A stretch of 64,000 nt of DNA from Rhodocollybia butyracea (lineage: Eukaryota; Basidiomycota; Agaricomycetes; Agaricales; Omphalotaceae): positions 124,001 to 188,000 of the forward strand of contig JADNRY010000077.1 of the NCBI GenBank assembly GCA_015501585.1, in the 5' to 3' direction. This document shows positions 1 through 64,000 of this stretch, piece by piece (the first letter of the stretch is position 1; each line of letters starts with the position of its first letter). Below the pieces are notes generated by a model. It had not been told where the DNA came from and did not search any database. It worked only from the letters and a program-made list of their open reading frames with translations. The position numbers and the translations under genes were made by a program.

Positions 1-1371
1 TCGTATGGATAACTGAAGCCCTTCCTTCCGCAACTTTCGTAAACGCTTCAGATGTGCGTCGGAAAAAGTCGCCATATCATGTGGGAGGATCACATCACAT
101 ATTTCCAACCTGGAAAACGGAGTTTGAATTGACCGTTTACGCTGGAGGAAATTTAAGAAACGTTTATTCGATACACATTGGCGCATGCGATGGGAAGGCA
201 CGACGAGTCTGAAAACTGCGAGATGAGGGCACAAAGGTGGGTCAGAGCAGGAACTGGATACGCCGCTGAGGCTTGCAAGGAGTGAATCTTGCAACGTATG
301 CGTTTCTCCAATTTGATAACCTTCTGCACAACCCATATCGACGACTTCAAGAATGGCGAGATTGGGTGTAAACGAGAGACACTCTGCTAAAACTTTGGGC
401 TCCATTACAGCATGTAGCCTTAAATGCTTCAAGTTTTCGAGTGGCTTTGAGAAAAACGTTTGTCGAATAGGAAAATAGGTTCGTGGACCCCAGTCTACTG
501 AAAATGTGCGGACCGAAGGAAATGCCACTGCACAGATGGTTTCGGAGACCGCAGTTGTCGAAATCGTACCACATCTTCCTCTGAGAATAATCGACATTGT
601 GTGGAGGTGCGGAAGTGATATACAGCGTTTGGGTACAACAGATATGTAGGAAAATTCCACCCGAACAAGGCAGGACTGCAGCCGGGGCATCTCCCCCAGA
701 AGGTTAAGTAATGTTGTTGGTGATAGTAGACCTTCATCGATATCACCACCAGATATCAGCTCCAGCTCTGTGATATTAGCCCATTTGTAATCCGAGTGCA
801 TGGAATGAATGCGATCCGAATCGATGTCCCTAAGATTCAAACTGAATTTTGCAAGAGAAGGCATCCTGGGGAACCAGCACCAGCATGGTATACCTGCATT
901 GGTTAGAGTATCGTTGGTTCTCTCCGGAGGATGAAGCGAAAGTACTGTTAAAGCGGGGAACTCTGGCGCGAGATCGTTGAGCAGCGAAAAGTATGGCATG
1001 TCAAGGACGAGGCGGAGGGTGGTAAATCGCTTGCTGTGTGACATCAATGCTTCGAATAATGAGTCGGGGACAGCTGGTGCTTTTGAATCGATAACTAAAG
1101 ATATGAAAAGTGGGAGAGACTTGGAGCGCCCTAGCCATATTTGAATCGTTTCCTCGGTTTGAGAGATTTCTTCTGGAGATATCTCGTCATCAAGGAATAT
1201 ATGCAGCGTATTCCAGAGACTGGGAAAGCTGAGAGCAACCTCTCTCCAGCGCTGGCAGATGGATGTCAAAAGTAACGGGGCTTGAGCGGCGCTGATGTAC
1301 GAAAATCTGTCGGTCGGTAGACAATGAACGAAAATTTCTCCAAGTACTTCTACTGGTAGCCTAGAGGCCAT
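1..1371 (-). CDS. F-box protein, 3' end off the window
   Basis: One uninterrupted reading frame runs from an ATG at 1371 to the window edge (457 codons, no stop, no intron needed). It begins MASRLPVEVLGEIF, a classic N-terminal F-box, followed by CQRWREVALSFPSLW, the second half of the F-box helices seen in agaricomycete F-box proteins. The rest is leucine-rich with irregular repeat-like segments (for example LTVLSLHPP, LKHLRLHAVMEPK, LAILEVVDMG), as in the LRR-like substrate-recognition part of this family. F-box proteins link a substrate to Skp1-Cul1 ubiquitin ligases; the substrate here cannot be told. Agaricomycete genomes carry many such genes, often without introns. The C-terminus is missing only because the window starts inside the gene. 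Confidence 0.85.
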   Translation of the reverse strand, partial: MASRLPVEVLGEIFVHCLPTDRFSYISAAQAPLLLTSICQRWREVALSFPSLWNTLHIFLDDEISPEEISQTEETIQIWLGRSKSLPLFISLVIDSKAPAVPDSLFEALMSHSKRFTTLRLVLDMPYFSLLNDLAPEFPALTVLSLHPPERTNDTLTNAGIPCWCWFPRMPSLAKFSLNLRDIDSDRIHSMHSDYKWANITELELISGGDIDEGLLSPTTLLNLLGEMPRLQSCLVRVEFSYISVVPKRCISLPHLHTMSIILRGRCGTISTTAVSETICAVAFPSVRTFSVDWGPRTYFPIRQTFFSKPLENLKHLRLHAVMEPKVLAECLSFTPNLAILEVVDMGCAEGYQIGETHTLQDSLLASLSGVSSSCSDPPLCPHLAVFRLVVPSHRMRQCVSNKRFLNFLQRKRSIQTPFSRLEICDVILPHDMATFSDAHLKRLRKLRKEGLQLSIR

Positions 1372-1649
1372 CTTGTACTCGTGGTAAGTACTCGTGTCTC
1401 AAAAAAAGAGGTAAGTTGATCATATGATGTGTCGCGTGCGGACTTGGAGTAACGGAGCCCGGGCCCGGAGTCTTCGGTCTGCTTTGACTGCCCAAATGCA
1501 GAGTTCTAACGCCACGTCGTCAAATACTTGGTTCCGCCTTACTTATAAGTTACGGTGACTGGATGCCGCATACAATCCTGCCTTACTTTTATTAAGCTTA
1601 CAGTTTATCATCGTTGCTCTAGTTTGCCCACACATCGGGGAATTTAATC
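1372..1649. promoter_or_regulatory. Divergent intergenic region
   Basis: This 278 bp gap separates the divergent F-box and ERV46 start codons, so promoters for both must lie here. It holds a T-rich stretch and an ACTTATAAG sequence near 1540. I see no repeat or recognised operator. Confidence 0.4.
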
Positions 1650-3407
1650 ATGGCTAAGGGTTTTATGGCCGGTTTAAAAGGCGTTGACGCCTTTGGAAAG
1701 GTCCGTTGTTGCAGCTTTGGTCGCAACGACGTGCGCAAGTGTCTGACTTTATTTTTGCTTTTTGTAGACGACAGAAGATGTCAAGGTCAAGACACGCACT
1801 GGCGCTTTTCGTACGTCGTTGCATATTTGCCTCCAATGTTAGCTGTGGTTAAATCAAAGACTCAGTGACGCTTGTATCTGCAGCGATTATATTATCGTTT
1901 ACCCTCATGGAATTCATAGACTACCGGACAGTATACACAGATACTTCTCTTATTGTTGACCGGAGCAGAGGAGAGAAACTATCTATGCGAATGAACATCA
2001 CTTTCCCTAGGGTGCCATGCTACCGTTAGTATCATCTTATTTCCTCGTGACATCTGTTTTAACGTCGGTTCAGTGGTCAGCGTGGATGTCATGGATATCA
2101 GCGGTGAAACTCAGCGAGACATCTCTCACAGCATCCGCAAAAACCGTCTGGACTCATCTGGCGTGCAAATTCGTGGCTCAAGGCTGACGGGCCTGAAGAA
2201 TGAGATCGAAAAGAACAGCGAAGATAAGGGACCAGATTTCTGTGGATCGTGTTATGGTGGAAAACCGCCAGAAAGCGGGTGTTGTAATACATGTGAGGAG
2301 GTCAGGACGGCATATGTTCAAAAAGGATGGAGTTTCTCGAATCCGGATTCCATCGAACAGGTCCGTTTAATCTCATGGTTCCCAATCCTCTTGAGCCAAC
2401 CAAATACTAGTGTAAAAGTGAAGGATGGAAGGATAAATTGGAGGAACAAGCTAATGAAGGGTGTAGTGTGTCGGGCCGGGTTCGCGTCAACAAAGTCGTT
2501 GGGAACATCCATCTTTCCCCTGGAAGATCCTTCCAGAGTAGCTCACGCGATATCTACGAACTCGTTCCGTACCTCCGAGAAGATGGAGCCCGACACGATT
2601 TTTCGCATACAATCCATGAGCTAGCTTTCGAATGTGAGTGTTGTTCCGCCAGGTTAAGGATTTTGTCTAATTATATGTCATTCAGCCGACGATGATTACA
2701 ACTACCGCAAAGCTCGTGTAACTGCTGAAATGAAGAAACGACTGGGAGTTGGAAACCCGCTGGCCAATCTTACGATGACAGTGCGTGTTCTTGTTCGGGT
2801 CGTGATTCTACCTTACGCAGGTTCTCCTTCATAGACTAGAAAGCCGCAGTACATGTATCAGTACTTTTTGAAGGTTGTGTCGACGCAGTTCAGAACTCTC
2901 GATGGGCAACTCGTAAGTGTTTCTTTACTAGTGCTATTCTCTTACCCATTTATCGCAGTACAAAACGAATCAATACAGCGTTACGCACTTTGAACGTGAT
3001 ATTGCTGAGGGTGGTCAAGGTGAAACCCCTCAAGGCGTACTCGCGATGCATGGAATGTATGGGACACCTGGTGCGCCGCGAAAGTTTCTCTATGTTGTCC
3101 GCCACTTATCCTTGCTTTTAGGTGTTTTCTTCAACTTTGAGATATCTCCAATCCTTGTCGTGCACACGGATACGAGGCAGTCATTTGCCCATTTTATCAC
3201 CTCGTAAGAAGTCACTCTTTCTCATGGAAAACAGCACTAACCTTTTGAGTCCTTTTTTCTTTTCTGTTCACCTTCCGGCTTGTATCTGCTTTCTTTTGCT
3301 TTATGCTTCACAGGACATGTGCTATTGTTGGCGGAGTCCTCACTGTCGCACAGTTATTCGACGGCGTGGTATTTGCGACAGCGCGCGCACTGAAAAAGAA
3401 GACGTGA
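1650..3407 (+). CDS. ERV46: Erv46/ERGIC3-like COPII vesicle cargo receptor (copy 1)
   Basis: The spliced product is the ER-Golgi protein Erv46, partner of Erv41 in the cargo receptor that cycles in COPII/COPI vesicles and retrieves escaped ER residents. The start MAKGFMAGLKGVDAFGK and exon 2 give the cytosolic N-terminus. Exon 3 (from 1866) encodes the first membrane segment (LTLVSAAIILSFTLMEFIDY). The lumenal domain has the family cysteine cluster CGSCYGG...CCNTCEEVR, then GRVRVNKVVGNIHLSPG and HTIHEL. The last exons give GVFFNFEISPI and the second membrane segment (CAIVGGVLTVAQLFDGVVF), ending KKKT, which fits a COPI dilysine retrieval signal. About nine short introns have good GT/AG ends (for example 1811-1865 and 2025-2073), and all exons join in frame. 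Copy 1 has a shorter loop before CGSC than copy 2. Confidence 0.9.
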
Positions 3408-4156
3408 TTGTACCCTGTGCATGGGAACGAGTGCACCTCTACCTAGGCAAGACGGGAGCGAGGAGGGTGGTGTACGATGTAACTTCCCGAGAGTTCTCCT
3501 GCTGGTGTAGGATCATATAAGCTCGTCCGGAGCGAAGATGTATTTAGGCAGGGAGAATATGATATTTATTCCATCTCTGCTGTGTGATAGACTCACGCCA
3601 ATCCATCAACAGCCTCGCAATCGGAGCGGCGCGTAAAGAACGAGACGGAGGTAAGTTGGTCTCTAATTTAGGAATGAGTTAAGGGACTAAGTACAGGTAT
3701 CCGTTCGCTCAAAAACGGCCAGTTGGGTTCCATCACTCTGTATCGACATCTCGGCCGCCCGCCAACAAATTCGTGCTGCTTTGCGGTCGATGATGCTGAT
3801 ACCGCCCTCGAGCTTTCGAGGCCTAATTAAACATTCAGGTCCTATCAATACAAACTTTGAATGTGCGTGAATACTCTTGGAACACTTAAAGCTGGAACAC
3901 CCACGACCAACCGATCTTTTTTCCACGCTGATCAGATGATAACGCTCTTATGTATGTAGTACACGTAGGAAGAACAGAACGCCACGTCGCTGGCCTATTG
4001 ACTTGCTCTAGTTCTTGGTCCAACCAGCGTCCGCCTATATAAGCATTTGCTTTCCACCATATAAGCATGGCGAAACGGATGGGTAACATCCGGCCCTACT
4101 CTCATCAAACTGTTTCCCGTCGTTAACGTTGCTTCACGGTCTAAGCAAAACTAATC
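3408..4156. other. Intergenic region between the ERV46 copies
   Basis: No supportable gene. At 3517-3535 lies ATAAGCTCGTCCGGAGCGA, which recurs downstream of ERV46 copy 2 (6020) and of the first P450 module (9548), so it belongs to a small dispersed repeat or duplication boundary. The last ~100 bp must include the copy-2 promoter. Open stretches on the minus strand have no recognisable protein features. Confidence 0.5.
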
Positions 4157-5900
4157 ATGGCTAAGGGTTTAATGGCCGGTTTGAAGGGCGTCGATGCCTT
4201 CGGAAAGGTACTTTGTGTTTATTACAGGATTTCGTCATTATATGGATTTGACTTTTTTGTAGACTACGGACGACGTCAAGGTCAAGACGCGCACTGGCGC
4301 TTTCTGTACGCCCTATATCTACGCGCTATGACTGTAGTTGATCAAAGACCCCTAGTGACGCTTGTATCTGCGGCGATTATAATATCATTTACTCTCATGG
4401 AATTTGTGGACTACCGAGAGTATACACAGATACATCCCTCATCATTGACCGGAGCAGAGGAGAGAAACTATCCATGCGGATGAACATCACTTTTCCTAGG
4501 GTGCCATGCTACTGTGAGTATCATTACATTTCCTTGCTGGCTTTCTAAACTCCGGCACAGTGATCAGTGTGGATGTCATGGACATAAGTGGTGAAGCACA
4601 ACGTGATATCACTCAGAATATCCGCAAACACCGTCTGGACCCATCCGGAGCGCCAATCCGTGCCTCAAAACTGAATGGCTTGAAGAATGAAATTCAAAAG
4701 AACACTGAAAAGAGCCTCGAAGCAAAGGGACCAAATTACTGCGGATCGTGTCAGGGTGCACCCCCGCTGGAGAGTGGATGTTGTAATACATGTGAGGAGG
4801 TTAGGCTGGCGTATTCTCGAAGGGGGCTCAGTTTTCAGAATCCCGAATGGATTGAGCAGGTTCGTTTCTGCTTTTCCATTACCCTATTATGTGACTTACA
4901 GTTTGATCAGTGTAAGTCTGAGGGGTGGGTAGAGAAATTGCAAGAGCAAGCCAATGAAGGTTGTAACGTGGGAGGCCGGATTCGTGTCAACAAGGTGGTT
5001 GGGAATATCCACCTTTCCCCTGGAAAGTCCTTCCAGAGTAGTAATTCGCGTGATGTTTATGAACTTGTTCCGTACCTCCGAGAAGATGGAAACAAGCACG
5101 ACTATTCGCATACGATTCATGAACTGTTCTTCGAAAGTGAGTATGCTTTAACAAGGCTTATCCTCCTCATTAATCATGTTTTGGTGTAGCCGATGACGAT
5201 AGCAATTACCGCAAAGCGCGCATAACTGGTGAAATCAAGAAACGACTCGGAGTCGAAAATCCATTGACCAATATTACGATGATAGTTCGTGTCCTTATTT
5301 GCGCCTGTCGTGACCTTACCTTGCGCCCTTTTCTTTCGTAGACCAGAAAACCGCAGTACATGTACCAGTACTTTTTGAAGGTGGTGTCCACACAGTTTGG
5401 GACTCTCGATGGCAATGTTGTAAGTATCTGTTCTTCTACTTGATGCCGCCATCACACACTTACCTACCCTCACCATGCAGTATAAATCGAGCCAATACAG
5501 CGTTACACACTATGAACGAGACATTTCTGAGGGTAACGAAAGTGATACTCCCCAGGGCCTCCGCATGCAACATGACATGTATGGAACACCTGGTACGCCG
5601 TTTTGTTACACTCTTCTCGTGGTCATTGTTTTGCTTAGTACCGTCCCTTACCCTTACTCCTTAGGTGTTTTCTTCAACTTTGAAATCTCGCCCATTCTTG
5701 TCGTGCACACGGATACAAGGCAGTCACTTGCGCATTTTATGACCTCGTAAGTTGTTGATTCATTCTTGTCCTCGTATATTTTTTTCCCTAATTCACACTA
5801 CAGAACATGCGCTATTGTCGGTGGAGTCCTCACTGTTGCGCAATTGTTCGATAGCGTAGTTTTTGCCACTACACGTACAATAAAGAACCGGAAAGCGTAA
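4157..5900 (+). pseudogene. ERV46: Erv46/ERGIC3-like gene, copy 2, one-base frameshift in exon 3
   Basis: This is a tandem paralogue of 1650-3407 with the same intron positions and the same order of N-terminal exon, membrane segment, cysteine-rich lumenal domain (CGSCQGA...CCNTCEEVR), second membrane segment and stop at 5898-5900. Aligned to copy 1, exon 3 lacks one base near 4416: copy 1 reads CCGGACAGTAT and copy 2 CCGAGAGTAT. The frame then runs out at a stop at 4481-4483, although all later exons stay open in the original frame. It is therefore either a very young pseudogene or a sequence error. The C-terminus (TIKNRKA) lacks the clear KKXX signal of copy 1. If the base is really present, this is a second, slightly diverged ERV46. 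Confidence 0.75.
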
Positions 5901-7028
5901 TTGTGGTGTACCAGAGGAGGACAGATACAGCATCGGGCTGTAGACCAGGATACGGGAGGGAGATGTGTGTCTTGTATGGTATGGTGCAAACATTTCCTGA
6001 GGTTTCTCCTACCTATCTTATAAGCTCGTCCGGAGCGAGGGTATATTTATGCAGGGAGCATACGATAACAGTGGTATTTATATGCGACTATCTATTCCGT
6101 TTTGCATATACGTGGCACCATCCTTTTCGAATACGACAGGTCATCAGTTCTCATAGAGGCGAGGAATCATCGATAAGCGCGATAAAAGCTAAAGCCAGCA
6201 ATATTCAAATGCGCATAACGTAGGCGGTCGCCGAGAAGTTTAGAGTTGAGGACCTCTATGTATAAGCTGTTTTATAGCGATTTTGCTCTGTGTGCGGACC
6301 GACTTCCGGCCGATTGGGCCGAGCATTCCAGCGTTCTTCTTTCCCGCCTGTACCGTCACCAAAGCAAGCAAATATACTCTCAACCGCCTGACATGGACGG
6401 ACTAGAATCTTCTATCGCGATCGTACCTCGAACTCTGAAGTCCAGGGATCAATAAAGTCAACTGCCACACAATGCCACAAACCTTCCAATCTGCTTGTCG
6501 AGAAAATAATGTAGTTGGATGTCAGGCGGACTATGGTCTAGGTCTAGGTCTAGGCTCGCTCACGAAGACACCAGCAGTGATCGGTACTTGCGTCTGTTCC
6601 AGTAGTGACTTCTTTGGTCAGTAAGCAATGCTTATAGGATATGCGTTGCAGGAATCGCTTTGACAGTGTCTTTCTTCAAAGGACTACAAACCACCACAGC
6701 CCGGCCCAATACCGGCTTCGAAAATCTTCCTACTACGCAACATGCTAATCTGCTTGAAATCGTCTGCACACTGCTCTGGCAAAACTTACCCTCCTCAGGC
6801 TGGAGAAGGAATTATTTTAAAGCGTTGATACGATCCTTCTCACAAAGTCTTTTGTTCAATATAATAGCTGTTCTTTGCTATCATTTGTCTTCCCAAAGCG
6901 GCCGAGCAGTTGACATCGTGCCGAACCTGGGAAGAATTTCCGGAGACTCGAACTTAAGAAGACTAGGAAAGTATATGTGCTCTTGAAATAGGTTTCTTCA
7001 TATCGATCCTACCGGAGCCCTCAAATAC
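5901..7028. promoter_or_regulatory. 5' flank of P450-A, duplicated upstream of P450-B
   Basis: No gene is supported. From about 6020 this region is colinear with 9548-10645. Both copies share the ATAAGCTCGTCCGGAGCGA start, a pyrimidine-rich middle, and the block before the ATG with ATATCGATCCTACCGGA. The A copy has three tandem GGTCTA units at 6534-6553; the B copy has only one. The duplication makes this the promoter side of both P450 genes. Confidence 0.55.
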
Positions 7029-9202
7029 ATGCTCTTTGGTCCCACCATGATCAGTGCATCTAGTACCGTTATCCCTCTTGTGATCGCACTACTCGGCTTA
7101 TTGGCTATCCTATGGTATCGAAATGCCCAGCGATATCTTGCGCCACTCCCTCCAGGACCTAAAGCCTATCCTCTGATTGGAAATATTTTCGACTTGCCTC
7201 AGTCCCAGCCTTGGTCAGCCTTCAAGAAGTGGGCAGATACTTACGGTCAGTTCATCGTCTCCAGAGTTTCGACACGATTTAACGCTAAACGACACTTAGG
7301 GAGCATCGTACACGTTAGTGCTTTCGGACAACACATCGTCGTTCTCAATGACGCACAATACGCAACTGAAATGCTGGACAAGAAGAGTCGTATCTACAGC
7401 GGTCGACCGAAACTGATGATGGCAGGAAGACTAGTTGGTTGGGATGAAAGTCCAGCATTAAGTCAATTCGGGGAAACGCGGTGGAGCGAGTACCGTCGTC
7501 TCCTCAATCAATTCATGGGCACACGAGGCAAGATTGAACCCTTTTATGATATTCTCCAACAGGAGGCCGATGCCTATCTCGAGAATATCCTAAATGATCC
7601 CCAGAATTGGCTTAAATATACCCGTCGGTATGTTGTTTTTGTAAAAGTAAAAGAAAGGTTGAAAATCTGTTGGCCTGATCTCCTAGATACGCTGGAGGTA
7701 TTGTTCTCATGTTGGCGTATGGATACAAAATATCTGGGAGTGAGGATGATGCGATGGTGGAGTTAGTCGATGAAGCAATGGATCAGTTCTCCGAAACAAT
7801 TGCACCGAATGCATTCCTGGTTGATATGTTTCCTATCCGTGAGTGGACTAAAGTACTCTACTATCTGATATTTTCATCAGAAGAGGCTGTTTCTATCTAG
7901 TTCAATACGTTCCTTCTTGGGTTCCAGGAGCTGCATGGAAGAAGAAGGTCCATCATTACCGGAAGACCTTGCAAGATATGTTAAATGTTCCATACAATTG
8001 GACCAAATCACAGATGGTCAGCTAGCAAAATCGTAAGGTTCGACTGTAGTTATTAACTTTCTTCGAGGCTGCGGGAACTGCTCGCCCTTCATTTGTATAC
8101 AGCCAGCTAGATACAAGCAAGCTTCCCAATCTGAATGATGAGCATATCATAAGATGGGTTGCAGCCTCTATATACAGTGGTCAGTTCACTCTGCATTTAG
8201 AAGTTATCACATGTGGTTCATTTTATACTTTTCAGGTGGTGCCGATACGGTAAGTTCCGCATTTCATCCATTTTTGCAGCCAATAATTGTACTCCAGACA
8301 GTCGCTGTAATCGAGACCTTTTTCATGGCAATGGTTCTCCAACGATCCGCCCAATCGAAAGCTCAAAAAGAAATCGATACTGTAGTGGGACACGACAGGC
8401 TGCCCACTCTCCAAGATCGCGAGCAAATGCCATACGTGGAAGCTCTTTTACAAGAGATAATGCGGGTATACACCATTACACCTCTTGGTAAGTAGAAAAC
8501 AAGAATTCAAAATTCAAAAACCCTTTTAACGATCCAGCTTATAGGACTTCCGCATCTAGTATCTGAGAATGATACGCACCATGGTTACTTCATTCCGAAA
8601 GGCTCAACGATTCTCACAAACAATATGTACGTGCATATATGAATCCCGCTCCTAGGACTTGATCTTAAATCCTGTTCTGGGACTTTAGGATGCTCTACAA
8701 TGACCCAAAAGTTTATCCTGAACCAGAGAAGTTTTCCCCAGAGCGTTTCTTGTCCTCAGAGGGAAATTCCAAGCAGAAAGATCCACGGGAATACCTATTT
8801 GGCTTTGGACGTCGGTATGAGTTTTTGAATCCTTGTGAGTAGGTAACGTCTTAATTAACGGACAATTCGGCGTTGTATAGTGTGTGCCCAGGTAAGTAAA
8901 CCAGATCGTACTATGATTCATCACTCTAAACATTGTTGTAAGGCGTACATCTTGCAGATCCATCTGTATGGCTTGCATGTGCAAGTGTACTCGCAGCATT
9001 TGATATTTCGCCTGGTGTGAAGGACGGCGCTACTGTGATGCCCTCAGGAAACTTTATGGATGGAATTATCAGGCAAGTAGCCTGCTTTCGCTTTGAATTT
9101 TTGAGCGGAGATGTATTTACTTTTCCTAGTCATCCTGAACAGTTTGAGTGTAATATCACCCCCCGAAATGCTTCGGTATTGGCGTTACTGCAGAAATTTT
9201 AA
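7029..9202 (+). CDS. Cytochrome P450, family-1 copy A
   Basis: The spliced protein (about 500 residues) is a membrane-anchored class II fungal P450. It has a hydrophobic N-terminal anchor, then proline-rich PLPPGPKAYPLIGNI, C-helix WSEYR, the I-helix oxygen-activation segment GGADTTVAVIE, K-helix EALLQEIMR (ExxR), the PERF-type segment FSPERF and the haem loop FGFGRR/VCPG. It resembles agaricomycete P450s commonly labelled O-methylsterigmatocystin oxidoreductase-like; the substrate is unknown. There are about nine introns of ~50 nt. The haem-ligand cysteine lies on an 11-nt exon (8881-8891). The last intron starts with GC at 9073. The ATG at 7029 is chosen because copy C also begins M-FGP; ATG 7050 is the alternative and matches the start of copy B. 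All exons join in frame. Confidence 0.88.
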
Positions 9203-9547
9203 CTCTTCCCCCCCTCCAAAATGCTCCCTCGTTTATCATTTCCTGTGTCTTGACCTGTATTCCGCGTCCTTGGTACCTATACACACTGTCTGCTATGAAC
9301 GGACGAGCCGCATTCCATTCATAACGGTAAACAATGGACGACTATAAGATATTCGACAGACAAAGATGCACAGACGACCAGACGTTGATTTTTGTCGGCC
9401 CTCCTCAGCTTCTACTATACTTCGAGAAGCGAGAATAACTGCACCACTAGGCCCGATACCCAGCACCCCACCCAGTCCTTGAATAGAACAAATAGAACGA
9501 GCCTTGCTCGTCGCACTAGTCGATAGTGCACTACTCGATGTAGTAGT
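9203..9547 (-). pseudogene. 3' remnant of a Ser/Thr-rich surface protein gene
   Basis: On the minus strand, roughly 9545-9405 encodes a stub ending in RSICSIQGLGGVLGIG followed by a hydrophobic tail. It aligns with the C-terminus of the intact Ser/Thr-rich protein (31782-32455, RSIQGLGAALSVGL) and with the disrupted copy near 13030-13150. The rest of the gene is absent: the module ends at the duplication boundary at about 9548. It is a by-product of the tandem duplication of the P450 module. The stretch 9203-9400 is the P450-A 3' flank and holds nothing else I can name. Confidence 0.6.
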
Positions 9548-10645
9548 ATAAGCTCGTCCGGAGCGAGGATGTATTTATGCAGGAAGCATACGATAGCAGT
9601 GATATTTACATGTGACTATCTATTCCGTTTTGCATATATGTAGTACCATCCTATTATTCGAATACGATAGGTCATCCGTTCTCATAGAGGTGAGGCCTAG
9701 GATAATCGATAGTAAGCGCGACAGAATCTAAAGCACCAACAACATTCAAATCCGATTAACGTATGCAGGAAAAGGATATTGTAGTATTCTATGACGCTTC
9801 TTTTGAGAGTTGAGAAGAGGACGGCTGTTTATATAATAGCGAACGGACTTTCAAGAAGGGAGGTCTGTGCGGACCGACTTCCGGCGCTCTTTCCCGCCTA
9901 TTCCGCCAAAGCAAGCAAATGTACTCTCGACCGCCTGATATGCACTAACTATCATCTCCTATCGCGACCGTATCTACATCGAACTCTGAAGCCCAAGGAT
10001 TGGTACAATGAAGCTCTGTCAACTGCACAACTGTTTTAAAATAATGTAGTTGGATGTCAGCCTTGTCAGGCCGACTGTAGTCTCAAGCAGAGGGTCTAAG
10101 CTCGCTCACGAAGGCACCAGCCATCGGCACTTGCGTTTACTCCGTTTTCCAGTCGCAATGCGTGACTTCTTCGGCTTCATCGATCATGTACACAATGAAT
10201 TCTAGTAAGCAATGCTTAGGATATGCGATTGCCAGAATTTGACGATGTCTTTTCTCCAAAGGACTACAAAAAGCTTCGAAAATCCTCCTACGACTTAACA
10301 TGAAATCCAGCGCTATAAACTACTCGAAATCCCCAGCACCGTTCCAGCTACCTGCATGCTTCTCTTGCAAAACTTACCCTCCTCAGACTGGAGGATGCTG
10401 TAGTACAAGGTAACACTTAGATCCTTCCCACAAAATTTTTAAGTTCAATATAATAGCCATTCTTTGCATGCGTTTGTCTATCCTAAGCCGAGCAGTTGAT
10501 GCTAGCTGCCGCTCGCACCGGAACTAGGAAGAACTTCTAGAGACTCGAATTAGACCAGGAAAGTATAGGTGTTCTTGAAATAGGTTTCTCCATATCGATC
10601 CTACCGGAACCACAAACACACTACACGCTTTTCAATCGCTCCACC
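9548..10645. promoter_or_regulatory. 5' flank of P450-B (duplicate of 6020-7028)
   Basis: No gene. It is a diverged direct repeat of the region upstream of P450-A, starting with the same 19-base boundary sequence and ending with the same pre-ATG block. It carries small indels relative to the A copy. Confidence 0.55.
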
Positions 10646-12797
10646 ATGATCAGTACATCCAGTACCCCTCTTGTAGCTGCAATACTCAGCTTAGCAGCTA
10701 TCCTATGGTATCGAAATGCCCAGCGATATCCTGCGCCACTCCCTCCAGGACCCAAAGCCTATCCTCTGATTGGCAACATTTTCGACTTGCCTCAGTCCCA
10801 ACTTTGGTCAACCTTCAGGAAGTGGGCAGATGCTTACGGTCAGTTCAGAGTCGTCTCCGGAGTTTCAACATTATTTACCACTGAACGACACTTAGGGAGC
10901 ATCGTGCACGTCAGTGCTTTCGGACAACGCATCATCGTGCTCAATGATGCTCAATACGCAACTGAAATGCTGGACAAGAAGAGTCGTATCTACAGCGATC
11001 GACCGAAACTGACTATGGCGGGAAAACTAGTTGGTTGGGATGAAGGTCCAGCATTAAGTCAATTCGGGGAAAGACGGTGGAGTGAGTACCGGCGTCTCCT
11101 CAACCAATTCATGGGCACGCGAAGCAAGATCGAATCCTTTTATGATGTTCTCCAGCAGGAGACTGATGCCTATCTTGAGAATATTTTGAATGATTCTCAA
11201 AATTGGCAAAAGTATACCCGTCGGTATGTGGTTTCTGGCGGAATAAAAGAAAGGTTGAAAACCCGTTGGACTGATCTCCTAGATATGCAGGAGGTATTGT
11301 TCTCATGTTGGCGTATGGATACAAAATATCCGGGAATGAGGATGATACGATGGTAGAGTTGGTCGATGAAGCGATGGATCAGTTCTCTGAAACAGTTGCA
11401 ACAAATGCATTCCTGGTTGACATGTTTCCTATCCGTGAGTCTTAAAGTGCCCTATTATCTGATATTTTCATCAGACACTGTTCTATGTAGTTCAATATGT
11501 CCCTTCATGGGTCCCAGGAGCTGCATGGAAGAAGAAGGCACATCATTACCGGAAGACCTTGCAAGATATGTTGAATATTCCATACAATTGGACCAAATCA
11601 CAGATGGTCAGCTAGCAAAATCGTAAGGTTCGACTGTAGTTATTAACTTTTTTCGAGGCTGCGGGAACTGCTCGCCCTTCATTTGTATACAGCCAGCTAG
11701 ATGCAAACAAGCTTCTCAATCCGGATGAAGAGCATATCATAAGATGGGTTGCAGCTTCTATATACAGTGGTCAGTTCATTCGCATTTGGAAGCTATAACA
11801 TGTGGTTCAATCTATGCTTTTTAGGTGGTGCTGACACGGTGCGTTCCGCGTTTCAATCCAATTTTCCAGCCAATGAATGTTCTTCAGACAGTCGGTGTAA
11901 TTGAGACCTTTTTCTTGGCAATGGTTCTCCAACAATCGGCTCAATCGAAAGCTCAAAAAGAAATCGATGCTGTAGTGGGACACGACAGGTTGCCTACTCT
12001 CCAAGATCGCGAGCAAATGCCATACGTGGAAGCTCTTTTACAAGAGGTAATGCGGGTATACACCATTACACCTCTTGGTAAGTGCCAGAAAACAAGGATT
12101 CAAAATTCAAAAACCCTTCTAATGGTTCAGCTTATAGGACTTCCACATCTAGTATCTGAGAATGATACGCACCATGGTTACTTCATTCCGAAAGGCTCAA
12201 CGATTCTCACAAACAATATGTACGTGCATATATGAATCCTGCTACTAGGACTTGATCTTAAATCCTGTTCTGGGACTTTAGGATGCTCTACAATGACCCA
12301 AAAGTTTATCCTCAACCGGAGAGGTTTTCCCCAGAGCGCTTCTTAGCCTCAGAGGGAAATTCCAAGCAGAAAGATCCACGGGAATACCTATTTGGCTTTG
12401 GACGTCGGTATGAGTTTTTGAATCCTTGTGAGTAGGTAACGTCTTAATTAACGGACGATTCGGCGTTGTATAGTGTGTGCCCAGGTAAGTAAACCAGATC
12501 GTACTATGATTCATCACTCTAAACATTGTTGTAAGGCGTGCATCTTGCGGACGCGTCCGTATGGCTCGCATGTGCAAGTGTACTTGCAGCATTTGATATT
12601 TCGCCTGCTGTGAAGGACGGCACTACTGTGATGCCCTCAGGAAACTTCATGGATGGAATTATCAGGCAAGTAGCCTGCTTTCGCTTCGAATTTTGGGTTG
12701 CTGAGATGTATTTACTTTTCCTAGTCATCCTGAACAGTTTGAGTGTAATATCACCCCCCGAAATGCTTCGGTGTTGGCGTTATTGCAGAAATCTTAA
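10646..12797 (+). CDS. Cytochrome P450, family-1 copy B
   Basis: A close tandem paralogue of P450-A with the same exon layout. Visible parts: N-terminal anchor and PLPPGPKAYPLIGNIF; C-helix WSEYR; the AGGIVLMLAYGYK segment; I-helix GGADTTVGVIE; ExxR in EALLQEVMR; FSPERF; haem loop FGFGRR/VCPG. The cysteine again sits on an 11-nt exon (12474-12484), and the last intron again has a GC donor (12666). The frame is continuous through all exons to TAA at 12795-12797. Its arrangement relative to A (unit length ~3.5-3.6 kb) shows origin by tandem duplication. Function beyond monooxygenase is unknown. Confidence 0.88.
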
Positions 12798-13029
12798 CTT
12801 CTCCCCCTCCAGAATTCTTAATCCGGTCTATTCAACTTCTCCTTTGCTTATCATTTCATGTGTCTTGGTATTTTTGCTGTATTCCACGTCCTTGGTACCT
12901 GTACACGGCTGTCTGTGATGAACAGACGAGCCGTATTCCATTCATAACGGCAGACAATGGACGACCATAAGATTTTTGGCAGACAAAGATACACAAACGA
13001 TCAGACGTTGATTTTTGTTGGCCATCTTA

Positions 13030-13586
13030 TACCATACTTTGAGAAGCGAGAATCACCGCAACACCAAGCCCGATACCCAGCACCCCACTTTTTGAATAGA
13101 ACAGATAGAACGAGCCCCGCTCGTCGCACTAGTCGATAGTGCATTACTCGATGTAGTAGATACTCCGTTTCCGCCCGTTGATGTTGCTATGGTTGATATC
13201 TCTGTTAGAGAGTCCGCAGGGGTGGGTACGGGACTAGGACCGGTGGTGGTAATGCTGCTCGGCCCTGGTGTAATACTGATGAGGCAACCGGTTAGGGCTG
13301 GGACACTACTGAAGATACTTGTAGTTGTGGATGTCGCTAGGAGAGGCGGAGAAGGTAACGTGCGTAACACCTATCGTTGTAGTATGGAACCGAATGAGAT
13401 TGCTGTAGTAAAAGTGATACCGTCGTGGGGAGGACGTATCTTCGGGAGTATGAGATGTAATTTTAGAGTTTGCGATGAAAAAGGTGAAGAAAGAACATGC
13501 TAGCAGGGAAAGTAGAAGTCGGACTGAGCGCCAAAGCTTGGATGAAAAGACAAAAGATATGAATATCACGGAAAGCAGAAGGGTTC
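13030..13586 (-). pseudogene. Ser/Thr-rich surface protein gene split by the foldback element
   Basis: On the minus strand this is the main part of a paralogue of 31782-32455. It holds most of the signal-peptide exon (LLLSVIFISFVF) at 13586-13495, a degenerate intron, the Ser/Thr/Pro-rich segment (STIATSTGGNGVSTTSS) and a C-terminal hydrophobic tail near 13080-13030. The first codons, ATG included, are 17 kb away at 30759-30783 on the other side of the inserted element. The intron donor region has lost bases, and the tail is in another frame. So the gene was already damaged or decayed after insertion. Confidence 0.8.
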
Positions 13587-13813
13587 CACTGGATGCAGGT
13601 TCACGTGATTTGCCATGATATATGTTGAACAAATGTGAAAATCTCACCAAGTGGGATTCACATATTTTCTAATGCTTTCATTGAAAACATTGTAAAATCA
13701 TGTTAAAGCTGAGACATATAGATTTACAATTAAATATGTATAAGGGGCAAATGTCATCCTGAACATATGGTGGAAACATAGTGCTTTCAGTCAATATATA
13801 ATGCTTATATATA

Positions 13814-15115
13814 TGTTATGACCCGGATCTAAATCCTATACACCCAATCTTTTTTCTTCTGTAACCAACTATGAACACTATCATTAATACTTCTACTTAA
13901 CATTTTACATTCATTAGTTATTCAACACCATTTGGGTTAATGCTGCACACATTCTTCCAGAACACCAGAATGATCTTTAACAGTCACTGCACAGTCTGCA
14001 CAGTCATGACATCATTCTAGCTCCACAACTATGATGTCATCTTGCTACTCCACAATCATGATGTCATTCCATTGCTCCGCAGTTATGATATCACATCACT
14101 GCTCCACAGCTATGACATCATTGCATAGCCTCTTTACATCAATGACTCAATATCAGTCATTGCACAGCCAGATATCTGAGTCAACTACGGTTCCGCATAC
14201 ATGACTCAATATTAGTCATTGCACAGCATTACATAGTCAGACTGACTCATCCGCAGTATTTCCGCAGTTATGACTCAAATCTAGTCATTCCGCAGCATTT
14301 CCTAACTAGTACACATTGCACAGTATATAAGTAGTCTAGATTTACCAATGTACGTTAGACGTATTATTTTTCTTAAATCCAAACCCCCACTTGTTTGCTG
14401 TTATCACTTGTGTGAATCACCAGACCAACTCATTGTATCTTGTTGAGCTATCTCCAAGCTACAATACACATTTATACATCTTGTTGAGCTAACTCCAAGT
14501 TGTATCCACTAACATTCACCTGTTGAGCTATCTCCTAGTGAATACTTCTTTAATTGCCACTTGTTGAGCTATCTCCGAGTTGCAACTTCCTATTACTTGT
14601 TGAGCTATCTCCAAGTATTAGACATCACACTCACTATTACTTGTTGAGCTATCTCCGAGTACTAGACACCACACTCACTATTACTTGTTGAGCTATCTCC
14701 GAGTACTAGACACCACACTCACTATTACTTGTTGAGCTATCTCCGAGTACTAGACACCACACTCACTATTACTTGTTGAGCTATCTCCGAGTATTAGACA
14801 CCACACTCACTACTACTTGTTGAGCCATCTCCGAGTATTAGTTCTGATTCATATTACTGCTTGTCGAGCCATCTCCGAGGGTAATCTTATTATTATTTGT
14901 CGAGCTATCTCCAAATAATAACTTCTGTGAGTTTCGTATTACAAACTAGTTACTAACTTTACTTGAGCCTAGTTGTTTGAGTATATATTTTTTGCCTAGC
15001 GGTTTCATCAAACAGAAAGGCTTGCTCTATAATCTCCATTAATTTCTCTTATCATTTTTACTGCCGAGTTACGTACTGTGAAGGTTTGGACGAGACTATT
15101 GATCGAGTCATAACA
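13814..15115 (+). mobile_element. Solo LTR, Ty1/copia-type
   Basis: The 1302 bp unit starts TGTTATGACCC and ends GAGTCATAACA, giving TG...CA ends with a terminal inverted TGTTATGAC/GTCATAACA. It is flanked by the 5-bp duplication ATATA (13809-13813 and 15116-15120). The right arm has a single ATATA at the same place, so the insertion is younger than the arm duplication. A truncated relative lies in both arms (19385-20016 and 25638-26270). A ~500 bp array of hairpin-forming repeats occupies its middle. There is no internal domain, so it is a recombination product. Confidence 0.9.
14433..14932 (+). repeat. Array of 12 hairpin repeats with invariant core inside the LTR
   Basis: Twelve units each carry the core TTGAGCTATCTC or a near variant, at spacings of roughly 37-46 bp. 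Each core is enclosed by an inverted repeat that differs between units: TTGTATCTTG/CAAGCTACAA, ATACATCTTG/CAAGTTGTAT, ATTCAC/GTGAAT, CTATTACTTG/CAAGTATTAG, and finally TTATTATTTG/CAAATAATAA (perfect). Core variants keep an inner GAG/CTC pair and change only the four bases between them (CTAT, CTAA, CCAT). Some units are further related as ~46 bp tandem copies (14637-14810). Confidence 0.85.
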
Positions 15116-17930
15116 ATATACCTCATTCCTGGTGCTACATACAAAAGGCATACAGAAACATTATTCAAAACATCTGCTATAATTTTGCTGAACTTATGAG
15201 AAGCCGCTTTTTGGTTTCTTCTTTATAAGGAGCAAGAATTATGAAATATGTATGCTGAGCAAACATATATAAATAATGCATATATGTTTTCTATTAATTG
15301 TAAGATGTATGGAAAAGTTATGCAAAATGTCTGCTATAAATTTTGCTGAACTTATGAGAAGTAGATTTTTGATTTTTTACATATAATGTGCCATAGTTGT
15401 GAGATATATATGTTTAGCAAATGTAGATATCTAGCTCCTATATGTCATTCATTGCTTGTAATATATATAAGCAACATGCAAAAAAGTAATGGTATATATA
15501 TGCTATAATTTTGCTCAAGTTATACTCCAGTTTTTTACCTATAATGAGCCATAATCATGCAAACACATCTTCATTATTAATTGCAGAACATGGAGAATAT
15601 ATGCTGGAATTACACTAAAGATAAATAATGTTTAACATAATTTTATGAATCTTCAGTAATGCAATGCTGATACTACAGAATGCTGGTTTATGTAAGTTAT
15701 GCTATGAATAATAAAACTATAATGAGTATATGAAAAGTGAATGTCCCTGTTTATCCATTGCAGATGTTGCAGGTTTTAGTAAAGATATATAGAAAGTATG
15801 AGGTATGTCATTAGCATAATATGAATGTCATGATTACTGACATACAGTGAATAAATGTATGAACTATTGTACCTATTTGGTGCCTATAAGTTTCCAAAGG
15901 CATCAAGATGATTTTGATGGATTATGACAACTGCACTTTCAGGTATATTGATCATTATTTCATGACATTTGAATGAACAGACAGAAAACATACAAAGAGC
16001 AAATGTGGATGTTATGAGAAGTTTGAATAGCTAATGATGTCAAGATTGTTCACCTGGGGTCTAATATTGGAGAAGTAAGACTTATGGAAACAAGAGGGAT
16101 ATATCATGGAGAATATTTAAAGGCATATCAAAATAAAAAGAAAGAGCATGTATAGAAAATGGGAAATGAATGTGAAAAGTTTGAGAAGATAAATAGAAAT
16201 AGGATGGTTATAAGATTGAAGTGAAACAAGAATATTATGTTGAAGTAAAATATAGTCAAGACTACAAAGAGGGTACAGATAGTCTATGGATAGGCTACAC
16301 AAAGGGCACAGATAGGCAATGCTGAGGCTACAAATAGGCTACAGCCTATAGGCAACACTAAGGCTATGAGTAGGGTATGGATAGGCTACATGAAGGGTAC
16401 AGATAGGCTACAAATAGAGTGCAAGTAGGCAACATCAGGGGTACAGATCATAGGCCATGGAAGGGATACAGATAGGCTACTCTGAGGCTACAGATAGGTT
16501 ACATCAAGGGCACAGGTAGGCTACAGATAGGCTACAGATAGATTACAAGTAGGCAACACCAGGGCTACACATAAGCTATGGATGGGTGACAGATAGGCTA
16601 CTCAAAGGCAACAAATATGCAACAGATAGGTGACACCAAGGCTATAAATAGACTATAGATAGGCTACAGATAGGTTACAAGTAGGCATCACCAAGGCTAC
16701 AAATAGGCTATAGATGGGCTACAGATAGATTACAAGTAGGCAAGACCAGGGGTACATTGAAGTGTGCCATGGATGGGCTACAGGAAAGCTACTCCAAGGC
16801 CACAAATAAGCAATAAATAGGTTACACCAAGGCTACAAATAGACTATAGATAGGCTACAGATAGATTACAAGGAGGCAACACCAAGGGTACAAATAGTCT
16901 ATGGAAGGTCTACAGATAGGCTACTCTAAGGCTACAAATAGGCTGCAGGTAGACTACAGATAGATTACAAGGAGGCAACACCAAAGCTACAAATAGGCTA
17001 TAGACAGGCTCTGGCAGATAGATTCCAAGTAGGCAACACCAGGGCTACACATAATCTATGGATAGGTTTCAGATAGGCTACTCCAAGGCTTCAAATATGC
17101 AACAGACAGGTGACACCAAGGCTACAAATAGACTATAGATAGGCAAGGCTATGAGTAGGGTATAAATAGGCTACATGAAGGGTACAGATAGGCTACTCTG
17201 AGGCTACAAATATGTTACAGATAGACTACAGATTGATTACCCCCAGGCAATACCAGGGCAACGACTAGACTATAGATAGGCTGCAGATAGATTACAAGTG
17301 GGCAACACCAGGGGTACAAATAGGCTATGGATGGTCTACAGATAGGCTACTTGGAGGTAACAAATAAGCAACAGATAAGTTACACCAAGGCTATGGATGG
17401 TCTACAGATAGCCAATTGTAGGTGTGACTACTATGAAACTTTGTAGTGTGCCGCAGGTGCTAGAAAATTCTTTTGTACATGTAGCACTGGCAACTCAATT
17501 TTTTTTTTTGTAAGGTCCCTCAAATATCTGTGAACAGGTGTGACCTTTCAGACAACCTGGGTCCCTTGTGACCCATGACTTACGAACTGCCTGAAATGGT
17601 ACAGTAGATTACCAGTAGGCAATGCAGATAGATTACAACCAGGCACAAATAGATTACATATAGGCAACACCAGGGGTACAAATAGGCTGTGGATGGGATA
17701 CAGATAGGCTACAACAAGGCTACAGATGGACTATAGATAGACCGCAGATAGATTACAAGTAGGCAGCACCAGGGGTGCAGATAGGGTATGGAGGGGCTAC
17801 AGAGAGGCTACTGATAAAGGGTTCGAAGACTACAAATAGATTACAAGCAGGAAACACAAGGAGGATGGTCTACAAATAGGCAACAGATAGGTTACACCAA
17901 GGCTACAGATAGGCTACAGATAGGCTACTA

Positions 17931-18262
17931 GGGATGGACACGAGTCCAGATCCTGGTAAACCCGGACCTGCTGCACAGGTACCTGCACCCAAAAAAACAC
18001 AACCTGTGACCTGACCCGGACCCGTGGGAAACGGGTATCTGGATCTGCTGGATCCGGGCCATGCAGGTCAACCTGCAGGTATTTGTAGGTATTTGTACTT
18101 AAAATATACTTTATAGGTCTGAAAATCCCCAAGGGCTGACCTGTGACCTGACCCGCACCTGTGGGAACAGGTACCTGGATCAGCCGGATCCAGGTCAGGC
18201 GGGTATTTCCACAGGTTAAACCAAGTGGGTCACCTGTAAAGAGCTGGACTTGTGTCCATCTT
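17931..18262 (+). mobile_element. MITE-like element with ~19-bp inverted termini (left arm)
   Basis: The ends GATGGACACGAGTCCAG (17933) and CTGGACTTGTGTCCATC (ending 18260) are inverted repeats with one mismatch in the core. TA dinucleotides lie on either side, as for Tc1/mariner-type MITEs. The interior is rich in short palindromes around GGATCC and CCTG/CAGG. A shorter relative, missing its left end, is at 18858-18960. No coding capacity. Confidence 0.6.
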
Positions 18263-19201
18263 TATAGGCTACAGATAGATTAAAAGTAGGCAACACCCGG
18301 GGCACAGATAGGCTATGGATGGGCTACAGATATGCTACTCGGAGGCTACAAATAGGCTACAGATAGATTATGTCAAGGGTACAGCTAGGCTACAGATAGA
18401 CTACAGATAGATTACAAACTGCTGCAACAAGCAGGCAACACAAAGGCTACAGATAGGTTACAAGTAGGCAACTCCAAGGCTATAAATATGCTATAGATAG
18501 GCTACAGATGAATTACAAGTAGGCAACACCAAAGGTACATATAGGCTATGCATGGTCTACAGATATGCTACTCCAAGGTGACAAATAGGCAACAAATAGG
18601 TTGCACCAAGGCTAAAAATATACTACAGATAGGCTACAGATAGATTACAAGTAGGCAACACCAGGGGCACAGATAGGCTATGGATGGGCTACAGATAGGC
18701 TACTCCAAGGCTACAAATAGGCTACAGATAGGCTACAGATAGGTTACATCAAGGGTACAGCTAGGCTACAGATAGACTACAGATAGATTACAAGCAGGCA
18801 ACACAAAAGCTACAGATAGGTTACAAGTAGGCAACATCAGGGCTACAAATAGGCTACATGGGAATGGGTACCTGGATCCTGTGGATCCAGGTCAGACAGG
18901 CATTCCCATGTGTTGAATCCACGGGTCACCTGTTAGGACCTGGTCTCATGTCCATCCTTAGCTATAGATAGGCTACAGATAGGCTACTGTGAGGTTACAA
19001 ATAGACAACAGATTGGTCACATCAAGGGTACAGACAGGCTACAGATAGATTACAAGCAGGCAACACCAAGGCTACAAATAGGCTATAGATAGGCTACAGA
19101 TAGATTACAAGTAGGCAACACCAGGGCCCAGGGGTACAGACAGGCTACTCTGAGGCCACAAATAGGCAACAGATAGGTTACAAATAGACTATAGAGCACT
19201 C

Positions 19202-20016
19202 ATGGCTGCACATACATCCATGAACCCATTGTTCCAACCTAGTGACAGACAACCCTTCACCTGCCACAACTGTGGCAAGCCAGGGGATATGGCAAGGAAG
19301 TGGCCAAGGGCAGTGGTATGGAAGGGAAAGGGCAAAAACAGGGCTAACAGAACCAGAACTTGCACAGCATTCTGCAGTCAGGCTGACTGATCCACAGCAT
19401 TTCCGCAGTTATGACTCAAAACTATAGTACATATTAAACAGTATATAAGAAGGCTTGATTTACCAATGTAAGGTAGAAGTATTATTTTTTTGAATCCAAC
19501 CCCCACTTGTTTGCTGTTATCACTTGTGTGAATCACCAGACCAACTCATTGTATCTTGTTGAGCTATCTCCAAGTTGTATCTACTAATATTTACCTGTTG
19601 AGCTATCTCCTAGTGAATACCTCTTTAATTACCACTTGTTGAGCTATCTCCAAGTTGTAACTTCCTATTACTTGTTGAGCTATCTCTGAGTATTAGACAC
19701 CACACTCACTACTACTTGTTGAGCTATCTCCGAGTACTAGACACCACACACACTACTACTTGTTGAGCCATCTCCGAGTATTAGTTCTGATCCATATTAC
19801 TACTTATTAAGCTATTTCTCAAGGTAACCATATTATTATTTGTTGAGCTATCTCCAAATAATAACTTCTGTGATTACAAACTAGTTACTGACTGTCCTTG
19901 AGCCTAGTTGTTTGAGTATATATTCTTTGCCTAGTGGTTTTAACAAACAGAAAGGCTTGCTCTATAGTCTCTATTAATTTATCATTGTTACCACTGAGTT
20001 ATGTACTGTGAGATAC
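19202..20016 (+). mobile_element. Copia gag scrap plus 5'-truncated LTR (left arm)
   Basis: 19202-19390 encodes a decayed gag zinc knuckle: CHNCGKPGDMARKW keeps the first two cysteines and GxxG of CX2CX4HX4C but has D and W at the His and last Cys positions. From about 19385 the sequence becomes the LTR family of 13814-15115, lacking its first ~420 bp, and carries a shorter hairpin array (19548-19865). The fragment ends near 20016. It is a broken retroelement, not a gene. Confidence 0.7.
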
Positions 20017-20086
20017 AGTCAGTGGTGATTATGGAGAGGCGGAGGCGTTACAAGACTATAGATATGGACAGGCTACAGATAGGCTA

Positions 20087-20342
20087 CTCTATGATTATGA
20101 CCATACACTTGCAGGGGTCAAGGTGTTATGCATTGTTTTTCTCAAGCATTATGCTCAGAGGCCGCCATTATGCATTAACCATAGCGCTATATGTGTAAAT
20201 GAATAAGAGGGCCAAAGGCCTGCCAGCAAGATTTGCAATGTTTCAATGCTTGGAGCCTCCTGTTATGTGTTATGCATTGCAAAATCCCCATGCTTGGGGG
20301 TCCTGTTACACATTATGGGAGCATCCGGTCATAATTATACAG
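20087..20342 (+). mobile_element. Second MITE-like element (left arm; copy at about 25313-25568)
   Basis: A 256 bp insertion in the minisatellite with 16-bp inverted ends, CTCTATGATTATGACC and the complement of CTGTATAATTATGACC (two mismatches). The interrupted repeat sequence GGCTACTCTGAGG reappears at the right edge, which allows either a TA or a TACTCT duplication. The interior has CATTATGC/GCATAATG motifs. No coding capacity. The mirror copy is in the right arm. Confidence 0.55.
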
Positions 20343-21031
20343 TACTCTGAGCATACAAATAGGCTACAGATAGGTTACATCAAGGGTACAGATAGGCTAT
20401 AGATAGTCTAGTAGGCAAAACCAGGGATACAAATAGGCTATGAATGGTCTGCAGATAGGCTACAGATTGGTCACATCAAGGGTACAGACAGGCTACAGAT
20501 AGATTACAAGTAGGCAACACTAGGGGTACAGATAGGCTACTCCGAGGCTACAAATAGGCAACAGATAGGTTACACCAAGGTTACAAATAGACTATAGATA
20601 TGGATGGGCTACAGATAGGCCACTCTGAGGCTACAAATAGGCTACAGATAGGTTACATTAAGGGTACAGATAGGCTATAGATATGCTACAGATGGATGGC
20701 AAGTAGGCAACACCAGGGGTACAAATTAAAGATTTCCACAACTCCAGGATGCCGGCAGGTAATTGCAAGTATATCAAATGGGCTATGGATGGCCTAAAGA
20801 TAACCTACTCTGAGGATACAAATAGGCTACAGATATGTTATATCAAGCATCCAGATAGGCTATAGGTAGGCTACAGATAGATTACAAGTAGGCAACGCCC
20901 AGGATACAAATAGGCTATAGATAGGCTACAGGTAGGCTACTCCAAGGCTACAAATAAGCTACAGATTGGTTACATTAAGAGTACAAATTAGTGATGTGCG
21001 GGGCTGGGCTGGGCCTCAAGCCCACAGGCCA

Positions 21032-21881
21032 CCTGACAGTAGGGCCCAAGCCCAAAGCCCAAGCCCAGGCAATGAAGGTGCAATAATTTTACTTGTTCTG
21101 TGAACTTTTTGGCCCTCTAATATCCATTAATCCCAGTACATATTCAACTACCTTCACCCACATGCATCCTTAATGACTGTATATCTAAGTACTAGAATAC
21201 CCCAAGATTGTGTAACTTTGTGTCAGATGATAGACATGCCTCCACATTTCCAGAGCTTTAGTGAAAAAATTGTGAACAGTTTGGGGTTATGAGCAGTTGT
21301 AGATATGGTAGTAATGAGACTCTGACACTTAGTATGGTTCTATAGTCATGCTAAAGGTAAAATTCTCGATATCATTGGACAAATAATGACTGGGAAAAGC
21401 CCAGGCTTTGGCCCCAGGCTTCAGACCTTGGGGATTCAAGCCTGAGCCCAAGGCCCATTAAGGCCTGCTATAACCCGTGCTCCAACACCGCCCTGGACCC
21501 TCCCTCCCTCCACATGATATTTTAGTTATGTTAGTTTCTTATATGGTAATCCATGAGCAACATATGAGTCATCTTTTCTTGCTTCAGGCTGACCTAGACA
21601 AGCTCACTATTTGAGAACATTGCTTGTTCACTGCTGCAGTATCGAAGATACTACTAAGTCAGCTGGATAGACAAGCAAAAGAGCTGGTGTCACACATTTC
21701 AGGCTTGAGTGTGATGGAGAATGCCATATGAGGTGTGGGAAACTCGTTCCGTATATAGTAGGAAGAGGAGGGGAGGGGGGTATATTGACCTTAAGACCAA
21801 AATACAAGGTGATATATAATAAAAAAATTTCGCACACCCCTTGGTGTAACCTACCTGTTACACATTTGTAGCCTTGGAGTA
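21032..21881. other. Centre of the foldback, left half: GC-rich block and unique sequence
   Basis: From 21032 the two arms stop matching. The GC-rich block (repeats of GCCCAAGCCC up to ~21070 and again ~21390-21480) appears to be a diverged repeat related to the sequence at 24560-24640, where the right side keeps a longer version. 21490-21830 is unique, AT-biased and without a convincing gene. The last ~50 bp are minisatellite in right-arm orientation, ending GAGTA at 21877-21881. Confidence 0.55.
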
Positions 21882-23606
21882 TGTTGGTATGAGCCGAGAC
21901 GCCGTACATAGTTTACAGTCTGTAGTCACATGATACATCACTTGCTTGTCTTAATACCACGTCGTCGTTTATCGTTCGCGTCCTTTTGTGGATATCCCGG
22001 GTCTAAAGTTCAACAGGTTATGGGCAAGTGTTAGCCACTGCCTTGCTGCTCAATTATTACCTAGGTCTTTTCCTATTGCCTGCTGTCACAATCGGCATCC
22101 TCTTTCTATTGCCTGCTGCCACAATCAGCTACATCTATCCCAATCCTCTCTCATCCATATTCTCATTTCATCATGGTCAAACCATCTGACATAGTTAAAC
22201 TCACGGGCACTAATTACTGGACTTGGAAGAACCAGGCCCAAGCTTTATTGCTTGCAGGAGGGTACTGGAACGCTGTTGACCCATCAGTACCGGTTCCAAC
22301 AGGTGTTGTACAAGCTAGAGCTTGGACAGGTGACAATCTGAAGGCTTATGGGCTACTATACCTCATGTTAAGCCCTGATGTCTGTATCAAGGTGGACAAT
22401 GTAGGTGTTTCAAACAGCGGTCGTCTCCTTTGGGCACAGCTTGACGCCTTCTATACACGGTCTGATCCTGCTACCCGTTCTTCACTCATGGCCCAATTCC
22501 AATCCATCACTCATGACATCATGAAGCCAGCCGATGCCTTCCTCCGGCAGGTGCTCAGTATTGAACGTCAGCTTTATGCTATTGCTGTCTCCCTTCCTGC
22601 GTCCTTTGTCCAGGATAAGGTCTTGGGCGGTCTCTCTGCTACTTATGGTCCCATTATCACGGTTTTACAGAATGAGTCACCTCAGAAATCGGTCGCCGAT
22701 ATGATTACTGCGATTAACGCCTGGGAACTTAGTGACCTCCAGAAAGGAGACTCCTTGATCAAGGTTGTGCGTTCTGGGGGTGATTGGGTGCCCGCTCCGC
22801 CTTCTCCCAATCATGGGGATGAGAGTGACGGAGCGCACTATACTTCTCAATCCCGTCCTCGACAGTCATCACGGTTCAACTCTCCATCCAACTCATTGAC
22901 TCGGCCCTCACAGGAATTTGATTGGACTAACACCAAGCGACAGACTGATGTCTGCTATCGGTGGGGTCACTCTGGTCACTTTGCTCAATACTGCATATCA
23001 GTAATGCCTGATGATGTTTGCCAAGGCATTATCCGTAATCGTTCGAAGCAAGTTGCGCTTTTGGCTGAACCTGCCTCCTTAGATCAGCACAAAGCTCTTG
23101 CGGTTATGGATCTACCATCCACCATCTATCCGGACACCATGTCTTCTGAGGTGCGTGAAGCATGGCTCAGCACTGTTACTGTATCAGAAGCCCATGTTGC
23201 AACCCTCACTCCTGATTCATCTGCGCCTTCATCTCCCACTCATGCGGCAATGGGTTTTACTCAAGGTAGCGCTAAAAAGAAGAAGATAAAGAAGAAAGGG
23301 AAGTCATTGTTGGGATTTCCAGTGTCACACATTCGCTTGAGGACTTGAATTTTGTGGATGCTGTGGATGCCGCTACATTGAGTGAGATTGAAGCAGATGA
23401 ATACGAAGGTTTTTAGTTGATTATTCTTTTTCATTTTTCCTGTTTTCGGTCATCATATGATTCAACTCATTGGACATTTTACCCTCTTCATGAATATAGT
23501 TTCTGGGGGTGTCTCGACTCAGGGGGTGTGTTGGTATGAGCCGAGACGCTGTACATAGTTTACAGTCCGTAGTCACATGATACATCACTTGCTTGTCTTA
23601 ATACCA
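21882..23606 (+). mobile_element. Small LTR-gag-LTR retroelement (TR-GAG-like)
   Basis: Two 78-bp direct repeats (21882-21959 and 23529-23606; two differences) start TGTTGGTATGAG and end TTAATACCA. They flank a 1.57 kb interior with a single gag frame and no pol. A purine-rich tract (CTCAGGGGGTG) precedes the right repeat. GAGTA lies directly before the left repeat and, one base off, after the right one. Joining the flanks restores a normal minisatellite unit (CCTTGGAGTAGCC), so the insertion site is clear. It resembles the gag-only short-LTR elements described from plants; mobilisation would need a helper. Confidence 0.8.
22173..23348 (+). CDS. Copia-type gag protein of the mini-element
   Basis: A 391-codon frame starting MVKPSDIVKLTGTNYWTWK, the Ty1/copia gag opening (LxGxNYxxWK). 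It is followed by the helical capsid-like region (LLWAQLDAFYTRSD, SLMAQFQSI, ILxNLS-like VLGGLSATYGPII) and a zinc-knuckle remnant, CYRWGHSGHFAQYC, in which the second cysteine is tryptophan. A lysine-rich stretch (KKKKIKKKGK) follows. Near that A-rich run (~23270-23300) the frame seems to slip: another frame stays open to about 23416 with acidic coding-like sequence (THSLEDLNFVDAVDAATL), which suggests the ancestral protein was ~20 residues longer. Confidence 0.75.
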   Translation: MVKPSDIVKLTGTNYWTWKNQAQALLLAGGYWNAVDPSVPVPTGVVQARAWTGDNLKAYGLLYLMLSPDVCIKVDNVGVSNSGRLLWAQLDAFYTRSDPATRSSLMAQFQSITHDIMKPADAFLRQVLSIERQLYAIAVSLPASFVQDKVLGGLSATYGPIITVLQNESPQKSVADMITAINAWELSDLQKGDSLIKVVRSGGDWVPAPPSPNHGDESDGAHYTSQSRPRQSSRFNSPSNSLTRPSQEFDWTNTKRQTDVCYRWGHSGHFAQYCISVMPDDVCQGIIRNRSKQVALLAEPASLDQHKALAVMDLPSTIYPDTMSSEVREAWLSTVTVSEAHVATLTPDSSAPSSPTHAAMGFTQGSAKKKKIKKKGKSLLGFPVSHIRLRT

Positions 23607-24354
23607 TGAGTAGCCTATCTGTAGACCATCCATAGCCTATTTGTAGTCTTGGTGCTGCCTCCTTGTAATCTATCTATAGTCTATCTGTAGCTTATCTGTA
23701 CCGTTGATGTAGCCTATATTCTGCAGCCCCAGAGTGACCATCCATAGTCTATTTGTACCCTTGGTGTTACCCCGTAATCTATCTGTAGCCTATCTATACT
23801 CTATTTCTAGCCTTGGCGTAGCCTATCTACCGCATATTTGTAGCCTTGGAGTAGCTTACCTGTATCCCTTCCATAGCCTATCTGTACCCCTGGTGTTGCC
23901 TACTTGTAATCTATCTGCAGCCTATCTGTAGCCTTCATGTAGCCTATCCATACCCTACTTGTAGCCTTAGTGTTGGCTATCTGTAGCCTTGGAGTAGTCT
24001 ATTTGTAACCTAGGCATTGCCTATGTTAGGTTCAGTTTAGCGCCCTGGTAATGCCTCCTTGTAATCTATCCTGTAGCCTATCTATAGTCTATTTGTAGCC
24101 TTGGTGTTGCCTACTTGTATCATGGAACTAGACAATTATATCCAGGAATGGGCATTTACATCCACCATCAGAGTTAGATGCCCCTTCCCTCACATTATGG
24201 TGAATTTTTTTCATAATGCATATTACATGTGTTGCTTTCAACATTAGAGAGCTTCTTTCTGAACAAAATGATCATATATGTCTTGGTCAGGCTTGAAAAA
24301 CATGCCAGTGTACAAATTGAGACATACACAGGATTTGATCTACTAGGCCCAGAT

Positions 24355-24504
24355 TCAGTTATGTAGCAGATGGAAACTGGGGATGAAGGAGATAGAAGTC
24401 ATGTGTGCAACAGGTGCATACATATCAAAATAGTTGACTGCAGGAACCTGAGAAAACCCTTGAGCAACAAGATGAGCCTTTACCACATTTTCCGCTACAT
24501 CTTT
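24355..24504 (-). pseudogene. Fragment of Ty1/copia reverse transcriptase
   Basis: The minus strand encodes KAHLVAQGFSQVPAVNYFDM followed by YAPVAHMTSI. This matches the highly conserved start of the copia reverse transcriptase domain (K-A-R-L-V-A-Q-G-F-S-Q...Y-F-x-x-[FY]-A-P-V-A-x-M-x-S-I). The frame stops at 24355-24357. Downstream to about 24140 the sequence looks like further decayed pol (FKPDQDIYDHFVQK). It is a fossil inside the minisatellite, only on the right of the centre. Confidence 0.75.
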
Positions 24505-25637
24505 TCAGCCTTGAAAATATATTCAAGACTACAAAGAGGGTACAGATAGTCAATGAATAGACTATAGATAGCTAGGGCTTGGGCCTTACTTTCAGGAGGC
24601 CCTGGCCCGCTAAAGCCTGGCCTGGCCTGTGGGCTTGAGGCCCAGCCCAGCCCCGCACATCACTAATTTGTACTCTTAATGTAACCAATCTGTAGCTTAT
24701 TTGTAGCCTTGGAGTAGCCTACCTGTAGCCTATCTATAGCCTATTTGTATCCTGGGCGTTGCCTACTTGTAATCTATCTGTAGCCTACCTATAGCCTATC
24801 TGGATGCTTGATATAACATATCTGTAGCCTATTTGTATCCTCAGAGTAGGTTATCTTTAGGCCATCCATAGCCCATTTGATATACTTGCAATTACCTGCC
24901 GGCATCCTGGAGTTGTGGAAATCTTTAATTTGTACCCCTGGTGTTGCCTACTTGCCATCCATCTGTAGCATATCTATAGCCTATCTGTACCCTTAATGTA
25001 ACCTATCTGTAGCCTATTTGTAGCCTCAGAGTGGCCTATCTGTAGCCCATCCATATCTATAGTCTATTTGTAACCTTGGTGTAACCTATCTGTTGCCTAT
25101 TTGTAGCCTCGGAGTAGCCTATCTGTACCCCTAGTGTTGCCTACTTGTAATCTATCTGTAGCCTGTCTGTACCCTTGATGTGACCAATCTGTAGCCTATC
25201 TGCAGACCATTCATAGCCTATTTGTATCCCTGGTTTTGCCTACTAGACTATCTATAGCCTATCTGTACCCTTGATGTAACCTATCTGTAGCCTATTTGTA
25301 TGCTCAGAGTACTGTATAATTATGACCGGATGCTCCCATAATGTGTAACAGGACCCCCAAGCATGGGGATTTTGCAATGCATAACACATAACAGGAGGCT
25401 CCAAGCATTGAAACATTGCAAATCTTGCTGGCAGGCCTTTGGCCCTCTTATTCATTTACACATATAGCGCTATGGTTAATGCATAATGGCGGCCTCTGAG
25501 CATAATGCTTGAGAAAAACAATGCATAACACCTTGACCCCTGCAAGTGTATGGTCATAATCATAGAGTAGCCTATCTGTAGCCTGTCCATATCTATAGTC
25601 TTGTAACGCCTCCGCCTCTCCATAATCACCACTGACT

Positions 25638-26452
25638 GTATCTCACAGTACATAACTCAGTGGTAACAATGATAAATTAATAGAGACTATAGAGCAAGCC
25701 TTTCTGTTTGTTAAAACCACTAGGCAAAGAATATATACTCAAACAACTAGGCTCAAGGACAGTCAGTAACTAGTTTGTAATCACAGAAGTTATTATTTGG
25801 AGATAGCTCAACAAATAATAATATGGTTACCTTGAGAAATAGCTTAATAAGTAGTAATATGGATCAGAACTAATACTCGGAGATGGCTCAACAAGTAGTA
25901 GTGTGTGTGGTGTCTAGTACTCGGAGATAGCTCAACAAGTAGTAGTGAGTGTGGTGTCTAATACTCAGAGATAGCTCAACAAGTAATAGGAAGTTACAAC
26001 TTGGAGATAGCTCAACAAGTGGTAATTAAAGAGGTATTCACTAGGAGATAGCTCAACAGGTAAATATTAGTAGATACAACTTGGAGATAGCTCAACAAGA
26101 TACAATGAGTTGGTCTGGTGATTCACACAAGTGATAACAGCAAACAAGTGGGGGTTGGATTCAAAAAAATAATACTTCTACCTTACATTGGTAAATCAAG
26201 CCTTCTTATATACTGTTTAATATGTACTATAGTTTTGAGTCATAACTGCGGAAATGCTGTGGATCAGTCAGCCTGACTGCAGAATGCTGTGCAAGTTCTG
26301 GTTCTGTTAGCCCTGTTTTTGCCCTTTCCCTTCCATACCACTGCCCTTGGCCACTTCCTTGCCATATCCCCTGGCTTGCCACAGTTGTGGCAGGTGAAGG
26401 GTTGTCTGTCACTAGGTTGGAACAATGGGTTCATGGATGTATGTGCAGCCAT
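25638..26452 (-). mobile_element. Copia gag scrap plus truncated LTR (right arm)
   Basis: Mirror copy of 19202-20016. The gag zinc-knuckle remnant is on the minus strand at 26452-26264, followed by the LTR piece and its hairpin array (about 26105-25790). It matches the left copy wherever compared. Confidence 0.7.
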
Positions 26453-27391
26453 GAGTGCTCTATAGTCTATTTGTAACCTATCTGTTGCCTATTTGTGGCC
26501 TCAGAGTAGCCTGTCTGTACCCCTGGGCCCTGGTGTTGCCTACTTGTAATCTATCTGTAGCCTATCTATAGCCTATTTGTAGCCTTGGTGTTGCCTGCTT
26601 GTAATCTATCTGTAGCCTGTCTGTACCCTTGATGTGACCAATCTGTTGTCTATTTGTAACCTCACAGTAGCCTATCTGTAGCCTATCTATAGCTAAGGAT
26701 GGACATGAGACCAGGTCCTAACAGGTGACCCGTGGATTCAACACATGGAATGCCTGTCTGACCTGGATCCACAGGATCCAGGTACCCATTCCCATGTAGC
26801 CTATTTGTAGCCCTGATGTTGCCTACTTGTAACCTATCTGTAGCTTTTGTGTTGCCTGCTTGTAATCTATCTGTAGTCTATCTGTAGCCTAGCTGTACCC
26901 TTGATGTAACCTATCTGTAGCCTATCTGTAGCCTATTTGTAGCCTTGGAGTAGCCTATCTGTAGCCCATCCATAGCCTATCTGTGCCCTGGTGTTGCCTA
27001 CTTGTAATCTATCTGTAGCCTATCTGTAGTATATTTTTAGCCTTGGTGCAACCTATTTGTTGCCTATTTGTCACCTTGGAGTAGCATATCTGTAGACCAT
27101 GCATAGCCTATATGTACCTTTGGTGTTGCCTACTTGTAATTCATCTGTAGCCTATCTATAGCATATTTATAGCCTTGGAGTTGCCTACTTGTAACCTATC
27201 TGTAGCCTTTGTGTTGCCTGCTTGTTGCAGCAGTTTGTAATCTATCTGTAGTCTATCTGTAGCCTAGCTGTACCCTTGACATAATCTATCTGTAGCCTAT
27301 TTGTAGCCTCCGAGTAGCATATCTGTAGCCCATCCATAGCCTATCTGTGCCCCGGGTGTTGCCTACTTTTAATCTATCTGTAGCCTATAAA

Positions 27392-27719
27392 GATGGACAC
27401 AAGTCCAGCTCTTTACAGGTGACCCACTTGGTTTAACCTGTGGAAATACCCGCCTGACCTGGATCCGGCTGATCCAGGTACCTGTTCCCACAGGTGCGGG
27501 TCAGGTCACAGGTCAGCCCTTGGGGATTTTCAGACCTATAAAGTATATTTTAAGTACAAATACCTACAAATACCTGCAGGTTGACCTGCATGGCCCGGAT
27601 CCAGCAGATCCAGATACCCGTTTCCCACGGGTCCGGGTCAGGTCACAGGTTGTGTTTTTTTGGGTGCAGGTACCTGTGCAGCAGGTCCGGGTTTACCAGG
27701 ATCTGGACTCGTGTCCATC
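27392..27719 (-). mobile_element. MITE-like element, right-arm copy
   Basis: Exact counterpart of 17933-18260 in the opposite arm, with the same inverted ends (GATGGACACAAGTCCAG at 27392, GTGTCCATC ending 27719). Its truncated relative is at about 26697-26800. Both were in the arm before it was duplicated. Confidence 0.6.
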
Positions 27720-30700
27720 CCTAGTAGCCTATCTGTAGCCTATCTGTAGCCTTGGTGTAACCTATCTGTTGCCTATTTGTAGACCATCCTCCTTGTGTTT
27801 CCTGCTTGTAATCTATTTGTAGTCTTCGAACCCTTTATCAGTAGCCTCTCTGTAGCCCCTCCATACCCTATCTGCACCCCTGGTGCTGCCTACTTGTAAT
27901 CTATCTGCGGTCTATCTATAGTCCATCTGTAGCCTTGTTGTAGCCTATCTGTATCCCATCCACAGCCTATTTGTACCCCTGGTGTTGCCTATATGTAATC
28001 TATTTGTGCCTGGTTGTAATCTATCTGCATTGCCTACTGGTAATCTACTGTACCATTTCAGGCAGTTCGTAAGTCATGGGTCACAAGGGACCCAGGTTGT
28101 CTGAAAGGTCACACCTGTTCACAGATATTTGAGGGACCTTACAAAAAAAAAAATTGAGTTGCCAGTGCTACATGTACAAAAGAATTTTCTAGCACCTGCG
28201 GCACACTACAAAGTTTCATAGTAGTCACACCTACAATTGGCTATCTGTAGACCATCCATAGCCTTGGTGTAACTTATCTGTTGCTTATTTGTTACCTCCA
28301 AGTAGCCTATCTGTAGACCATCCATAGCCTATTTGTACCCCTGGTGTTGCCCACTTGTAATCTATCTGCAGCCTATCTATAGTCTAGTCGTTGCCCTGGT
28401 ATTGCCTGGGGGTAATCAATCTGTAGTCTATCTGTAACATATTTGTAGCCTCAGAGTAGCCTATCTGTACCCTTCATGTAGCCTATTTATACCCTACTCA
28501 TAGCCTTGCCTATCTATAGTCTATTTGTAGCCTTGGTGTCACCTGTCTGTTGCATATTTGAAGCCTTGGAGTAGCCTATCTGAAACCTATCCATAGATTA
28601 TGTGTAGCCCTGGTGTTGCCTACTTGGAATCTATCTGCCAGAGCCTGTCTATAGCCTATTTGTAGCTTTGGTGTTGCCTCCTTGTAATCTATCTGTAGTC
28701 TACCTGCAGCCTATTTGTAGCCTTAGAGTAGCCTATCTGTAGACCTTCCATAGACTATTTGTACCCTTGGTGTTGCCTCCTTGTAATCTATCTGTAGCCT
28801 ATCTATAGTCTATTTGTAGCCTTGGTGTAACCTATTTATTGCTTATTTGTGGCCTTGGAGTAGCTTTCCTGTAGCCCATCCATGGCACACTTCAATGTAC
28901 CCCTGGTCTTGCCTACTTGTAATCTATCTGTAGCCCATCTATAGCCTATTTGTAGCCTTGGTGATGCCTACTTGTAACCTATCTGTAGCCTATCTATAGT
29001 CTATTTATAGCCTTGGTGTCACCTATCTGTTGCATATTTGTTGCCTTTGAGTAGCCTATCTGTCACCCATCCATAGCTTATGTGTAGCCCTGGTGTTGCC
29101 TACTTGTAATCTATCTGTAGCCTATCTGTAGCCTACCTGTGCCCTTGATGTAACCTATCTGTAGCCTCAGAGTAGCCTATCTGTATCCCTTCCATGGCCT
29201 ATGATCTGTACCCCTGATGTTGCCTACTTGCACTCTATTTGTAGCCTATCTGTACCCTTCATGTAGCCTATCCATACCCTACTCATAGCCTTAGTGTTGC
29301 CTATAGGCTGTAGCCTATTTGTAGCCTCAGCATTGCCTATCTGTGCCCTTTGTGTAGCCTATCCATAGACTATCTGTACCCTCTTTGTAGTCTTGACTAT
29401 ATTTTACTTCAACATAATATTCTTGTTTCACTTCAATCTTATAACCATCCTATTTCTATTTATCTTCTCAAACTTTTCACATTCATTTCCCATTTTCTAT
29501 ACATGCTCTTTCTTTTTATTTTGATATGCCTTTAAATATTCTCCATGATATATCCCTCTTGTTTCCATAAGTCTTACTTCTCCAATATTAGACCCCAGGT
29601 GAACAATCTTGACATCATTAGCTATTCAAACTTCTCATAACATCCACATTTGCTCTTTGTATGTTTTCTGTCTGTTCATTCAAATGTCATGAAATAATGA
29701 TCAATATACCTGAAAGTGCAGTTGTCATAATCCATCAAAATCATCTTGATGCCTTTGGAAACTTATAGGCACCAAATAGGTACAATAGTTCATACATTTA
29801 TTCACTGTATGTCAGTAATCATGACATTCATATTATGCTAATGACATACCTCATACTTTCTATATATCTTTACTAAAACCTGCAACATCTGCAATGGATA
29901 AACAGGGACATTCACTTTTCATATACTCATTATAGTTTTATTATTCATAGCATAACTTACATAAACCAGCATTCTGTAGTATCAGCATTGCATTACTGAA
30001 GATTCATAAAATTATGTTAAACATTATTTATCTTTAGTGTAATTCCAGCATATATTCTCCATGTTCTGCAATTAATAATGAAGATGTGTTTGCATGATTA
30101 TGGCTCATTATAGGTAAAAAACTGGAGTATAACTTGAGCAAAATTATAGCATATATATACCATTACTTTTTTGCATGTTGCTTATATATATTACAAGCAA
30201 TGAATGACATATAGGAGCTAGATATCTACATTTGCTAAACATATATATCTCACAACTATGGCACATTATATGTAAAAAATCAAAAATCTACTTCTCATAA
30301 GTTCAGCAAAATTTATAGCAGACATTTTGCATAACTTTTCCATACATCTTACAATTAATAGAAAACATATATGCATTATTTATATATGTTTGCTCAGCAT
30401 ACATATTTCATAATTCTTGCTCCTTATAAAGAAGAAACCAAAAAGCGGCTTCTCATAAGTTCAGCAAAATTATAGCAGATGTTTTGAATAATGTTTCTGT
30501 ATGCCTTTTGTATGTAGCACCAGGAATGAGGTATATATAAGCATTATATATTGACTGAAAGCACTATGTTTCCACCATATGTTCAGGATGACATTTGCCC
30601 CTTATACATATTTAATTGTAAATCTATATGTCTCAGCTTTAACGTGATTTTACAATGTTTTCAATGAAAGCATTAGAAAATATGTGAATCCCACTTGGTG

Positions 30701-30758
30701 AGATTTTCACATTTGTTCAACATATATCATGGCAAATCACGTGAACCTGCATCCAGTG

Positions 30759-30783
30759 TTCTAGGTTTTGAAACAAAGAACAT
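30759..30783 (-). pseudogene. Start codon and first codons of the split Ser/Thr-rich gene
   Basis: The minus strand reads ATG at 30783-30781, then codons for MFFVSKP up to the element boundary. If the element and one TTC are removed, a 34-base stretch spanning the junction aligns without any gap to the intact paralogue's first codons (32455 downwards; MFSIQGPRAILL). This identifies the piece as the severed 5' end of the gene at 13030-13586. The upstream region (30800-31000) also resembles the 5' flank of the intact gene near 32570-32650. Confidence 0.78.
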
Positions 30784-31781
30784 CTTCGGGTTGTAAATAT
30801 GAAGTCTACTATAAGGAGAGGGTACAGAAGGAGATACGTGTCAGAGCCGGAGTCAACCATCTCAACGATGCCATAACACAGTACTGGCTGGAAATGACAA
30901 CGAAAGTCTGGTTAGACCTGATATAACCGCTCTATAGTGCTAGTCAGTGAAATGCAGTCAATAAGGAACGACGTACCGATGCTACTATCAGCTGAACCTA
31001 GGCCGAGAGTCTTCGAAGGCAAACCGAACGCCGTACTAGCAGAACGATGACATGGAAAAACAACTGCTGCGGTCCTGTATAAATATAAGAATATCCCTTC
31101 CTTCCGTTTTCCTCGTGTTCAAACCGGTAGACCACAACTATACTATAAGGTCCGCTGACGAGGTTTTCTCCTGCTTCGAATGGAACTGATTACTTATTGC
31201 GATATCCTGCTTCTCAGCCATCTGTGCCCTCGCCAATTCCTGTGATTTAATGCCTTGAAAGATTTTCTCTTCATCATTGGTAGTGGCCACGACCAGAACA
31301 GTCCGAGCTTCGAGATTGAGGGTCACGAACAATCTCCTGTAGAACTTCAAATTTCAAGTGTGACCGTAGAGGTTTGAGCTTAAAAACACTGAGGCGCCCA
31401 TCGAAGCGCCCGTCTTGTTCGTTCAAATGAATCGTGAGTACTTACTATAGTAGTATGGGGGCGTCGAAGTTGCATTGGTCCCCGTTGTGCAAACTGAATA
31501 GACACAGGTCAGAAGGAAGTACTTGAATGGATAGTTCCAATGGATAGTTTGAAAGTCAAATATGAACATCGAATCAACTAAGGTAGAATACTAATTCATC
31601 TTTTTCAAAATCTCGCATGTTTTTTCGCAATCTGTAGCAAAATCCCATTCCCCATCTCCTTGCACCAAATCATGGCAAGATCCTCCCCGCCATTATCCCA
31701 GAAAGAATCATCGTACAACAAAATCCACATATGACCACCCAAAACTTGCACACAAAGCGGACCAGTCTCCCCTTCATTCAA
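30784..31781. other. Intergenic region without a supportable gene
   Basis: 30784-31080 is the former promoter region of the split Ser/Thr-rich gene and resembles 32570-32680 upstream of the intact copy. A 70-codon frame on the minus strand (31350-31138, MKFYRRLFVTLNLEARTV) has plausible composition but no recognised domain and no second exon I can define. 31380-31780 holds nothing I can name; its last part is the 3' flank of the next gene. Confidence 0.4.
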
Positions 31782-32455
31782 TCATACAACAAGAAAAATT
31801 ATGGTCCCCGCAATGCTGAGTCCAACACTCAACGCCGCACCCAAGCCTTGGATAGACCGAGTCCCACTACTAGTAGTCGTTGAACTGGTTGACGCAGGCG
31901 CTGCAGTAGATATACCGTTTCCTCCTGAATTCGTTGATGTTACAGTTACGATCGGTGATGTAGAGGTTGCAGAGGTGGACACGGGAGCAGAACTTTCCGA
32001 GCTGGTGCTGACGCTGGTCGCCGGTGGGATGATCGTACTTGAGCTCGTTGAACTACTGCTAGGAGCCGGTGTAGACGAAGTTGTGGTAGAGGGCTGAGGA
32101 GAGGTGCCGGTAGCAGAGACTGTCGCACTTGTAGTGAATGTCTGCGAGAGAGGGGGAGAGGGCGTGACAACAGGTAATGTCACTGTGAGAGTCGTGAGAG
32201 AGCCGGATGATTCCACAGCGGTAATAGTAGTGACGCTGACTTCAAGGGATGTAGTAGACGTCGCTTGATGAGCGATACAAGTTGTAGATATTCAATGAAA
32301 AAGGCGAAGAAACTAGAAATAACATACATACCGGTCGAGGTTCCACCAGGGAAAGTGGAAGTCGGACCGACTCGCAGCGCTACCGCTTGGATGAAGACAG
32401 AAGACAGGAATACTGCGAAAAGCAGAATAGCTCTGGGTCCTTGTATGGAAAACAT
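31782..32455 (-). CDS. Ser/Thr-rich secreted, probably membrane- or GPI-anchored protein
   Basis: Exon 1 (32455-32332) encodes an N-terminal signal peptide (RAILLFAVFLSSVFIQAVA). After a 68-nt intron with a GTATGT donor, exon 2 (32263-31782) encodes a low-complexity region of Ser, Thr, Pro and Val (runs such as SSSSTSSST) and ends with a hydrophobic tail (GLGAALSVGLSIAGTIIFLVV) with nothing after it. That tail fits a GPI-attachment signal or a single membrane anchor. The total is 201 residues. Many such O-mannosylated wall or surface proteins exist in fungi; no enzymatic domain is seen. Two damaged paralogues are in the window (9405-9545, and 13030-13586 with 30759-30783). Confidence 0.75.
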
Positions 32456-35124
32456 CTTCCTTTTCGACTATCGATGGGCGTAGGTCCACAAGCAGAGGAG
32501 GCAATACCAGATGGAAAATATCTGGGATGGTTTTAATCTCTGCCAAGAACGACAAGATCAAACAAGAATCATGTTTCTAGTCAATGAACTGAGATTGATA
32601 TGAATGCAAAGAGCGACATACTGATGCTAACTGAACCTAGACCGGTACTCGAGAGCAGCTCGAGCGGTGTTACTACTCAGCAAAGATGTCAAGAAAGAGC
32701 AGCGGCAGCGGTTCCGAATAAATCTGTGCGATTTATATCCCAGCACCTGTCGTACATTATGTAGGATATGTCTCGTGCTCAAGACGAGCATGGTTATGAT
32801 GGGCCGCTCAATGGGTCCGAGCTGTCCTATAAGGTTTGATTATGATGGAAAATCCGCTCCAGCTCCGAGTGGGTGAGCTGCGAAAGATATCTCCGTTCTA
32901 CAGGAGGTTAATGACTTCGCTTCCTTTGCGTGAAACAGTACTCGGTTGGAATACTGAAAAAATGCAGCATATGGTTTACTTCGACACCGTTTTGCCATCA
33001 AAGAAGGTTTCTGATGCTTGTGATTTGTGGAAAACTTCACACATGGTTCTATATATGATATTGTCTTGGTTAGATTGACCGACTCGGAATAGATAGATAC
33101 ATGCAAGATGAATGAACACCACCTTTACGGGCCATACAAGAGTTCTTCGATGCATTTGTTTCACAATTGCTTTACCTATAAGAAGGCAAATTTCTCTCCG
33201 CAGTCAAAGTATCTCTGCTACCAATCCATGGAAAGCCGATCTCGTAGTAAGTTTGTATGTCCCATTACTTAAAAATATCTCTCCGACATTCTGCTATTCG
33301 AAGACTCATCCACGTGTACTGTGTGTTCGGCCCGTCTACAGCCAAAGAGCACTCGCTTGGTGTAGCTCTAGCTCAATGCGCGCAATTCCTATCGGAATGT
33401 GAAGGGTGAAGGATGTGTGGAGTGAGTAGGAGGGAATTAAGATTCTTCGACGCGTCGAGACAGGACAACAAGGTCAATTCGGGTATAGTATGAGCCACAT
33501 GCTTGGGGGCATAAAACTAGCATTTCTGAATGGCCACACGGAGCAGTGATTCGTTGCAGAGACACGAATACAGTGTTTTGGTAATGTTTTGGTGTAGTCA
33601 ACTGGAAGATCGAAAAAGAGAAGAAGTGGAGGACCACTGTTGGTTGTACATGACGAGTCGCTGCTGTAATTCTGGCAGCTGTCAGCAATAAGCTTGGATT
33701 GTCCTTGAAGCTTGAAGCCTGCGGCATTGAGGACGTGTGGATGCTTGTGTGGGTGGCCAAGTAACAGAAATGGATTCTCGGCGCTAAATTTCAATCATTC
33801 AATCAGTCACTCAACTTTTCGGAACAGCTGAAGTCGACGGGAGCAAGTACTCGTAGCCATGTACAATTACATGGTAAGTACATTGAAAGCAGGCCATTCT
33901 AAACTGCAAACATCATAACACTCCGGTCTCCGCGCGTCTTCTTCAATCCGAATCAATAAAAATGTAGCTTCCCATCTCTCGATAAATGCAGGTTATATGA
34001 TACATCAAAATGGCTACCCATAGCGTTATCAGCCCCCAGCTGGTTTAAAACGGATCCGAATTGCTTGCGCTTTCAAGTACAAGTACCGTAAAGCAAACAA
34101 GGTACCAGAGGGTGTTCAAGATCATCAAAGTTCGAGTTCAAGTTGGATAATACTAACCATGCACCAAATATATTGGAGTGGGAGATGAAGGATGTGCAGA
34201 GTGTAGGATCGGATTAAGACTCTTCCGTCGAGACAGAACAACAAGGTTAGTTTGCGGTTATAGCATGAGCCGAAGCATTTATGAATGGCCGCGCGGAGTA
34301 GTGGTTCGTTGCAGAGACACAGATACAGTTGTTTTGGTGTAGGTCACTGGTCGTTCGAAAAAGAGAAGCGGAGGATCACATGGAGAGTCGCTGTGATCAT
34401 TCTGACGGCTGTCACTGACTATGAGCTTGGATTGTCCTTGAAGCTTGAAGCCTGCGGCCTTGAGGACGCGTTGGAGGACAAGTAACAGAAATAGATTTTC
34501 GCGCTTAGTGCATCCTATAGAACTTGGAACGGGGAAGCGGTGACTCACGAGTTTAAAAGAGATGCAGACTGGGGATGGCTAGAGGATACTGGGAGGGGCT
34601 CACAGACTCGTGTATGGGACGGAGAGGAAAATGGTGTAAGTAAGCAACTGGGGGTGACTGCCAACTGGAGGCGGGGACTGACGGGGAGGGCACGGAAATT
34701 AGTGGGATTGCGAGGTTGAAAGACTGAAGAGGCTGCAGGGTGGAACTGACATCCTAGTGGGAAGCGGATGTAGGTCAGTAGAATTGAGAAGCTGGGGAAG
34801 GTGGCAATGCGTGGGTCTCACAATCTGGGAGTGGGAAGAAGATGGAAATCAGCGAGATGGTTGAAGGCAGGGATTCCGTGTACTGCAGACCAGAATGCTG
34901 CCATGCTTCATCAGGTATACTGGAAGGAAGCAATGAAGAGTCAATCTTTGAAGAGATCCTAAGTATCATGTTATTGGGCGAGTGGGAGATGATGGTGAAG
35001 TCATCGAGGGAAGACCCAAGGGGCAGTGAATAAATAATCTCTTTACCCAGCCTGTTCACACATTTAGGTAACTACTAATCCTTCCCTTGAGCAGGACGTA
35101 CTTTAGAAAGGTGCACATCAGTAT
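32456..35124. repeat. Gene-poor region with a tandem-duplicated segment
   Basis: No gene is confidently supported. Two related segments, about 33440-33800 and 34235-34510, share CTTGGATTGTCCTTGAAGC and flanking sequence. On the minus strand both keep a frame with KAAGFKLQGQSKLI and a later PPLLxFF...YTKT. Conserved amino acids between copies hint at a coding origin, but I recognise no family. A dispersed repeat with CTCCGGTCTCCGCGCGTCTT is at about 33910 and recurs at 36412. 34550-35090 is purine-rich on the plus strand without a gene. Confidence 0.45.
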
Positions 35125-36110
35125 TCATGACAACAAGTAGAGCATCGAGAGCTCACAATTCAATTCCCAAGTCCAAGCAGAGCGCTCTTGCTTCGCGAGA
35201 TGGAGGTACGACTGTAAAATAATGAATTAGTACTAAGTACCTCATGCCCAAGATTCACGCATGTTAATTACCGAAGCTACAGCCTCTGCAGTCAGCCAAA
35301 GATCTTCATTCACCTCCTCTCCTTCTCGGACAGTTCGCCTGGGGAGAGTAAATGGGGTGATGATAACTGAAAGCCGAAGGAATCAGTAATATACTCTATA
35401 TAGCATGCCACTAAAGTGCATATCATACGTCCATCGACAACAACCTGAATCGGAGTCAATTCTCAACAAGCCGAAGAAACAATCAATGAGAGAGAAATCC
35501 TCACATGCGCCACATGAATATTCTGCTTCCCAAACTCCTTTGCTAAACTCTGGCTCAAACCCCTCATCGCAAATTTCCCCATGGAGGATGCACTTGTAGT
35601 CAGATACCCTGCCAAGCTGTAGGTGGATCCCGTAAAGGCAAGAAAATCACGTTTTCCATTCGTCTGATCGATTTCGTTCTTGATAAAATCTGAGATGATT
35701 TCATGAACGAATGCGAAGGCGCCTTCAAAGTTGACTCGAGTAATCGTCTTGATGTCTTCAGGCGTAATTTCCAAGAATGGTTTACGGACACGGTCACTGC
35801 AATTGTATAACGCAGCACGGATGCTATATTGTGACAATGGGTAGCGTGCCCGAATGGATTTAAAGGTTGATTGGATAGATGCATATTCGTAGGACGAAAT
35901 TATGAAGGAAGCAACCTGTATTTATCGAAGTAGTAGCAAGAAAAAGCAGAATATTGCTGCATGTATCTCAGCTCCAGAATTCTCCAAATCTTTCTCGAAG
36001 GATTTGATGATTTCGCGCCCTCGTCCAATAACCGCGACACTGTAACCTTCCTTGGCAAATGCGCGGCTAGGTGAGGATTTAACAATGATGACGACTTTGA
36101 AATAGACCAT
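35125..36110 (-). pseudogene. Short-chain dehydrogenase/reductase, 5'-truncated
   Basis: The minus strand carries most of a Rossmann-fold SDR: RAFAKEGYSVAVIGRGRE (beta2 region), IRAALYNCSDRVRKPFLEIT, VNFEGAFAFVHE, DFLAFTGSTYSLAGY, then the helix SSMGKFAMRGLSQSLAKEFG where Lys sits in an active-site-like position, and C-terminal exons with VREGEEVNEDLWLTAEAVAS and YLHLAKQERSAWTWEL. Introns are at about 35800-36000 and in the 3' part. The usual N-terminal TGxxxGxG cofactor loop is missing. Instead the frame begins MVYFKVVIIVKSSPSRAF, and an unrelated coding fragment abuts there on the opposite strand. Without that loop NAD(P) binding is doubtful, so I call it a truncated gene. Confidence 0.7.
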
Positions 36111-36287
36111 ATGACATACGCTGTCGCGCCTCCAGTTCCTTCACCGGAACCAACACCTACAGATGACGATGTGGAAGAATTCCTCGATAAGCTTTATCGA
36201 CCCACCGGCGATGATAATGACAGGCTTATAGGACGACATTCTGAGCCCGGGTATTACCCTGGTTCAACGAGCTCCAGGGTCTCATGA
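36075..36287 (+). pseudogene. Orphan C-terminal coding fragment abutting the SDR
   Basis: The plus strand is open from 36075 to TGA at 36285-36287. It encodes an acidic, proline-rich piece (NNDDDFEIDHMTYAVAPP, then PTDDDVEEFLDKLYRPTGDD, ending STSSRVS). The amino-acid pattern looks coding, but there is no start and no upstream exon in sight. It sits exactly where the SDR's cofactor-binding exon should be. I do not recognise the family; a piece of a transposable element protein is one possibility. Confidence 0.45.
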
Positions 36288-36788
36288 TCCTTCTAATTTC
36301 TGCATCGAAGAAATAAATTACCACGCTGATCAAATGAGGCGATAACTTTGGTTCATGTACCGGTGGCCCAGATAGGTTGCAGAGCAATAATATTAAAGGC
36401 AAGCATCATAACGCTCCGGTCTCCGCGCGTCTTCTTCAACCATCCGAATCAAAGAAAATGCTGCTTCCATCCTGGTATCTCCGATAGATAATGTACCAGA
36501 CCCCAGTTGGTTTAAAACAGATCCGAATTGCCTCAGTGCACGTAGCAAACAGATACCAGGCCCAAACTATCATCAAAGTCTAAGTCCACGCACCAAATTT
36601 ACTTCAGCACTTTCAGTTTTCAAATATCAACAGCAATTGATGGCAATGCAAATGCCACCTTTTCGGCAAAGTATCATCACAGCACTAATCTCACGGCCAT
36701 CAGTTATCGGCTCATTGCCGCACCTGCCATCACATGTATAAGTGTGCTGCAGCCTGCAGTTTCGAGAATTACAGCTATATCTTTGCTA
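36288..36788. other. Intergenic region with dispersed repeat
   Basis: 36400-36560 repeats the sequence at 33897-34070 (CTCCGGTCTCCGCGCGTCTT, later GGTTTAAAACAGATCCGAATTG). Otherwise no feature is recognised. It separates the 3' end of the ABM-fold gene from the SDR and its fragment. Confidence 0.45.
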
Positions 36789-37536
36789 TTAAAGTTTGGC
36801 TTTTGGCTTTAGCTCTATAAAAAGTGGAATCGAGTAAGCAATAAGGAAAAAGCCAAGAACGAAAGTACGACATGGACCCCAAGGGCAAGGTGTTTAAGTG
36901 TATGCCCAAGAAAGGCAGAGCACTCTTCGAGCAAGGACGAGCGCACTCACCATCACAAAACACCAACGCGGGGTCTTTAGCCAACACTCCCTCATCCTTG
37001 AAAGCTTTCATCATAGCTTTTGTGTCAGGAGATCGTACGTGTTGCTCAAAGCCAATTTTGGGACCTGTTGAAGATGTGCGGGATGAGAGAGAACTATAGA
37101 GCCCAAAGGACGAAAACACACCATTGTATTCTTCCTAGAGTTACTTGTGAGTTCAAAAGGTCGGAATCCTCCAAAATATATGAGAAAATGCTCACAATGA
37201 TAACAAATGTTGAGGTCGGTGTTCCGTTGGGTTCAAGAACGCGAGTTACTCTGTATCCTATCTGAATTAATTTCTCGGTAAGTACTAGAATCTTCCGCCG
37301 CCGCCGGCTTCATGATATCGTACCGTATTAGGCTGGCCATCTGACAAAGCACCGGCTTGTGCAGCAGCCATGATTTCAGCCATCCTGGATTCCTATCACT
37401 CATTATTGTTCAGTTCAACACGTTACACCGCAGTAGTTTATCCAAAATAGCAGGATCGGGTAATAGGCTCATAAAACTTATTAGAAAGGAAACTGACCTT
37501 TCCGGGAACGACTGACATTGTTGCAATAAGAATCAT
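36789..37536 (-). CDS. ABM-fold (dimeric alpha/beta barrel) monooxygenase-like small protein
   Basis: Assembled from about five exons. MILIATMSVVPGK (37536-37498) is the first strand of an ABM domain. ESRMAEIMAAAQAGALSDGQ gives the helix and IGYRVTRVLEPNG the second strand, followed by GFEQHVRSPDTKAMMKAF and GVLAKDPALVFCD, and a last exon giving DELKPKAKL with TAA at 36789-36791. This order (LIxxxxVxPGK, YRVxR, FxxHxxSP, VFC) matches antibiotic-biosynthesis-monooxygenase-like proteins, cofactor-free oxygenases or cyclase-like proteins often found in metabolite clusters. The splice between the second strand and GFEQH is not settled, so the middle is tentative. Confidence 0.6.
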
Positions 37537-39164
37537 CTTTCCTGAAGAGGTGGTTTGTCTTGATGCCAAGGAGTGCTGTCAGCTATTCCACTCGGGACGA
37601 AAGAAGGACTCTGTGAGACAGGACATACGGAAAGTTCATTTTCCTTCTCAATAAGAAGTTCTTCGTCAGTACAAAGCTGGAGGATTGTGGTCGTAAGTGA
37701 GTAAAGATCGGCTTGGGTAAACTATTCCCGAGGCGACGGTCATGTGATAGGTCAATGATAGTGGGCTGTGGCGAACGATCATGTGACAGGGACGAACGAC
37801 TTTGTTACTGTGTGAACGAGTATTTTCTTCGCAGAAGACATTTAACTAGGCTGTCGACAAGTAAAAGCCCAACTTCGACTTAAGTACTTAGCCTTATATA
37901 CATGTAAAAATAAAATATGGCTGCCTCATTGAGAGTGGCCCTAAAGGAGAGATCCGATTAACTTTCTTTATGTCATCCATCTTCTCCGCAGACGATGACC
38001 TCCAAATGATCAAGAAGCGATCTTGGATGCTCCTCCAGGGTTCTGTCGTTGCATCAACATACCATACTAATGCTCTGTCCGAACAAAGAAAGCTACGATT
38101 ACTGAACTTGCTACATACTTACCTTTATGATTTCAGGAACATTAACGACAGAAGGGTTTGGATTTGGCCTTGGGGGACAGGTGCGTCGGTCCTGAAACAT
38201 TGACCTTGACTGTTCAATTCCGCTCTTGAACGGAGTCTACACCCACTGAGGCCGCGAGCGAACCTCTAAAGAGTGTGAGCACGGAGGCGATACTCTGAGA
38301 CGACGAAAGACGACGATAATGATGGTAAAAGATAGGATTCGATTGGTTTATGTAGTAACCGCATGTTCATACTAGAGTGGATAAATGGGCCGAACAGCCA
38401 AAATCCAACACAGTCTTGTGACAACGAGGTGGGCTATTCGACCGATATAGTTAATGGCCAACTTTCATTGGCAGTGAAGGGGGAATAGCCAGTCCTTTGA
38501 GCCAGCAGCAAACAGCAGTGTGCAACAGAAAAGAGCTCGTCGTTCTAGACAAGAATGAGTAATTTTTATCGTAAAACCTGACCGAAGATACGATGCACTA
38601 TTCGTGCTAAAAGTACAGTGGTCGTAGGGCTGGTCCTATGGGGAGGCTGGAGGCGGTTTGGATATTTGGTGGGAAGCTGAGGTGAAAATTCCGAATATAC
38701 TCGCCTATTCTAATCGTTCAAATTTTCTGAACGCAACGTTATTGAACTTGATGTAACGATTACGCAGTTACTCATAGAGAATAATAAGCCGCAGGGGAGA
38801 GAGAACCGATGCTTAGACTATTAATATTTGCCTGTGGCGCATAGACACGAAGCTGGAACCGAAGATTCCGGGGGGCGTCATCAAGAATGTGTCCCAATTC
38901 ACAAGAAAGGGCCTGTAGAATTTTGCCCCACCCTCAGGAAGCGGTTAAAATAACTGATAGGGGAGCTAAACTAAGTGAGTCGGATAGTTTTCGGCCTTGG
39001 CTTGTCAAATCAACTTAGTCTCTTTTCCCGATATGGTCCGTCCACTGGCTGTCACCGTTTTACTCCTTTTTGGGAATCTACATCTCCTATGAATATATTC
39101 GTGACTCACGATAGATTGGACCCCCATAAATACTGCGAAGGAAAACTCTTCGGAAAATAAAATC
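37537..39164. other. Intergenic region before P450-E
   Basis: No supportable gene in ~1.6 kb. A 77-codon frame at 37970-38203 (MSSIFSADDDLQMIKKRSWM) lacks any recognised domain or neighbouring exon. The last few hundred bases should contain the P450-E promoter; ACCCCCATAAATACT lies about 40 bp before the ATG. Confidence 0.4.
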
Positions 39165-41494
39165 ATGCCTTCCAGTGTGTTATCCCCCGTCCTAGCTGTG
39201 GGAGCCGTACTCCTGGTAGCCTACTTTTTTCCAAAGTACATTCGCTGGCGGAACCGAATGGTTAAGGTCAGTGAAGCTCCTTCAACACTCCAAGTTTACG
39301 CACTTTGAAACACTTTCGTTGTTTATATAGCTTAACGCTATCCCAACTATCGGAAACTCTGGCCTCTTTTCATCCTGCATAAGCGCACAGAGGTACAAGG
39401 ACCATGCTCTTGAAATCATCCAAGAGGGATATTGTAAAGTAATTTTAATGACTTGTTTGCTCAGGAGGCATGTTGACGTAGACTTAGTATCCTGGAGGAG
39501 CTTTCAAGATCCCACTCCTTGACCGTTGGGATGTTATCATCTCGGGAGAAAAGATGATCGATGATATCAAGAAAGCTAGCTCTTTGGATCTCTCTTCTGT
39601 AGCCGCTTTTAGTGAGGTGCGTGCAATATATTCGTCGCTTTACTCAGCTTAATTTCAACTTTGTTATGTAGAACATGCAAACAGATTATACCATAGGCAA
39701 AGTTGTGAGAGTGAACACTTATCATGTTCCGGTACAGTGTTTTATTATCTATATTCAGCTGCGACGTTAATGATTCCTTGCCCAAAGGTTGTCCGTAGTC
39801 CCCTCACCCGTGCTTTGCCTGCACGATTCCATGATCTGCGGGACGAGATTGTAGCTTCTTTTGCGGATCTCGTTCCTGCTAAAGGTAACTTATAATCATC
39901 GGTTTACCTTCATCCTCCCACTGAAGGCTTTCGAAAGAGTCAGAATGGATGAAAGTTCCAATGTTGTCTACCATCATGCGGATCGTCTCTCGAACAAGCA
40001 ACCGGTATTTTGTCGGTTTACCTCTGTGTATGTCTTTCACCTGCCATTCTTTTATTTCAATTGACGTTAGAACAAAGGCCGGAACCAGGACTACGTTGCA
40101 AGTACCTGCTTTCTAGATCAACATAATTGCCCTTAACAAATTTCGCAGAATCTCAACATAACTTTTACAGTCGACGCTGTCACTGGTGGAACTACTCTCC
40201 AGCGCTATCCGGGCTTTCTCAAACCGTTCGTTTCTCCTTGTCGATCTATGGCATTTGTCGTCGCTCATACTGGGTGTTGCTTTGATTGATAGCCTCGTGC
40301 GCCAATTCTTGACCAATGTTCCTGCTTCTATGGCACGCGCTGAAAGACATCTTGGGCCGTTGATCAGGGAGCGACTAGCAAAGGAGGAAGAACATGGAAC
40401 CTCAGATTGGCCCGATAAGCCCGTAAGGATGGCTTCCTTGTTCAAATCTCTCACCTTGATTCTAAACTGGTTCTTGTTGGCAGAACGATCTCATTACCTG
40501 GTTATTGAAAGAAGTGGGCGAGCGCAATGAAAAAATCGTCAGCGATATTGTTCACCGCGTTCTCCTCATCAACTTTGCTGCGATTCACACCACGGTATGT
40601 TGCTATAAGTTTTGTATCAGAGTAACATTGTTACAAGTTCTTATTGCTTATAGAGCATGGTGCGTGTCCAAACTATCCTACTAGTATACGTGCTTATTTT
40701 TTTTGTCGCCATTAGACTTTCACCAATAGTATCTATTACCTGGCTGCCTACCCCCAGATTGCCGAGCCTTTGCGGGAAGAGGTCAGCTCCGCTATTGAAG
40801 AGTTGGGATGGACCAAGGCTGCAATGAGCAAGATGGTAAAGCTAGACAGCTTTTTGAAGGAGACACAGCGGTTGAGTGGTGTTAATGGAGGTAAAAACTC
40901 CCTCTCTCTCATCACATCGCATATGGCTATATCTGACTTGATTCGTTTAGTGGGCATGACCCGAATGGCACTCCGAGACTTTACATTCTCAGACGGCACT
41001 GTCGTTCCTGCTGGGACAATCGTCGCGGTGGCCTCGCAGGCTTTGCACCACGATGGAGTAGGTGCCGAACCGAGTCTATGATGTCGATGTGAAACTGAGC
41101 CAATTCCCTAGGCGTACTACAAAGATCCTGAAACTTTCAAGCCTTTCCGATTTTCCGACCTACGAGAACAAGAGGGAGAATCTCTCAAGCACCAGATGGC
41201 TGCCGTTGACCCTGCATTTGTGCTGTTTGGTGGTGGCAGACCCATGTGGTGAGTTTACAAAAGTCATCAACCATTGTAGGATCAAGAATATGTATACTCT
41301 TACTTTAAACTTATAGCCCGGGGAGATTTTTCGCAGTCAATGAGCTCAAGGCCCTCATGGCGCACGTTCTGCTCGCATACGATGTCAAGTTTGAAAATAA
41401 CAAAGGGATTCCTCCTCCGAGTTGGCATGGAGTGGCGTATAGTCCGAATCGGTCTGCAGAGGTGATGTTTAGAAAGAGAGCGGTTTGCAACTAG
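39165..41494 (+). CDS. Cytochrome P450-E, ent-kaurene-oxidase-like type with a 6-nt exon
   Basis: A P450 of a different family from A-D. It has an N-terminal anchor (LAVGAVLLVAYFFPKYI), NAIPTIGNSG, then RSPLTRALPARFHDLRDEI, SEWMKVPMLSTIMRIVSRTS, TFTVDAVTGG, and the I-helix FAAIHTTSMTFTNSIYYLA, where HTT replaces the usual AGxxT. It also has ExxR in FLKETQRL, MTRMALRDFTFSDGTVVPAG, the segment FKPFRFSDLR and the haem loop FGGGRPMC/PGRFF. This pattern is typical of fungal ent-kaurene oxidase-like P450s; the substrate is unknown. There are a dozen or so short introns. One exon is only AGCATG (40654-40659), and an intron splits the haem cysteine codon. One junction, after CRNQDY near 40095-40148, does not resolve cleanly. 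Confidence 0.82.
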
Positions 41495-42378
41495 GTGGCA
41501 TAGCTACCTTTAAGGTTTTCCGAATTTGTTTTTCCACATCTCTCAACTCTTGCATATAGTCAGAGTCTGTATACAACCTCTTCTCTGTCATATTATGCAT
41601 TGATAAACTCTTTGTAAACTCTGATACACCACGTTCCAGCCCCCGACTCGAACATGACATGACCATCTTCAACGAGGCCAGAACCTGGGACTCGGGAGAC
41701 GCGGAATAACGAACCAGAAGAGATGATCCGGTCTTGCTGAAGAATTTCCATTATGATTGAACTTGGGAGGAAGAGAATAAACTGGTTTGACAAATCAATG
41801 CCAACGAACCATCCGATCCACCTGCTCTAAATACTCTCGTGGTTTTGTTAATCAAGAAAGCTGTTAATCAAAAAAGAACGTTAAACCGGACCGCTGCTCG
41901 TTCGAAACTAGAATACAGCCAACTAAGTAGTCTCTTTTGCAAGGCTTGTTCATGTTCCTGCTTCCTTTTTCGTAGTCGATGGTCATATTATTATTTTTTT
42001 TTTTTTCCAAATCGCCTCTGCGTGGTAGCGTATGGTAGTGATAATGTAAACTGTTATGATAGGTGTGTTCTGGGGGAACATCTAAGTCTGTGTTGAGTCT
42101 GTGTCTGATTTGTGTCTGATGATAGGCAGCCAGCAACAATTGGATCCCATGGGGTTCCACGACGGTCGTATTAGTAACCGGAACCAGGCTTCTAAAGCAC
42201 ACCTGAAGTCGAGAGTATAACGATGACTCCCTGCAAGGTCCCTGCCTGCCTGTTTTAAACTTAATTATTGTCAAATGAGGCTGTTTTTATCAACATATAC
42301 TTGTATAGTTCTTTCTACCCTAGAACCTTGAAAAGTCACGATCAAAATGTATGTCGCCTACTGTGATTCAACTGCCCA
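41495..42378. other. Convergent intergenic region
   Basis: It lies between the converging 3' ends of P450-E and the hydrolase. It has a 16-base T-run at about 41992-42007. Open stretches on both strands lack coding character. No feature recognised. Confidence 0.45.
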
Positions 42379-43563
42379 CTAATTTGCACCAAAGACTCGC
42401 TTGATAAAAATATACATCTTTTCCATCTTGTATTCCGGGGCTTTATCAAATAAATGGTCAATCCCGGGAAGCTCCTCGTACTCATAGTCAATGCTAACTC
42501 CTGTTTCCCTTAGCTCCTTCAAGACTTCTACAACAACACGCGACTGTGAAACAGGAACTTTTCCATCCTGTTCACCATGTACTATGTATGTGGGCGGCAC
42601 CGGTGATGATTTATCTTGCCGAGGAAGCACTTTCAGATATCGTGCAACAGAGAAGGCAGTAGCAGGAACACTGGTTCCAGAAAGGAGGAGGTTATCCAGA
42701 AGTGCCCTTCCAAAGTAGTCAATGAGGTGTTGGAAGTCGAGGCAAGCTACACTTACTCTTGCACCATATAGTGGTAGAACATCGCTCGTGGGCTGTCCAG
42801 TGGAGAGAAGGCTACATGGCTCCCTGGGTCCTCTGGATTGAGGAATGGCTGGACTTCTTCTTCCGCAATCACTCTATCCATATATGACACGGGCCTTTGC
42901 TTTGTTGACCAAAAGGGATCTTCAAGATCAGTAATGGGGTAGATCGGAACTATGCCTTGCACTGCAGGAGGTTTCGATACTCCTGATTCGTCGAGTCCGA
43001 TTCCATATCCACAGAGGAAGGAAATCCACCCTCCTGCAGATGATCCGGTTAATATTACACGAGAAGGATCTGCACGTCCCTCAGTGGCTGCTTTAAATTC
43101 CTCGCTATGAAGAAATTTCAGAGCATCTGCGCAGTCGGAAAGTACAGTAGGAAGGCGGAACTGTGGGGCAAGTCGATAATCCGGGCTAACGAGAGTAACG
43201 TTGTGCTCGGAAGGAGCAGAAAGATGATGCGGGGAGACAGCTGGTGCAGTATGAGCATTCAATCCTCTGGAATAAACGAAACCTTTACCTTTTCTGGTAC
43301 CCTATACGATGTTAAAGCCTCATGAATACGAACCTTACGACATTCTGGTGACACTTGCCTGCAGTAGTCCTCCACCATGCCACCAACATAAAATCTATCG
43401 AAAGGATGACTTAGCAAACTAATATCAAGAGCAACCTTAGGCTTACCGGCGCTGGGTTCTCCGGTGATGCCGAAGGCGATAAATAAACGTCCATGTATAT
43501 ATCGATTCCATCTGCATGTTTAAACAAGATCTCGAGAGGCTTTGGGATGATAGGGGAGGTCAT
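42379..43563 (-). CDS. Alpha/beta-hydrolase (esterase/lipase, HSL-like)
   Basis: The start MTSPIIPKPLEILFKHADG and five exons give ~320 residues of an alpha/beta-hydrolase-3 type protein. It has the oxyanion-hole HGGG (LCWWHGGGLLQ), SPDYRLAPQFRLP, the nucleophile elbow GSSAGG (catalytic Ser), then the acid in VHGEQDGKVP and the base in GIDHLF near the C-terminus. All catalytic elements are present and the frame is continuous through TAG at 42379-42381. The second intron has a GC donor (5' end at 43358). No signal peptide is seen, so it is likely cytosolic. It probably cleaves a carboxylic ester; the substrate cannot be told. Confidence 0.85.
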
Positions 43564-44303
43564 TGTAGATAATCACCTTCCTAGATGGGTGTTGAAGGGA
43601 AAGATGGGTGCGGTAAGCACTAGGAGAACTCGGTCAGCCGACTCAGGATTGTCCACATGATACATATTTCATTGAGCGAAAGATGAAAAGTGCACAGCGA
43701 GCAAGAGATAAAGAAATGAGAGAGTGTCAGTGAGCACCTGGACCCTACTAGTTGCCTCCTCAGTCCGACCGCCGACCGTCAATCTCGGAGAAAACTGAAT
43801 CGAAATTGTTGAGCGCGGTGACTATTCAGAACGCGTAGTACTTACCTCGTTGAGATATAGCTTTCTATCAGATTGATCATTGCTGTTGATCAAATCCTCG
43901 GATATGTTGACTGGTACTAGGAGCAAGTTTCAACTCCATTTCAGAATGTGTTCAAGTTCCGTGGACCTTTCACTGTTACGCCCTACCCGCCTTCTTCACT
44001 AATTTATCATTATCTCCGCCTCCAACCGGCTGCGCAGTGCGCACTGCTGTATATGAGGAGGACTCTTACTTTCACAAAGTATGAACAGATTTCCCGTAAT
44101 CCCTGTCCCCACTTTGCTCAATCGGCAGGAAGGTGGTCTGGGGAGCTCAACGTTCAACCGTGAGGCCGGACATCATGAAATGCTTAAGTTCAGTGAAACC
44201 CGAGAGTATAAAAGGACTCAAGCCGAATAAAAGCCTAAAGCTTGCTGGAGTGTCGCCTTAGCGTCTCTGTAAAAGACGAAAAAACATCTATCGAGGTCTT
44301 TAT
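43564..44303. other. Intergenic region upstream of the hydrolase
   Basis: It should contain the hydrolase promoter. No gene, repeat or RNA is recognised. A stretch at about 43980-44160 is open on the plus strand but without protein features. Confidence 0.4.
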
Positions 44304-44400
44304 TGGCCAACGTGTGGATCGAACTCAAGACCTTCGCGTAATATAATATAAACTGTCTCTCATATTAGCACGACGCTCTAACCAACTGAGCTAGTCGGCC
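44304..44400 (-). tRNA. trnI-AAU: tRNA-Ile (AAU), intron-containing, weak T-arm
   Basis: The acceptor stem GGCCGAC/GTTGGCC pairs over 7 bp. The D-arm AGCTCAGTTGGTTAGAGC and the anticodon stem TCGTG/CGCGA enclose loop CTAATA-A with anticodon AAT, interrupted by a 23-nt intron directly after the anticodon-adjacent A. The T-loop TTCGATC is intact, but the T-stem (TTGAG/CACAC) has two mismatches, one more than in the copy at 51464. It may be a weakened or decaying gene. Confidence 0.85.
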
Positions 44401-44758
44401 ATCCAACAATAAGGTTAGTGGGCTGGATTAAGCACCTCGAGTAGCTAGAGCAACGGCAACAAACACTGGGCATCTAAGTCTGACAAAATTGTACTTGTTA
44501 TCGTCGGTCTTGTAAATTATGGCTCAAGCGATTGTTTTTGGCTTGTTTCGCCCTTTGCTCCTCATCGTGACATTGCGCGTAGCCATTGGAGTTGGACAGA
44601 AGGTACACTCATAGTGTGGCTGGAAAAGCTCACAGTGTGTACATATACCCAAGGACGCAGAATACAGGAAGCAGAATACAGGAAGACTATCGAGGCAAAG
44701 CGAAGGAGAAGGAAGTCGAATAAATTGGATTATGAGTTTTGAAAGAGGGGGGAAGAAA

Positions 44759-46951
44759 CTAAGATTTCTGCAATAACGCTACTACCGACGTACTCCGGGG
44801 GGTGATAGTGCACTCAAACGGCTCGGGGTGACTAGAAAAAGTAAATACATCTCAGCATTCAGAAAACCCAAGCGCAATGTCCGAAACCAGGTTACTCACC
44901 TAACAATCCCGTCCGTGAAGTTTCCCGAGGGCATCACAGTAACACCGTTCTTCACAGCAGGTGAAACATCGAAAGCTGCAAGTACAGTTGCACATGCGAG
45001 CCATACGGATGCATTACCTAGATGCATGCCTAATAACGATGTAACATGCTTAGAGCAATGGAAACTAATAGGGCTATCTTGCTTACTTACCCGGACACAC
45101 GCTATACCATGTCGAATTGACTGTTGGTTGATAAGATGTTTCCTACTCACAAGGATCGACCACATACCGACGTCCAAAGCCAAATAGGTATTCTCGTGGA
45201 TCTTTCTGGATGGAATTCCCGTTTGAGGCCAAGAAACGCTCTGGGGAAAACTTCTCTGGTTCAGGATAGACTTTTGGGTCGTTGTAGAACATCCTGTAGT
45301 TTCGGAACGGGATGTAAGGCCAGTAACTTGAAGCAGGGTCTATATATGCACGTACACATTATTTGTGAAAATCACTGAGCCTTTTGGAATGAAGTAGCCA
45401 TGGTGTATGTCGTTCTCAGATAATGCATGTGGAATTCCTGTAAGTTAGACGATAAGAAGGGTTTGATTCTATGATTCTTGCTTTCTGGTGCTTACCGATA
45501 GGTCCAAGGGAATACACCCGCAGCGTCTCCTGTATAAGAGCTTCCACGTAGGGCAGTTGCTCGCGATCTTCGAGTGTAGGTAACCTGTCGTGTCCCACTA
45601 CACTATCGATTTCTTTCTGAGCTTTCAATTGAGCGGATCGATGGAAAATCATCGCCATGAAAAAGGCCTCGATTGCACTGACTGTCTGAAGCACACTCAT
45701 TGGATGCAAGCAATTAATGAAACTCGAAGCGTACCGTGTCAGTACCACCTGGAAAGCATAAATTGAACCTTGTTATAACTTTCAAATAGAGTGAACTAAC
45801 CAGCGGATATAGAAACCGCAGACATTCTTATGATATGTTCATCATCCGAACTGAGAAGCTTGGTCGTATCCAGCTGGCTGGATACAAATGAAGGGCGAGC
45901 AGTTCCTGCAGCCTTGGAAAAAAATTATAACTGCAGTCAAGCTTTACGGTTTTGTCACTGACTATTTGCGTCTTGGTCCAACTGTACGGAATGTTCAACA
46001 CATCATGCAAGGTTCTCCGATAATGATGGGCCTTCTTCTTCCATGCCGCCCCTGGGACCCATGAAGGGACATATTGAACTAGATAGAAATGACATCTAGT
46101 GAAAATGCCGAATAGCAGAACGCTTTCATCACTCACGGATAGGAAACGTATCGACAAGGAATGCATTCGGTGCAATTACTTCACTCAACTGATCCATCGC
46201 TTCATCGACCAATTCGACCATCGCATCATCCTCATTCCCGGATGTTTTGTATCCATACACCAACATCAAAACAATACCGCTGGCATACCTAGGAACGGCT
46301 TTTCATGAGTTCCAACCCTTTCTTTTACTGCGACGAAAACGAAACATACCGATGGGCATATTTAAGCCAATTCTGGGAATCATTCAAGATATTCTCGAGA
46401 TAGGTGTCAGCCTCTTGCTGGAGAATATCGTGGAAGGCTTCAATTTTGCTTCGCGTGCCCATAAACTGGCTGAGCCGACGGCGGTATTCGCTCAATTTTG
46501 CCCCAGATTGTTGTAATGCTGGACCTTCTTCCCAGCCGACGAGTCTTCCTGCCATGGCCAGTTTCGGTCGACCGCTGTAAATACGACTCTTCTTGTCCAG
46601 CATTTCAGTTGCGTATTGCGCGTCATTGATAACGATGAAGTGTTGTCCGAAGGCACTGACATGCACGATGCTCCCTGTAAGGTGTCATTTAGTGTTTGAA
46701 ACTCTGGAGGAGACAATGGGCTGACCGTACGCATCCGCCCACTTCTTGAAGGCTGACCAAGGTCGGGTTCGAGGCAAGTCGAGAATGTTCTCAATCAGTG
46801 GATAGGGTTTAGGTCCTGGAGGGAGCGGAGCAGGATATCGCTGGGCATTTCGATGCCATAGAACAGCTAATAAGCTGACAGCCACAAGAAGGATAAAGGT
46901 ACTAGATGCACTGATGATGGCGAGAGCGAGAGCGATTGGACCGAAGACCAT
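44759..46951 (-). CDS. Cytochrome P450, family-1 copy C
   Basis: Paralogue of P450-A/B on the opposite strand. It starts MVFGPIALALAIISASS and continues PLPPGPKPYPLIENILDLP. Parts visible: DKKSRIYSGRPKLAMAGRLV, I-helix GGTDTTVSAIE, ExxR in EALIQETLR, FSPERF and haem loop FGFGRR/VCPG, ending with TAG at 44759. All exons join in frame. The 11-nt haem-cysteine exon is at 45091-45101. Unlike A, B and D the last intron has a normal GT donor. The C-helix reads LSEYR, so the conserved Trp of WxxxR, which contacts a haem propionate, is Leu; GGADT is GGTDT. These changes might alter activity, but the gene is otherwise intact. Confidence 0.85.
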
Positions 46952-48692
46952 GTATTTATAGGTTCTGGTATGTAGAACTGATACGAAGAAACACTGGTAT
47001 GAAGAAACCAATTTCAAGATACGTAGCTATAAGCACGTTGTTAACTTACGTTGTTCTATCTCTTGAAATTCTTTTGATGTCAGCTTGCTCGGGACCGAAT
47101 TACTCGGCTTAGGATAGACAAACGAATGCAAGAACTCATGCGGATAACTATGGAGAAGGGGTGCAGACAAGTACGTAATAGCGCTAGCGATTAGATTCAT
47201 CACTAAATTTCGGTAGCTATCATAACCGGTTACCGTTCCGGCGAATCGATTATAATCTGGTGAAACCGCAACAATCCTGGTGCAACGATTTCAGACGATT
47301 CTATAGCAATATATACCATAATATGGATAGCCCCCTTTTCGATAATCGGGCTGCAATCGGGTAAAATAATCCTTTCGTGTTTTAATGTATAAAAATAATT
47401 ATGCCTACTTGAAATTCGCCAAAATGAATCTGATGAGTTAAGGCAGGTTGTGAGCATTCCAGCTCTGTTTGTCGTTCTATACACTTGAACAATGACATGA
47501 AAATTTAATGAAATATGTATATTTGCTAACTAACAAGCAGTACAGATGATACATAGATTACATTGAGCCTGCACACCCGCAAAGTTGCACCTCACTGCCT
47601 GCTTTCCAAATCATACCACCTCCCCCTCGAATGTCTTGAATACAACAAAGCGGGCCCTAGACGTCGAAACGTGATTGTGAGTACTTGACAAAGAGCACTT
47701 GACGAAGGTTGGGCATTGCACTTGAGGCCTTGAAGAACTGGAGACACACGTTTGAAGGCTTTGAAGTTAAGGGAGTAAAGACCCGTGAGCTTGAAGGGAG
47801 GTGGCAAAGAGAACTTGAGGGAGATGGAGAGATACTTGAGGCTTGAAAGTTGAGAGTATACATCAGATACGAAGATGGGGCCCAGACAAGGGAAGGAAGA
47901 AAGGATGGAATCGTCCCGTTTCAACAAGTTGAACCAATTTATAATCCTCGCGACCCTGTGACTGTGCCATGCACGCCGCACGGCCTTTGAAACCCTTCGC
48001 TATCCCGGGTAAGGCTTACGCGTCGTACATACCCTGGTTTGCTTGGCGCCCAGTGCAAATACCTTGTCAGTGGTCCAAAACCTTCGAGCTTGCTGTCGAA
48101 CGACTTGGAGTCCAGTCGCGAGACTGTCAGACATCATGTTGCGTCGAATCTCAATGCACGCAATGTACAGTTGCTTTGAACTTTGAAGTACATACCATGA
48201 TCTTAATACTGTCCTATTTGTTGTGCTAGTACTTAAGAGTACTGCTTAGTAGGGAGCTCGTAAGTGCATGCAAGTTAAACAGATCAGTATTGGGATTAGG
48301 ATATTCGATAGTTGTCTGATCATCCTAGATAATTACCTACAGTTAAAACTTTGAGAAAATGATCATTGCGGGTTCAGAACTGATTGCAGGTTGACCATAA
48401 TTATTCTTGTGGGTCATATTGAGATGCGAGTAAAGAGAATTATCAACCGTAGATTTTATTCATGAAAAATCTCGTGTAATGATTTGATGTGGATGAAATC
48501 TGGTAAAATCATTCCCAAGAGCTCATTTACAAATGTAATTTCAACCAATAATTTTTCTTAGGTTGTAAACGGTTATTATGCTGTGCAAGCACAGGTAATT
48601 ATCTCTTGATCTTGCGATTCGTGAAATCTCAAATGACGTTTCCCCTGATTTAGTGATGTTAAGAGTTTTTTTGGGAGGGAAGGGAAGGGCAA
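46952..48692. other. Intergenic region between P450-C and P450-D
   Basis: The P450-C promoter should lie just above 46951. Around 47657-47981 the minus strand is open with leucine-rich text (LSSLKYLSISLKFSLPP) that could be a scrap of an F-box/LRR gene, but nothing complete is present. The remaining sequence is AT-rich and unremarkable. Confidence 0.4.
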
Positions 48693-50940
48693 CTAGGATT
48701 CCTGCAACAATGCCACTACTGAAGCGTTCCGAGGGGTGATAGTGCACTCGAACGGCTCTGGATGACTAGAAAAGTAATAATAAAAAAGGTAAATCAGCAA
48801 CTGAAAAAAAAAACTAAAAAACGCAATGTCCGAAAGCAGGTTACTCGCCTGATAATCCCATCCATGAAGTTTCCCGAAGGCATAACAGTAACGCCGTTCT
48901 TCACAGCAGGTGAAATATCAAAAGCTGCAAGTACAGTTGCGCATGCGAGCCATACGGATGCATCGCCTAGATGCATGCCTGATAGCGATGGTTACTTAGA
49001 GGGATGGAAACTGATAGCGCTATCTAGCTTACTTACCTGGGCATATGCTATACCACGAAGTCGAATTGAGCGTTAATCAAGACGTTACCTACTAATAGAC
49101 AAGGATCGAGCTCATACATACCGGCGTCCAAAGCCAAATAGGTATTCCCGCGGATCTTTTTGCTTGAAATTCCCGTTTGAGGGTAAGAAGCGCTCTGGGG
49201 AAAACTTATCTGGTTCGGGATAGACTTTCGGGTCGTTGTAGAACATCCTAATTATAATCCCCCGGAATAGGATTTAAGATCGAGTAAGTACCTATACCAC
49301 TGGTAGCGGGATTCAGATAGACGCACGCGTTGTTTGTGAGAACCATTGAGCCTTTTGGAATAAAGTAGCCTTGGCATATGTCGTTCTCGGATACTACATG
49401 TGGAAGTCCTGTAAGCCATGAACCGTCAGAAGGGTTTTTTGAATTTATGAGTCTCGTTTTCTTCCGGGCTTACCGATAGGTCCAGCGGTATACACCCGCA
49501 TCGTCTCCTGTATAAGAGCCTCCACGTAGGGCAGTTGATCGCGATCTTCGAGGGTAGGTAACCTGTCGTGCCCCACTACAGTATCGATTTCCTTTTGAGC
49601 TTTCGATTGAGCGGATGGTTGGAACACCATTCCCATGAAAAAAGCTTCAATTACAGCGACTGTCTGGAGGATACTTAGTAAATGCGAAGAATGGGGTGAA
49701 ATGGGGAAACGCACCGTGTCAGCACCACCTGGAAAGTTGTAAATTGAACCACTACTTCGAGATGCAGAGTTAACTAACCAGCGATTATAGAAGCTGCAAC
49801 CCATCTTATGAGGTGCTCTTCATCTGGATTGAGGATCTTGTTTGAATCTAGTTGAGTGTACAGATATGAAGGGCGGGCAGTTCCCGCAGCCTTGAGAAAA
49901 AACAAGTTAATGATTACAGTCAAGCTTTGCGTCGGTTTTCGTTAGCTAACCATCTGCGATTTGGTCCAGTTGTATGGAACATGCAACATATCTTGCAAGG
50001 TCTTCCGGTAATGATGAGCCTTCTTCTTCCATGCGGCCCCTGGGAACCATGAAGGGACGTATTGAACTAGATATGTAGAACCGGCGTTTGATAAAAATGC
50101 CAAGACAGTAAGGCACTTTTTAAGTCACTTACGGATAGGAAACGCGTCAACCAGGAATGCATTCGGTGCAACTGTTTCCGAGAACTGATCCATCGCTTCA
50201 TCGACCAACTCCACCATCTTATCGTCCCCATTCCCGGATGTCTTGTATCCATACGCCATCATGAGAACGATACCTCCGGCATATCTAGGAACGAATAAGT
50301 TCTTTCATGAGTTCAACTATTCCGAGTCTTCTACTGTGACAAAACAACAACACAACACACCGACGGATATATTTAACATAGTTCTGAGAATCTTTCGCGA
50401 TGTTCTTGAGATAGTCATCAGCCTCGTGCTGGAGAATATCATGGAACGCTTCAATCTTGCTTCGCGTGCCCATAAATTGGTTGATCATACGACGGTTCTC
50501 GCTCCACTGCGTTTCCCCGAACTGACCTAACGCTGGGCCTTCGTCCCAGCCCATGAGTTTTCCGGCCATCATCAGTTTCGGCGATTGCTGTAGATACGAC
50601 TCTTGTTGTCCAGCAGATCAGCCGCGTGTTGCGCGTCATTGAGTACGACGATGTGTTTTCCGAAGGCACTGACGTGCACGATGTTCCTGGCCATTGGTGT
50701 CGGTTAATTTGTTGGCACTCTGGGGGAGAGGATGGACTGACCGTAAGTATCTGCCCACTTTTTGAAGACTGACCAAGGCCGGGACTGAGGCAAGTCGAAG
50801 ACGTTTCCAATGAGAGGATAGGGTTTGGGTCCTGGAGGGAGTGGCGCAGGATATCGTTGGGCAGTTCGATACCATAGAATAGCTGATAAGCTGAGTATTG
50901 CAGCCACAAGAGGGATACTGGTACTAGATGCACTGAACAT
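48693..50940 (-). pseudogene. Cytochrome P450, family-1 copy D, two one-base deletions in exon 2
   Basis: Same family and exon layout as A-C. It has MFSASSTSIPLVAAILSLSA, PLPPGPKPYPLIGNVFDLP, I-helix GGADTTVAVIE, ExxR in EALIQETMR, haem loop FGFGRR/ICPG with the 11-nt exon at 49037-49047, and TAG at 48693. Compared with A, exon 2 starts AGGAACATCG where A has AGGGAGCATCG (near 50687). It also reads AATCGCCGAAAC where A has GGTCGACCGAAAC (near 50581). Each lacks one base, which puts three segments of exon 2 in three frames. Downstream exons are open and conserved. It is a young pseudogene, or a functional gene with sequence errors. The last intron has a GC donor. Confidence 0.78.
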
Positions 50941-51463
50941 GATGATAGCGATTGGCGAAGATGGGGAGCATGTGTTTTCCGGCTCCGCTAGAGTCGAATA
51001 TTGACAAATTTATTTCAAGAACATTCATACTGTCCCGGATTTGTGGAGATTCTTCCCATGTCAATTGTGCGACTCCTACTAAGATAAACAAATGCAAGGG
51101 ATGGCTATCATATTATCTTTCAAGAAGGATCTGTGTAGGTGGTGGCAGGTACTTAGTGGCAGGTAGTGGCTGAAGAAAAGATACGCGCAGTCAAAGGAAT
51201 TCTCACAATCACATATTCAATGCACCTGAATTCATGGTGTACAAAAGTTGTCGACGACGCATTCGATGAAGGTGAAGATTGTTTGTGAGCGAATTTAGAT
51301 CCTGCTTGAAACGACAGCCTGACGTCGGGCCACATCATCAACCTGAAGCAGACGCAACAAACCTGAAAAGGTTGTTGTGCAGTGGCTGAAGTTGACGATG
51401 CTACGTGCTTTCGACATTACCGAATCTCACAAAGTAAAAAAAATCGACATTGCTTAAACTTAT
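50941..51463. other. Upstream flank of P450-D
   Basis: Holds the P450-D promoter side and 500 bp of sequence without gene or repeat that I can recognise. A short GGTGGCAGG/AGTGGCAGG direct repeat is at about 51140-51170. Confidence 0.4.
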
Positions 51464-51557
51464 TGGCCAACGTGGGGATCGAACCCAAGACCTTCGCGTT
51501 AATATTACTTCAAGGATTATATTAGCACGACGCTCTAACCAACTGAGCTAGTCGGCC
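51464..51557 (-). tRNA. trnI-AAU: tRNA-Ile (AAU), intron-containing
   Basis: The acceptor stem GGCCGAC/GTTGGCC, D-arm AGCTCAGTTGGTTAGAGC, anticodon stem TCGTG/CGCGA, anticodon AAT with a 20-nt intron after the following A, and T-arm TTGGG-TTCGATC-CCCAC (one end mismatch) form a standard cloverleaf. The mature sequence differs from the copy at 44304 only in the T-stem. The CCA is not encoded, as expected for a nuclear tRNA gene. Confidence 0.92.
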
Positions 51558-51787
51558 ATACTTATAGACATGATGACTGCATTCTTGAACCGATCCGAAT
51601 CCGTAGCGTGGAAATAATAATATCCGAGACTCCGAGTACCATCTCTTCTCCTGCTATCACCTTGCTTGCCTCGTCGTCCATTATACGCAACTTCAGCTCA
51701 GAAATTACCACAACTGGGAAGAATTCGCGTACTTCGCCCAACCTCTTGAGCTTCACGCTTGATACACGGATTTCTGGTAGAAATCCA

Positions 51788-54113
51788 ATGAATAACATGG
51801 CGACAGGACACGAGTCGGTGGACGCGCTGTGCAAAGAGGTCTATAGACACGTAAGTCTCTCCCATTATTCCAGCAAATCTCTCTGCTTAATCCTCTCAGC
51901 TCGACGCCAAACAAGCGGAAATCATTCGATTAACAGATGCGTTGAAAAAGGCAGAGGATTCACGACGAGAAGTGATTCATTTCCACCACAATTCCAACTT
52001 TCCAAAGCTCAACCATCCTTCTTTTCAGCTGACTAAAGAACTCACGAAACACGAAATCGCCAACGCAAAATTCAGTCATCTTCTCACTAAAGCAGAAGAG
52101 TCTCGGCGCGAGGTCGAGGAAGCCGCAAAGATGTTAAATCCCAACGAGATTACATGAAATCTCAGCTAGACCGCGTTCAAGCAGAATCTGCGCTCTTGAA
52201 GGAGGAACTACACCGAACAAAGTCGGAATCGAAGGTGGAGCTTGATAATGTCATAACCAACGCGAAAGCAGAAGCCGATGCGGCGAAGGAAGAAAGAGAT
52301 CGAGCAGTGAAGATCTTGCACCAGGCGCAGCTGGAGATAGCAGAGACGAAGCGAAACTGTGAAAAGGGCGAAGTCACTGTGCGTTACCCTCCTCTACATG
52401 ATCATAGCTCGAACCTAATCCTTCTATAGATCTCCCATCTGCGACGCGAAATCACCCAGTGGAAAGACCAAGCAAAGAACTGGCAGACGCATTTTCTCAA
52501 GGCCGAGGAAGAACGCCGGGAACTCGCTACCAAGGTCGAAGAATTACACGGACGCGAGGCGTCTTCTCTCATCCAAATCCAAAATCTAAAAGCGGAAAAA
52601 TCCAGGTCGAGGATACCCAAATCTGAGGAACTCAACAAAGATGATGACGCCCCAGTTACACCGCTTACTCCGACCTCGACTTCTCGACATGCGCATGACG
52701 ATAGCATGGATGGTAGCGATAGTGCTACTCCACCAGATTCACCAGTTCAACGAACACAGAAGAAAATACACGTCGTGTCCACTTCCAACGCTGCACGTGC
52801 CTCGGCCAGTACGTCCAAACGCACTGGTGCTGATTCATCCTCTCGTCCACTCGATACTCTCACACCCAAGGCAGCCAAACCGCATAAAACACCAAAGGCC
52901 TTCGCTGCTACTGCATCGACATCAAAGGACGCTGGTCCTAGTGCGAGATTGCAGAAGCCATTCCCATTCACATTTACCTCGGGTGCTGCAAGTGGCAGTG
53001 GCAGTGGAAACTGCGATCTCGGAAAACGCGAGAACAGCAGGTGGTACATCATCCAGTGCGCAGGTCATCGAAGGCGGGGCTGATCAAGACGATGATCAGG
53101 AAGAAGACCAAGAAGAGTACGAAGCTTCTTCACACAACGACGACGAGGCAGAACCCGCAGCCCAATCACACGCTTCCTCATCATCAAGGTCAAATGCTGC
53201 GCCTCGCAGCGTCACGCGTACGCGCCTCCTTCGCCGTGTCAGTGAACACCGGTTCGTTATCCGTCCTGATTCCGATGTGAAGCAGGAGGATGGGGAGGGC
53301 GAAGGTCTTGATAGTAATACCAGTTACGGCTCTTCTTCTGCGAGCGGGGGAAAAGGGAAGCAGCGGGCTGTGGATCATCGGTCGATGGATGAATACTTGG
53401 AAGACGTGCAGGAGGAACGACGACAACAGCAGCGGTCGCAGAGTGCTTGGGACTCTGTTAATGATCATCATGATCAAGGGGATGATCATTCTGCTGTGAC
53501 GGAGAATAGAAATAGATCGAGAGGGCGGGTTGGAGCCGCTCATGGGGAGAGCTCGGGTGAGCGGGAAAGAGGGAGGAGGGTCACGAAAGGTGTGGAGAGG
53601 TATGCATCGCCCTCGCGGTCGAGGTTACGAAGGAAGTCTACGCAGAGGCGACCGAACTATGTCGAGGAAGAGGAAGACGATGACCCTCGTGAGTCGGATG
53701 AAGGTCGAGATGGTGCAGAGGAACATGGGGAACCCCGACCCAATGTCGTAGTATCCAGCCATCAAACCCGACTCCCTACATCCCGACGGAAACCAGCACC
53801 GGAGGAACGACCTCTAGTCGATGCACACTACGCATGCTATACCAACACCACACCCACCAGCCAATAACAAAAACGCCCAAAACACCCAAAACACGAGAGA
53901 GGCCCCGTCCGACCCCGACTCGCGCTCTTCCCGCGAATCGACGTCCTCTGAAGACGAGCTGATGATCACTGCGGATGGTGTAGGGGTGTTGGCGTCGATG
54001 CGTCGCCGCGGACACCGTTGGCGTCCAAGAAGCGGGTGCATACACCTCTTATGGCTGGTGCGTCTGCGTCGGCGAATGCGGCTGAGGGAGCGAAGAGGAG
54101 ACGGAAGCGGTAG
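51788..54113 (+). CDS. Coiled-coil protein with basic/Ser-rich C-terminus, several frame breaks
   Basis: Exons from MNNMATGHESVDALCKEVY onward (introns at about 51851-51899, 51981-52028 and 52380-52430) encode a long coiled coil (AEIIRLTDALKKAEDSRRE, LLKEELHRTKSES, AEADAAKEERDRAVKILHQ). A Ser/Thr/Lys-rich linker follows (TPKAAKPHKTPKAF), then an acidic stretch (DQDDDQEEDQEEYEASS), an Arg/Ser-rich region (RSRGRVGAAHGESSGERER) and a basic tail (EGAKRRRKR). It looks like a nuclear structural or regulatory protein; I do not recognise the family. The reading frame must shift near 52131, 53000-53015, 53830 and 53985, each as if one base were missing or extra, while codon character stays strong throughout. 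A partial copy is at 59722-60405. Confidence 0.6.
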
Positions 54114-54613
54114 TGGGAGTGGTAGTTTTTTTTTCTGTTGTTGTTCGACGCAGCGATACATTTATCGTCTTTTCTCGTCCTTCTGTACCCTTCGACGACT
54201 CCTACGATACGTTCGCGCTGTGTTCCAATTTCCGTGCGATACGTTACCCTTCAACTCCTCATTCTTTCTTCTGTCTCTCCCGAGTTTACGTTCCCTCAGT
54301 GTCGTCATTTGCTTCCTGCATTGTCGTGGCATTTTCCTGGATGTTGTATCACTTTGTTCATCCATTCTCCTGTTCAGATAGGATTCAGCATTATCGTTAT
54401 TTCTACCATGTATTTCTATACTACCCAGTGCCTCAGTTCTGTTTAAATCTCAGTGCTTGTTCAGTACACATATGCAAGGGTCCAATATTTCATCCAGCTA
54501 CTTAGGCACTGGAGGAAGACAATCAGTCTAAGGATTATTCTAGAGACTACATTCTTGTAACAAGTTCTTCGGCGCACAAGAATGTACAAAAAACAAAACA
54601 AAAATCTATCTAA
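54114..54613. other. 3' flank of the coiled-coil gene (duplicated at 60420-60880)
   Basis: Pyrimidine-rich on the plus strand, with TTTTTTTTCTG just after the stop. GTGTTCCAATTT, CATTTTCCT and CAGATAGGATTC recur in the same order at 60420-60850, marking the same tandem duplication. No gene. Confidence 0.5.
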
Positions 54614-55447
54614 TCAATAAGAATCAGTCAGAAGGCCATGTCGGTATTCTGTGTTTGAATTTTCTGTTGGCTGCGAAGAGATCAAGGTATAAGGGTACCC
54701 GAATATGAGCTGGTATAGGGAAGCAAGCAGTGGATGGTCGGGGGAATCTTCTTCGAGTGATAAGAATGAGGCCAACTGCTCAGGCATGATGTTGTAGGTG
54801 TCATCATCATTACAGTTTGCACCTATGACCTGGAAAGCAGAATATTGAGCGGACTAGTTAAGGATTTCAACACAAAATAAAACATGCCTCCTGCTGCAAC
54901 CAACGGAGTGTTGATAGGGGTACAACTGCCTTCCTCTCAACCTCCTCATTCTCCAGAAAGCTATACTCTGGTGGGAGTACTGTGACCGCAGCATCGATAT
55001 AGTAGGCGGTCTTGTCTTCAGGTAATTCAACAGGGATCTCTCCTGCTTCTGGATCAGGTAGTCGGTGATGTCGGAGATATAAAGCCGAGCTTTGAGTCTT
55101 CGCTCAGCTTCAAAACCAGACACTGAGCGAAACAGTCTGTCGAGTTCAGCCAGCTCAGACGGTGTTTTGAGCAAGGAAGAAAGGGGTGGGTCATGGCTCT
55201 TCCAGTAAATGCGCATGCTGCTGGCCTTCACAATGTGACTGCGGTAGATATTTTTGACAGTCGGGGCATAGAGGAAGACACGTCGCCGGAGGAGATTCTG
55301 TTCGTCCCGGAGGAGATTCTGTTCGTCCCGGAGGAGATTCTGTTCGTCCCGGAGGAGATTCTGTTCGTCCCGGAGAAGATTCTGTTCGGCCTGAAGTTTG
55401 TTGAAGTCGCGACGTAAGTCTGCAACGGCTGTAGTGAGATCTACCAT
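54614..55447 (-). CDS. Unrecognised coiled-coil protein, copy 1, with heptad repeat expansion
   Basis: The start MVDLTTAVADLRRDFNKL is matched by copy 2 (61987, MADLATAVAALTQEL). Five exact or near-exact EQNLLRD heptads follow (DNA 55288-55392, 21-bp repeats), then the shared core RRVFLYAPTVKNIYRSHIVK, MRIYWKSHDP, LLKTPSELAELDRLFRS. In the core the frame breaks near 55086: one G fewer than expected from copy 2. In the other frame the homologous text continues as YLRHHRLPDPEAGEIPVELP and on to LSTLRWLQQE. After an intron that would use a GC donor, a last exon (ESPDH-like EEDSPDHPLL, LYQLIFGYP) ends with TGA at 54614. Function is unknown; the family has a coiled coil and a conserved central domain. 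Confidence 0.6.
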
Positions 55448-55729
55448 GGACGAAATGTGGTGACCTCCTGGCCTCCTGGCTAGCCGTCTTGTAGTTAGTG
55501 AAGAAAAGTCCTTCAACAAAAAGGGGTAGTTGACTTAAATAAGTAAAGTATGCCGACACCATTAGATTAGATTATTAATACTAATCAGTAGTTAGATGCA
55601 TACATCCATAAAATTGTGTACTCGGAGTCTTGCATGGATTCCATATATTCAAAGTCTTCCCAAAGTTGTATAACTTTAAAATATTCAGGTGCTGGATGAA
55701 TCTTCTTGTTGGATGTAAGGATCATCATG

Positions 55730-57696
55730 GAAAGAATGTTAAAAAACTAACTTTCATCCAAGCTAACATTGTCTTCAGTGACGCTCTCCCAAAGTAGCAG
55801 ATGCAGTCTGGAATAATGGCACTTTGAATTAAAGGCAACAGTTCCGCAGAAGGAGGCAATGGAACAATGAAGTCTGGAAGCCGGTCTAGAGGGTGCCTTG
55901 GTGGATAGTAGATGAAGGATGAAGTTCCACTCTCCAATGAAAAAGACATACCGTAAAATATCCCATTGATGCCCACAAGCAAGAAATCTCAGTATGGAAC
56001 GAGTCAGATCCACGCGATGGGCGCCCGTGTACACCACCAATGTAGAAATTTTGGGAACGCTTTGAGTCATGTAAAAAATCATAAGAAGATGCATGGTGGG
56101 TGGAAATCTTCTCCTGCAAGGGTCAATGCTCCTCTTTTGAAAGTTCCAATGGCACATTAAATATTGAATGAAGGCTGCGCAGAAATAAACGTGTATCCCC
56201 AATTTCCAGTTTAAGCAGTTTATCAAGCTCATCCGGAGAGAAATCAAAGTTTACAAGAACACATAGTATTTGGATTAGTTTGGGGCGCTTGGCAATGGGA
56301 ACAGTGGAAAGGATGCTGATGTAAAGCTGGTCAAGCATATCAAATGGTGATTCAGATCCAATTTGGTCTTGCATCACAATAGCCAGACGTTCTGTTGGAC
56401 GATAATATTGGTCATCAATGAACTTTATGATGGTGGATGCATAGATAAAATAGCCAGATGACTTCTGCACAAGTTTATGCAAGACTTCGGGAAATGGCCA
56501 TGGGAGAGGGACTGTGGCCATAGTCTGACGGTGCTCATGATGAATTCGAGAAAATTCATCAAGGAAATATGTTCGGATATCATCAAACGACTGCTCTACA
56601 TTGAATGGTTTGTAGATACCATGATAGACTGATGATGATTCAAACAGCTCGCGAATATGGGCTTCTGGTCTGCTGGAAATAATGAATCGAAGGGGAAGGG
56701 GATGTTCTGCGAAGCAGTTTCTGATTGCGCGCAATATTTCCAGGTGAAAATCTTGACCCTCGCACTCATCGAGACCGTCAATGAGTATCGTCAGAGGGCT
56801 TTGTCTGGGGTGCATACGACAAGGCTCAGAAATCAGCTTTTGCAGCTGAGTCTCGATGGACTTCGCGAGAATAGATGGATCAGCTTCCACCACTTGGGAT
56901 ATTGGACCTTTCAGCCAAGGAACACTAATTGCAAGCTGATAAGCGATGGTTACAGATAAAACTTTTGCATTGCCGCGCGTAAGATGGCCTCGTTTGAAAA
57001 AGAAGCAACCTCCGAGCCAGCCAGCACTCTGCAGTTGGCGAGAGAGAGTTCGCATGATAGCGGACTTCCCTGCACCCGCAGGCCCAAATAACCATAGAAT
57101 ACTGCTACTAGTAGGGTCTTTTTCCAGCGACCATTTCTGCAGATCTTTGAGCATTTTCGTACGCGTTTCGGGATGGCATCTTGGCTGGGGGAAGCTCTCC
57201 ACTGAGTCGTGAAGGCCTTCCAATGCTGCAACGCTATGTAGTTTATCGATTCCTGCGTTCGCTGTTCAATCCTGAAAGTGTGATCGTTCAGCGTACCTTT
57301 TTCGCCTTGGCGAGTATGGCTCACGAATGTGCAGTCATTGATAGTGGTTGTAGATTGTTCATAGTTGGGAGGTAAGTATCCATCTGAACGCTCTGAATAC
57401 TTGGATGAACTTTCTGTAGGCTTCGCAAGGATATGAAAAGGGGCATGAGAAGTCAGTCGTCCCTGTGGCCGGCGGAGACACCTAGAATCTCATTAGTACA
57501 TATGTATGGAACACTGATATAGCATGAAAAGCGTACTATATGGCGTGTACCGAGCACCTCTTCGGACTCCCGATGTCTGTGCAAAGTTGGACGAACTAGA
57601 TAAACTAGTTTTCTCGATATCTGGCATGTCACCAGCCACGGCATAGAACTTTCCGTGAATAACCTGGAAGTCACGACTGTTTTCAAAGAAAGACAT
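55730..57696 (-). pseudogene. NACHT-type STAND NTPase, broken
   Basis: The first exon (57696) encodes MSFFENSRDFQVIHGKFYAV, the N-terminal motif that precedes NACHT domains in agaricomycete STAND proteins. The NTPase part (57223-56123) has FHDSxE-like GLHDSVESFPQPRCHPETR, Walker A GPAGAGKS, LTILIDGLDECEG (Walker B) and LRFIISSRPEAHI (sensor). After the winged-helix-like region the frame meets TGA at 56123-56125, yet homologous text continues (HHASSYDFLHD, then in another frame HRVDLTRSILRFLACGH). The link between first exon and NTPase also does not splice cleanly. Such proteins act in fungal non-self recognition; this copy is probably inactive. Confidence 0.7.
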
Positions 57697-59721
57697 GGAT
57701 CGAGAGAGAGAGAAGATCAGAATAGAGGGAACGCACGACCAGGCTTCAGACTGGCAGTACTTCGGGTTATCCTAATTACAGCATGCTACAGCTATTCCTG
57801 TAGCAAAGATTTTGGGGACTCACAGGAATGAGGTGGACACGAGGCGCAGAATAGCTATATGTAGATCAATGTAAGGTTTGAATGGCCGAACCGTACGATT
57901 ATAGATATCAATCCCGACAAGCCAGGATAGATACAGTGCGTAAAGGTGTGGATGCCAAGAGATGACAAGTATATAGACCTGGAAATAAGAACACCAAGAC
58001 GTCGCGTCGCGTTTATGATGCATGTGTGATGCATAAGGCCACAGCGCTGAGTATTGAATATTGAGTACCCATTGAAAGCAGGATGTTCAGCTGCCTTGCT
58101 ATCTCAAAGGCTTGAGCGGATCGGACTTGGAAATGATTGAGAAGAAACAAGGATTCATATCTTCATGGAGCACCAGACTGATTCCTTATAAGTAGTGCAA
58201 TGGCATGATTGTATTTGGGGCAGCTAATCGTGTAGTGTTGAGAGTAGATAAAAGAGTAAGCGCATGTCTGTACTTGAAGACAAGATAAATACATGTTGCT
58301 TGTTCCATGAATTGAGGTCCGAGGAAGCCGAGTCCAAATTTGGTTGTGTCACGGCTGCATTAGCGCCCAAAAACACGGTCAAAGCTGTATCCACCCAGTG
58401 TTTGTCTTGTTCCCTCAGAAGTCTCAACGTCCCCCAGTTAACTCTCGCATTTTCCCCTTCTTATTTTCTCATGCTTCGCAACTCAGAATGAGACTATCCT
58501 CATTCCCGTCGTGACCACAACGACCAGACCGAAGTATCCAAAAGAACATCTTCAACGGAATGAAGCCTCTGCCAGCTACAGATGCGAAGAGAGCTGCTAT
58601 GGATACAGCCAAGAGTGTGAACAAAGAAGAGTGATAAGACAGAAATGACAAATACCGCAGAAACCGCCTTGGTCGAGATCACCTCTCTCACCTCATTCTC
58701 GTTCCCACTCCCGCTCTGCTCCACCTCTGGTTCAGAATTCTCAGTAAACAAGGCTAGACAAAATGTCTCTTCCGATCTTTTGGCAGCAGAAACCAACACT
58801 GTGCAAAGTGTAGATGGGGAGAATAACGTTGTTGAAGTATAACGAACCGCCGGAAGCGCAGAGACCAGTGTTAAGATGGTGGGTGAAGAAAGACTCGGTG
58901 AGTTTGTGGTGCTGTTGGAATTTGTACTACTTTACTGAGTCGAGGCAATTGCAGAAAGACTACATATCCAGCAATAAAGCGCACATCTCATCAGAAGAGA
59001 CTGTCTCTTGCAGATATTCCTATCGAGTATCCCTCATGTTCCAAGCAACATGTTGTAATACAATGTAGCACAATTGACTTGCCTTTTTTACCGTCATCAC
59101 CCTCACCGTCTTTTCCTACTTTTTTTCACCCTGTTTGGTCTCATGCATCGAGTTGATTTCCAGTTGGAAATATATTCGCAGTTCTCCATTCCAATAGGTG
59201 TAAGGAATGTGTTCATGGTGACGGGATCGATCCTGATTGACCGAGTGATAACCTGCCCAAGGAATGATACTTACTCAAGCGACGTTGCCCATTATCGAGG
59301 ACCAAACTTTGTGGGGATGTGTGCACGGTACTAATAACCTATTTGTTACCTACTTTCAACCACTATGTAACAGCTCTTTAGATTTTCTCGCTGTCTTCCT
59401 CTGGACCAACCAACCTCACGTCGTGGTAGTATCGTCCAAGGGGAAAGAACCTTCTTACACGGGCTCGCATGGGTCTGCTCTCCACGCCAACTCACTAAAA
59501 CTTGGGCGTAGCAACTGGTTGTGGCCAGTATAGAGATGTGATTCCAGCGCAATGAGAAGGTCCTTTTGGGTAGGTCCAGTATCAGCAAATTAATTGACTG
59601 ACAATAGATATGAGCTCTCGCCTAGCGCCATCTTTCGCATGGACGGGAGTCATCTAGGTGGGGAATGAAACAATACCCATCATCCCGGTCACACGTCCAA
59701 TGTCATTATTGAAGCAGCGAG
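57697..59721. repeat. Upstream region of the NACHT gene, first copy of a diverged direct repeat
   Basis: No gene that I can support. About 57460-59270 matches 62200-63990 in order, though diverged: AACACCTTGAATCTCATGAG-like text, TTTGGGGACTC, GTGTAGTGTTGAGAGTAGAT/GTGTAGTGTCGAGAGTAGAT, GCAGAAACCAACAC, AAGTATAACGAACC. Minus-strand text around 58900-58640 is Ser/Thr-rich (NSNSTTNSPSLSSP) and may be a scrap of a surface protein, but no intact frame is present. Confidence 0.5.
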
Positions 59722-60405
59722 TTGGGGATCATTGATCGTCGTTCGATGGATGAAGACATGGAGGAGGAACGACGACGGCAGCAGCGGTCGCAAAGTGCTT
59801 GGGATTTGTTCAATGATCAAGGGGGTGATCATTCAGCTGTGACGGATGATAGAAGTAGATCAAGAGGGCGGGTTGGAGCCGCTCATGGGGAGAGTTCGGG
59901 TGAACGTGAAAGAGGAAGGGTAGCTCGAGGTGCAGAGAGGCATGCATCTCCCTCGCGGTCGAGATTACGGCGATAGTCTACACAGAGGCGACCCAACTAT
60001 ATGGAAGACGATAACACTGGCGGATCGGATGAAGCTCCAGATGGTGCAGATGAACAAGGAAACCTGACCCGATGTCGTAGTATCTAGTCACCAGACACGA
60101 CCCCGACGGAAACCAGCACCAGAGGAACGACCTCCGGCCAATGCACACGCCCACACACACACACATGCTGTACCAGCACCACACCCACAAATACCAAAGA
60201 CGCCGAAAACACCTAAAACGCGAGAGAGATCCGACCTCGAGTCGCGATCTTCCCGCGAATCGACGTCGTCTGAAGACGAGCTGAGGATCACTGCGGACGG
60301 CGTGGGCGGTGTTGGCATCGAAGAAGCGGGTGCATACCCCGGCTATGGCCGGTACGTCTGCCTCTGCGGCTGCGGCTGAGGGGGCGAAGCGGAGACGGAA
60401 GTGGT
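59722..60405 (+). pseudogene. Partial, decayed copy of the coiled-coil gene C-terminal half
   Basis: 59740-59976 matches 53380-53635 of the coiled-coil gene (RRSMDEDMEEERRRQQRSQS, SRGRVGAAHGESSGERERGR). Stops then appear near 60070-60112, but the ending is again recognisable (HTHTHAVPAPHPQIPKTPKT, RSSRESTSSEDELRITADG, EGAKRRRKW). Everything upstream of the acidic region is missing. CA-repeat expansion lies at 60150-60170. Confidence 0.75.
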
Positions 60406-61120
60406 AGATAGTTGAAAGTGAGCGATTTTTTTTTTTTTTTTGGAGGGGCACGCGCTTGTCTGAAGAGTCGTATGACATTGTCATAGCTTCAGTGGTGCGA
60501 ATATAAGTGCAAGGGGCATGGCCCTCGTGCACTCTTAAACAAGTGAGCAATTTTTCCTTTTGTTCGTTGCTGTTCGTTAGCGGGGATACCTTTCTCGTCC
60601 TTTCTCGCTCTTCTGTATCGCTCCTAGTTCCCTTCGACTGAACCACCTCCTATGACACGTTTGCGCTGTGTTCCAATTCTTGTGCTATGATATGTTACCC
60701 TTCAATCCCTCATTCCATCTTCTGTCTCTCCTGAGTTTGCATTTCTTTAACATAGTCATTTGCATCCTACATTGCTGTGGCATTTTCCTCACTGTTGTAT
60801 TACTTTGTTCATCCATCCTCATTTTCAGATAGGATTCTGCATTATCTGAGTCATTATTTCTACATTTTTCAACTAATCATTAGAGGATGTGAGTCTACAA
60901 GAATTTGAATGACAAACAGGCAAGATAATTAGACTTTTACTAAGGATCCTTAGTAAAAGTCTAATTATCTTGCCTGTTTGTCATTCAATAAGTACAATAT
61001 TGAATATAATGATACAACAATGACAATCTCTACAAAAAAGCATGCGACACTTTAGAACAAGGAGGAATAAGTTTTTGGAATGGATGAAAATGACATGAAG
61101 CTCACATTAGGGAATTGGGA
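60406..61120. other. Intergenic region with an 84-bp perfect palindrome
   Basis: 60420-60880 is the duplicate of the 54114-54420 flank. It includes a long T-run at about 60427. The palindrome is listed separately. 60990-61120 is the 3' flank of the next gene and shows nothing else. Confidence 0.5.
60905..60988. repeat. Perfect 84-bp palindrome without spacer
   Basis: Two 42-base halves are exact reverse complements around a central GGATCC (CTAAGGATCCTTAG at the middle; ends TTGAATGAC and GTCATTCAA). There is no loop and no mismatch. It could extrude as a cruciform. Possible sources are a fold-back insertion or a cloning/assembly artefact. Confidence 0.95.
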
Positions 61121-61987
61121 TCATTCAGATTCCTCGGTGAAGATGGCAAGATCTGATCCAGCTGAAGCTTGTATTAAGAAAGGGATTAGAAGGTTTTGTA
61201 TAGAGCACTCACAGTTGACCAGAAGGAGGCTCTTTTGGTCCCTGGATTGAGCCCCAATGGTGGTGTATCTGAAGTTGAATATCAGATGATACAGCTCTGT
61301 GAGCTGTTGATGGTCAGGAGAGTTTTCTTCAAGTTCCAAGAATGTTGCCAGCTGCTCAGCTGTGACCTCATGAGCGGCATCATTGTGTTGGGCCACAATA
61401 TCTACCACCTGGAAAGCAGCATAGTAAGTACACTATAGCCAAGAATTTCAGCACAAAACAAAATGTACCTCCTGTTTTAACCAACATAGAATTTCTGGTG
61501 TTACAGCTGCTCTTCTTGTAATGACATCCAATGTCAGAAAGCTGTATGCTGCAGATGGACGAGCTGCCAGTGCAGCTTCATACAGCTGCTTGTCAGATGC
61601 CGACTCTGGAAAGACTGTCTCTGTTCCAGGCGCAGGAAGCCGGTGATGTCGTAAGTACCATGCTCTGGCTTTTTTTCTTCGATCCTCTTCATCACCCACT
61701 GCTAATGACCGAAAAATTTTGTCGACTTCAGCTAACTTGGCAGGTGTATCGAGCATGGAAGAAAAAGCCGGATCGTGGGTTGCCCAGTATATTCGCATGG
61801 CGCCACCCTTCACAATATGAGAACGATATATGTTTTGAACAATCGGGGCGTAGAGGGAGACGCGGCGCTGGAGAAGGTCGTGTTCGCCCCGGAGTCTGTC
61901 AAAGTCTTGACGGTCTCGACGGCGTTCGTCCTTGAGTTCGTGTAACTCCTGAGTTAAGGCTGCAACGGCTGTGGCGAGATCTGCCAT
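61121..61987 (-). CDS. Unrecognised coiled-coil protein, copy 2
   Basis: Paralogue of 54614-55447. The start MADLATAVAALTQELHELKD is followed by a single short coiled coil (RRDRQDFDRLRGEHDLLQ) instead of the heptad expansion. The core RRVSLYAPIVQNIYRSHIVK, MRIYWATHDP, MLDTPAKLAEVDKIFRSLAV and WYLRHHRLPAPGTE is uninterrupted. It continues through RPSAAYSFLTLDVITRR and EILCWLKQE, then an intron with a normal GT donor (61470-61409) and a last exon with EQLATFLELEENSPDHQQL and LYHLIFNFRYTTIG. The end after LLLVNCE is uncertain; a further intron is possible, or the frame runs to TGA at 61121. This copy appears intact. No known domain is recognised. Confidence 0.65.
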
Positions 61988-64000
61988 CGTGATGATGGTA
62001 AGCTTAAAGGACTTTTCTTCTCGGATAATGAGCAACAAAAGGGGTTCACGTGGCTTGCTGACATTGTTCGATTAGATTATTAGGAGTAATCAGCATTGGA
62101 AATCGTTGTAAAGTATAATGATAGTGTCTGTTCTTCGAAGGAATAGTCGTATAGAGAAGCTATGTACGTAGTACAATGCCACTCAGAAGTCCATTCCTCC
62201 CTCGGAGTCCCTGTGGCCCAGTGGGAACACCTTGAATCTCATGAGTACACACGGAACAGTGATATAATAAACGAAAGGCGCACAATTATATGGGTGTAAC
62301 GAGCACCTCTTCCGGTCACTTCTCTGAACTCCCGATGTTTGGAAGAACTAGACGAATTCGAACTAGCCTTCTCGATATCCATGTCATCAGCCACGGCATA
62401 GAATTTTCGGCGAATAACCTGGAAGTCATGACTATTTTCAAAGGACGTGGAGAGCGAAAAGAGGGAACGCACAAGCGTGCTTCAGACCAGCAGTACTCTT
62501 CGGGTTATCCTGATCACAGAATTCCTGTAGCATAACTTTGGGGACTCGACGAAGGCAGAGAATGTAGAGGTACATCGATGTAAGATATGGCTAAACTGTA
62601 CGATGATAGATCTCATATCCGATAGGCCAGAATGGATACACCGAGTAAAGGTGTGGATGTATGTTGGAGTCTTAACTCGCCGAAGATGACAAGTATCCAG
62701 ACTTGAAGATATGAAACCATCGCGTGCGTTGATGATGTAAATATGAGGCCGCCAGCATTGAATATTGAGTACTCTTGGACCACACAATGTTCAACTGTCA
62801 TTTGAGTGACTCGGACTCAGCGACTCGTACTTGAGGCAGGTTGAGGTTGGTATTTGGGGCAGCTAGTCGTGTAGTGTCGAGAGTAGATAGAAGAATAAGA
62901 GAGTCTTCAGTGGTTGAGCTGACTCTACATAGAGACAGGATAAGAAAAGGTTTTGTTGCTCGTTCCATGTATTGAGGTAGCTAGCTTGGGTGACTAGCCG
63001 TCCAAATTTTGTTAACAAGAGCGGTTGTATTAGCGCCCAACGTTTTAGCGGTCCGCTTCTCTGTTTTCAACCGCCGTTTGGTATGCCTCGCAACTCAAAC
63101 CGAGGCTACTCTCATTCCTGTCGTGACCACCACCCTGGATCCGGATGACAAGAGACTACCATTCCGATAGAAGCTATTTAAATGAACAACATAGACGGAA
63201 CGATGCCTCCTCCAGCTACAGGCGCGAAGCAGCCAAGAGGAACGTGAAAACGAACGAAGAAGAGACAGAGAGCGATATGACAGAAAAAAGACTCTGATTC
63301 CCGCAAAAGATTACCCAGAAAACCTTCCGAAACTCCTCGTTCACAACGTCGGCTGAGATCACTTCATTCGCCTTATTCTCGTTCCCACTCTCCCTCCCGC
63401 TCGTTCAAAATCCCCAGCAAACAAGAAACCAAATTTCGGCTCTTTCGGCCTTTTGGTAGCAGAAACCAACACCGCAGCTATGCAAAGTTTAGATGGGAAG
63501 AATAGTATGGTGTTGAAGTATAACGAACCATCGGAAGCAAGGAGACTAGTGTTAGGAAGGTAGTTACATGTCTTCAAGGGTGAAAAGATACTTGGTGAGC
63601 TTCCAGTGCTGTCGGAATTTGTGCTAGCTTACTGAATCGAGGCGATTGCAGACGTACGACATATTCAACGAAAAACGCATACCTCGTCGGAAGAGACCAT
63701 TTCGTTGCAGATATTTTATATCGAGCATCTCGTGCTCCGAACAACACGCTGTAATACAACGTAAATGTAGCACAATTGACTTGTTTCTTTTTTACCATCG
63801 CCCTTGCTGTCTTCTCCTACTCTCGCTCATCCCGTTTAGCCCTGTTCGTCGCGTCCAATGGAGATCTCCAGTAAGAAATGGATCTGTAAGTTCTCTGTTC
63901 CGATAGGTGTAAGTACAGTGTGATGAGGATCGATCGTGGTAGACTGAGGCATAACCTGTCCAAGAAATGATACGTACTGAAGCTACGCTGTCCAGATGAT
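61988..64000. repeat. Second copy of the NACHT-gene upstream region, with exon-1 remnant
   Basis: 62472-62280 on the minus strand keeps the NACHT-gene first exon (SFENSHDFQVIRRKFYAVAD), but no NTPase domain follows: the next thing downstream is the start of the copy-2 coiled-coil gene at 61987. 62480-63990 matches 57500-59270 in order. Homology reaches the right window edge. No intact gene is visible. Confidence 0.55.

What the first reader, a model, noticed from the sequence alone, without database searches (positions are those of the whole stretch)
13584..30761. A 17.2 kb foldback element with CACTA-like ends inserted in a gene
Seen directly: the ends CACTGGATGCAGG... are exact inverted copies at 13587 and 30758; TTC lies on both sides; the arms are 7.4 and 6.1 kb and nearly identical. 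Known: CACTA/EnSpm elements have CACT(A/G) ends and 3-bp duplications. Inference: this is a non-autonomous foldback relative whose inverted repeat has swallowed whole arms of minisatellite and nested elements. Inverted repeats this long and this uniform are rarely described for fungi.
Basis: partly seen in the sequence, partly recalled or inferred. Interest (0 to 1): 0.9.

Follow-up and report, generated by a model that had tools for sequence, protein, structure and literature searches.

The report
Giant palindrome transposon with self-matching arms
A 17 kb piece of mobile DNA in a woodland mushroom is built almost entirely of two mirror-image arms; it belongs to a family of such elements in that genome, and within a copy one arm seems to be copied onto the other, so that even a foreign insertion can end up in both.

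Summary
In detail: a 17,172 bp element (13587-30758), exact CACTGGATGCAGG inverted ends, TTC on both sides, arms 99.97% identical over 5.9 kb, and a paralogous empty site. The host is almost certainly Rhodocollybia butyracea. It belongs to a family: 74 ends, 15 convergent pairs of 7.2-36.7 kb, nine with identical 3-bp flanks. Of 11 copies read, all but C1316 have mirror arms of 1.7-12.6 kb. No listed EnSpm, Plavaka or KDZ transposase match lies inside a pair, and no autonomous partner was found. Ends and duplications fit CACTA/EnSpm; membership stays unproven without the transposase.

New is how the arms evolve: in concert within each copy. WIN and its closest relative differ at 45 sites shared by both arms against 1 unshared; a nested 1.1 kb transposon with its CTCAC duplication sits in both arms of copy C788, while 17 other copies of that site are empty; C1067 has a 1.3 kb tract without arm differences between stretches that differ. 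Arm-to-arm gene conversion explains this best. In the window a relative of that nested transposon is in the left arm only. Read-level proof against assembly collapse is missing.

The parts
13584..13586 (.). target-site duplication TTC, left
   Evidence: empty site in paralog C343
13587..13813 (+). left terminal inverted repeat, 227 bp, starts CACTGGATGCAGG
13814..15115 (+). nested 1,302 bp DNA element (TGTTATGAC.. inverted ends, 5-bp duplication ATATA at 13809-13813 and 15116-15120), left arm only; same family as the insertion found in both arms of copy C788
15116..21031 (+). left arm proper, 99.97% identical inverted copy of 24623-30536
   Evidence: 1 substitution and 3 indel events over about 6.1 kb with the terminal repeat included and the nested element left out
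16262..20974 (+). degenerate 11-bp minisatellite (TACAGATAGGC and multiples) with interspersed sequence; direct in this arm, mirrored in the other
21032..24622 (.). loop between the arms; 23607-24622 continues the arm sequence on the right side only
22065..23348 (+). copia-type gag ORF, 427 codons (PF14223), nested retroelement remnant
24623..30536 (-). right arm
24680..29390 (-). mirrored 11-bp minisatellite
30532..30758 (-). right terminal inverted repeat
30759..30761 (.). target-site duplication TTC, right

Best explanation
It is one copy of a multi-copy, apparently non-autonomous cut-and-paste DNA transposon family with CACTA/EnSpm-type ends, mobilised in trans by a transposase that was not found. 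The body is a giant foldback: two arms of one 'master' arm sequence, joined at different inner points in different copies, with arrays of short tandem repeats and nested elements. Shown: the ends, the 3-bp duplications, the empty site, the copy number, the mirror arms, and the concerted change of the two arms inside a copy as assembled. Inferred: the cause is arm-to-arm gene conversion (recombinational repair of one arm with the inverted arm as template), which spreads point changes and even nested insertions of 1.1 kb (C788) and perhaps 4.9 kb (the copia-carrying branch) to both arms. The window copy shows the state before transfer for its 1.3 kb nested insertion. Whether conversion happens in place or during repair of excision gaps is open.
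For: Ends and duplications: 74 ends; 15 convergent pairs; 9 of 15 with identical 3-bp flanks: ttc, ata, tat, tgg, ata, tac, tag, aca, tga. Arms. Concert: in trees the two arms are sisters, support 76-100, in 11 of 11 copies compared within one contig, C938 and C1316 left out; by distance the partner arm is nearest for 20 of 22 ends of those copies (10 of 10 in subfamily B; 10 of 12 in A after I set aside three pairs, six ends, that I had matched across contigs partly by identity), both misses being C1067. WIN versus C1018: 45 gap-free sites where both WIN arms differ from both C1018 arms, 1 site in one arm only. C788: nested element with CTCAC duplication in both arms; the full junction was found only in the two C788 arms (40 of 247 candidates scored, these two ranked first); the site is empty at 17 other places (21 of 21 candidates scored), among them both arms of C136, C1094, C552 and C1227. 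C1067: 0 arm differences in 1031-2306 against 13 and 4 on either side, while the same stretch differs from C938 at 10 sites; largest-gap p = 0.00017, one of nine copies looked at. Copia at one master-arm site: in both ends of the pairs C938-left/C401 and C335/C72, in neither arm of WIN and C1018 (40 of 370 candidates scored).
Against: No transposase with these ends (the Plavaka search scored 123 of 237 candidates and the list was cut). Six of 15 pairs lack a clean duplication; C938 joins ends that match two different partners, C587 and C1227 have inverted flanks: recombination or misassembly. The species paper (PMC8480192, passages) names Illumina and PacBio data and Velvet, AllPathsLG or Falcon with finisherSC and Quiver for its set, not per species; noisy long-read assemblies can merge near-identical arms. 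C1018 begins at a contig start and its arms differ by indels only until near their inner end; C14 and C788 arms also differ by indels only, as read errors would. C1067 arms are not nearest to each other overall. C335b and C156 share a flank (99.1%) but their arms are not sisters.
Confidence: 0.7

Rival explanations
1. The arms are made identical by faulty gap repair after excision: a broken end invades the wrong terminal repeat of the sister copy, copies the same arm again, and the two new strands are joined, so palindromes are rebuilt at each abortive repair.
For: Arm lengths differ between copies; one side of the loop continues the master arm while the other stops (C910, C1067, C992, WIN); C1067 is two unequal arm copies joined with almost nothing between. 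Abortive gap repair and template switching are discussed for Galileo (PMC4168063, one passage).
Against: The 1.3 kb interior patch without differences in C1067 fits conversion in place better; truncated loops could be ordinary deletions of an ancestral palindrome.
Confidence: 0.17
2. The near-identity within copies is an assembly artefact: reads of the two arms were merged and written out twice.
For: C587 and C1227 carry inverted flanks, C938 joins ends with different partners; C1018 arms differ by indels only over nearly all of their length, C14 and C788 arms over all of it.
Against: Merging works by similarity, so it should also have merged different copies that are 99% alike, yet those stay distinct. 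Arm-specific differences survive in the same assembly: 1.3 kb in WIN, 17 substitutions in C1067 and 7 in C992, about 10 kb in C552 (from coordinates). Nine pairs have matching 3-bp flanks.
Confidence: 0.11
3. No homogenisation: each copy is so young that its arms had no time to diverge.
For: Six of nine copies compared have at most 1 substitution between their arms.
Against: Copies differ from each other by private changes carried by both arms: 9, 9, 3, 2, 12 against 1, 0, 0, 0, 3 unshared in subfamily B. One ever-changing master would be needed; in the tree of subfamily B the copies sit on private stems. In subfamily A the counts are small and two copies (WIN, C1018) have no shared-private site in the outer 1.1 kb.
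Confidence: 0.04
4. The element is not CACTA/EnSpm but another superfamily with short duplications (PlavakaB, or an undescribed CACTA-like lineage).
For: 138 Plavaka matches in the genome; PlavakaB makes 2-3 bp duplications (PMC12730594, passages).
Against: PlavakaB ends are CATCA..TGATG and PlavakaA ends TGT..ACA with 2 bp; Kyakuja makes 7 and Zisupton 8 bp (same passages; Dileera not seen); CAC..GTG with 3 bp is what that paper takes as consistent with EnSpm.
Confidence: 0.2

Closest known systems
Galileo (P superfamily) foldback-like elements of Drosophila (PMC3573991, passages)
   Same: Many non-autonomous copies made almost entirely of long, internally repetitive inverted arms; arm growth by recruitment of interior sequence; chimeric copies without matching target duplications.
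   Different: 7-bp target duplications, P-type transposase known, arms 18 bp to about 1.26 kb. Here 3-bp duplications, CACTG ends, arms 1.7 to 12.6 kb, whole nested transposons carried in both arms. The main text of that paper holds neither 'gene conversion' nor 'homogen'.
Tetris foldback transposon of Drosophila virilis (PMC4079207, passages)
   Same: Foldback with tandem repeats inside the arms; grouping of repeats within two of three complete elements was taken as possible homogenisation.
   Different: That concerns single 220-bp repeat units, not whole arms of many kilobases.
CACTA/EnSpm transposons of fungi (PMC12730594, passages)
   Same: CAC..GTG ends, 3-bp target duplications.
   Different: No EnSpm transposase match inside; foldback body; no EnSpm relative with the same ends found here.
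Primate Y-chromosome palindromes (from memory, no call)
   Same: Inverted arms kept nearly identical by arm-to-arm gene conversion.
   Different: Those are fixed chromosomal structures; these are mobile and present in many independent copies, which gives replicates.

Membership tests
CACTA/EnSpm | CAC..GTG termini (CACTA or CACTG) | tested here: met
CACTA/EnSpm | 3-bp target-site duplication | tested here: met
   9 of 15 pairs; the other six (C910, C938, C579, C1316, C1227, C587) are chimeric, have inverted flanks or are unclear
CACTA/EnSpm | EnSpm-type DDE transposase (PF02992) in the element | tested here: not met
   0 of 15 pair intervals hold any of the 22 PF02992 matches; at best a non-autonomous member
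CACTA/EnSpm | an autonomous relative with the same ends | tested here: inconclusive
   for 6 of the 22 PF02992 matches no CACTGGATGC lies within 10 kb, save the end of copy C14 itself beside one of them; the list of that search was cut, so the other 16 could not be judged
CACTA/EnSpm | subterminal repeats bound by transposase | not testable with these tools
   arms of subfamily A carry 11-bp arrays; binding unknown
Foldback elements (structural class) | long inverted arms, internally repetitive, making up most of the element | tested here: met
   exceptions: C1316 has short arms, and in C14 and C579 the loop is longer than the arms
Plavaka | CATCA..TGATG or TGT..ACA ends; PF18759 transposase | tested here: not met
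   ends differ (PMC12730594, passages); 0 of 15 intervals hold a listed PF18759 match, 123 of 237 candidates scored
KDZ (Kyakuja, Dileera, Zisupton) | long duplications (7 bp Kyakuja, 8 bp Zisupton); PF18758 transposase | tested here: not met
   3-bp duplications; 0 of 15 intervals hold a match (148 of 148 candidates scored)
Galileo/P | 7-bp duplication and P-type transposase | tested here: not met
   3-bp duplications; P transposase not searched

The most novel reading that the evidence does not exclude
A family of giant mobile palindromes that repair themselves: arm-to-arm conversion keeps each copy a foldback, spreads new insertions to the mirror position, and so lets a CACTA-type element grow to tens of kilobases by swallowing other transposons twice over. 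Many copies in one genome would be replicate natural experiments on palindrome gene conversion.
Probability: 0.5. Interest if true: 0.75.

Novelty: new variant of a known kind. Interest (0 to 1): 0.62.

Why it matters
Long palindromes are expected to be unstable, and arm-to-arm conversion has been studied mainly in sex-chromosome palindromes (from memory). A mobile family with many independent copies, arms of different lengths, ordered in time by nested insertions and still anchored by target duplications, would let tract length, direction and rate of conversion be measured in a fungus. It also shows how inverted-arm elements can become very large, and why such loci break genome assemblies. 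I saw no report of such arms in fungi in the listings of four full-text searches of the held library; I read passages of five of the listed papers and a sixth from another search, and most subscription papers are not held.

Tried and rejected
Autonomous partner: matches to PF02992, PF18759 and PF18758 were placed by eye against the ends; none listed lies inside a pair (Plavaka 123 of 237 candidates scored). KDZ matches lie about 8-16.5 kb inward of single ends on C1216, C1272 and C1338, but Kyakuja and Zisupton make 7-8 bp duplications and the second ends are unknown; left open. A shorter end pattern (15-mer, 1 mismatch) gave 79 places against 6 for the backwards control; the 10-mer gave 370 places against 58 for the control, and only the first contigs, up to C472, were listed.

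Coding content: of ten ORFs scanned with Pfam, one, the WIN loop ORF, has a family (copia gag); its named relatives are mostly Mycena proteins, 39-58% identical. Other ORFs in C938 and C579 look like copia, gypsy and hAT pieces by reading only, not by a search. I saw no sign that an element encodes its own mobility, but not every ORF was scanned.

Inverted flanks of C1227, C587 and C1316 were first read as inverted duplications spreading beyond the ends. C1316 sits in a palindromic minisatellite (my reading); C587 starts near a contig edge; for C1227 (99.7% over 1 kb; search) I cannot decide between misassembly and a real duplication, so none is used as evidence of mechanism, except that both arms of C1227 are counted among the empty sites. 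C938 as assembled was dropped from the arm counts because its two ends match two different partners (C401, C245); as assembled its arms have 2 unshared differences in the outer 1.1 kb and 50 substitutions overall. C1316 was dropped because most of its right arm is missing. One paper search for concerted arms returned nothing.
Full report
WHAT IS THERE. In the window it spans 13587-30758, begins and ends with exact inverted copies of CACTGGATGCAGG..., and has TTC on both sides. The outer 227 bp are 99.6% identical; 15116-21031 and 24623-30536 are 99.97% identical over 5,916 bp. Between the arms lies a 3.6 kb loop with a copia-type gag ORF at 22065-23348 (PF14223, E 1.3e-12). The left arm is 1.3 kb longer because of a nested 1,302 bp element (13814-15115) with TGTTATGAC inverted ends and a 5-bp duplication ATATA. 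The insertion is shown by a paralogous empty site, C343:4365-4949, 80% identical and contiguous across the join. The claim 'inserted in a gene' is not shown: gaps of 2, 3 and 11 bp near the join argue against conserved coding sequence.

SPECIES. A stretch of a window ORF (61448-61990, minus, 180 aa) is 100% identical over 97% of its length to BDP27DRAFT_1365136 of Rhodocollybia butyracea, an agaric of the Omphalotaceae. A genome paper lists strain AH 40177 (PMC8480192, passages).

THE FAMILY. The first 26 bases occur at 74 places within 3 mismatches, 31 forward and 43 reverse, against 0 for the backwards control. From these coordinates I paired 15 convergent ends 7.2 to 36.7 kb apart (C14, C136, C552, C579, C587, C677, C788, C910, C938, C992, C1067, C1094, C1127 = the window, C1227, C1316). 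Nine of the 15 have identical 3-bp flanks; about 0.23 would be expected at 1 in 64 each (my arithmetic). Eleven copies were read, one of them (C1018) lacking its first 16 bases at a contig start. Ten have inverted arms of 1.7 to 12.6 kb with main blocks 98.7 to 100% identical; C1316 keeps only 0.6 and 0.3 kb stretches at 95-97%. Subfamily A (seven copies plus C1316) shares one master arm with an 11-bp minisatellite; subfamily B (C992, C14, C788, C136, C552 in the trees) has other arms but related ends; C677 is a third type, at most 85% alike to the others over 226 bp.

THE ARMS CHANGE TOGETHER. In trees of the outer 1.1 or 1.5 kb, the two arms of a copy are sisters in all 11 copies compared within one contig (WIN, C1067, C910, C587, C579, C1018; C992, C14, C788, C136, C552; support 76-100). 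C938 and C1316 were left out, for the reasons in Tried and rejected. By distance the partner is nearest for 20 of 22 ends; both misses are C1067. The same call gives 16 of 18 in subfamily A when three end pairs matched across contigs are included; I set these aside because identity helped me to find them. Seven of the 11 copies have matching 3-bp flanks (WIN, C1067, C992, C14, C788, C136, C552). WIN and C1018 share the loop's left part at 98%, an arm breakpoint and a 102-bp arm deletion, so they probably descend from one parent. Over the arms, at columns without gaps, 45 sites separate both WIN arms from both C1018 arms and 1 site is in one arm only. C1018 is the weaker witness, since it lies at a contig start and its arms differ by indels only until their inner end.

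INSERTIONS COPIED TO THE MIRROR SITE. Copy C788 has a tac duplication at its own ends. In each of its arms, 3.28 kb from the tip, sits a 1,128 bp nested element of the same family as the one in the window, with the same CTCAC duplication in both arms. The full junction was found only at these two places (40 of 247 candidates scored, these two ranked first, the rest listed matching the nested element alone). The empty site occurs at 17 other places (21 of 21 candidates scored), 16 of them 2.2-3.2 kb and one 13.5 kb inward of a family end; C992 and C805 match it with a deletion. So one insertion event, seen in C788 alone, is present in both its arms. In the window the same kind of insertion is in one arm only. 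A second case is weaker: a copia element of 4.86 kb at master position 5198 is in both ends of the pairs C938-left/C401 and C335/C72, in neither arm of WIN and C1018, and in neither of two arm copies on C618, whose second end is off the contig (40 of 370 candidates scored). Among these no copy has it in one arm only. Its long terminal repeats differ by about 3% while the arms of C938 differ by 0.6%, but C938 is chimeric.

A CONVERSION TRACT. C1067 (duplication ata) has 17 substitutions between its arms: 13 in the first 1,031 bp, none in the next 1.28 kb, 4 in the last 286 bp. The middle stretch differs from C938 at 10 sites and carries 4 private changes shared by both arms, so it is not simply slow. 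A gap this long has p = 0.00017 under uniform placement; nine copies were looked at, so about 0.0015 after correction. This mosaic is what arm-to-arm gene conversion leaves.

HOW IT PROBABLY WORKS. Shown, in the assembly: ends, duplications, copy number, empty site, foldback body, concert. Inferred: mobilisation in trans by a CACTA/EnSpm-type transposase (CAC..GTG ends and 3-bp duplications; PMC12730594, passages). None of the listed PF02992, PF18759 or PF18758 matches lies inside any of the 15 pairs (the Plavaka search scored 123 of 237 candidates). Inferred too: recombination between the inverted arms, repairing one from the other, keeps the copy a palindrome. Faulty gap repair after excision is the main rival and may act as well, since loops continue the arm on one side only.

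WHAT COULD BE WRONG. Assembly. The species paper names Illumina and PacBio data with Velvet, AllPathsLG or Falcon, finisherSC and Quiver for its set of genomes, not for each. C587 and C1227 have inverted flanks, C938 joins ends with different partners, and single ends are common (44 of the 74 are outside the 15 pairs): the palindromes probably trouble the assembler. C14 and C788, two good witnesses otherwise, have arms that differ by indels only. But merging acts by similarity and should equally have merged different copies at 99% identity, and arm differences are kept in WIN, C1067, C992 and C552. I put artefact as the whole cause of the concert at about 0.1.

NOVELTY. Foldback elements with long, repetitive arms are known (Galileo, Tetris; passages). 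Here the scale, the CACTA-type ends in a mushroom, and above all the per-copy concerted arms with nested transposons at mirrored sites are unlike what I saw in the listings of six searches. I call it a new variant of a known kind.

Noticed in passing
C1227:14615-15614 and 33415-34414 (L070, L071): Flanks of this copy are inverted copies of each other, 99.7% over at least 1 kb, on a 223 kb contig; misassembly of two alleles or a real inverted duplication.
   Followed up: partly
C335:168673 (L036) and C156:15725 (L032): Same flanking sequence (99.1%) but arms that are not sisters in the tree; could be alleles of one insertion with separately converted arms.
   Followed up: no
C14 copy, L056:3153-7115: The loop holds a row of plus-strand ORFs without Pfam family (six scanned), the first 92% identical over 83% to a protein named from Rhodocollybia butyracea; possibly a captured gene.
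   Followed up: partly
C1216:177170, C1272:109608-111525, C1338:101699-102477: KDZ transposase fragments lie about 8-16.5 kb inward of single family ends on three contigs; by a rough estimate of mine, not a call, more than chance, but transposons may cluster.
   Followed up: no
C552:4134-40806: 36.7 kb copy; the same arm site lies 13.5 kb from the left end but 3.1 kb from the right, so about 10 kb was probably inserted in one arm only.
   Followed up: no
C788:30068-30834: A Plavaka transposase match starts 13 bp beyond the element's end; the copy may have inserted into a Plavaka gene.
   Followed up: no
window 6764-13162 and 44712-51038: Repeats of 2.2-2.8 kb, 78-88% identical, that look like a cytochrome P450 cluster (label from reading the ORFs).
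   Followed up: no
window 56123-57265, minus: ORF of 380 codons that looks like a NACHT domain protein (label from memory, not searched).
   Followed up: no
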